35,181 nt of DNA. It comes from an uncultured Bacilli bacterium. GTDB taxonomy: Bacteria; Bacillota_I; Bacilli_A; RFN20; CAG-826. A program made the translations under genes and the position numbers. Under the pieces are notes generated by a model. That model saw only the letters and a list, made by a program, of their open reading frames with translations, was not told where the DNA came from and made no database searches. Positions within the stretch are counted from its first letter, which is position 1. Each line of letters starts with the position of its first letter. Positions 1 to 35,181 of this stretch are shown here, in pieces. The stretch lies in NCBI GenBank assembly GCA_905235705.1, contig CAJOML010000005.1:1-35181 (forward strand), written 5' to 3'.

Positions 1-1
1 G

Positions 2-304
2 CTCCAGATCCCCAAATCCAAAAGGATGACGAACGAGTTGACCCTCGGGATATTGGATTTGGCCTCCATCATGTCATATAAGGAGGTCGGGGAGCATCTA
101 TCCAATGAATTCGCCGTATCCAAATACACCGTTTGGAAGACGATTAACGAAGTGCTGTTGGAAACCTATTTCGACATCGATATGGATAGAAAGGATCTGA
201 AGATACATGTTCAAATAGATGAAAAGTTCATTGGGATGGTCGGTTCGACCGACAAAAGGAGATATTACACGTTGACGATATTCGCCGGTATGCTTCTTAA
301 ATAA
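2..304 (+). pseudogene. Transposase remnant, UPF0236/ISLre2-like, 5' end outside window
   Basis: The frame is open from the window edge, so the gene probably begins upstream; the first ATG inside is at 26. About 100 residues are visible. They resemble the central part of UPF0236/ISLre2 transposases: a basic segment, a helix with MSYKEVGEHL, a TVWKTINE helix, then HVQIDEKFIG, which could hold the first catalytic Asp, and RRYYTLTIFAG. The family is usually around 400-500 residues, but here the frame stops at 302-304. Just after residue FAG another frame reads LNKSLLGN before a stop, suggesting a frameshifted continuation. No terminal inverted repeat is visible. I read this as an inactive insertion-sequence fragment. 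The family assignment is by pattern only; another DDE transposase family is possible. Confidence 0.5.
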
Positions 305-405
305 GTCTCTTTTGGGCAATTTGATCGAGGTTCCTTCACTATGGTGAGTTTTGCCTCCAAAAAGATGTTTGAACCGCCTTTTGCGCGCAAATTAGGGACC
401 TTATA

Positions 406-437
406 AGGAAAATCCCGCATCAGACGATACGGGATTT
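406..437 (-). terminator. Rho-independent terminator after hypA
   Basis: On the minus strand positions 437 to 410 form a 12-bp stem, AAATCCCGTATC pairing with GATGCGGGATTT (one G-T pair), around the tetraloop GTCT, followed by TCC. The tail is short (four T in a row), so termination may be partial. It lies about 20 bases beyond the ancestral hypA stop codon at 458-460, the right place to end the hypB-to-hypA transcript. Confidence 0.65.
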
Positions 438-491
438 GTAGATGGGCTTTAAACCGCTTAAACGGCTTCGATGGATTTAATCACCACATCT

Positions 492-815
492 TTACCAGTG
501 TAGAGATACAGTGTAGAGATAGGTGTCCGAAGATCCACAATGAGGACAGACCTTCGCGTATTTGGTGGTTGAATAAGTCTTGCCGCAGCTTTGGCAATAA
601 CTGCCAGCGGCGATGATCACCATTTCCAAGACACAACCCTTCATATGAGGAGTGCGCTCCACCGCCCATTTCCAACAATCGCGGAAATAGTCGGGGACGA
701 TGGTAGATACCTCACCCACTTCCAAAATCACTTTCTTTACAGATTCGACTTTGTTGGCGGTAGCGACTTTCTCAACCTCATCGATGATGTGGAAGATGAT
801 GCCGAGTTCGTGCAT
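492..815 (-). CDS. hypA: HypA nickel metallochaperone, C-terminus altered by frameshift
   Basis: HypA delivers nickel with HypB, classically to [NiFe]-hydrogenase and in some bacteria to urease. The 107-residue product keeps the N-terminal MHE with the nickel-binding His2 and the zinc site SYCQSC plus VCPHCG. The last residues are abnormal: VSLHW replaces the usual terminal strand. Bases 496-521 are a perfect 13-bp tandem duplication. Removing one copy restores GKDVVIKSIEAV and a stop at 458-460, exactly the normal HypA ending. The start codon overlaps the stop of the upstream flavoprotein gene (TAATG), so translation is probably coupled. Because the lost strand belongs to the nickel-binding domain, function is doubtful. 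The duplication could be a real mutation, a reversible slippage event or an assembly error. Confidence 0.9.
   Translation of the reverse strand: MHELGIIFHIIDEVEKVATANKVESVKKVILEVGEVSTIVPDYFRDCWKWAVERTPHMKGCVLEMVIIAAGSYCQSCGKTYSTTKYAKVCPHCGSSDTYLYTVSLHW
496..521. repeat. 13-bp perfect tandem duplication inside hypA
   Basis: CAGTGTAGAGATA occurs at 496-508 and again at 509-521 with no mismatch. The length is not a multiple of three, so the second copy shifts the hypA frame. It looks like a recent slippage duplication. Confidence 0.95.
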
Positions 816-3727
816 TAGCGTTTCTTCTCAGGCACCGCGTTGCCAGTATGGGGATGGGCCTTGCGCCAAGCCTTGTCATGGGTCTTCTTCCATTCTTTGC
901 GTTTGGCACGCATGATCTTGGCTTCTTTGGAGCCGGAATGGAAGAGGATCTTGAACATTCTCGGGATGGCATATTTAGCTAAGCCAGTGACCTTATCTTC
1001 GGCGCGGCGATAATTGGTGTTCTGCGGGTGATCGCGGACAAGGTGGATGGCGTCGAATTCGCACTTGGTGGTGCAAATACCGCAGCCAATGCATCTTGCC
1101 GAGTCAACGATGGTCGCACCGCAAGAGAGGCAGCGAGAGGTCTCAATCTTAACTTGCTCTTCGGTGAAGGTCTTATGGGCATCACGGAAGGAGTTCTTGT
1201 AGTCGATGGATTCGTCCATGCCAACGGTTTGACGTCCAGCGTGGTCATAAGCGCCGACATCGAGGTTGGATTTATCAAGGCAAAGGAAGTAACGTCTATC
1301 GCGGCCAACGGTAAGCGAGGCGTTATATCTGACGTGACGGGCGAGGGATTCGGCGACTTCGTGGCCCTGGGCAATCGCGTCAATGACGAACTTAGGACCG
1401 GTGAAGACGTCACCCCCGACGAAGATATCGGGATCGGCGGTTTGATAGGTGAATTTATCGGCGATGGGATAATTGCCATGCCAGAAGGTGACTTTGCTGC
1501 CTTCTAATAAGTTACCCCATTCGATGGCTTGGCCAATCGCGAAGACGATACGCTTGGCGTCGACGGTAACGGTGTCGTTTTCGTCATATTCAGGCGCGAA
1601 CTTCTTCGTTTCGGGGTCATAAACACGGGTGCATTTCTTAAAGACGATGCCTTTGACTTCGCCTTTTTCGTCAACGAGGACTTCTTTGGGTCCCCAGCCA
1701 CAGTTGATTTGGACATCTTCTTCTTCGGCTTCGCGGATTTCCTCTTTGGAAGCGGGCATGATGTCACGTCCTTCAAGACAGAACATGGAAACCTTGGAAG
1801 CGCCGAAACGATGGGCGGTACGGGCACAGTCGATCGCGACATTGCCACCACCGACGACGACGACGTCGCCATCGATCTTTTGCTTTTGGTTCTCAAAGGC
1901 GCCTTTAAGGAAGTTAACGGCGATGTCAGTTCCCTTGGCGGTGTCATTTAAGACGCCAGGACGACGACCGCCTTGGCAACCAATGGCGATATAGAAGGCC
2001 TTATATCCTTCCTTCTTCAATTGTTCGATGGTGATGTCTTTGCCGACTTCAACGCCGCAACGGATTTCAACACCGAGTTCTTTGATGATTTCGATTTCGG
2101 CGTCGATAACATCCTTCTCGAGTTTGTAGGAGGGGATGCCATACATCATCATGCCACCGGGACGTTCGTTCTTTTCGAAGACGGTGGGATGATAACCCAT
2201 AACGCCAAGATAATAGGCGGCGGATAACCCGGCCGGGCCAGCGCCGATGATGGCGATCTTATCGTCGAATTCGCCAACGCAGGAAGAAATGACCTTTTCG
2301 GGGATATAGCGATGTTCTTTGGAGATTTCGCGGTCGGCAAGGAATTTCTTAACGTCATCGATAGCGACGGCTTGGTCGATGGTGCCACGGGTACAGGCGT
2401 CTTCGCATCTCTTATTGCAAACACGTCCGCAGACGGCGGGGAAGGGGTTTTCTTTCTTGATTAAGGCAAGGGCTTCATCGTAACGGCCTTGGTTAGCCAT
2501 TTTGAGATAGCCTTGGACGGGAACGTGAGCCGGGCAGGCGCTCTTACAAGGGGCGGTGCCGGATTCATGGGTGTTATATCTACCGGTGTCGCGGTAATTT
2601 TCATCCCAAGCATATTTGCCCCAGCGGATATTGTCGGGAAGGATGGTCTTGGGATATTCGACGGGGGTGCCATCTTTCTGGCAAAGCTTTTGGCCAAGCT
2701 TAAGGGCACCGGCCGGGCAATATTCGACGCAGCGTCCGCAGGCGACGCAGTTAGCGGTCGTCACGGAAGCGGTATAGGCGCTCTTTTCCATATTGGGGGT
2801 GTTATAGAGAAGGGCGGTGCGTAAGGCGTTACAGATCTCGACGTTGCAATTGCAGATGTCGAAGATGTGGTCGGCGCCATCGATATTAGTGGTTTGGTGG
2901 ACATAGCCGTTTTTTTCGGCGTTCTCTAAAATCTCGAGGGCTCTTTCTTTGGTGATGTAATGGGCACGGCCGGTTTCGACGGTGTAATCGGCCATATCGC
3001 CGACTTGGATACACCAATCGTTGACATCATCGGCGCAGCCATCGCCTAATTTGGCGCGACTATAACGGCAAGAGCAGATGCCGGCGGAAAGATGACCTTC
3101 GTATTTCTTTAACCAATAGGAGATTTTCTCTAGCTTATTGGCTTCGTTGTTGAATTCGATCGCCTTCTCGACGGGGATGACGTGCATACCGATGCCGTTA
3201 CCGCCCGGCATAATCATGGAGGTGATATCTTCGAGAGGAAGGAAGGTCATCCGTTCGAAGAAGTTGGCAACCGGCGGATTCTTATCGACGCGGTCGACGG
3301 AGGAGTTGAATAATTCAGCCGAGCCAGGGACGAAGAAGGAGATGCGGTATCTCTTTTCCTTCGGTGCATCTTTAATGGGACCGTTGTCATCATAATGGTC
3401 GCCATAGTCATATTCCATGATGCCGTGGACCGACATCAAGTCGATGACTTCCTGGAGTTTGGCGGCGGAGAATTGTTTTTTATTCATCTCCAGCAATTCT
3501 TCGAAGGTATAGAATTTGCGAAGTTTCATCTTGAGGGCGACATCGACTTCGTCCTCGGTGAGCATTTCGCGTAAACCCCAATATTCAGGGTCGGTCGATT
3601 TGACGCCGCGGAGTTTTACCTTGACGTTATCGGTGATTTTGCGTCCAAGTTTGGCGTATTTAGGCTTAAAATCGGCGCCGGATTCGCCACAATACTTAGA
3701 TTGGCAGGTCTTATATTGCTCTGGCAT
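815..3727 (-). CDS. Large iron-sulfur FAD/NAD(P)H oxidoreductase, GltD-like
   Basis: This 970-residue cytoplasmic protein has several redox modules in order. Residues about 50-300 form an N-terminal region with a cysteine group (CSC at 218-220, C231, C239, then CNCNVEIC at 292-299). A ferredoxin motif CVACGRCVEYC follows at 327-337. The GltD-type cysteine domain has C394, C398, C433, C437, C441 and C445. The FAD-binding GAGPAG is at 495-500 and the NAD(P)-binding GGGNVA at 626-631. A final cluster motif CIGCGICTTKC lies at 879-889, and the tail is strongly basic. This matches NAD(P)H-linked electron-transfer flavoproteins related to the glutamate synthase small subunit, but no gltB lies nearby. 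It sits between hypB (2-base gap) and hypA (1-base overlap). A strong GGAGGA site precedes the start. The electron partner and substrate cannot be named from the sequence. Confidence 0.85.
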   Translation of the reverse strand: MPEQYKTCQSKYCGESGADFKPKYAKLGRKITDNVKVKLRGVKSTDPEYWGLREMLTEDEVDVALKMKLRKFYTFEELLEMNKKQFSAAKLQEVIDLMSVHGIMEYDYGDHYDDNGPIKDAPKEKRYRISFFVPGSAELFNSSVDRVDKNPPVANFFERMTFLPLEDITSMIMPGGNGIGMHVIPVEKAIEFNNEANKLEKISYWLKKYEGHLSAGICSCRYSRAKLGDGCADDVNDWCIQVGDMADYTVETGRAHYITKERALEILENAEKNGYVHQTTNIDGADHIFDICNCNVEICNALRTALLYNTPNMEKSAYTASVTTANCVACGRCVEYCPAGALKLGQKLCQKDGTPVEYPKTILPDNIRWGKYAWDENYRDTGRYNTHESGTAPCKSACPAHVPVQGYLKMANQGRYDEALALIKKENPFPAVCGRVCNKRCEDACTRGTIDQAVAIDDVKKFLADREISKEHRYIPEKVISSCVGEFDDKIAIIGAGPAGLSAAYYLGVMGYHPTVFEKNERPGGMMMYGIPSYKLEKDVIDAEIEIIKELGVEIRCGVEVGKDITIEQLKKEGYKAFYIAIGCQGGRRPGVLNDTAKGTDIAVNFLKGAFENQKQKIDGDVVVVGGGNVAIDCARTAHRFGASKVSMFCLEGRDIMPASKEEIREAEEEDVQINCGWGPKEVLVDEKGEVKGIVFKKCTRVYDPETKKFAPEYDENDTVTVDAKRIVFAIGQAIEWGNLLEGSKVTFWHGNYPIADKFTYQTADPDIFVGGDVFTGPKFVIDAIAQGHEVAESLARHVRYNASLTVGRDRRYFLCLDKSNLDVGAYDHAGRQTVGMDESIDYKNSFRDAHKTFTEEQVKIETSRCLSCGATIVDSARCIGCGICTTKCEFDAIHLVRDHPQNTNYRRAEDKVTGLAKYAIPRMFKILFHSGSKEAKIMRAKRKEWKKTHDKAWRKAHPHTGNAVPEKKR

Positions 3728-3729
3728 AA

Positions 3730-4404
3730 TTAGTCCTCCTTCCAGGCATTGACTTCATTTTCGATCCAAGCGGCGAGAGGTTCGATGTTTTCTCCCGTCT
3801 TGGCGGAGATGGGGATGACTTTGGCATCGGGATTGCGTCTAGCGATGTAGCCTTTGACTTTCTCGATATCAAAGTCGAATATACCGATCGCGTCGATTTT
3901 GTTGATGACAACAAGAGAGCAGACCTGATACATCAAGGGGTATTTAAGAGGCTTATCCTCCCCTTCAGGAACGGAGAGGATGGTCATGGATTTAACCGCC
4001 CCCGTATCGAATTCGGCGGGGCAAACGAGATTGCCGACGTTTTCTAGGATAATGAGGTCATAATGTTTGCCGTTAAGATTGTCGAGGCCTTGCTTGGTCA
4101 TTTCGGCATCGAGGTGGCACATCCCCCCGGTATGGAGTTGGATGGCATCGACCCCGGTAAGGCGGGCAATCGTTTTGGCGTCGACATCCGAATCGATGTC
4201 GGCCTCCATCACGGCAATGGAGAATTTGTCCTTAAGCAAATTGATAACCCTTGTCAAAGTGGTTGTCTTTCCCGAGCCCGGCGAAGACATCACATTGAGC
4301 AAGTAGGTCTTATTCTTTTTTAGTTCAGCCCGTAAATCATCCGCATGGAGTTCATTGGCGGCGAAAACGGATTTCTTTATTTCGATAACACGAACTTCGT
4401 CCAT
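3730..4404 (-). CDS. hypB: HypB GTPase, nickel insertion accessory protein
   Basis: HypB is a SIMIBI-class GTPase that works with HypA to load nickel into target enzymes. The 224-residue product shows the P-loop SSPGSGKTT, an EADIDSDVDA switch region, the dimer-interface metal motif GGMCHLDA, ENVGNLVCP, and the guanine-specificity motif NKID. There is no His-rich or CCGC leader, so it lacks the nickel-storage type N-terminus. An upstream ATG at 4621-4623 would add 73 residues unlike HypB and overlap the preceding gene. The start at 4404 is preferred because AAAGGA stands just before it and a promoter lies at 4433-4461. It is the first gene of the hypB-flavoprotein-hypA operon. Confidence 0.93.
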   Translation of the reverse strand: MDEVRVIEIKKSVFAANELHADDLRAELKKNKTYLLNVMSSPGSGKTTTLTRVINLLKDKFSIAVMEADIDSDVDAKTIARLTGVDAIQLHTGGMCHLDAEMTKQGLDNLNGKHYDLIILENVGNLVCPAEFDTGAVKSMTILSVPEGEDKPLKYPLMYQVCSLVVINKIDAIGIFDFDIEKVKGYIARRNPDAKVIPISAKTGENIEPLAAWIENEVNAWKED

Positions 4405-4432
4405 AAGAGTCCTTTTTCTTTGTCGTAGGAAG

Positions 4433-4461
4433 ATTATAAACGAAAAAGTCCCGCTTGACCA
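4433..4461 (-). promoter_or_regulatory. Sigma-70 type promoter of the hypB operon
   Basis: On the minus strand TGGTCA (4456-4461) and a perfect TATAAT (4433-4438) are separated by 17 bases. Transcription would start about 22 bases before the hypB ATG, leaving room for the AAAGGA ribosome site. Confidence 0.65.
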
Positions 4462-4484
4462 TATGGGCGTAGGGGGCGTGTGCG

Positions 4485-5072
4485 TTAGGCTAAATTTCCG
4501 GGAAACGGGTTTGCGATTTCGATGACTTCGACTTCGCCAAGGGGTTCTTTTGAGGCGACGACGATCATCGCATTGGCTAAGCCAACATGGCCATAATAAT
4601 AGGTTTCGTCCCGATAAAGGCATTTGCCTTCGCCTAAAGGCTCAATGGATTCGCTGGGATTAAAATTGCCTTTGCCCGAGGCTTTAAAGCAGGCTTCGTT
4701 TAAGCACCAATAGAAAGAAAGAGGCATGCTGGTTTTGATTTTCTTGAGCAATTCGCTTAATTGTCCGTTTTGAAGTCTCTCCGTCGTTTCCACGTCAACC
4801 CCGATTTCGGCGCCTTCGGAAACGGCTAAGGCAACATAGGGGTAAGAATGGGACAAACTAAAGGGCTTTTCGCCTTGAATCGATAATTTGCCGTTCTCAC
4901 TGACATCGAATTTACGCATCCCGACATATTTACGGATGAGGTAACGTCCCATTAAGAAGAGGTCTTTGTCTTCTTGACGCATATAACCTTCATATCGCTT
5001 GATCTCGGGATAAGAAAGGAAAGGGCCTTCATGAAGACAAAAGGTTTTGACATTGAGCAAATAGAGTTTCAT
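4485..5072 (-). CDS. Sfp-type 4'-phosphopantetheinyl transferase
   Basis: Proteins of this family move the phosphopantetheine arm of coenzyme A to a serine on carrier proteins. The 195-residue product has the family motifs in order: FSLSHS at 71-76, GVDVE at 91-95 (magnesium-binding Asp93 and Glu95), and W122-xxx-E126-A-xxx-K130 followed by ASGKG. It is a little shorter than Sfp (about 224). No carrier protein or synthase gene is in the window, so it could serve fatty-acid synthesis (in place of AcpS) or a distant secondary-metabolite cluster. There is no clear Shine-Dalgarno site; a promoter -10 box lies only 10 bases before the ATG. It lies 42 bases after the long operon and 80 bases before hypB. 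Confidence 0.88.
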   Translation of the reverse strand: MKLYLLNVKTFCLHEGPFLSYPEIKRYEGYMRQEDKDLFLMGRYLIRKYVGMRKFDVSENGKLSIQGEKPFSLSHSYPYVALAVSEGAEIGVDVETTERLQNGQLSELLKKIKTSMPLSFYWCLNEACFKASGKGNFNPSESIEPLGEGKCLYRDETYYYGHVGLANAMIVVASKEPLGEVEVIEIANPFPGNLA

Positions 5073-5082
5073 ATCGGTGAAA

Positions 5083-5110
5083 ATTATGCCATCAGTTTAT
5101 AAATTGCAAA
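5083..5110 (-). promoter_or_regulatory. Candidate promoter of the phosphopantetheinyl transferase gene
   Basis: On the minus strand TTTGCA (5105-5110), 16 bases, then CATAAT (5083-5088), ending 10 bases before the ATG. The transcript would have a leader of only a few bases, which fits the missing ribosome site. Confidence 0.45.
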
Positions 5111-5114
5111 GACC

Positions 5115-5849
5115 CTAAATATTCAAGTTTTCGTTATACTCGCCGCCTTTGACCGATTGGATGATGATGGCGATGAAATTACCAAGAAGATGGCTGATGA
5201 TTCCGGCCCCGGCAAAATTGGGAACATAGGTAATAAGCAACGAATAGGCAATCGGGTTCAAGCTAGTCGCATAGATGGCATAGCCTAGGGCGGCAAGGCA
5301 AATCAAAGCCCCCAGCCCGAAAGGAATGATAGGTCGGAGGCGAGGCAGCAAAAGCCCGAATAGCAAAAAAAGGAAGCCCGTTGCCAAAGTGAGGATATCG
5401 AAAGTGATATAAACCTCAGGCGCACTTTCGCGCAGGGAATTCTTTTGGGTGCCGATTTGCCAAGATTCTAATGATGCCGAAACAAATTCGCCAGCGAAGG
5501 AAAGGCTGCCATTAACTTCCCCTTTCGTTCCCGGGAAAATATCGCATGCAAGGGGGTCGGTATTAAAGGAAAGAGAAACTTCTGCCGAATCAACTACCTT
5601 GCAAAGGAAAATCACCGAGGTAATGGTCTTCTCGGTTTGGTTCTCGACATTCGCCTCGATTTCCATCTTGGTGAGATTCGATGATTCTTCGTAGGTAAGA
5701 GTCAATGAATAGCCAGGTTCGACCCCAATCTTATTTTGGGGATGGCTAACCCCGCGATAAACCCAAAAGGGGATAAACAAAAGTATCATCAAGATAGATC
5801 CGATGATAGCTTTTCTAGTAAAAGGGAGACGATGATACCAATTAAGCAT
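5115..5849 (-). CDS. Membrane protein of unknown function, four predicted TM segments
   Basis: I do not recognise a family for this 244-residue protein. Hydrophobic segments lie at about 13-31, 150-168, 172-194 and 210-231. Between the first and second is a domain of about 115 residues (35-148), rich in beta-prone stretches and probably outside the membrane. It is the last gene of the long operon: its ATG overlaps the stop of the protease gene (TAATG), so the two are translationally coupled. A functional link to the protease is likely from this coupling but cannot be specified. No terminator is visible in the 42 bases after its TAG. Confidence 0.8.
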   Translation of the reverse strand: MLNWYHRLPFTRKAIIGSILMILLFIPFWVYRGVSHPQNKIGVEPGYSLTLTYEESSNLTKMEIEANVENQTEKTITSVIFLCKVVDSAEVSLSFNTDPLACDIFPGTKGEVNGSLSFAGEFVSASLESWQIGTQKNSLRESAPEVYITFDILTLATGFLFLLFGLLLPRLRPIIPFGLGALICLAALGYAIYATSLNPIAYSLLITYVPNFAGAGIISHLLGNFIAIIIQSVKGGEYNENLNI

Positions 5850-6601
5850 TATTCCCCTTTCAAATAGGCAAGGGCGGAATAGATGGGGATGAAATAGCGC
5901 ATTCCATCGGCAATATTGCCATTGCTATCTTTGCCAGTAGAGACGCATATCCCAACCACTTCCCCCTTTTCGTTTAACAAAGGCCCGCCTGAATTACCGA
6001 CGTTGGTGGAGATATCGGCGATAATCATATCGGTTCCGCCGCTATTTTCGTTCGCATGGATGGCTGAGATGATGCCTTGGGTCAAAACGATGCCTCGTCC
6101 TAACGAATTGCCTAGGCAATAGACGTTTTCCCCTACTTCAACTTGTTTACTCGCGATTGGGAGTTCAACCATGTTTGGGGTAATTTCAGAGAGTTCAATG
6201 AATGCCACGTCGTTTTGCATCGTGTCCGCTTTAGGATGAAGCATTTCGGGATTACTCTTAAGGACTTTGAAAGGAATGGTTTGTCCGTTTTCCAATATCA
6301 CGTCCCCGTTATTTCGGATAAGATGGTTTTTTGAAGTCGAAGAGAAAAGAACATGGGTATTTGTGAGAGCCAATTTCTTCTTTTTATCGATTAGGAAAGC
6401 CGTGCCTTGATATACCCCATTGTAGGTGCGGAAGACACCCCCACAAGCGCGGCTAAAGATCTCTTTCGCGTGACTACTTTTCTGATTAGTCCCGCTTTGG
6501 GTTTCTAAAACATCTTTAGGGAATGAGGTCTCACAAAACGGGCAATAAGGAAACCCCTGACGTTCAGCAAGTAAAGAATTACATTTGGGACAACGTTTCA
6601 T
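5849..6601 (-). CDS. Zinc-ribbon trypsin-like serine protease (S1C/HtrA-like), no PDZ
   Basis: The 250-residue product joins a zinc ribbon (C4-P-K-C7 and C20-P-F-C23) to a chymotrypsin-fold protease. The catalytic triad is visible as TNTHV (His83), NDVAF (Asp131) and GNSGGP (Ser204), in the order and spacing of HtrA/DegP-type S1C proteases. There is no signal peptide, no membrane segment and no PDZ domain, so unlike most HtrA proteins it is probably cytoplasmic, or reaches membrane partners from inside. Its start overlaps the stop of the ABC ATPase gene (TAATG), and its own stop overlaps the next start. GAGGAGG lies upstream. The substrate is unknown; context suggests it acts on a component of the membrane machinery in this operon. 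Confidence 0.88.
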   Translation of the reverse strand: MKRCPKCNSLLAERQGFPYCPFCETSFPKDVLETQSGTNQKSSHAKEIFSRACGGVFRTYNGVYQGTAFLIDKKKKLALTNTHVLFSSTSKNHLIRNNGDVILENGQTIPFKVLKSNPEMLHPKADTMQNDVAFIELSEITPNMVELPIASKQVEVGENVYCLGNSLGRGIVLTQGIISAIHANENSGGTDMIIADISTNVGNSGGPLLNEKGEVVGICVSTGKDSNGNIADGMRYFIPIYSALAYLKGE

Positions 6602-7494
6602 TATCTTCCCTCCTCAATCGTATATTTCTCATCCACCGGCTCCCCTAAGCAGGGATGGAAAGATGGATCAATCGATAATAAATCGACGAATTTGGCATGC
6701 CCGTCTTCGCTAATTTCCAGACGCTTGCTTCTTGCGTAAGGAAAGATATGGCAGTGACTAACACAGATAACGGCAGGAGCCTCTTCTTCTTTAAGCAGTT
6801 CACCAAGAAGATTGGACATCGTTTTCTTATTCTCTTTATCTAGGTCATTTAAAGGTTCGTCTAAGACAAGCAAGGATGAACCTAAAACCTTCGCCTGGAG
6901 ATAAAGGGCATAGAAACGAACCATCTTCTTTTGCCCGCCGGAAAGGGATGAATAAGGGAGGAAGCGAGGATGATTTAAGAAGACGGGAATATCCCCTAAT
7001 AAGCCTCCCCGATGCTCTTCGTCCCCTTTCATTCTTAGCTCTTCCCAAAGGCTAGAAACAAGTTTTTTCAGGGCTTTTTTGCGGGCTTTCTTCTCGTTTT
7101 TCCAATAGTTTGCGTCGATTCCGTCGGGTTTAGGCATCGCTTCTAATTTGGCGAGGCTGCCTCTAACTAAAACATCATAAACCGAGGTTGACCATAAATA
7201 AGAGTCGTCTTGCTCCAAATAGGCAACTCGCGTCCGATAATAAGCGATATCCCCAGGGCAAAGGCGACTGCCCAAATTGATATCTTTCCCTTCGAAATGA
7301 AGAATTAATTCGCCATGATAACTTAGATAAGGCTTAGGCAAGGTAAAAAGAGAAAGGAAAGAGGTCTTCCCCGAACCGTTTGGACCTAAGACCATCAAGA
7401 ATTCGCCTTTATTTAGAGAAAGCTCATCGAAATGAATTTCCCTCCCTGAAGGGAATGATAGAATCAAATCTTTGGATGTTAATAAAGCTTTCAT
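6601..7494 (-). CDS. ABC transporter ATP-binding protein
   Basis: This 297-residue ATPase has Walker A GPNGSGKT (37-44), a Q-loop region around AYLEQDD (91-97), the signature LSGGQKK (184-190), Walker B LLVLDEP (208-214), a D-loop and the H-loop VSHCH (His247). All catalytic elements are present. It overlaps the preceding FtsX-like gene by four bases (ATGA) and is followed by the protease gene. It most likely powers the two FtsX-like permeases encoded just upstream, as MacB- and LolD-type ATPases do. The stretch at about 115-160 is longer and more charged than in the usual MacB/LolD type. The transported or remodelled substrate is unknown. Confidence 0.92.
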   Translation of the reverse strand: MKALLTSKDLILSFPSGREIHFDELSLNKGEFLMVLGPNGSGKTSFLSLFTLPKPYLSYHGELILHFEGKDINLGSRLCPGDIAYYRTRVAYLEQDDSYLWSTSVYDVLVRGSLAKLEAMPKPDGIDANYWKNEKKARKKALKKLVSSLWEELRMKGDEEHRGGLLGDIPVFLNHPRFLPYSSLSGGQKKMVRFYALYLQAKVLGSSLLVLDEPLNDLDKENKKTMSNLLGELLKEEEAPAVICVSHCHIFPYARSKRLEISEDGHAKFVDLLSIDPSFHPCLGEPVDEKYTIEEGR

Positions 7495-8462
7495 TGGCTT
7501 CTCCTTTTATTAAGAGCGAAGGCGCTACAAAGGGATAACAGGGCGACTAAAACCAAATACATCCCACCACACCATAATCGGGGAAACATCGTTAAACTAG
7601 GCAAGGCTAAAGCTAGGCCTAATATCGCCATCGGTAAGCCATAGCAGGCAAATAAATAGCCAAAGATAAGGGCAATTCCTTTTTCTCTTCCTTTGCCATA
7701 TAGGACAACCTGATTAGAGATAAAGCGGAGCACCTTTCTTTTTAAGAATACCCCAATGACGAAAGCCCCTAAGAGCAAGGCAAACGAAGCGATGGAATAA
7801 GCAAGTATCTTTCCTTTTTCAGAATCCGGATAAAGGGAATTCAAATAAGATTTCGTATAGACCTGACCAAAGACAGTGATATCCCCATATGAATCCACGT
7901 TGCCTGTAAAATTGAGGAAACGGGCCGTCCCGCTGCTTAAGATTTCTTGATATAGCTTTTCATCGAAGCCCATCACCATGATGCCTTTGGCGTTATCTAA
8001 GATCCCTTTTAGATAAGGCAAATAATGTCTTACCTCAAGCGTTCCTGCCCCGATGGAGCGGTGAAGTTTTGAGCCAAGAGTAATTTGACGGTCACGGGCA
8101 ATATTTTCGCTTAAATAGGCTTCCCCAAAAGAAGGCCGGATATCACCAAATAAAGAAAGACGATCATAGGTCGCATAATCCAAAACCATATACACGTTGG
8201 CCCCAAGCCCTTTATTGTCATCCCCAATATAATGGGTATAACCGGAGACGATGAGATAGACGTTTTTGATTTCCTTTGCCGCCGAGCGATAAGGCTGATC
8301 GGAAACGAAATAACGGTCAAAGCCGCTTTGGTTATATTGATGAAGTTGGGTATAAGATGAAGCGATATTAGGGAAGAAAGATAGGCTGCAAGTCAAGGAC
8401 GCGGCCAGACCTAAAAGAAGGCATAACCCGAAGTCGATGATTTTCGCGAATATGACCTTCAC
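7491..8462 (-). CDS. FtsX/MacB-like ABC permease subunit, 323 residues
   Basis: The architecture is that of FtsX/MacB permeases: one N-terminal membrane helix (about 8-28), a large extracytoplasmic domain (30-215), and three C-terminal helices (about 222-241, 262-282, 290-315). In the outer domain AYLSENIARDRQITLGSKL resembles the MacB periplasmic core. It starts with GTG at 8460-8462 behind GGAGGAAGGC. It follows the 480-residue permease by 13 bases and overlaps the ABC ATPase gene by four. The two permeases probably form a heterodimer with that ATPase. Such systems often do mechanical work on envelope proteins rather than classical transport. Sequence conservation looks weak, so the family call rests on topology and neighbours. 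Confidence 0.75.
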   Translation of the reverse strand: MKVIFAKIIDFGLCLLLGLAASLTCSLSFFPNIASSYTQLHQYNQSGFDRYFVSDQPYRSAAKEIKNVYLIVSGYTHYIGDDNKGLGANVYMVLDYATYDRLSLFGDIRPSFGEAYLSENIARDRQITLGSKLHRSIGAGTLEVRHYLPYLKGILDNAKGIMVMGFDEKLYQEILSSGTARFLNFTGNVDSYGDITVFGQVYTKSYLNSLYPDSEKGKILAYSIASFALLLGAFVIGVFLKRKVLRFISNQVVLYGKGREKGIALIFGYLFACYGLPMAILGLALALPSLTMFPRLWCGGMYLVLVALLSLCSAFALNKRRSQ

Positions 8463-8475
8463 GCCTTCCTCCTTT

Positions 8476-9918
8476 TTAAAGATGATGGAAATGGGAATTC
8501 GCCCAATCCAAAGGGAACCACTGACCCCCGTCTTTTAGTTCTTTTGATTTGACGTAGACTAGCCTTCCGCTAAAGTCGGTGATTTGACCCATAATGGTTT
8601 GGCCACATAAATCAAAATAGACTTTTTGTTTCAGTTCCAATTTCGGTTTATTTTGTCCCAAAGGGGCTTCTTCCTTAGGAACCCCTTTTTCTTCCTGTCT
8701 TGGGACATTAATGATGGCAGGTGCCTCTTTCTTTTCGATTTTATCCATCGCCCCGAAAACCATATTGGCATAAACGAGCAATAAGGGGATGACGATAAAG
8801 GCACTGGCGAGGAATGGCAAAGAATAAACTAACCCAAATGTGCCAAAGCCGATTCCTTTGACCCCGCCATAAATCGCCCCAACGATATTGGGAATCGCTA
8901 GCGGCAAGGCAAGCGAGCATAAATAGAGGGAGAGATTATTGGTAATAAAGCCTGCTTTTGTCACCGCTCCAACCCCGTTTTTGATATTTTCTTCGTCTTT
9001 CCCTCGACCAAGGAAAATAAACAAGGAATATAGGATAGTGAAGGCACTAGGAATAAGAATCGCGAATAAAATCTGGCTTTGTTTTAATTCGTCGCTCCGT
9101 CCGATTAAGGATTCTTCCGCCTCTAAAAGATATTGCGATTTCAATTGCACGGCATTTACCCTTTTGGTCGATTCATATTGTTCGACATAAGCTTCATATT
9201 GGGTTTCGACGGCTTTCTCCCATTCTAGGTCGCTATTTCCGCTAGGACGGGATAAAGTCGCGGCGAAGGCCTCTTTCGAATAAAAACGCGAACGGGGAAT
9301 ATAATCCTTTAAATAATTCCCTAAGGCAGTGACGTCGCTAGCCTGAATAAAACTTAGGTCATATTTGGCTAAAGGAGTAGCGAAAGAGGATTCAATCTCC
9401 TCGCTTAGCTGGATTAAGGCGATGCCATTGTCTAAGCCGCGATAGGTCACCTCTTTATAGATGCCAGAGACATTATATTGATAAGTCTTTCCAGCTAGGA
9501 CCAAAGAGACTTGCTCACCAACATTAACGTTAAGTTTAGCGGCGGCTTTTTGATCTAACATGATGCCAGAAGTCGAACTCGTTCCACGAATCAGTCTTCC
9601 CGGAGCGAAGAAAGAAATCTCATAATTGGTCATCTCAGTTGCGGCAAATAGGCTAATGCCATCAACCCCAGAAGCGTCAGGGAAAGCATTGGCGAAATTC
9701 ATCACCGGAAATACCGAAGCGACAAACTCTTTGGCACTAAATTCTTCCACTTGAGCAGGGGAAGATTCGGTCACGAGATAATCGAATTTGGTTTGGGTGA
9801 AAGAAGAAGTCTCTTTTTCGATATCTTGGCTACGGTTTAATCCGGAAACCACCACATAGCTAGTAAATATTGCGGCAAGGAGGCCAAGTCCTAGACGAAT
9901 AAATGTAATCGGTCTCAT
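8476..9918 (-). CDS. FtsX/MacB-like ABC permease subunit with cytoplasmic C-terminal domain
   Basis: This 480-residue protein has a membrane helix at about 6-26, an extracytoplasmic domain (28-280), and three further helices at about 282-304, 330-350 and 360-390. Within the outer domain, GIMLDQKAAAKLNVNVGEQV matches the MacB-type core pattern. A helical stretch at 230-280 may form a stalk. Unlike its 323-residue partner it carries about 90 further residues after the last helix: a charged linker and a small beta-rich domain ending in GQWFPLDWANSHFHHL. That domain could contact cytoplasmic components such as the ABC ATPase or the coiled-coil proteins; this is inference. AAGGAGGAG precedes the start and the lipoprotein gene ends 12 bases upstream. 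Confidence 0.78.
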   Translation of the reverse strand: MRPITFIRLGLGLLAAIFTSYVVVSGLNRSQDIEKETSSFTQTKFDYLVTESSPAQVEEFSAKEFVASVFPVMNFANAFPDASGVDGISLFAATEMTNYEISFFAPGRLIRGTSSTSGIMLDQKAAAKLNVNVGEQVSLVLAGKTYQYNVSGIYKEVTYRGLDNGIALIQLSEEIESSFATPLAKYDLSFIQASDVTALGNYLKDYIPRSRFYSKEAFAATLSRPSGNSDLEWEKAVETQYEAYVEQYESTKRVNAVQLKSQYLLEAEESLIGRSDELKQSQILFAILIPSAFTILYSLFIFLGRGKDEENIKNGVGAVTKAGFITNNLSLYLCSLALPLAIPNIVGAIYGGVKGIGFGTFGLVYSLPFLASAFIVIPLLLVYANMVFGAMDKIEKKEAPAIINVPRQEEKGVPKEEAPLGQNKPKLELKQKVYFDLCGQTIMGQITDFSGRLVYVKSKELKDGGQWFPLDWANSHFHHL

Positions 9919-9930
9919 CTTTTCTCCTCC

Positions 9931-10818
9931 TTATAAAGCCGGGATGAAAATGGTCGTTGACGGGGCCGAGGTCAAATAATTGCTCGGCGTTTCCGAGAAT
10001 GCCCTAACGCGAACCGGAATCGAAGACCCCCTGATGCCAAAAGTAGACCAGGCACTGAAATATAAAGGCGAACCAGGCGAAGTCCCCTGGGGCGGGAGGA
10101 AATGATAATCTTCCCCATTTTCATCTAATAAGGGCGAATCCGAACTACCATAATAAATCTTGTAATAATCGGCATGTTCGATATGGCCCCAGCTGATTTG
10201 GGTGCCGCTACGGGAGACTTCGGGGGCGGCAAGTTGAATCGCGTGGATAGCGATATTGACGGTTTTACCCGCTTTGCCTTGACCGCTAGTCAAGACATCT
10301 TCACCGGTTGAGAAATTCAAGGTGAGGTTAGCCCCTTTTTCATCGACGTGGATTGGGGTGATACCAAAGACCATACGTTGTTTATAAACGTCGTCTTCCT
10401 CTTTCGGGATGGCGAAAGTGGAAGTGATGTATTTCTTCGGCGTGCCATCGCTATCGGTCACCGGGATTGGGGTTGGATCATCGCCGGAATCAACTTGCTG
10501 GACGCTAGCATCGAAGCAGGCGAATTGAGGGAATTTGGTAATCGTGGAAATCTTATGTTGCCCGTTGTTTTTGCTTTTTGATGTAATCGAGAATTCAAAG
10601 ACAAGATAATATTTCGAGGCGATAAAGAAATCCGTCATCGCTTCATCGTAGACCGAGAAATCGGTGCTTCCTTCGCCTTTTTCAATAAAGCCAGCTTTGA
10701 TCGATGAAAGTTCCACATCGACTTTTTCTTCATTCGAGAAATTGAGATAATCACAGGCGGAAAGAAGGCTTATTGAAGCAACAAGAGATATGGTTTTTGC
10801 AAGGTTTTTGATGTTCAT
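9931..10818 (-). CDS. Lipoprotein with C-terminal fibronectin III-like domain
   Basis: The 295-residue product begins with a signal peptide and a lipobox LSAC at 19-22, so Cys22 should be lipidated and the protein anchored on the outer face of the membrane. Residues about 35-195 form a beta-rich domain of unknown type. Residues about 200-295 resemble a fibronectin type III domain (ISWGHIEHADYYKIYYG). A very similar phrase, ILSWQPVEHASYFRLNLYKG, occurs in the neighbouring 624-residue protein, so the two share a domain type. It lies 14 bases after that gene and 12 before the permease gene. It may be the surface component of the permease complex; the ligand is unknown. Confidence 0.85.
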   Translation of the reverse strand: MNIKNLAKTISLVASISLLSACDYLNFSNEEKVDVELSSIKAGFIEKGEGSTDFSVYDEAMTDFFIASKYYLVFEFSITSKSKNNGQHKISTITKFPQFACFDASVQQVDSGDDPTPIPVTDSDGTPKKYITSTFAIPKEEDDVYKQRMVFGITPIHVDEKGANLTLNFSTGEDVLTSGQGKAGKTVNIAIHAIQLAAPEVSRSGTQISWGHIEHADYYKIYYGSSDSPLLDENGEDYHFLPPQGTSPGSPLYFSAWSTFGIRGSSIPVRVRAFSETPSNYLTSAPSTTIFIPAL

Positions 10819-10832
10819 TTATTTCTCCTTTC

Positions 10833-12707
10833 CTAATTGAATTTCGCCGTTGCGACGATCGGGGTTTGCAAGGTGAAGAGGCTTTCTTCCGGGGGGATCA
10901 TTTTCACCATGACCACCACTTCATCGGCAATTGCGTCACCACGATGATAGCCAAATTGATATGTTTCCATCTCCCCTTCATATCCCTCATATGGGGTTGG
11001 CCAAGGGTTCCAAGAAATCGAATCGATTTTACTATTCCCTTGGTAGAAATCGATTCTGACCTCGGCTTCTAAGATTTGCCTCTTTTCATCTTTAATTAAG
11101 GAATAGCCGCTTGTGTCGATGATATTTATGGTGAAATCTTTATCCGGGTTTTCAGACGATTTTGCGATGGAGATATCGTAAGAGGGGACAAGCAAATTTA
11201 AGCTGGCTTTGGAGGAAGGAAGAATATCGTTTCCGTTCCCCAAATTGATGGCTTCGATCCGGTGCAATCCGCCACTTAAAGAAGCGATGAAATTCTCGTC
11301 CATCGCATCGAAAGAAGATAGCTCGCCATCAACGTAAATCGTATGACCGACGGAGATATTTCTTTCATTAAGATTTACTCCATCAAAGTCAAATTCGGGG
11401 GTCGCAAGTCTAGTCAAGGTGATGATGTTGGATTTATCGGATTGAAGATGCCAAGACGCGCTAGGAAGAAGGCGGGCATAGACTTGATGCTCTCCCACAT
11501 CGGCTTGGCTCATTTGGCCATCCCAGGGCTTGTCATCTAAATATAAGGTGGGGTCATATGGGCCAATGGAAGAAGCGGAGATAACCCCGTTTTCGATGGA
11601 AATACCAGGCTTCCATAGCCGTGTCACCATCAATTCCTCGCTGATAGGGGAATCAAAACGATGGATTCCATCACCGACATTTTTGGCCGAGATCAGGTGG
11701 ACACCTTCTTCGTTAATGGAAGCGACTTGCCCATTAAATTCTTTGCCATCAAGGTAATATATGGGCGATTCGGCGTTATGGATATGAATCTGCTGATTCG
11801 AAATACTTAAACTAGGGGCGCTAAGGCGCGTGAAAGTATCGGTAAGGGGCTTCCCGAACGTGTAATTATTCGGCCCGTTTGGAATAAGCGTGACTTGATA
11901 ATCCCCAGGCAAAGAAAGGTCATAATGGTAACTCGTCTCGTTATTGATGATATGGGATTCTTCGTTGATTTTTAGGGTATAAGAAGAGACCCCTGGAATG
12001 CCAAGCCAATTAAAATTCTCCCCATCGTAAGAGAACTTCCCGATTTCTTGCAATTTGATTAAGCGGATTGCTTCCGAAGGCTCGGATGGACTAAATTTCG
12101 TATATCGACGAGGCGAGATTTCATCGCTGCAGGCGGTCACCGTAATGGCAAATTCGCCATGGTAATCGATTTGGCGAAGATCATATTTCAAAGCGGCCGA
12201 TGACACCTTGATCGGTTCGCCGAAACCCTCATCTAAATTCACCCCTTTATATAGATTCAAACGGAAATAAGAAGCATGTTCAACCGGTTGCCAAGATAAG
12301 ATGCCATCTTGGAAAGAAATTGAAGTTTCCGCTAGCTTTAAGGGACTAACATTGCAGGTCACTTTCCCTTTCCAATTTAAATAAGAAACGGTGAGGTTTT
12401 GTGAACCGAGTTCATTTCCATCAAAACCTTCGACCATAAGCGAATTCCCATCTAAGGTTTTCTTATCCCCATATCCATTTTCCAGATGGATTTTCCAAGA
12501 AGAGAAATCGGGAGTACCCAAATAGTTGATATCGATGGTATCGACAAAGCCTTCAACATCCACCACTTTATCTTTGGCCAGTCCTTTAAAAGTCGGAATC
12601 AAAATCGAGGCTGCAATGCCAGAAAAAAGCAAAATCACGCCAAGGGTAAAATAAGCCGTTGCCAAACGGGCACGATTAACCCCATATAAATGACGCCCCC
12701 TAGACAT
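10833..12707 (-). CDS. Single-pass surface protein with Ig-like and about 70-residue beta repeats
   Basis: This 624-residue protein has one membrane helix at about 17-38, with the rest probably outside the cell. Residues 50-120 look like a bacterial Ig-like domain (MVEGFDGNELGSQNLTVSYL). Residues about 125-215 and 218-292 look like fibronectin III-type domains. Three diverged repeats then begin with TRL at 293, 362 and 432, a period of about 70 residues, each containing a phrase like YLDGKEFNGQ. A last domain covers 505-624. There is no LPXTG motif or second membrane helix. Its start lies inside the end of the previous gene (8-base overlap), with AAGGAGGGAAAGCA before the ATG. It may act as an adhesive or scaffold partner of the permease and lipoprotein. 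Confidence 0.82.
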   Translation of the reverse strand: MSRGRHLYGVNRARLATAYFTLGVILLFSGIAASILIPTFKGLAKDKVVDVEGFVDTIDINYLGTPDFSSWKIHLENGYGDKKTLDGNSLMVEGFDGNELGSQNLTVSYLNWKGKVTCNVSPLKLAETSISFQDGILSWQPVEHASYFRLNLYKGVNLDEGFGEPIKVSSAALKYDLRQIDYHGEFAITVTACSDEISPRRYTKFSPSEPSEAIRLIKLQEIGKFSYDGENFNWLGIPGVSSYTLKINEESHIINNETSYHYDLSLPGDYQVTLIPNGPNNYTFGKPLTDTFTRLSAPSLSISNQQIHIHNAESPIYYLDGKEFNGQVASINEEGVHLISAKNVGDGIHRFDSPISEELMVTRLWKPGISIENGVISASSIGPYDPTLYLDDKPWDGQMSQADVGEHQVYARLLPSASWHLQSDKSNIITLTRLATPEFDFDGVNLNERNISVGHTIYVDGELSSFDAMDENFIASLSGGLHRIEAINLGNGNDILPSSKASLNLLVPSYDISIAKSSENPDKDFTINIIDTSGYSLIKDEKRQILEAEVRIDFYQGNSKIDSISWNPWPTPYEGYEGEMETYQFGYHRGDAIADEVVVMVKMIPPEESLFTLQTPIVATAKFN

Positions 12708-13371
12708 TGCTTTCCCTCCTTTTTAACCGATCATAACGATGCCCGATTCGCTTAATCGCGCGCGCACGAAATGGGTGAATCGATAGACGCCAAATCGGAA
12801 GCAACCTTTTGCTTAATTCATCATCCCCCAAAGTGAGGTCGATGAAATTAATATAATGGCCGTTGATGGTCAAGTTATTGCCATCGCCAACTTGGGTATC
12901 AAGGCAAGATTCCAGATAAAGGAAATAGTCCCAGCCTTCACGCCAGGATTGTTTTAACTTAGTCGAGATAAAGCGAGCTAAGATGCTATCGAAATCAGGG
13001 ATATATTCCTTACTTAAGATATCGATATGACGATATTTCGAACCCCAATATTTAAAAGGTATGCCACGTAAGATGCTTAGCAAATCACTAGGGTTTTTCA
13101 CCCTGCCATAATGGGCATAGGCGAACTCTGAAGTGGCATCATAATATTTCTCGACATATTCCTCTTTGAGGTCTTTTTTGAAATGGAGTTCGGCTTCAAT
13201 GACATTGCTTCTAATCGCGTCAAAGAAGTCTTCTAGGTCTTTCCCTTCAAGCCTTAAATAGATGGAGGGAGAGACGAAATAGACATACCGATTCACCTTA
13301 TTTTCATCGATTCCTCCATGCAGAAAATCCCGCAAAAAGTCAATCGATGCATCGAATTTTGTTTTACTCAT
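12700..13371 (-). CDS. Unrecognised cytoplasmic protein, 223 residues
   Basis: I cannot assign a family. The protein has no signal peptide or membrane helix. It is rich in aromatic and charged residues, for example LEDFFDAIRSN, EYVEKYYDATSEFAYAHYG and SWREGWDYFLYLES, and ends in the basic run RIGHRYDRLKRRESNV. It looks like a compact mixed helix-strand domain. AAAGGAG precedes the start. It lies 15 bases after the 271-residue helical protein and overlaps the Ig-like protein gene by eight bases. It therefore joins the cytoplasmic half of the operon to the envelope half, and an adaptor role is possible, but that is only a guess from position. Confidence 0.75.
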   Translation of the reverse strand: MSKTKFDASIDFLRDFLHGGIDENKVNRYVYFVSPSIYLRLEGKDLEDFFDAIRSNVIEAELHFKKDLKEEYVEKYYDATSEFAYAHYGRVKNPSDLLSILRGIPFKYWGSKYRHIDILSKEYIPDFDSILARFISTKLKQSWREGWDYFLYLESCLDTQVGDGNNLTINGHYINFIDLTLGDDELSKRLLPIWRLSIHPFRARAIKRIGHRYDRLKRRESNV

Positions 13372-13386
13372 GCGGGTTCTCCTTTC

Positions 13387-14202
13387 TTATTGCCTTTTGC
13401 GAAAAGGCTTCTCTTCTTCCTCTTTTTCCGCGGCTTTCTTTTCCATCATGTCGACAAGGTCAGGATGGTCGAGGAAGACATCTTCGCCGCCAAGAAACGA
13501 CTTCTTTCCAAAGCGGGCATCGGTAGAAGCGAATTGGGCTTTGGTTTTTTCATATATCCGGCGTTCAACTTCTTCTTCAATTGCCGCTTGCTGATAGGAA
13601 ATATGATCAACCCCAGTTGCCTTTCCCATTTCGCTATGGACTTTGGCATAGCGTTGCCTTTGTTTAACAATGGAAGAAGACACATCAAAGTCAACATAGT
13701 CCTGGAGGATTTCGGCTTCGCTATCTAATTGACGCTTAATGTTTTTATATTCGCCGGATAAGACGATGACGCGAGGATCTTTTGGTCCGTATTCGGAAAT
13801 ATATTCCACTAATGTCGCTGAGATTTCGGCTTCTTTCTTGGTTAAGGATAATATCTTCCCGGAGATGGAATTGATGGAGGCTTTTGCCTGGTTGATTTCC
13901 CTCATGGGGGTAGCGGAAACGACGTCTTCGATTTGCCCGAATAATTCAGAGAGCAAATAATCGTTTTCAGGGCTTAGGTTAGCATCTATCTTGGCGAAAA
14001 TATCAAGGATGAGATGGTAATCTTTTTCTTTTAAATCTCCCCCTGCGATTAAGGCTTTGCTAGCTTTGGAAATGGCAATGCCAACATTGCTTTCATCACT
14101 TAAATAGGGGTAATCCCTTGTGGATTGGCGATAAGAAGAAAGGCGTTCGAAAACAAGGGTTTTGGCTTCATTTGAATCATATTTCTTTTTCATTCCAAGC
14201 AT
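13387..14202 (-). CDS. Helical coiled-coil protein, possible third ESCRT-III-like subunit
   Basis: This 271-residue protein is almost entirely helical. Residues about 102-136 and 142-172 could form a long hairpin of the kind seen in ESCRT-III cores (INSISGKILSLTKKEAEIS, then VLSGEYKNIKRQLDSEAEIL), followed by helices at about 175-225 and a charged tail ending in EEEEKPFRKRQ. The N-terminal 90 residues form a separate helical region. No MIM1-type ending is visible, so the resemblance to Snf7 proteins is weaker than for the two coiled-coil proteins upstream. GGAGGAAAAGCG precedes the ATG at 14202; a second ATG lies at 14191-14193. It lies 12 bases after the SPFH gene. It could equally be an unrelated coiled-coil scaffold. 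Confidence 0.75.
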   Translation of the reverse strand: MLGMKKKYDSNEAKTLVFERLSSYRQSTRDYPYLSDESNVGIAISKASKALIAGGDLKEKDYHLILDIFAKIDANLSPENDYLLSELFGQIEDVVSATPMREINQAKASINSISGKILSLTKKEAEISATLVEYISEYGPKDPRVIVLSGEYKNIKRQLDSEAEILQDYVDFDVSSSIVKQRQRYAKVHSEMGKATGVDHISYQQAAIEEEVERRIYEKTKAQFASTDARFGKKSFLGGEDVFLDHPDLVDMMEKKAAEKEEEEKPFRKRQ

Positions 14203-14214
14203 CGCTTTTCCTCC

Positions 14215-14904
14215 TTAATCGAATTGGGATAAATCAAACTCTTTGATCTTCCCCGAAACTTCGTCTTCCTCTTCTAGCCGCACCGAGACTTCTTCGACTT
14301 TTAACCCAAAGGAAGAAAGCTCGCGGTTAGCTAACATCGTGACTTCGCGATTAATCGCGGCCACATTTTCATATGCCCCCGATAACCCTTTCTTGCTTAA
14401 GGTTTTCGCCCCTACTTCGGTCATCACATCCGTCAAAGCCTTTTCCACCATCGGACGGAAATAAGAGGCGGGGAGGGAAGATTGGTTATAGCCGCGATAT
14501 GAGGCCATCGTTTGCAATAATTCAGGGGTGAAAACCGGGTCAAAGCAAAAGGCCGCATTAGCCCTTAAGAAATATTTTACGCGCCTAACATTGATATCTT
14601 TAGCCGGAAAAGGAAAATTGGTGGAAGCTTTTACCCCAAATGAACCAGAAGAGAAATAAATGACTTCATATTCATTTTTATCAAGTCCGACGTTTCTAAA
14701 TAGACCGCCCTTTCTATTGATGATTTTCTTTTGCCCGCTTAGAAGAGGGAGGGAGGGCTTTTCCCCAACCTTGGAAATCAAAGCAAAGCCGTTGCTTGGG
14801 GCAAGAAGAAGGGAGTTAAAAGGCAGGTTGATATAACGGACTTTAAAGATAGCACGGTCTTCACCAAAACCCCGATCAAATCGAATCATTAACGGTTTTC
14901 CCAT
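14215..14904 (-). CDS. SPFH (band 7)-domain protein, YdjI-like
   Basis: The 229-residue product resembles the short, soluble SPFH proteins typified by Bacillus YdjI. The early part holds NSLLLAPSNGFALISKVGE, the usual beta-strand start of this group. Next come a GLFRNVGL turn and VIYFSSGSFGVKAS, then the helical part with PMVEKALTDVMTEVGAKTLS and INREVTMLANRELSSFGLKV, the characteristic repeated end of an SPFH domain. There is no N-terminal membrane helix, so it would bind the membrane or a partner from the cytoplasm. In Bacillus, YdjI is encoded with PspA, itself a member of the ESCRT-III superfamily. That makes its place beside ESCRT-III-like genes meaningful. It probably marks or organises the membrane site where the coiled-coil polymers form. 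Confidence 0.8.
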   Translation of the reverse strand: MGKPLMIRFDRGFGEDRAIFKVRYINLPFNSLLLAPSNGFALISKVGEKPSLPLLSGQKKIINRKGGLFRNVGLDKNEYEVIYFSSGSFGVKASTNFPFPAKDINVRRVKYFLRANAAFCFDPVFTPELLQTMASYRGYNQSSLPASYFRPMVEKALTDVMTEVGAKTLSKKGLSGAYENVAAINREVTMLANRELSSFGLKVEEVSVRLEEEDEVSGKIKEFDLSQFD

Positions 14905-14915
14905 TTCCTTTCCTC

Positions 14916-16124
14916 CTATTTGTTGCTGGAGGTATATCGACGAAGTTTTTCGATATCCTCTTTGCGAATCGAAGAACGGACTTTCTTTCCTTCTTCCTCA
15001 ACATCATTATCGCTGATTTTGGCCTTGGGGTCTTTACTAGAGAAAGCCGGGGCCGAAATCTTATCGATAAAAGCGTTGATATCACGTCCATTGAAGCCTT
15101 CTGTCATCTTGACCATCTTTTGATAATCCAAGCCGTTAGCGCCAGGCATTCCTTCAAAGCCATGACGAAGCATAAATTCGCGGGCCTTAGCATCAGGAAG
15201 CCCGATTTCGATGCGGTCAGAGAAACGGTTAAGCATCGCCCCATCGATATTCCAAGGGCAATTCGTCGCCGCTAGAAGAAGGATGCGGTGAGAAGGATCA
15301 TCGTCTAGTCCATTGATGCATTGCAGCAATGTGTTAATCCCGTTATAAGCCGATCCAACCATCCCCCTAGCTAAGGCAAGGTCATCAAATTCATCAAAGA
15401 AAATGACGCTTAATTTATATTTCCTAGCAGCGGTAAATAAGTTCTCGATATTTTTCTCGGTTTCCCCTACATATGAGCCTTTGATAGAGCTGGCCTTGGC
15501 ATAGAAGAAGGGGGCGCCAAGTTCGCTTGCGACGGCTTTGGCAAACATCGTTTTGCCAGTGCCAGGAAGTCCATAAAGCAAGATTCCTCCACCGCTTAGG
15601 CGTTTGAATTTTTTCGCTTTCTCCATGTCCTTAAAAGGAAGGATGGCTTTCTCGTTAAGGATCCGTTTGGCTTCATCTAATCCGGCGATATCGTCTAGTT
15701 TTACGTTGAGACCTTTTAATGGCTCCCACTGGGTTAGCCGATCATTGCTTTTCATCGAGCTCGAGGAAGATTTGTCATCCTCTTTCTCGTCTTCTTTTGA
15801 AGTGGATTTTGCCGCTGAATTCCTTTTAGAATAGCCTGTTTTTGCAGAGAAAATTGGGTTTTTAGATGATATCAATTTCAAATTATCATTTTCCCTGTTT
15901 TGCTTAAAGGAAGCATAGGTGAAAGCTTTCTCTTTTAACACCTCTGCATTGTCCACATAATACGAAGCAAGGTTAGGGTCATCACATTCTAAAGCGGCTA
16001 AATGCATGCGTTCGGAGGCATCGAGGAACCGTCTTGAGGCGGTTGCATATTCTTTTCTCCGCAAGGCCGAATTGGCTGCTTCGATGTAGATCTTGGCTTG
16101 GTTTTCATTGCGGTTTTGATTCAT
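14916..16124 (-). CDS. MIT-domain AAA ATPase of the Vps4/spastin clade, second copy
   Basis: From the ATG at 16124 the product has 402 residues. Residues about 8-68 form a three-helix MIT-like domain (KIYIEAANSALRRKEY, then AEVLKEKA). A low-complexity Ser/Lys/Glu linker follows (about 75-130), then one AAA module: Walker A GLPGTGKT (185-192), pore loop SYVGE (217-221), Walker B FFDEF (242-246), sensor Asn288 in AATNCPW, arginines at 300 and 304, and TEGFNGRDI (341-349). The end, VRSSIRKEDIEKLRRY, resembles the C-terminal helix of Vps4. This clade disassembles ESCRT-III polymers (Vps4) or severs microtubules (spastin, katanin). GGAGGCCAAG just before 16124 decides this start over the ATG at 16154, which overlaps the previous gene. 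It directly follows the 228-residue coiled-coil gene. Confidence 0.88.
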   Translation of the reverse strand: MNQNRNENQAKIYIEAANSALRRKEYATASRRFLDASERMHLAALECDDPNLASYYVDNAEVLKEKAFTYASFKQNRENDNLKLISSKNPIFSAKTGYSKRNSAAKSTSKEDEKEDDKSSSSSMKSNDRLTQWEPLKGLNVKLDDIAGLDEAKRILNEKAILPFKDMEKAKKFKRLSGGGILLYGLPGTGKTMFAKAVASELGAPFFYAKASSIKGSYVGETEKNIENLFTAARKYKLSVIFFDEFDDLALARGMVGSAYNGINTLLQCINGLDDDPSHRILLLAATNCPWNIDGAMLNRFSDRIEIGLPDAKAREFMLRHGFEGMPGANGLDYQKMVKMTEGFNGRDINAFIDKISAPAFSSKDPKAKISDNDVEEEGKKVRSSIRKEDIEKLRRYTSSNK

Positions 16125-16140
16125 CTTGGCCTCCTTTCTT

Positions 16141-16827
16141 TTAATTATCTTCACTAAGGCGTTTTTCTAAGTTTTCGCGAATCTTTTCATAATCCTCTGT
16201 AAAGGTTTTATTTTCTTTCTCGGTTTCCACTCCCATACGGGCTCTAGCGATAATCTCATCAGCGTCTTCATCGGGATATGGAACGCGGATATCCTTTGCT
16301 TCTTGGTGGGCTTCTTCTAGCTCATTCATTTTCCTTTGATAAGTTTCGTCGACGAGATTCTCTTCCCGCATGTTATCAACGGACTGATTTAGGCTTTCTT
16401 CATAAACGGCGTTGACCTCGGCTTTGCTTGCTTTGGGTGCGGCGTTACGTTCTTGCTCTTTGATAGCGGAGACGATTTGATTCTCAAATTCGGCGATGGC
16501 CTGGTCTTCATTCCTGACGCGAACGATCGCTTTTGCCTTTTCATAGGAACGTTGCAAGCGCTCAAGATGTTGCTTGGCATAGTGGTAATGACGCTTGGCC
16601 TCATCGATATCGCGTTCGGTCCCTTTGTTTGCGGCCTTGACTAATTCTTCCCTGGCTTTGTTAAATTCTTCTTTTGCCAAATCGAGGTTAATTTCCTGCT
16701 TGATCAAGCCGCCTTGGATATCCTTCTCGGCTTTGCGATAAGCCTGTTGACGTTGTTCTTCTAGCAAAAGCTCAGCTTCACGACTGGCTTTGGCTTGTTC
16801 CTCTTTTTTCTTTTTGTTCCAGAACAT
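16141..16827 (-). CDS. ESCRT-III-like coiled-coil protein with partial MIM1-like C-terminus
   Basis: This 228-residue protein is highly charged and helical, opening with MFWNKKKKEEQ, a basic, aromatic-containing start like that of Snf7/CHMP4 proteins. Residues about 14-66 and 70-103 can form a long antiparallel hairpin, followed by shorter helices (105-127, 134-178) and an acidic tail. The end, EKIRENLEKRLSEDN, holds L220-x-x-R223-L224, the core of the MIM1 motif bound by MIT domains, although the final leucine of the motif is replaced by Asp227. It has no membrane helix or signal peptide. AAGGAGGT precedes the start. It lies between the two MIT-AAA genes, 12 and 16 bases away. I infer a filament-forming partner of those ATPases; a generic coiled-coil protein is the alternative. 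Confidence 0.78.
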   Translation of the reverse strand: MFWNKKKKEEQAKASREAELLLEEQRQQAYRKAEKDIQGGLIKQEINLDLAKEEFNKAREELVKAANKGTERDIDEAKRHYHYAKQHLERLQRSYEKAKAIVRVRNEDQAIAEFENQIVSAIKEQERNAAPKASKAEVNAVYEESLNQSVDNMREENLVDETYQRKMNELEEAHQEAKDIRVPYPDEDADEIIARARMGVETEKENKTFTEDYEKIRENLEKRLSEDN

Positions 16828-16839
16828 GGGTTTACCTCC

Positions 16840-17979
16840 TTATGGGTTTTCGTTTTGGTATTTGGCGAGGAGTTCTAGGTCTTTCTTTACGACCGAAGAA
16901 TGAATCTTGTCTTCTAATGAAACGACATCCTCATTGGTGATTTGGCTTGGCGTTCCCGTTTTTAATTCGCGTTTGATGGCCGGGTCTTTGACTTTGAAAC
17001 AAAGTCCAGTGACATCGGCCCCGTTGAAACCTTCTGACATCGTTACTAGTTTTTCTTTGTCGAAGTCAGGGGAAAGGGGAGCGCCTTCAAGTTGCTTGTT
17101 GATGATATGGCGCCTTGCTTTTTCATCCGGAAGAGGGACATAGACGCGGTCATCGAAACGTCCCGTCCGCATGAAGGCCGAATCGATGTCCCAAGGACGA
17201 TTGGTCGCGGCGATGATCATAAGGGTGCTCTTTTCATCGCCGAAGCCATTGATTTCGGCAAGTAATTGAGGGACCACTCTTTTCATCACCGTCGACATGG
17301 TGGACCGACTTGTCCCTAGCGATTCGAATTCATCGAAGAAGATAACCGCATATGGATATTGCCTGGCGGCCTTGAATAGGCCATGGATCTTTTGCTCAGC
17401 TTCGCCAAACCACTTGGAGACGATGTCTGAGCATTTGATGGAGAAGAAGGGGCAATCTAATTCACTTGCCACCGCCTTTGCAAACATCGTTTTTCCGGTC
17501 CCTGGGGCGCCATAGAGGAGGAGCCCGCCTCCCGCCTTACGTCCATAACGTTTGTAAACCTCAGGGTGCTTTTGTGGGGCGATGATTAGGGTTTGGATTT
17601 TTTCCTTAGCCTCATCTAGCCCAGCGATATCGGAGAATCTAACACCCGTATTGGTGACGGGGATGAAGTCGGAGGAATAATCTTCCTTTTCTTCGTTACC
17701 GCCATTTTTCTTCGCTTTGGCCAAGTCTTCAGAAGCGGAACGAGGTTTGTCGATCCTATCTTCGGTCGGGACTTGCTCGAGCAAGGCATAGAGGTCATTT
17801 GCCTGTTTTAGACGGGATTGACGCAAGACCCCATCGCTAAGTTTGGCAAGCTCAAACATGGTTTTGGTAGCTAAGGCGATGTTGCGTCTAGCATCGACGT
17901 TTCTCCCCTGCTTCAAGGCGGAAATGCCGGCTTGCTGATATTTTTCAAAGCTTGTGAGTAAGAAACGTTGATCGGTCAT
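16840..17979 (-). CDS. MIT-domain AAA ATPase of the Vps4 clade, first copy
   Basis: This 379-residue protein starts with a three-helix MIT-like domain (about 8-70), then a charged linker (75-105) and one AAA module. Visible parts are Walker A GAPGTGKT (157-164), the Vps4-type pore loop SKWFGEAEQK (188-197), Walker B FFDEF (214-218), sensor Asn260 in AATNRPWD, the RTGRFD arginine region (271-276), PLPDEKAR and MSEGFNGADVTGL. The end, VVSLEDKIHSSVVKKDLELL, has the form of the Vps4 C-terminal helix. Order, lengths and motifs match Vps4/CdvC more closely than FtsH, Cdc48 or MoxR proteins. In ESCRT systems such enzymes pull ESCRT-III subunits out of filaments. It begins one base after the 215-residue ESCRT-III-like gene, so the two are probably made together. 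Confidence 0.9.
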   Translation of the reverse strand: MTDQRFLLTSFEKYQQAGISALKQGRNVDARRNIALATKTMFELAKLSDGVLRQSRLKQANDLYALLEQVPTEDRIDKPRSASEDLAKAKKNGGNEEKEDYSSDFIPVTNTGVRFSDIAGLDEAKEKIQTLIIAPQKHPEVYKRYGRKAGGGLLLYGAPGTGKTMFAKAVASELDCPFFSIKCSDIVSKWFGEAEQKIHGLFKAARQYPYAVIFFDEFESLGTSRSTMSTVMKRVVPQLLAEINGFGDEKSTLMIIAATNRPWDIDSAFMRTGRFDDRVYVPLPDEKARRHIINKQLEGAPLSPDFDKEKLVTMSEGFNGADVTGLCFKVKDPAIKRELKTGTPSQITNEDVVSLEDKIHSSVVKKDLELLAKYQNENP

Positions 17980-17980
17980 G

Positions 17981-18628
17981 CTATTCTCCTTTGATGGCTT
18001 TATTTAATTCGGCGATCTTCGCGTCGATGTTTTCCCCGATCTCCTTATCGACCACCACATCATCTGCGGCTTGGTTGGAGATGAGCATATCGAGCTCTTT
18101 ATCCGATATTCCCGAATCGCCGACATCCAGGCTTTCCAGTCCTCCCGTCGCCGCTTCCATAAAGGCATTTAAGGCGGAGAGTTGGGCGGATGAATTCATC
18201 GATGCGAGATTGAATTCTTCGGTTGCTTTTTGGAAGTCCGCAATTGAGGTTGTGTTCTTCATTTGATTGGCAATGGTCGAGACCCCTTTGACGAACTCAT
18301 CGACCATCCCATTCATTTCATTGGTATCCAGTGCCATTTCGAATTGAAGGGTCATCCTCTCCAAGATTCGTTGGCGGGAAAGGGTGAGTTTATATTGGGT
18401 CTTGCATAGCTCTAAGGCAGTCTTGTCGCCGGTTTTGTAGGCTTCTTTGGCTTTGCTTAGATATTTCTCCGAACTAGAGGCGATGCGATCACATTGCTGA
18501 TGCATTTTCTTTAAGGTTGCTTTGCAAGCCATCCGTTCTTGGAATTCGCGGTTCTTCCGTTCGATCTCAAGGACGCGTTGCCTTTCTGCGGCTTCCGCTT
18601 CTAAACGTGCTTTCTTTTTCTTAGTCAT
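17981..18628 (-). CDS. ESCRT-III (Snf7/CHMP)-like protein with MIM1-type C-terminus
   Basis: The 215-residue product follows the ESCRT-III layout: a basic N-terminus (MTKKKKARLEAEAAERQRVL), a helix at about 35-66, a second long helix (69-100), a third (102-123), a fourth (127-162), then an acidic linker and a short last helix. SIADFQKATEEFNLASMN (128-145) resembles the helix of CHMP1/CHMP2 proteins before the autoinhibitory tail. SDKELDMLI (175-183) resembles their acidic tail. The end, GENIDAKIAELNKAI, places I201, K204, I205 and L208 at the spacing of MIM1 (L-xx-RL-xx-L), the peptide bound by MIT domains. The only difference at the acidic position is Gly198, with Glu199 beside it. AAAGGAG precedes the start. 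The call rests on pattern and context, not on a profile search. Confidence 0.8.
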   Translation of the reverse strand: MTKKKKARLEAEAAERQRVLEIERKNREFQERMACKATLKKMHQQCDRIASSSEKYLSKAKEAYKTGDKTALELCKTQYKLTLSRQRILERMTLQFEMALDTNEMNGMVDEFVKGVSTIANQMKNTTSIADFQKATEEFNLASMNSSAQLSALNAFMEAATGGLESLDVGDSGISDKELDMLISNQAADDVVVDKEIGENIDAKIAELNKAIKGE

Positions 18629-18640
18629 CGCCAGGCTCCT

Positions 18641-18781
18641 TTAAAGTAGTTGGTTGTCATCGAAGAAATCTTCGCGTTTTTCTTTCTTAGGTTTTTTCAC
18701 CCCGAAAGCCAAGGCTTCGATGTAGTTATCGAGATATTCCTCGTTGATGCGATCTTTCTTTGCTATTTTTTTCTTTTTCAT
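18641..18781 (-). CDS. 46-residue charged microprotein
   Basis: A short frame starts at the ATG 18779-18781 behind a strong GGAGGA site and ends with TAA at 18641-18643; that stop runs into the AAAGGAG of the next gene. The product opens with MKKKKIAKKDRINEEYLDNY, has a central AFGVKKPKKEKR and closes with EDFFDDNQLL, so both basic and acidic residues are dense. No membrane helix or known domain is visible. Good ribosome site, 18-base and 12-base gaps and the absence of any alternative explanation for this stretch support a real gene. Its place beside the ESCRT-III-like gene suggests a regulator, adaptor or membrane-targeting peptide of that system. Confidence 0.7.
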   Translation of the reverse strand: MKKKKIAKKDRINEEYLDNYIEALAFGVKKPKKEKREDFFDDNQLL

Positions 18782-18799
18782 GGCGTAAATCCTCCTGCC

Positions 18800-19312
18800 T
18801 TAGATTTTGAAATTAAGGGTGCTCATCATCTTTCCGATAATGACCGATTCGTTTAATGGGGCTTTGAATTTTTCAAGCGTTGCGATGGCTTCAGGATCGA
18901 CATTGAATTGACCCATATCAACGATGAGAACAAAGGTGGTCAAAGCGACGAAAACTAGACCTACCCCGAAAACCAGTCCATCGATCAATCCAAGGAGATG
19001 GCTGCGGCTCGTAAAGCCAACGGTGAGCAATCGCCTAACAAGAGAGATGAGACCATAGGCGACAATGGAAACTGAGATCAAAATTACCCAGAAAACTATG
19101 TTTGTCGAACCGAGGTTTCCGGCAAAGCTATTCAGCCAATTCCAGAAGTCTGAATTGACGATTGCTTTAAGCGAGGCGACGGCGGTAATTCCACCGACTG
19201 CAAGGGCTAGGGATAAGGTCCCTAAGAAGAAGTGCTTCCCAGTCTTTACGATGGCAAACAGGACAGGGAATCCGATGACGATTCCGATGATGATCCAATC
19301 AATGTAGTTCAT
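18800..19312 (-). CDS. CvpA-like integral membrane protein, first gene of the operon
   Basis: The 170-residue product has four hydrophobic helices at about 4-22, 28-46, 72-92 and 105-131 and an amphipathic tail. The opening MNYIDWIIIGIVIGFPVLFA and the segment LLGLIDGLVFGVGLVF match the CvpA (colicin V production) pattern of a short first helix and a conserved Gly-rich last pair. A longer reading from 19336 is possible, but AAAGGA lies within it, seven bases before the ATG at 19312, so the shorter start is preferred. CvpA proteins are linked to envelope homeostasis, with the molecular role unclear. Here it probably gives the cytoplasmic ESCRT-like proteins a membrane anchor. Confidence 0.75.
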   Translation of the reverse strand: MNYIDWIIIGIVIGFPVLFAIVKTGKHFFLGTLSLALAVGGITAVASLKAIVNSDFWNWLNSFAGNLGSTNIVFWVILISVSIVAYGLISLVRRLLTVGFTSRSHLLGLIDGLVFGVGLVFVALTTFVLIVDMGQFNVDPEAIATLEKFKAPLNESVIIGKMMSTLNFKI

Positions 19313-19347
19313 GAGTTTTTCCTTTCTTGACACCATAATTTTAAGGC

Positions 19348-19377
19348 CTTCTAGGACTTTTTTAATGAACTTTACAA
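19348..19377 (-). promoter_or_regulatory. Weak candidate promoter of the 16-gene operon
   Basis: On the minus strand TTGTAA (19372-19377), 18 bases, then TAGAAG (19348-19353). Each hexamer matches four of six consensus bases. The transcript would have a leader of about 30 bases before the ATG at 19312. The low match may mean that an activator is needed or that the true promoter lies elsewhere in 19313-19450. Confidence 0.25.
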
Positions 19378-19427
19378 CTTGCTTTTTCGTCCTCTTTTAA
19401 AAGTTTTTTAATGTTTTTCCTGTTTCC

Positions 19428-19456
19428 TTGTTCCTATCGTAGGACTATTGTATAAT
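19428..19456 (+). promoter_or_regulatory. Promoter of the WYL regulator gene
   Basis: TTGTTC (19428-19433), 17 bases, then a perfect TATAAT (19451-19456), only six bases before the ATG at 19463. Transcription should begin at or within a base or two of the start codon, so the mRNA is probably leaderless; no Shine-Dalgarno site is present. Confidence 0.6.
19432..19444. promoter_or_regulatory. Candidate operator palindrome in the WYL promoter spacer
   Basis: TCCTATCGTAGGA is a perfect inverted repeat of five bases around TCG, placed between the -35 and -10 boxes. Just upstream the motif TTCC recurs three times with a 7-base period (its CC pairs at 19419, 19426 and 19433). These could bind the regulator for autoregulation or control of the divergent operon. 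Confidence 0.35.
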
Positions 19457-19462
19457 CTAACT

Positions 19463-20491
19463 ATGCCATTCGATATTCCGGCCGAAAACAAACAACACGT
19501 AAATCTCTCCAAACGGGCTTGGAGGGTTATTGAACATGACATGGTCGCCTTCATGGGGACTGATAGCCCAAGTCTCTCTGGCTTTCTTAACCGCATCATT
19601 ACCAATTTCCATGAAAATTCAAACGCTTCGATTAACAATAAGCTTGATGAAGAGAAGCTACGTCTGACCGATGCTTTTTCAGGTTCCGCCATCTCGAGAC
19701 AAATTGATACTCGTAATCAAAGCATCATCATCTCTATCATCCTCGCGCGTTATAAAAATGATTTATATGAGAAGGCGATTTCCTTGCCCAAAGGGGTTGG
19801 TAAGAAGTTTCGCCTGAATAACGAGAACATCGAATTGCTCACCCAGGAAGACTTCAAAGAAAGTGAAATATATGGCTCCTTGGGAATGTATTTGAAGGTC
19901 CTTTTTGAAGACTACGCTAGACTGAGTTATGCCGAAAGAGAATCGGTCTATTTCGTCTCTATTTTCGAAACATTCAAAGATGCGATGAACCGTAAAAAAT
20001 GTCTGGCCATAAAGCTAAAAAGCGGCCAGCGAATGGTTATCCGTCCTTACCGCTGCGGCGTTGATTTATTGGGTTTACGTCACTATGTAATTGGCTATCT
20101 CAAGGAAGCTGATCGGGACGATTCACCTATTGCGATTGCCTATAACGACATCGATATGATTCGCGTTTATTCTTCAGCCTCTGGATTTATCAGTGAGGCA
20201 GAAAAGTCCCATTTAATCGATATTATTCAGTCTCAATCCCCCGCTTTCTTTGGCAAAGAACCGCTTCTTATCGAGGCTATATTAAGCGAAGAGGGATTAT
20301 CTTTCTTTGAATCGAGATTAGAAAACCGCCCCACTTTAATCGGGAGCCAACCAGGGAATATTTACCGCTTTTCTTGTTCCGAAGAACAGGCTTTCGTCTA
20401 CTTCTCTTCCTTCGGGACAGAGGTAGAAATATTACGTCCTTCGACCTTAAAAAAGCGGCTTGCCCAGTTCCACCGTAGAGCCGCCAAATAG
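19463..20491 (+). CDS. WYL-domain transcriptional regulator with RHH-like N-terminus
   Basis: The 342-residue product begins with a segment (about 11-48, HVNLSKRAWRVIEHD, then GFLNRIITNF) that looks like a ribbon-helix-helix DNA-binding domain. A helical middle follows. Residues about 175-240 form a WYL domain (LAIKLKSGQRMVIRPYRC, LRHYVIGYLK, NDIDMIRVYS), and the end is a WCX-like domain (FSSFGTEVEILRPSTLKKRL). WYL proteins sense nucleotide or nucleic-acid ligands and often control defence or DNA-damage genes. An in-frame TTG at 19448 is rejected as start because the -10 box lies inside that extension. The gene is divergent from the ESCRT-like operon and separated by about 150 bases, so it is the obvious candidate regulator of it. 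Confidence 0.8.
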   Translation: MPFDIPAENKQHVNLSKRAWRVIEHDMVAFMGTDSPSLSGFLNRIITNFHENSNASINNKLDEEKLRLTDAFSGSAISRQIDTRNQSIIISIILARYKNDLYEKAISLPKGVGKKFRLNNENIELLTQEDFKESEIYGSLGMYLKVLFEDYARLSYAERESVYFVSIFETFKDAMNRKKCLAIKLKSGQRMVIRPYRCGVDLLGLRHYVIGYLKEADRDDSPIAIAYNDIDMIRVYSSASGFISEAEKSHLIDIIQSQSPAFFGKEPLLIEAILSEEGLSFFESRLENRPTLIGSQPGNIYRFSCSEEQAFVYFSSFGTEVEILRPSTLKKRLAQFHRRAAK

Positions 20492-20501
20492 GAGCATAAA
20501 C

Positions 20502-20529
20502 TTGCTTATTGCGTGCGCGCGACCATAAT
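20502..20529 (+). promoter_or_regulatory. Weak candidate promoter of the YfhO-like gene
   Basis: TTGCTT (20502-20507), 16 bases, then CATAAT (20524-20529), nine bases before the ATG at 20539. No ribosome site precedes that ATG, so a near-leaderless transcript is possible. Co-transcription with the WYL gene, which ends 47 bases upstream, is the alternative. Confidence 0.3.
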
Positions 20530-20538
20530 ATAACGGTT

Positions 20539-23394
20539 ATGGAAAAATTAGCGGGAAAGATACATTCCTATTTCTCTTCCCTGACGAAGGAAAAATGGCT
20601 TTCTTTTGCTTATGAGGCAGGGCTTTTTGTCCTTGCCTTTTTTATCCCCTTCATCCTTCTTTGCCTCTGCTATGGAAGCAAGGGTTTTATACCGTTTACG
20701 CAAGATGGTAACACCACGATGATGCTCGATCAACGTGACCAATATATTGCTTATTTGAGGTTCTATCGGAACGCTCTTTTGAATGGAAACTCGCTTATCT
20801 ACACAGGGTCAAAAATCTTTGGTGGAGACTTCATGTCGATCTTCACTTATTACCTTGCTTCGCCCTTTAATTTGCTCAGCGTTTTTGTTGGTGAAGCTGA
20901 TTTGCCCCTGTTTTTCTTCTTCTCTTCCGCTATCAAATTATCCTTCGGAAGCGCCTTTTTCTACCTCCTTTGCCGCCTAAATACAGGCCAAAAAAGCCCT
21001 TTGTTCCTTTTATTTTCCGTAGGATATGGCTTAATGTCTTATAACATCATTTACTTGTCTAATTTCATGTATATTGATGTTTTGATGATTTTGCCTCTAA
21101 TTATTTTAGGGCTCCTTTTCTTAGAAAAGGAGAAAGTTCACTTTCTTTATCCTTTATCGCTTGCATATGCATTAATGACGTCTTGGTATTTAGGAGCGAT
21201 GGTGGTCATTTTCATCGTCATTTTCTTCCTTGCTCGCTTCTTCTCGATGAAGGGTCCATTAAAGCAAAGGCTTCCTTATGTCGTCCGCTTCGCCACTTAT
21301 TCGTTGGCCGGTGGATTAGCCGTCGCCGCTTTTTGGCTTACCGCTTTCCTCCATCTAGGTGGCACGAAAGCGAAATCCGATCCCATCTCTTATCGCGGCA
21401 CTAACCCGTTCTCGATCTTCTTCTCGGGAATGTTAGAAAACAATTACCCAGTCCAAAACGTCATCTCCAGGAACACCGGATATTTCACGATGTTCGTTGG
21501 AATTGGGACATTGGTGTTCGCCCTTCTTTATTTCGTTAATAGAGCCTATTTAAAACGCGAAAGATTCTTTGAGGGTATCATCTTCCTCGCCTATATGATT
21601 GGATGCCTTAACAGCGGTTTTTATACCCTTCTCCATGGCGGGAAAGACCCAACGTGGTTCCCTGGGCGATTCACTTTCGTCATCGGTTTCTTGCTTTGCT
21701 ATTACGGGATGAAAGAAGCGGCCCATTATAAATCCACGATGAAAGAAGGGCTGGTCCTTCCTCTAGTTGCCCTTGGCATCGTCTTGCCGATCGTCCTACT
21801 ACAAAATAACGGGATGAATTTGCAGACCTACCAAACCTATACGATTTCTTGGGTCTCTTTCGCCCTATATTTAACGATTTACGTCATCCTGGCGTTATTA
21901 ATCCTTGGCGACAAAATCCCTTTATTCAAAAAGAAATATGTCGAAATAGGGGCTAGCGTTATTATTGTCGCCTTGGGGTGTTTTTCTTCCTATCGAGGGA
22001 TTTCCAAAATCGTTGATGCAAATATCAATAATCATTCTTATCAGGCTTCTTCCTACTACCAAGAAGATTGCCTTTTAAGCAAGCAGGTCGATATCGCTAA
22101 GAATGCCATGGATAAAGGCGTCTACCGTATGGAATTAACCTTTAATCGACCCGGTGGCACCAATGTCATCAATAACAATCCTCTCTTCTATTCTTATTCC
22201 GGATTAAACCATTATTCGTCTTCGGAAAAGAAAGAAGTCAGTAACCATATGGAACGTCTTGGATTCCACACCAATCCCTTTTATGAAACATATGATGGAG
22301 GCTCCACCCAAGCCATCAATTCTTATTTAGGGGTTCGTTATCTGCTCGATGATTTTGGCCCCGTCAATGAGCAGGCAAGCTTCATGCGATTAGATGATGA
22401 ATCTAACCCCTTCCAGCCCCTGCCTGTTGAAGGATTAAGCGCCGATTATCGTCTTTATGAAAATCGTAATGCCTTGCCTTTAGGATTTGCCAGCAAAGGC
22501 CATAGCAGCACCTTCACTTCCCAAGGGGAATATCGTGAAGGCAAAGAAAGCGCGTATTGGTATGACCTATTCGAATTCCAAAATAAGATCTATTCCTCCA
22601 TCACTTCGGAGATCAAAGACTCATATGGCAAAGAAAAGCCAATTTTCGAGCATCTAAATTACGATAACTATTCTTTTTCTTCTGGCGTCACTTTCACCGA
22701 GGACGAGCATGGCATTCGCCGTTATAACGGAGCCAAAGGAGATTATGTTTATCTTTATTTCTCGGTCCCAGAAGAAGCTTATGGACGCAATCTTTATTTC
22801 GGGGTCAAAGATACGAACGACAAATTTGATTTTACCTTGGATGGCGAGAAATATCGGGTCAACGATTATTTCCATAAAGGCATCAAAGGATTTTTAGATG
22901 TCCCTAGCCATAATCACACCTTAAAAATCACCTTCAAAGAAAATATCGTAAATGAAGAAATCCGTCCTTGCCTCTATAGCGAAAATAACCTCGTTTTGCA
23001 GGAATATTTGACGAAAATCCGCGAAAATGGAGCTCTTGATTTAAGCGAAGAAAAATCTTTCTTCTCTTATGGTATCAAAGGCACATTTAACAAAAACGAT
23101 AATGGCGAATTTCTCTTCACCCTTCCTTTTGAAGACAATATCCATATCTATTTGGATGGGGTCGAAAAACCGTTGTTAAAACGATTTGATGTCTTCTCCG
23201 CGATCTCTTTAGAAGGAGTCAGTAACGGCGTTCATCAAATCGAAATCCGTTATATCGATGAGGCCTTTAGGGCTGGCTTTATCGTCTCTATCATCGGCCT
23301 AGGGTTGCTTATTCCGTCCCTTGTTTTCGCCTCTTATCTAGAAAGAAAAAACCCCTTCACCCGTAAAGATGGAGGGGAAGATCGTTTATCTTAA
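20539..23394 (+). CDS. YfhO-family multi-pass membrane protein
   Basis: The 951-residue protein has about a dozen membrane helices in its first 480 residues, a long outer domain (about 485-910) rich in Asn, Tyr and Ser, and one last helix (about 918-940). The N-terminal part shows the YfhO pattern: QDGNTTMMLDQRDQYIAYLR, then GGDFMSIFTYYLASPFNLLS. YfhO proteins belong to the GT-C-like membrane glycosyltransferases; Bacillus YfhO has been linked to lipoteichoic acid glycosylation. I start at ATG 20539; a TTG 30 bases earlier would add RARDHNITV without a ribosome site. Its end overlaps the convergent esterase gene by nine bases. A link to the ESCRT-like operon is possible only through shared envelope location. 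Confidence 0.85.
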   Translation: MEKLAGKIHSYFSSLTKEKWLSFAYEAGLFVLAFFIPFILLCLCYGSKGFIPFTQDGNTTMMLDQRDQYIAYLRFYRNALLNGNSLIYTGSKIFGGDFMSIFTYYLASPFNLLSVFVGEADLPLFFFFSSAIKLSFGSAFFYLLCRLNTGQKSPLFLLFSVGYGLMSYNIIYLSNFMYIDVLMILPLIILGLLFLEKEKVHFLYPLSLAYALMTSWYLGAMVVIFIVIFFLARFFSMKGPLKQRLPYVVRFATYSLAGGLAVAAFWLTAFLHLGGTKAKSDPISYRGTNPFSIFFSGMLENNYPVQNVISRNTGYFTMFVGIGTLVFALLYFVNRAYLKRERFFEGIIFLAYMIGCLNSGFYTLLHGGKDPTWFPGRFTFVIGFLLCYYGMKEAAHYKSTMKEGLVLPLVALGIVLPIVLLQNNGMNLQTYQTYTISWVSFALYLTIYVILALLILGDKIPLFKKKYVEIGASVIIVALGCFSSYRGISKIVDANINNHSYQASSYYQEDCLLSKQVDIAKNAMDKGVYRMELTFNRPGGTNVINNNPLFYSYSGLNHYSSSEKKEVSNHMERLGFHTNPFYETYDGGSTQAINSYLGVRYLLDDFGPVNEQASFMRLDDESNPFQPLPVEGLSADYRLYENRNALPLGFASKGHSSTFTSQGEYREGKESAYWYDLFEFQNKIYSSITSEIKDSYGKEKPIFEHLNYDNYSFSSGVTFTEDEHGIRRYNGAKGDYVYLYFSVPEEAYGRNLYFGVKDTNDKFDFTLDGEKYRVNDYFHKGIKGFLDVPSHNHTLKITFKENIVNEEIRPCLYSENNLVLQEYLTKIRENGALDLSEEKSFFSYGIKGTFNKNDNGEFLFTLPFEDNIHIYLDGVEKPLLKRFDVFSAISLEGVSNGVHQIEIRYIDEAFRAGFIVSIIGLGLLIPSLVFASYLERKNPFTRKDGGEDRLS

Positions 23395-24249
23395 TCCGCC
23401 GAGCCAGAACCTTAATCCGTCGTAACTATATTTATACCAGGCCTCTTCGTGATGAGGCTCTTTCCGGTCGAAGGCGAATCCGAGTTGGTCTTTGCCAAAG
23501 CCCAAGGATTCAAGATATTTCTTCATGAAGAAGTTGCCGGCGACGAAGCGATGTTCGAATCCCTTGCCCCCGACATAAAGGAAGACTTTGTTATGGTTAT
23601 CAGGACGGGTTTGGAATAAGCCGACCATCTCTTTTAATTCTTTTTTCTTATAGAAGAAGAACGGGGGAGAGAAGGCATGGGCATAGCCAAAAGTCTCAGG
23701 ATAAGCTAAGAAGCCATAGAAAGACATGATGCCACCCATCGAAGAACCTCCAATCGCGGTCGCTTCAACACGTTTATCGGTGCAAAGAAGTTCATCGATT
23801 TGGGGTTTTAATTCATCGACGATGTAATCGATATATTGATTGGCAATGGGATGATTTGGTCCGCCGACGCGAAGGAATTTAGCCTGCACCGGGAAGGGAG
23901 GATTTAATTCGTTACTTCTTTGCAACGGATCTTTCGGGCAATCGATGCCAACTAAAATGGGTTGAGGGTAGCCTTCTACGGCAAGGTCACGAATGACGCG
24001 GTCTAAATGCCAATCCCCATAGGCGGAAAGATGACGGTCGACCAAATTTTGGCCATCGCTCATATACATCACCGGATGGGGTGTGGGATTGGCGAAATCA
24101 TAAGATTCGGGGATCCAAATGCGAACATGCCTCTTGTCTTTGGCAAAAGGCAATTTGAAAACGGCATCGTAATAATAGCCATATTCCATGGTGGAAGGTT
24201 TTTGGCGGTAGACATGCCAAGGACCAATGGTCGAAGGGATTTTTTTCAT
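23386..24249 (-). CDS. Putative esterase, alpha/beta hydrolase (esterase D/Fes-like)
   Basis: The 287-residue product has the pattern of the putative-esterase family: a strand-rich N-terminus (RHVRIWIPESYD), PVMYMSDGQNL (60-69), the nucleophile elbow GGSSMGG (167-173, Ser170 as likely nucleophile), a FSPPFFFYKK region, and a C-terminal PHHEEAWY (265-272) supplying the catalytic His. No signal peptide is present, so it should be cytoplasmic. Family members hydrolyse acyl esters of sugars, siderophores or formylglutathione; the substrate here is unknown. It lies 39 bases after addA and may be the end of that transcript. However, no Shine-Dalgarno site precedes its ATG, whose upstream bases are AAACTAATCCC. 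It ends within the last nine bases of the convergent YfhO-like gene. Confidence 0.85.
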   Translation of the reverse strand: MKKIPSTIGPWHVYRQKPSTMEYGYYYDAVFKLPFAKDKRHVRIWIPESYDFANPTPHPVMYMSDGQNLVDRHLSAYGDWHLDRVIRDLAVEGYPQPILVGIDCPKDPLQRSNELNPPFPVQAKFLRVGGPNHPIANQYIDYIVDELKPQIDELLCTDKRVEATAIGGSSMGGIMSFYGFLAYPETFGYAHAFSPPFFFYKKKELKEMVGLFQTRPDNHNKVFLYVGGKGFEHRFVAGNFFMKKYLESLGFGKDQLGFAFDRKEPHHEEAWYKYSYDGLRFWLGGLR

Positions 24250-24288
24250 GGGATTAGTTTGCCAAAACTTAAGATGAATGAAAAGGTG

Positions 24289-27200
24289 TTAAATCTCTTT
24301 TATGGTCGCGTTTAATAGGCTTAATAGATATGTCTTCACTTTGGACTGATCCACGCCGAAGATAGAGACTACATTTTCTTTATAAATATTTAACTGATTG
24401 ATATACGCCTCGTCATCGATATTTTCGGTCTTGTAATCGATGATTGAATAGATGCCGTCTTTGACCATCAGCAAATCGATGAAACCGTAATTTTGCCTAG
24501 AGGAATCAAAATAGGCATACTCGCTATAAAGGGTGGTCCCATCTAAACGAGAGAATATAGGTAAGGCAAGGACTTTATCGACGATAGCCCTATCTTTGGG
24601 ATTTACGATATAGGAAGTGTCCTTTGTATTAAAGTCCAGAAGTTCCATCAAACGATGCAAATAAGTACCATAAGCCATCTTGGCTTTCGTATCTTCGTCT
24701 AAATCCACGGGCGAAGATTTTGAGGCTCTAGCATGAACCCTAACTTCAAAAGGAATCTCTTCCTCGTTAATCGTCACTTCGTCTATTTTGGCTACCCCTT
24801 TAGCTTTGTTTTCCCCTTCTAAGGAGACATCCATTACAATCGCGTTATCTTTAAAGGAAGAGGAATCATAAACATTCCGTAAGACATAGTCATAATCACC
24901 AAATGCTTTGGCAAGGGAATTAAGGATTTTAAGTTTGTCTTTAAGCTTGCCTTTGTCAGCAAAAATTTTGTTTTTATTGCTGCAATCCTCAATTAAAAGA
25001 TTAGAAATTTCAGTTTTTGCTGCATTGTCATCAAGATGATTTTTCGCGCCAATAAAAGCCACCAAATCATTAAACCCATTGATGGGGGTAGATGGGTAAT
25101 TGTCTTTGGCATAGACTTTTGCCATCAAATCGAAATCCATCGTTTTACCGTTTCCGATTTTGCCTAAGAAATAACCGTCGAGAGCCCCAACAATATGATT
25201 AAGGTAGCTATCGCGCATTTCGATGATGCGTCCTTCATAATATTTTTTCGCCCAATCTAGATAAAGGCGATAGTCTTCATCGTGATCAAAATCATCTCGC
25301 CCTAAAGGAAGTTTGAGATTTTGATAAAGTTCACTATATTCGAGATATTTTCGATATTCCTCTTTGTCTAAGACACCGGCCTTTTCCATGTTGTCGACGA
25401 ACTTTGAATTCATTTCCGTGAAATGAGGCAAAGAATCATAAATGGAATAGACGCTTTCTTTCTTCTTCCCAGGTCTAGGCCCAACGATATAGAAAATATT
25501 TTCCGCCCTGGTGAAGGCAACGTAGAAAAGACGAACATGCTCATCGACATCAAAATCCCGTTTGCCCATTTGTCCGCGGTAAAGAAGGGCTGGCAAATTA
25601 TCTCTGCTTCTTTCTTGATAAAGGTCGACTTTATAGTCAGGAAGCAAGATGCCGAAGTCTTCCGAGAAAATATAATCGGGCTTACCCATGTTGTTGCCGC
25701 TAGAAAGGCCACTTTGGGAAGCGGGGAGATAAACGATTTTCCGTTCTAACCCTTTCGAGGCATGGATACTCATCAGGTCAACCGCGTTCTCCACGGAAAT
25801 CTCGGTTTTCGCTTTCATCGAGAGGTTGTAGTTTTTGACTTTTTTGAAGATATCGACGAATTCATTTAGTCCTTCGCCTGCGCTTTCCATCGATAAAACA
25901 AGTTGATAGGCAGCCTCGATTTTGGCCACGTTATCGGCGACCAATCCTAAATGAGGGAGTTTTTCCACCACTCCGTATTTCTCGATTAAGGCAATGAAGA
26001 TTTCCTTTAATGCCTTGCCTTTGTTAGCCTCTGAAAACTCTTTTAAGGAGACTAAGATGGGGTCTTGCAATAACGTCTCTAGCTTAGCTTCTTTATCATC
26101 GTTTTCTTCTAAATAAAGAAGGTCGTGGATATGTTGGTCTTTATGTTCTTCGTCGCGGAATAAATAACTTCTCGCTAGCGAGGCATAAATATGGCGGATG
26201 GTTTCAGGGATTCCGCCGAAGGTAAACCACTTCACCGCGGCAAGCAAAGATTGGAGGGCGATGATGGCATCAAATTCGGCAAGAGAAGCCTCAGTGGAGA
26301 CATTCAGAGGGATATCGACTTCGTTGAAACGTTTTTGAATCTTTAAGAAAGATGATTTTGTCCTCGTCAAGATAACGAAATCACTATATTTGCATGGACG
26401 GATATGGGGATTTGAACCGCGGTCATAGACCTTAAATTTGCTTTCGACCTTGGTTTGGATATCTTTGATGATGGCTTCGATTTCCCAATCCGCATAATTT
26501 CCTAGAGGAAGATATTCGTCTAAAGAAGGAAGGATCCTAGCCACCCCGAAGTCTTCATAAGGTTCGCCATAAAGATTTACCTTGGGATCATATTGGAGTT
26601 CTTCCTCTTGAAGGGTGTAATCAATGGAGCCATGTTCTAGACTCATATAATGGAAGAAGAGGTAATTGATATCATCCAATAGCTTTGCCCCTGAACGATA
26701 ATTCTTGTTCATGGCAATGACGCGCTGGCCCAAATCGGCTTGGCGTTTACGGAAAAGCTCGACATTCGAATTACGAAAGGCATAGATGGATTGTTTCGCA
26801 TCCCCAACGCAGAAAAGATATGCACGTTCCCCTTCTTTATTCGGTTTAATCAAGGCGTTGATGAATTCTTCTTGGAAGTCGTTTGTGTCTTGATATTCAT
26901 CCACCATGATATATTTGAAACGATGACGAAGCTCTTCCGCGATATCGGCGAATTGTTCTTCGGTAAGTAGACGCAAGGCAAGTGCTCCGATATCGGAGAA
27001 AGTGAAGCGATTGGTGGCTTTCTTATATTCGTCTAGACGGCGATTCATCTCTTCGATGATTTCAAAATAGATGGCGATATCATCTTTGAATGATAGTACT
27101 TTTTCTTCGACCTCTTCGTAAGTCGAGGGGAAGACAACGGCTTCTTTTTTGAGTTCGGTAAAGGCATTGAATAGGATTTTATAACTTGCCGCGCCGATGC

Positions 27201-28122
27201 TTTTGCCTTTTCCGCAATTGGCGACATTTGTTTCAACGAAGGTCTTTATGGTTTGGATAAACTCAATTCCGTCTTTTTCCAAAACCGGGAGATAAACCTT
27301 CTCATAAAATTCTTGGGTCTTATCTTCCTTCTCCCCATCAAAGACCATGCCAAGGTAAGGTCCTTCGATATTATATTTGGCTAGTTCAAAGGCCCGATCC
27401 ATGTCTTCCTGGCTGAAATCACCGTTACAATATTTAGAAACGAAATTGGCTTCTTTAATCGCGTTAATCAACTTCGTTTTCCGGGTTAGGATAAATTGAC
27501 CAAACCATTCTTTTATTTTCGCTTTATCGAGGAATCTTTGTTCATAATCACGAATAAAAGCAGCCCGTTTGGAAGGTAAGATTTTGCCAAGTTGCCGATC
27601 GATATCCAAGATGACTTTTTTCGACATCGAATCGTCTTTTGCGTTAAATTTTACAAGGGTTTTGAAGAGTTTTTCCTCTTTTTCGGGATCGCCATAATAT
27701 TCTTCAAAAATGTTTTCCAAGAACTCATTACGTTTTAATTCAATGACGGTTTCATCCGCGACTTGGATAGAGGAAGATATGCCTAGTCTTCCCGCGTAAG
27801 TCGTCACCAAATATTGAGAGAAGGAATCGAAAGTCTGAATATGCGCCGAATTCATCTTTAAGGCCATCGCGGGGTTATCCTTTTCGAAAGTCGCGATGAT
27901 CCTTTCCTTCATTTCGTGGGCGGCATTATTGGTGAAAGTCAAAATCAATAAAGACGCGGGGTCGATTTCCCCGTCTTCAACTAAACGTTGGACGCGAATA
28001 GAAAGGGTTTTGGTCTTCCCGCTTCCGGCACCGGCGGAAATCAAAAGGTCTTCTTTGGCCGAAGCGACGATGGCTTTATATTGCTCATCGTTAAATTGGT
28101 CATAACGGTGATCATTCCTCAT
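24289..28122 (-). CDS. addA: AddA helicase-nuclease subunit
   Basis: AddA and AddB form the double-strand-break end-processing enzyme that stops at Chi sites and loads RecA, equivalent to RecBCD. The 1277-residue product has UvrD-type helicase motifs: Walker A AGAGSGKT (30-37), LTFTNNAAHEMKER, VDEYQDTN (407-414) and GDAKQSIYAFR (440-450). A nuclease domain follows at the C-terminus, with GFID (Asp1216), DYKT (Asp1229, Lys1231) and Q1243-LNIY. All nuclease residues are present, so it should cut one strand. An ATG 63 bases upstream gives 21 unlike residues; AAGGAGGGGAAGACG before 28122 decides the start. It overlaps the end of addB by 11 bases, implying coupled translation. Confidence 0.93.
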   Translation of the reverse strand: MRNDHRYDQFNDEQYKAIVASAKEDLLISAGAGSGKTKTLSIRVQRLVEDGEIDPASLLILTFTNNAAHEMKERIIATFEKDNPAMALKMNSAHIQTFDSFSQYLVTTYAGRLGISSSIQVADETVIELKRNEFLENIFEEYYGDPEKEEKLFKTLVKFNAKDDSMSKKVILDIDRQLGKILPSKRAAFIRDYEQRFLDKAKIKEWFGQFILTRKTKLINAIKEANFVSKYCNGDFSQEDMDRAFELAKYNIEGPYLGMVFDGEKEDKTQEFYEKVYLPVLEKDGIEFIQTIKTFVETNVANCGKGKSIGAASYKILFNAFTELKKEAVVFPSTYEEVEEKVLSFKDDIAIYFEIIEEMNRRLDEYKKATNRFTFSDIGALALRLLTEEQFADIAEELRHRFKYIMVDEYQDTNDFQEEFINALIKPNKEGERAYLFCVGDAKQSIYAFRNSNVELFRKRQADLGQRVIAMNKNYRSGAKLLDDINYLFFHYMSLEHGSIDYTLQEEELQYDPKVNLYGEPYEDFGVARILPSLDEYLPLGNYADWEIEAIIKDIQTKVESKFKVYDRGSNPHIRPCKYSDFVILTRTKSSFLKIQKRFNEVDIPLNVSTEASLAEFDAIIALQSLLAAVKWFTFGGIPETIRHIYASLARSYLFRDEEHKDQHIHDLLYLEENDDKEAKLETLLQDPILVSLKEFSEANKGKALKEIFIALIEKYGVVEKLPHLGLVADNVAKIEAAYQLVLSMESAGEGLNEFVDIFKKVKNYNLSMKAKTEISVENAVDLMSIHASKGLERKIVYLPASQSGLSSGNNMGKPDYIFSEDFGILLPDYKVDLYQERSRDNLPALLYRGQMGKRDFDVDEHVRLFYVAFTRAENIFYIVGPRPGKKKESVYSIYDSLPHFTEMNSKFVDNMEKAGVLDKEEYRKYLEYSELYQNLKLPLGRDDFDHDEDYRLYLDWAKKYYEGRIIEMRDSYLNHIVGALDGYFLGKIGNGKTMDFDLMAKVYAKDNYPSTPINGFNDLVAFIGAKNHLDDNAAKTEISNLLIEDCSNKNKIFADKGKLKDKLKILNSLAKAFGDYDYVLRNVYDSSSFKDNAIVMDVSLEGENKAKGVAKIDEVTINEEEIPFEVRVHARASKSSPVDLDEDTKAKMAYGTYLHRLMELLDFNTKDTSYIVNPKDRAIVDKVLALPIFSRLDGTTLYSEYAYFDSSRQNYGFIDLLMVKDGIYSIIDYKTENIDDEAYINQLNIYKENVVSIFGVDQSKVKTYLLSLLNATIKEI

Positions 28123-30598
28123 CGTCTTCCCCTCCTTCGCCCTCTGGCTCGTATGGGTTGAAATGGCGATGGATATCATCGGCATAGCAAACCAAGTCTT
28201 TATCTAAATCACGGTAGCAAATATCCCGATATGAGCAGAACGTGCAACTGGTTCTGTCTCCTTTTCTGGCGCTAAGATCAGAATAGGTTGGGGCAATATC
28301 AAATTTAGCGTCGCGGATTTTGCCGATGGTGGATTTTGCTGCTTCAATCGCATCTTTAATCAAGGCATCAAAACTCTTGTAATAAGGGCCACCCTTCCGT
28401 TTCGTCCGTTTTGAGATTACATCTTCATTAACAAGGAAAGAGGAATCCGAATAAAGAGGGTTCTTCCCTTTTCCTTCATAGCCAATGGATTCTTGGTAAT
28501 CGCCGCCATTGTTATTATCCGAAACACCGCTTCCCTTAATAAAACTTTGGATTGGATTTAGGGAAACTTTTCCATCTTTACTAACGATATCTTTCGCTGA
28601 GTTTTTAAAGACATGGGTAATCAAGAATCCGCCAAAAGACCCAAAATCGGCAAAGGGGGCGGTGTCCGTCTTCTTGGCTTCTTCGATGGCGAAATAATAC
28701 AAAGGCAATTGAATCGATTTCCCGAGGAAGATTTCATAGCAACGGAAATCCTCCTTGCCGCTTTTATAATCGACGATCGTGTAATATTTTTTTAAATCCG
28801 ATTTGCTTTCGCTAAGGAAGACCTTGTCGATGCGGCCGCTGAAATCATATCCCCTGCCCAAGGTAAAATTGATTTCTTCTTCAGCAAATTCGTACTTTCC
28901 CGCAGACGGGAAATTCACGCTGGAATAGATGTCTCTAATGCAATAGGCGATTAGGTCAAAATAATGACGGACAAGGCGAAGGAAGAATTCTTGTTTCGGC
29001 CCATAAACCCCACCTTTTTCTTCATAGTCTTTCTTATAATCCGCTTTGGCGGCTTCGAAAACCTCATCGGGCATGGGTTTGATATTCCCGTTTTCATCCC
29101 GCATATCGGCATAAAGGCTTTCGCACGCCTTATGCAAATAAACGCCAAGAGAGATATTATGGGCGTCTTCAAAGGGGTCTTTAATCACATCCCTAAGATA
29201 ATAGGCATAGGGGCAATCGATATATTTCTCGATATTGGTGATAGACCATATTTTCCTTTTCTTCCGAGGGGATTCTTTGATGCCACTGAAAGAATGGTCA
29301 TAATCCCTAAACCCGGGAGAAGAATCAAAAACAAAGGCCCGGTCTAATTCATTTGCCTTGAAGAAAGCAGCGGCTTCTTTGGTATAGACCCCATCGCAAT
29401 TTTTGCTGACCTTCTTTTGGCCTGGGCAATTCGCTTTACCCCACTTTAATTCGGCGATGAACTGGGAATCATAGATTTTATCGCTGAGGTGGGCGGAGAC
29501 ACGCGAAAGCAAAACGATATTGACGTGTTTCAAATAAAGGAGTTTCAAATTACGGTCTAAAGATGTTTTGACATAACTTGGATTGACCCCAAGACGGTTA
29601 AGTTCATCATCGGGAAGAATGTCTTTATCATCGAAGCTCTTATAAAAATCGCCATATTGGAAATTCGTCACATAGACGATGGCCTTTGAGTCGAAATTAA
29701 AATCCTTGGTGGCGATAATTCCCCGGTTCTCCGCTTCATCTTTGCTTGTCATCGAGGAGACGATTTCAATGAGACAAGCATAACGGAAATCAAAATCGAG
29801 CCTTTCATCGTTTAGCCCATAGTAATCGATGATGCCGGAGAGGGATTTTAATTCGTCATTAAGTAATTCTTCTTCGGAAAATTCAATTTGGCGGCTCAGA
29901 TGAATCTTCTTGATTTTACAAGCGACTACTTCAGAGGAAAAGAATGATCTCCCGCTAGGACAATAAGTTGGGATTTTAAACAAAGAGGAGACTAAGCGAA
30001 GATAGAATAAGTCATAGTCATCTTTGATCAAAATCTGAATCCGGTTTTTTATCGAAGGGTCTTCTAAAAGCCTCTTTCGAATATCGGCATAAATATAAAA
30101 GAACTGGGTAAGCTTATCGGGAAAAAGAATGGCTTCAACGTGGTTTGCCCCCAAATCATTCTCTTCAAACCCTAAGGATTTAAGTGGGATATCGTCAAAA
30201 GAAATCCCGTTTTTGCAAAGAAATTGACGTAATTCCTGATCTTCTTTAAGTTCAATCAAATGCACTTTGCGCCTCGTGATTTCAATCTTCCCATAAAGGT
30301 CTTTCCCAATGTAGCCTTCTTTAGAGAGCTGATCGAAAACAACTTTGATTTTTTCGTTTTCGCTAGGCTCTACATAGGAAAGCAAACGAACGATTTTCTT
30401 CGCGTTACCATAGGGATGACCATGGTGAATTAAAAAGGGAATTGGGTCTTTGGTAAAGACGATGCCAAGGCGATGAACGACATCTTCCTTGGTCATGAAT
30501 TTGATGTCTAATTCGGGATGTTTGGATTTAAACGAAAAAAGGAGAGGGAACAAGTTCCGAGAAGCAATAAAGAGATGTTTTTCCGCTTGAGCAAACAT
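28112..30598 (-). CDS. addB: AddB/RexB-like nuclease subunit, short, without Walker A
   Basis: The 828-residue product has the AddB C-terminal nuclease with its iron-sulfur staple: Cys462 (IEKYIDCPYAYYL) and Cys785, Cys788 and Cys794 (CTFCSYRDIC). The nuclease motif parts are LGVYLHKACE (His489 region), GRIDKV (Asp591), IVDYKS (Asp610, Lys612) and GKSIQLPLYYF (Gln630). It is clearly shorter than Bacillus AddB (about 1166). No Walker A is visible near the N-terminus, so the helicase half is vestigial, as in RexB-type proteins. It has its own promoter, with the -10 box 10 bases before the ATG and no ribosome site, and it leads the addB-addA operon. Confidence 0.88.
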   Translation of the reverse strand: MFAQAEKHLFIASRNLFPLLFSFKSKHPELDIKFMTKEDVVHRLGIVFTKDPIPFLIHHGHPYGNAKKIVRLLSYVEPSENEKIKVVFDQLSKEGYIGKDLYGKIEITRRKVHLIELKEDQELRQFLCKNGISFDDIPLKSLGFEENDLGANHVEAILFPDKLTQFFYIYADIRKRLLEDPSIKNRIQILIKDDYDLFYLRLVSSLFKIPTYCPSGRSFFSSEVVACKIKKIHLSRQIEFSEEELLNDELKSLSGIIDYYGLNDERLDFDFRYACLIEIVSSMTSKDEAENRGIIATKDFNFDSKAIVYVTNFQYGDFYKSFDDKDILPDDELNRLGVNPSYVKTSLDRNLKLLYLKHVNIVLLSRVSAHLSDKIYDSQFIAELKWGKANCPGQKKVSKNCDGVYTKEAAAFFKANELDRAFVFDSSPGFRDYDHSFSGIKESPRKKRKIWSITNIEKYIDCPYAYYLRDVIKDPFEDAHNISLGVYLHKACESLYADMRDENGNIKPMPDEVFEAAKADYKKDYEEKGGVYGPKQEFFLRLVRHYFDLIAYCIRDIYSSVNFPSAGKYEFAEEEINFTLGRGYDFSGRIDKVFLSESKSDLKKYYTIVDYKSGKEDFRCYEIFLGKSIQLPLYYFAIEEAKKTDTAPFADFGSFGGFLITHVFKNSAKDIVSKDGKVSLNPIQSFIKGSGVSDNNNGGDYQESIGYEGKGKNPLYSDSSFLVNEDVISKRTKRKGGPYYKSFDALIKDAIEAAKSTIGKIRDAKFDIAPTYSDLSARKGDRTSCTFCSYRDICYRDLDKDLVCYADDIHRHFNPYEPEGEGGEDDEE

Positions 30599-30608
30599 AG
30601 ATTGCCTA

Positions 30609-30637
30609 ATTTTATCCTATCCTTGTTTAATAGACAA
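30609..30637 (-). promoter_or_regulatory. Promoter of the addB-addA operon
   Basis: On the minus strand TTGTCT (30632-30637), exactly 17 bases, then TAAAAT (30609-30614), ending 10 bases before the addB ATG. The leader would be only three or four bases long. Confidence 0.65.
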
Positions 30638-30659
30638 TTTGCCAAAGGCAAGATGTATC

Positions 30660-30685
30660 AAAAAAGGCCCATTCGTGATGAGCCT
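30660..30685 (-). terminator. Rho-independent terminator after the lipoprotein gene
   Basis: On the minus strand AGGCTCA pairs with TGGGCCT (seven pairs, one G-T) around a seven-base loop, followed by six T. It lies 24 bases past the stop of the 174-residue lipoprotein gene and just ahead of the addB promoter, separating the two units. Confidence 0.75.
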
Positions 30686-30708
30686 ACGATTTTAACCTTT
30701 ATTTAGAA

Positions 30709-31233
30709 TTAGAGACGGAATTCGAAATTTTTGTTAAGTTGCTCGGATAGACTATGATCCCAGCCCTTTTCCGTATCGGAGATGCAAAGATAGACGCGGT
30801 CTTGGTCTTGCAAATAAGTGGCAAAGGAAGAAACGTTGCCAAATCTTTCCAAGGTGCCGGCACGGATACCGGAATTGACATAGAAATTGCTTTCGGCCCC
30901 TTTCTTGGTCGCGTAATAGATATAGAGCTTCCCGGTGTTATTCCCACCGAAGCTGATCTTATAACCATCAGGAAGGGCGATAGCCTGCTTTGGGGTAGAA
31001 GAGACATCGTTATCATTGACTTTGACATAGAAGCCTTCGATTGGGTTAGCGATATTCAGATCAAGGTAGAACTGCTTATCGGCAATGAAGTTTAATGCAT
31101 CGGCGGTTTCAACGGAGCTGCTTGAGGGAATGGTCTTCTGGATAGAAGAAGAGGAAGAAGAGGTCGCCGTTGAAAAGCAGGAAGTTAGGGCCATCAAGGC
31201 AACTGCAGGAACGAGGATTTTGTAGATTTTCAT
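30709..31233 (-). CDS. Small Ser-rich lipoprotein of unknown function
   Basis: The product has 174 residues from the ATG at 31233, chosen because AAAGGA precedes it; an upstream ATG at 31260 would add nine unlikely residues. A signal peptide ends in the lipobox LTSC (16-19). A serine-rich spacer follows (about 20-40), then one beta-rich domain (45-174, FYLDLNIANPIEGFYVKVND; YKISFGGNNTGKLYIYYA) of no family I recognise. It should be anchored on the outer face of the membrane. It has its own promoter and terminator, so it is a single-gene unit although it lies just after the pilus-type genes. Confidence 0.85.
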   Translation of the reverse strand: MKIYKILVPAVALMALTSCFSTATSSSSSSIQKTIPSSSSVETADALNFIADKQFYLDLNIANPIEGFYVKVNDNDVSSTPKQAIALPDGYKISFGGNNTGKLYIYYATKKGAESNFYVNSGIRAGTLERFGNVSSFATYLQDQDRVYLCISDTEKGWDHSLSEQLNKNFEFRL

Positions 31234-31260
31234 AATGATCCTTTCTGGCAAGGCTGACAT

Positions 31261-31289
31261 ATTATAGCCAACATCATCAAAGCTTGATA
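31261..31289 (-). promoter_or_regulatory. Promoter of the small lipoprotein gene
   Basis: On the minus strand a perfect TATAAT (31261-31266) lies 27 bases before the ATG. The -35 position holds TATCAA (31284-31289), a poor match at 17 bases. ATCAAGCTTTGAT, a short inverted repeat, overlaps the -35 region and could be an operator. It lies directly after the stop of the PilB-like gene, so no terminator fits between them. Confidence 0.5.
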
Positions 31290-33002
31290 TTAGTTTTTGT
31301 CTTTGCCATAACGACGTTCCCTCTCTTCCGAAACAAGCATCGAGAGGAGGTCGTTATAAGAGGTTTCGCCCGATAAGACGAGCTTTTTGGCCGCATCGAA
31401 TAAAGGAACCATGCCGGCTTTGGAAATGGCGACGTTGCGGATATCTTCGGCAGTAGTTTCAGGTTTGGAAATGATTTCACGTAGTTCGTCATTTACATAC
31501 ATAATCTCATGCACGGCAAGACGTCCACGGTAGCCAGTATGGTTGCAATAAGGGCATCCATTCGCCTCATAGATCGTGGCATCGCTTTTAAGACCAAGGC
31601 TTTTCCTTTGCTCGGGGGTAGTTGTCACAGGACGGCGGCAATGGGGGCAAAGACGTTTGAGTAAGCGTTGGCTGATAACGGCGACAAGAGCGTCAGAAAC
31701 AAGATAGTTAGGAACGCCCATGTCGATTAAACGAGTAACCGCGCCAGGAGCTTCATTGGTATGCAAGGTGGATAAAACCAAGTGGCCCGTAATAGCGGCA
31801 CGGATAGCGATTTGAGCGGTTTCTTCGTCACGAATTTCGCCGACCATGATAATGTCAGGGTCTTGACGAAGAATCGAACGTAACGCCGAAGCGAAGGTCA
31901 AATCGGCTTTGTTATTGATTTGAATTTGGTTAATCGATTCCATTGAGAATTCGACCGGGTCTTCAATCGTGACGATATTGACGTTAGGCTTATTTAATTC
32001 ACGAAGGAATGAATAAAGGGTCGTTGTTTTACCTGAACCAGTCGGCCCGGTTAACAAAATGATGCCGTGGGGATGGTGAAGGATCTTGCCGATTGTCTCA
32101 TTGATGTCTTGAGAGAAATGGAGTTCGGATAAGGATAAAGAGAAAATCTTCTTATCCAAGACACGGATAACGAATTTCTCACCGTGAATTGTAGGCAAAG
32201 TCGATACACGGAAGTCATATTTTTCATTATCGATGAATTTCGTAAGGTGGCCGTCTTGCGGAATACGTTTCTCGGCGATATCGATATCGGAAAGAATCTT
32301 GATACGGGTAGCAATCGAAGGGAAGGAAGAAATATCGAAGGTCGATTGTTCATGTAAATCACCATCGATACGGTAACGGACGGAGACTTTTGTTTCGGAA
32401 GGCTCGATGTGGATATCCGAAGCCCCGACTTTAACCGCCTCTTCCAATGTCGAGTCAATAAACCTAACCGCCGGGGCGTTAGCGATATCTTCGGAAGTGT
32501 TTTTCCCATCTTTTCCAGACGATGAGCCGCCTTGGATTGAAGCTAGAGCCGTCTTGGTGGCTTGCAAAGCGCTATAAATCTTCAAATAGGCATCGAATTT
32601 CTCTTTTTCGACAGTCAGCATTTCAAAACGGTTGTCTAAAGTCGCGGAGAGGAGTTGGAGCAAGATGGGGTTGGTCGGGTTAATCGCACCGACAAGCCAC
32701 AATCCATCTTTGAATTTGTATATGGGGATGAAGGAATATTGTTCCAAAAGCTCAATCCCGAAAATGGAGGAGAAATCGCCTTTAACTTCGACGATATCCA
32801 AATCCACGAATGGGGCGTTTGCATATTCCAAAGTGGCATTAAAGATATCCGTTTTCGATATCACGTCATTCTTAAATAGATATTCAAGTGGGTCTTCTTC
32901 GTTTTCTAAAACCTCGGTCGCATCTTCGAATTGGGAAGGTGAGACCTTGTTTTGATGACGGAGGATCTCCAAGATGAGTTTTAAGCGAAGTTGGTTTTCC
33001 AT
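31290..33002 (-). CDS. Type II secretion/type IV pilus assembly ATPase (GspE/PilB)
   Basis: This 570-residue cytoplasmic ATPase drives assembly of pilin or pseudopilin filaments. The N-terminal MshEN-like domain covers about 1-140. A linker follows, then the GspE core: ASDIHIEP (194-201), Walker A GPTGSGKT (319-326), VTIEDPVEF (344-352, the Asp box), Walker B DPDIIMVGEIRD (381-392) and the His box STLHTNEAPG (411-420). A zinc site C452-xx-C455 and C483-xx-C486 completes it. The length and the N-terminal domain fit PilB/GspE better than the shorter ComGA. Its ATG overlaps the stop of the PilC-like gene by one base. It is the last gene of the visible cluster. Confidence 0.93.
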   Translation of the reverse strand: MENQLRLKLILEILRHQNKVSPSQFEDATEVLENEEDPLEYLFKNDVISKTDIFNATLEYANAPFVDLDIVEVKGDFSSIFGIELLEQYSFIPIYKFKDGLWLVGAINPTNPILLQLLSATLDNRFEMLTVEKEKFDAYLKIYSALQATKTALASIQGGSSSGKDGKNTSEDIANAPAVRFIDSTLEEAVKVGASDIHIEPSETKVSVRYRIDGDLHEQSTFDISSFPSIATRIKILSDIDIAEKRIPQDGHLTKFIDNEKYDFRVSTLPTIHGEKFVIRVLDKKIFSLSLSELHFSQDINETIGKILHHPHGIILLTGPTGSGKTTTLYSFLRELNKPNVNIVTIEDPVEFSMESINQIQINNKADLTFASALRSILRQDPDIIMVGEIRDEETAQIAIRAAITGHLVLSTLHTNEAPGAVTRLIDMGVPNYLVSDALVAVISQRLLKRLCPHCRRPVTTTPEQRKSLGLKSDATIYEANGCPYCNHTGYRGRLAVHEIMYVNDELREIISKPETTAEDIRNVAISKAGMVPLFDAAKKLVLSGETSYNDLLSMLVSEERERRYGKDKN

Positions 33003-34231
33003 TAGGCCGAAACACCTCCTGTCGTATCTAAGCTGGTGATCATGGATAAGATCGGGCTATAAATGGCGACGAATAAGACCGCAATCGCCACACCCAAAAG
33101 CAACATGATCGCCGGCTGAATAATCGTTGTGATTAAATTTAACGAGGCCTCTGCCTGAGCATCGAAATAAGGGCTGGTCTTAATCATAATTTTATCGACC
33201 TCGCCAGTTTTTTCGCCGACCGTGATCATTTGAATCAAAATCGGAGAGACATTCATTTCGGCCGATAAAGCGGCAGAAAGGGACATGCCCATCTTAACGT
33301 CTTTAACGACACGGTCGAATTGCTTGGAAAGATATTTGTTGTTGATGGTACGTTTCATCGCCTCTAAAGCCGACATCGTATCGGCACCGCTAGAAAGGAG
33401 AAGACCAAGGGCACGGCAGAAACGGCTGGTGAAGATAGCCATATTGATTTTCTTAAACACCGGCAAGGTCACTTTCAACTTGTCGTAAAATTCGCGAACC
33501 GATGGCAAGAAACGGAGTAAGAACATAATGGCGATAAAGGCCACTAGGAAGGCGAGGACATACATGCCATAGTCTCGGAAAAACTCCGACATATGGAAAA
33601 TCGCCATTGTAAGGGCAGGCATCTCAATATCCATCCTTGAGAAAGCGCCGATAAATTGAGGAATGACGAAGACCATCATGACGACCAAAACGCCAACTAA
33701 TAGGATGACTAGAATGATCGGGTAGGCAAGAGCCCCGCGGACTTTCTTCTTCGTCCTTTCTTCCATCTCATAATAATCGGCAACGGTGATCAAGACGCGG
33801 TCAAGACAGCCAGCCGATTCGCCAATGTAGACCATCGAGGAGAAGAAAGGCGGGAAAACCTTGGGGTGCTTAGCCATTGCATCCGAAAGCAAAGAACCGG
33901 TTTTAAGGTCTTCAGAGACTTTACGTAAAGTCGATTTTAATTTCGCCGAATAGCCTTGTTCAATGGCGATATCAATGGCTTCGACAACGGAGATACCAGC
34001 TGAGATCATGACTGAAAATTGATTGCAAAACTGGCTTAATTCTGAAATTTTTACTTTCCCAGAGACGGAAAAGAAGGTAGATAATTCAGCGGAACTCGGC
34101 TGCCTAACAGAGGTAACGTAATACCCTGCCTTTAATAGCATCTCCTTCATTTCGGTTTCGCTATTGGCAACGAAATTCCCTTTAATCTTCTTCCCATTTT
34201 TATCGGTTGCGGTATAACGGAATTTTTTCAT
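33002..34231 (-). CDS. Type II secretion/type IV pilus inner-membrane platform protein (GspF/PilC)
   Basis: The 409-residue product is the membrane platform that couples the PilB-type ATPase to the growing filament. It holds two copies of the T2SSF domain (about 65-190 and 270-395), shown by the repeated patterns AIDIAIEQGYSAKLKSTL and SALEAMKRTINNKYLSKQ. Both repeats carry MISAGIS/LLSSGAD-like starts and GE(S/K) phrases (IGESAGCLDRVL and VGEKTGEVDKIM). Membrane helices lie at about 165-190, 215-235 and 375-400. The N-terminus (FRYTATDKNGKKIKGNFVA) is typical of the family. It overlaps the prepilin peptidase gene by four bases (ATGA) and the ATPase gene by one base, so the three proteins should be made together. 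Confidence 0.93.
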   Translation of the reverse strand: MKKFRYTATDKNGKKIKGNFVANSETEMKEMLLKAGYYVTSVRQPSSAELSTFFSVSGKVKISELSQFCNQFSVMISAGISVVEAIDIAIEQGYSAKLKSTLRKVSEDLKTGSLLSDAMAKHPKVFPPFFSSMVYIGESAGCLDRVLITVADYYEMEERTKKKVRGALAYPIILVILLVGVLVVMMVFVIPQFIGAFSRMDIEMPALTMAIFHMSEFFRDYGMYVLAFLVAFIAIMFLLRFLPSVREFYDKLKVTLPVFKKINMAIFTSRFCRALGLLLSSGADTMSALEAMKRTINNKYLSKQFDRVVKDVKMGMSLSAALSAEMNVSPILIQMITVGEKTGEVDKIMIKTSPYFDAQAEASLNLITTIIQPAIMLLLGVAIAVLFVAIYSPILSMITSLDTTGGVSA

Positions 34232-35046
34232 GCGGCAACCCCCATTAATCCAAGATACCAGTTAACGACGAAATCGCCGACAAACAAGGCAACAAGAATT
34301 CCCCCGACAAGCAAAACGGCAAAGGGATATTCTCTTCCTTTTTCTTTTTTGACCTTCGAATAAATAAGCAAGGCGATCCCGCCAACAACGCAAGAGATGA
34401 TTAAGGCAAAAATCATTTTGTAACCGCCAAGGATTAACCCGGCCACGGCGACTAATTCCACATCGCCAAAACCAATGCCATCGCGTTTTTTGATTAGTCG
34501 GAACACCCAATTCACGATCATAAATAACGCGCCAGCTCCAACAAAGCCAAGTACCTTGAGCAAGATGCTATTAAAGGAAACGTCATCAAGTAATAAGACT
34601 AAGCCACAAATGAGGAGGATACCTTGGAACAAATCGGGGATTTCCATTGAATCTAAATCGCAGAAGAAAATGCATAGCAATGTGCTGCAGGCAATGCAGG
34701 AAACGATGAATCTAAGCCAATTTAGAGGATTTGACGGAAAGATAAACGAGGTGAAGGCCATCAAGCAGCCAAACCAAAGCACCATATTGGTGAATTCAAC
34801 CAAGGGGTAGCGAATGGAAATCTTATCATGGCAATGACGGCATTTTCCTCTAAGGATGATGTAAGAAAGGATAGGGATGTTGTCATACCACTTGATTCTT
34901 TCCCCGCATTTTGGACAATGGGAAGGCGGTTTGGCGAGGGACATGCCATTAGGAATGCGGTAAATGACAACATTAAGAAAACTGCCAACGACTAGGCCTA
35001 AGATAATGGTTAATACGATGGTAAATATGCGAATTACTTCTTCCAT
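34228..35046 (-). CDS. Prepilin peptidase (PilD/GspO type)
   Basis: This 272-residue membrane aspartyl protease cuts and usually methylates prepilin leaders. It has the N-terminal GSFLNVVIYRIP (21-32), the four-cysteine zinc motif C44-xx-C47 and C69-xx-C72 of bifunctional enzymes, FFCDLDSMEIPD (127-138) with the first catalytic Asp, and GIGFGDVEL (191-199) with the second (Asp195). About seven or eight membrane helices are visible. It ends with TGA four bases into the PilC-like gene. GAGAGGATAAGC precedes the start. Its place in the same operon as PilB and PilC implies pilin substrates encoded further upstream, beyond the window edge. Confidence 0.93.
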   Translation of the reverse strand: MEEVIRIFTIVLTIILGLVVGSFLNVVIYRIPNGMSLAKPPSHCPKCGERIKWYDNIPILSYIILRGKCRHCHDKISIRYPLVEFTNMVLWFGCLMAFTSFIFPSNPLNWLRFIVSCIACSTLLCIFFCDLDSMEIPDLFQGILLICGLVLLLDDVSFNSILLKVLGFVGAGALFMIVNWVFRLIKKRDGIGFGDVELVAVAGLILGGYKMIFALIISCVVGGIALLIYSKVKKEKGREYPFAVLLVGGILVALFVGDFVVNWYLGLMGVAA

Positions 35047-35048
35047 GC

Positions 35049-35181
35049 TTATCCTCTCTGCACAAGTACGATGCCACCTAAATAAGAATCACCGTCAACA
35101 ACGGTAATGTAGAATGACGAAGTTTGATAGGCCAGGGTTTTACCGTTCTCAAAATCATAGATTGAATAGAAAACCATATTG
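35049..35181 (-). CDS. Partial gene upstream of the prepilin peptidase (C-terminal end only)
   Basis: Only about the last 43 residues are in the window, ending at a TAA two bases before the prepilin peptidase ATG. The visible end includes FENGKTLAYQTSSFYITVV and YLGGIVLVQRG, a beta-rich stretch with no membrane helix. Position suggests a minor pilin or another pilus-assembly component, but the fragment is too short to name. Confidence 0.65.
   Translation of the reverse strand, partial: NMVFYSIYDFENGKTLAYQTSSFYITVVDGDSYLGGIVLVQRG

Follow-up and report, generated by a model that had tools for sequence, protein, structure and literature searches.

The operon described here, from an uncultured Bacilli bacterium, likely encodes a bacterial ESCRT-III/Vps4 module, a Vps4-driven machine that may serve in membrane stress or defence. 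ESCRT-III and Vps4, which cut and mend membranes, are known from archaea and eukaryotes, and the available literature describes bacteria as lacking the pair. By computation, one gene of the operon, CC1, is an ESCRT-III-like protein; its neighbour AAA1 is an ATPase of the Vps4 clade with a MIT fold, and the pairing of the two genes recurs across bacterial phyla.

Operon organization

The window, the whole 35,181-nucleotide stretch of DNA that was analysed, contains 15 co-directional genes running from 19312 to 5115 on the minus strand. Intergenic gaps range from -8 to 16 bases, save one of 171 bases that contains a possible 46-codon reading frame, and a strong ribosome-binding site precedes most of the genes. 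All cluster reading frames named in a preliminary description of this DNA were recovered at the same coordinates and on the minus strand, and each AAA gene has a helical, charged gene immediately upstream. The host is a bacterium with a small genome. The features are as follows.

18800..19312, minus strand: first operon gene, four hydrophobic (probable transmembrane) stretches (sequence, Pfam)
18641..18781, minus strand: possible small lysine-rich gene, 46 codons, filling the 171-base gap (sequence reading)
17981..18628, minus strand: CC1, ESCRT-III-like helical protein, 215 aa, without a transmembrane stretch (profile and fold ranking)
18005..18037, minus strand: MIM1-like C-terminal motif of CC1, GENIDAKIAEL, proposed MIT docking site (motif count against shuffles)
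16840..17979, minus strand: AAA1, MIT-AAA ATPase of the Vps4/CdvC clade, 379 aa (Pfam, tree)
17758..17979, minus strand: three-helix MIT domain formed by residues 1-74 of AAA1 (profile, AF2, Foldseek)
17488..17511, minus strand: Walker A of AAA1, GAPGTGKT (sequence; invariant alignment columns)
17401..17418, minus strand: pore loop 1 of AAA1, SKWFGE, Vps4 type (sequence; invariant alignment columns)
16141..16827, minus strand: CC2', 228-aa charged helical protein encoded just upstream of AAA2 (profile comparison)
14916..16124, minus strand: AAA2, second, divergent MIT-AAA ATPase, 402 aa, pore loop GSYVGE (Pfam, profile, tree)
15900..16124, minus strand: MIT-like N-terminal region of AAA2 (profile against the family)
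14215..14904, minus strand: divergent SPFH/Band 7-like protein (PF01145 E 0.0086, below cut-off; profile P 1.4e-4)
13387..14202, minus strand: helical operon protein without a family match (Pfam, NCBIfam, profile comparison)
12700-13371, minus strand: operon protein of unknown kind (within the 8476..13371 stretch)
10833-12707, minus strand: large protein with one transmembrane stretch, same operon (sequence)
9931-10818, minus strand: probable lipoprotein, same operon (sequence)
8476-9918, minus strand: MacB-like membrane protein, same operon (PF12704 E 1.4e-4, below cut-off)
7491-8462, minus strand: membrane protein near the operon end (sequence)
6601-7494, minus strand: ABC ATPase, operon end (domain search)
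5849-6601, minus strand: trypsin-like protease with a cysteine-rich (CPKC..CPFC) N-terminus (PF13365 E 5e-23)
5115-5849, minus strand: last operon gene, membrane protein (sequence)

Two flanking assignments in the preliminary description fared differently. The SPFH label stands weakly: the protein matches a profile of SPFH genes from related loci, but its Pfam score misses the cut-off. Since the product of 18800-19312 has no Pfam family at E <=1, the CvpA-like label is unsupported.

AAA1 groups with archaeal CdvC/Vps4 and carries a MIT domain

AAA1 and AAA2 each contain one AAA domain of the classical kind, complete with Walker A and Walker B motifs (PF00004, E 2e-40 and 5e-33 for the two proteins). 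In a careful tree, sampled without eukaryotic katanin and spastin, the bacterial AAA proteins and archaeal CdvC/Vps4 form one clade (support 100/99), as the preliminary description had anticipated. The bacterial clade is itself supported at 100/95 and is distinct from the archaeal one, and Cdc48, PAN and FtsH fall outside the joint clade. Three control rows of this tree duplicated sequences already in the bacterial clade and were later dropped; a quick tree recovers the same groupings with support of 98 and 95. AAA1 also bears the expected Vps4-type pore loop (SKWFGE), together with N..PWDID and PLPD motifs. The Vps4 C-terminal helix family PF09336 gives a weak match on AAA2 only (E 0.13); a C-terminal motif was recognized by eye.

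MIT-like N-termini, claimed for both ATPases, hold up on fold for AAA1 and on profile for AAA2. The predicted three-helix domain of AAA1 (AlphaFold core pLDDT ~97) retrieves archaeal Vps4 MIT domains as its top three Foldseek matches (probability 1.00), with Z scores of 12.2 and 11.8 over 74 residues, and its MIT profile score of 48.4 compares with 24.7 and 26.7 for decoys. For AAA2, the N-terminus matches the family profile at P 2.1e-4, against 0.47 for a reversed decoy. An assignment of AAA1 to the anti-phage ATPase of IetAS is not supported: it scores 125.5 bits, far under the curated IetA cut-off of 510.

The pair recurs across phyla with varying neighbours

The pair of CC1 and a MIT-AAA gene recurs in several bacterial phyla. 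The CC1 profile has matches in 11 of the 392 genomes from this bacterium's own phylum and in 54 of the 294 Planctomycetota genomes sampled, and related loci also occur in Chloroflexota. Eighteen Planctomycetota loci, found through the CC1 profile alone, were opened, and a MIT-AAA gene was present in every one (18/18); with loci chosen in this way, the pairing is not attributable to chance. Closer to home, two of the five congeners listed carry CC1, and most close relatives lack it. Most Bacillota loci have an SPFH gene upstream. A plasmid search returned no full-length relative, the regions opened carrying FtsH or Cdc48, and AAA matches in a viral-contig scan were mostly partial.

The neighbours raise the possibility of a role in defence: the ESCRT-like machine would detect membrane damage by phage or toxin and then kill or signal through effectors. 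TIR genes accompany L035, L036, L068, L071, L136, L137 and L139, a trypsin-like protease lies near the pair in the window, L066 and L068, L082 has a caspase gene and L035 has BrxL. The rare and patchy presence of the loci and the weak IetA match of the ATPase also fit. However, that match falls far under its cut-off, and such effectors give way to kinase, phosphatase or VWA genes in loci of Planctomycetota, Chloroflexota and some Bacilli. We regard defence tentatively, at somewhat below even probability. Defence would describe what the machine may be used for and does not compete with the reading of what it is.

CC1 is ESCRT-III-like

Several independent tests, among them profile comparison with decoys and fold ranking, bear out the ESCRT-III likeness proposed for CC1. 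The CC1 profile scores 40.0 against archaeal ESCRT-III, compared with 12.4 for reversed decoys, at most 21.1 among 40 block-shuffled decoys, and 19.5 for CC1 against PspA. CC1 is collinear with two Asgard (Thorarchaeota) ESCRT-III proteins over 165 columns (P 4.7e-5), and its best PDB sequence match is CdvB (E 0.016). The AF2 model predicts helices at residues 3-66, 69-123, 129-166 and 176-214, and members of the ESCRT-III superfamily make up 21 of its top 38 Foldseek rows; the best E-value is 0.098, with no match at 0.001 or better. Leading PDB matches are CdvB, CdvB2, PspA, CHMP2A-CHMP3 and Asgard ESCRT-IIIB, none significant alone.

Pfam and NCBIfam give nothing usable for either coiled-coil protein; on CC1, Pfam finds no Snf7 (PF03357) match at E <=1. 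Sulfolobus ESCRT-III likewise falls below the PF03357 cut-off. CC1 was also considered as a PspA/Vipp1 protein and rejected, having no PF04012 match and a profile nearer to archaeal ESCRT-III.

A MIM1-like C-terminal helix occurs in 14 of 22 CC1 homologues, against 1.9 expected from shuffles, by a loose pattern that was chosen after inspecting the sequences and in which the canonical arginine is usually replaced. That arginine is missing from most rows of the homologue alignment, and the tails are absent from the Planctomycetota rows and some others.

Alternatively, the ESCRT appearance might be convergent: CC1 would then be a long-helix adaptor of other origin, and AAA1 an unfoldase derived from Cdc48/Vps4 that acts on soluble or membrane substrates. 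Spurious similarity is common among helical proteins, the Foldseek E-values of CC1 are not significant, and in VIA the arms of seryl-tRNA synthetase rank, like further coiled coils, beside CHMP2A, with Z scores for CC1 at the level of generic helical proteins and so without discrimination; CC2' shows no ESCRT signal either. Against this stand the margin over both kinds of decoy, the Asgard collinearity, the MIM1-like tails and the Vps4-clade MIT-AAA gene near CC1 in every Planctomycetota locus opened, and we consider convergence unlikely. The outcomes that the preliminary description had named as counting against it, a missing ESCRT-III signal or an ATPase grouping with FtsH or Cdc48 and lacking a MIT fold, are absent for the CC1-AAA1 pair.

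A Snf7/CHMP-like gene had been proposed before each ATPase; this is supported for CC1 and not for CC2', which, from a single sequence, scores at decoy level against ESCRT-III, CC1 and CC2 profiles. Iterated Hmmsearch with profile comparison found no relative for 16141-16827 or 13387-14202. The CC2 proteins of related loci match CC1 at 27.5 (reversed 15.8), a signal too weak for us to claim a second ESCRT-III. AAA2 is a divergent second ATPase that probably has its own helical partner.

Proposed mechanism and relation to known systems

We propose that CC1 would polymerize along the cytoplasmic side of the cell membrane, with the SPFH protein as its probable recruiter or scaffold. AAA1, as a putative Vps4-type hexamer, would grip the MIM1-like helix at the CC1 end through its MIT domain, and its W-containing pore loop may draw CC1 subunits from the polymer, so that the filament would be remodelled using ATP. 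The machine would likely serve to sense, seal or reshape stressed or attacked membrane, with nearby genes as candidate outputs or regulators: the trypsin-like protease and ABC transporter here, and TIR, caspase, kinase or phosphatase elsewhere. Because these neighbours vary, a single function is unsure.

Cdv is the division machine of Sulfolobus, and the resemblance to CdvB and CdvC invites a role in replacing or assisting FtsZ. With an FtsZ fragment at the end of another stretch of assembled DNA in this genome, CC1 missing from most close relatives, and stress, effector or transport genes as neighbours, we find this very improbable. Archaeal or eukaryotic contamination, although ESCRT-III/Vps4 is known from those domains, can be dismissed almost entirely, given that the bacterial AAA proteins form a clade of their own beside the archaeal one, that relatives occur in numerous bacterial genomes, some of them on long contigs (for example 727,794 bases), and that the neighbours, as first described, and the relatives are bacterial, with none of the contig's other genes archaeal.

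The bacterial module shares with archaeal Vps4/CdvC and ESCRT-III/CdvB the MIT-AAA clade, the adjacent ESCRT-III-like gene and putative MIM-like tails. It differs in its bacterial host, its separate ATPase clade, the Cdc48-length RTGRF motif that AAA1 retains, and the TIR, trypsin-like or caspase genes that adjoin bacterial loci; no CdvA or winged-helix protein was recognized in those loci. Asgard and eukaryotic systems share the collinear match (Thorarchaeota) and the MIT fold, but CC1 is too divergent for the Pfam Snf7 model, and an unsystematic look revealed no ESCRT-I/II or ubiquitin parts. Bacillus PspA/Vipp1 is linked to the SPFH protein YdjI, a likeness in that both cases would join a bacterial ESCRT-III superfamily member to an SPFH protein; CC1 differs in its family match and profile, and a PspA (PF04012) search of this draft genome found none.

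There is an even chance, in our view, that a two-part ESCRT of filament and dedicated MIT-Vps4 motor is widespread in Bacillota, Planctomycetota and Chloroflexota, where SPFH proteins would act as scaffolds and effectors (TIR, trypsin-like, caspase, kinase) could be swapped, and that it senses membrane damage and decides between repair and killing. Such a spread would mean that the ESCRT pair is not confined to archaea and eukaryotes, altering the view of when motor and filament first became partners, or of how their partnership spread. It would also give ATP-driven remodelling of ESCRT-III a bacterial model and connect ESCRT machinery to bacterial immune-type effectors. Planctomycetota, in nearly a fifth of whose sampled genomes the ESCRT-III-like gene was found, are known for unusual membranes.

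Within the open-access full-text literature, preprints being outside the scope, we found no earlier report of the bacterial pair. In archaea, Meth_adaptin loci encode an SPFH zinc-ribbon protein, and kinases and phosphatases occur in other groups (PMC10936438); PspA has no known Vps4 partner (PMC7615534). The nearest published precedent is the observation, for some PspA/Snf7 genes of bacteria, of AAA+ and ABC-transporter genes nearby (PMC11237479). The same study describes a bacterial VPS4-like AAA in which snf7 is displaced by an unrelated TPR/6TM gene (PMC11237479), whereas here the ESCRT-III-like gene is retained beside the ATPase.

Results

The open reading frames that the preliminary description placed at 14215-19312 are present on the minus strand. 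They belong to one co-directional operon of fifteen genes, running from 19312 down to 5115 with gaps of -8 to 16 bases and a strong ribosome-binding site before most genes; the sole larger gap (171 bases) holds a possible 46-codon ORF. An ABC ATPase gene and a gene for a MacB-like membrane protein also belong to it. The source genome is a 1.26 Mb draft, 77% complete, of which the window is one entire contig (35,181 bases). The genes central to our analysis are:

17981-18628, minus strand, CC1, ESCRT-III-like helical protein
16840-17979, minus strand, AAA1, MIT-AAA ATPase
16141-16827, minus strand, helical protein, upstream of AAA2
14916-16124, minus strand, AAA2, MIT-AAA ATPase
14215-14904, minus strand, candidate SPFH protein

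Both ATPases are confirmed by matches to PF00004 (AAA1, E 2e-40; AAA2, E 5e-33). Archaeal CdvC is the top NCBIfam model for AAA2; AAA1 aligns with CdvC over nearly its full length, but CDC48 outscores it. A carefully built tree from the AAA domains unites the bacterial family with archaeal CdvC/Vps4 (support 100/99) and gives the bacterial family its own clade (100/95); Cdc48 D1 and D2, PAN, and FtsH fall outside the joint group. Three rows labelled 'other bacterial' in this tree are identical to Planctomycetota family members, which affects the labels and not the grouping. A quick tree of an earlier sequence set recovered the same two groupings (support 98 and 95). AAA1 carries the pore loop 1 SKWFGE as well as N..PW.ID and PLPD motifs, all typical of Vps4-like ATPases. 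AAA2 belongs to the same MIT-AAA family, as a long branch next to AAA1 with the pore loop GSYVGE.

The proposed MIT-like N-termini are borne out for AAA1 by predicted fold and profile, and for AAA2 by profile. Residues 1-95 of AAA1 form three helices in an AF2 model from a 24-sequence alignment (pLDDT ~97 across residues 11-70), and the top three PDB matches are archaeal Vps4 MIT chains (probability 1.00), with weak Foldseek E values (best 0.022). VIA-align gave Z 12.2 and 11.8 (74/75 residues), where helical bundles can give Z 13 by chance; many eukaryotic MIT domains rank next in its list. Independently of fold, MIT profile comparison scored 48.4; the reversed decoys scored 24.7 and 26.7. 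The AAA2 N-terminus matched the family profile at P 2.1e-4 (reversed profile, 0.47).

CC1 has no usable Pfam match; Sulfolobus, too, falls below the Snf7 cut-off. Profile comparisons were based on an alignment of twenty-three homologues. Each ATPase had been described as encoded behind a Snf7-like gene, and this stands for CC1 and AAA1: the CC1 profile scored 40.0 (P 5.7e-5) against 17 archaeal ESCRT-III proteins, with reversed profiles at 12.4 and block-shuffled decoys (n=40) reaching at most 21.1. It is not supported for 16141-16827, whose product showed no relationship to ESCRT-III, CC1, or CC2 (the gene beside CC1 in related loci) by profile comparison, leaving the second pair half supported, through family membership of AAA2 only. 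A collinear match of 165 columns, which takes in the C-terminal motif, links CC1 to two Asgard (Thorarchaeota) proteins (P 4.7e-5). By sequence, CC1 seems nearer to the archaeal ESCRT-III branch, because archaeal ESCRT-III and a PspA profile (four sequences), accepted relatives, reach only decoy level in the same test. In a search of PDB sequences with the CC1 profile, the top hit was CdvB (E 0.016), with CdvB2 in third place (E 0.05). The AF2 model (pLDDT 78.7) has helices at 3-66, 69-123, 129-166, and 176-214; CdvB, CdvB2, PspA, Vipp1, CHMP2A-CHMP3, IST1-CHMP1B, or Asgard ESCRT-III fill 21 of the 38 top Foldseek rows (best E 0.098), and VIA-align gave no discrimination on this model. A loose MIM1-like pattern, the proposed docking site for the AAA1 MIT domain, occurs in 14 of 22 CC1 tails (1.9 expected by shuffling), an optimistic test because the pattern was defined after the tails were inspected; it occurs in 0 of 3 Planctomycetota tails tested.

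Among the flanking genes, the SPFH assignment at 14215-14904 keeps one profile match and a sub-threshold Pfam hit only, and a CvpA-like gene is unsupported.

Related loci in other bacteria

Twelve Bacillota loci carry, complete or slightly varied, the order SPFH - (small genes) - CC2 - CC1 - MIT-AAA (L032, L033, L035, L036, L055, L056, L058, L060, L067, L068, L136, L137); the SPFH genes of L032 and L035 combine a Band_7_1 match with zinc ribbons. CC1 profile matches occur in 11 of 392 genomes of the window's phylum and 54 of 294 Planctomycetota genomes. A MIT-AAA gene is present in all 18 Planctomycetota loci opened, one copy being cut by a contig end. Many of these loci carry two: a first type near the window's (pore loop mostly KWVGE or KWVGD) and a second (mostly KYFGE) that groups with CdvC and Asgard Vps4 in a further quick tree (support 90) and may be nearer archaeal Vps4. 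Such ATPase pairs around ESCRT-III-like genes are thus a recurrent design, although AAA2 of the window does not belong to the second type. The ATPase occurs in Chloroflexota too, with CC1 in L061; in a Roseomonas genome, it is accompanied by helical genes and one with a caspase domain.

Individual loci show further arrangements. In the Planctomycetota loci L273, L275, L276, L279, and L284-L287, the two ATPase types (pore loops mostly KYFGE and KWVGE) lie around an ESCRT-III-like gene. A KYFGE-type single-AAA protein with a MIT-like N-terminus in L204 (Chloroflexota, Anaerolineae) groups with the Planctomycetota second type. L139:9171-11042 encodes 623 residues with a CC1-like N-terminal part; a second CC1-like gene adjoins it in tandem, and TIR/leucine-rich-repeat proteins follow. 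In L037:8270-10045 and L038:6847-8658, an AAA1-clade domain ends a ~600-residue protein whose N-terminus differs from that of AAA1 and looks membrane-bound.

Discussion

Archaeal ESCRT loci include SPFH zinc-ribbon proteins, kinases, and phosphatases (PMC10936438). Vps4-like genes have been transferred into several bacteria, with snf7 displaced there, and certain bacterial PspA or Snf7 genes adjoin AAA+ and transporter genes (PMC11237479, 2024); the portion of a 2025 review treating bacterial ESCRT-III-like proteins mentions no bacterial Vps4 (PMC7618577). Our literature search brought up no earlier account of an ESCRT-III/Vps4 operon in bacteria; as preprints were outside its scope, priority is not certain.

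From the protein families involved, we infer that MIT-MIM docking may operate in the module, that filaments may form, and that their remodelling may be driven by ATP. We favour a role in membrane stress or defence over division, based on neighbours, patchy presence, an FtsZ fragment, and the lack of PspA matches. TIR proteins accompany the module in seven loci (L035, L036, L068, L071, L136, L137, L139), and trypsin-like proteases in the window (5849-6601), L066, and L068. L032 has kinase, PP2C, and VWA genes, with a kinase also in L059 and L064; a caspase gene lies in L082 and BrxL in L035. Within the genus, profile search found CC1 in the window's own genome and G466 and not in G017, G044, or G371. 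The FtsZ fragment, at a contig end of the source genome, argues against the module replacing FtsZ. PspA had no match in the source draft; among 40 other genomes from the same order, none gave a match above cut-off.

Other genes of the window

The protease at 5849-6601, at the operon end, has a cysteine-rich (zinc-ribbon-like) N-terminus; those similar to it in L066 and L068 lie downstream of MIT-AAA. Also in the operon, 10833-12707 encodes a one-TM protein of 624 residues, possibly an extracellular sensor or cargo, for which Pfam gave no match. At 492-4623, HypA-like and HypB/CobW-like nickel maturation genes adjoin a large iron-sulphur flavoprotein gene, and 24289-30598 probably encodes a helicase-nuclease pair of the AddA/AddB type, whose second protein matches PF12705 (E 8e-20).
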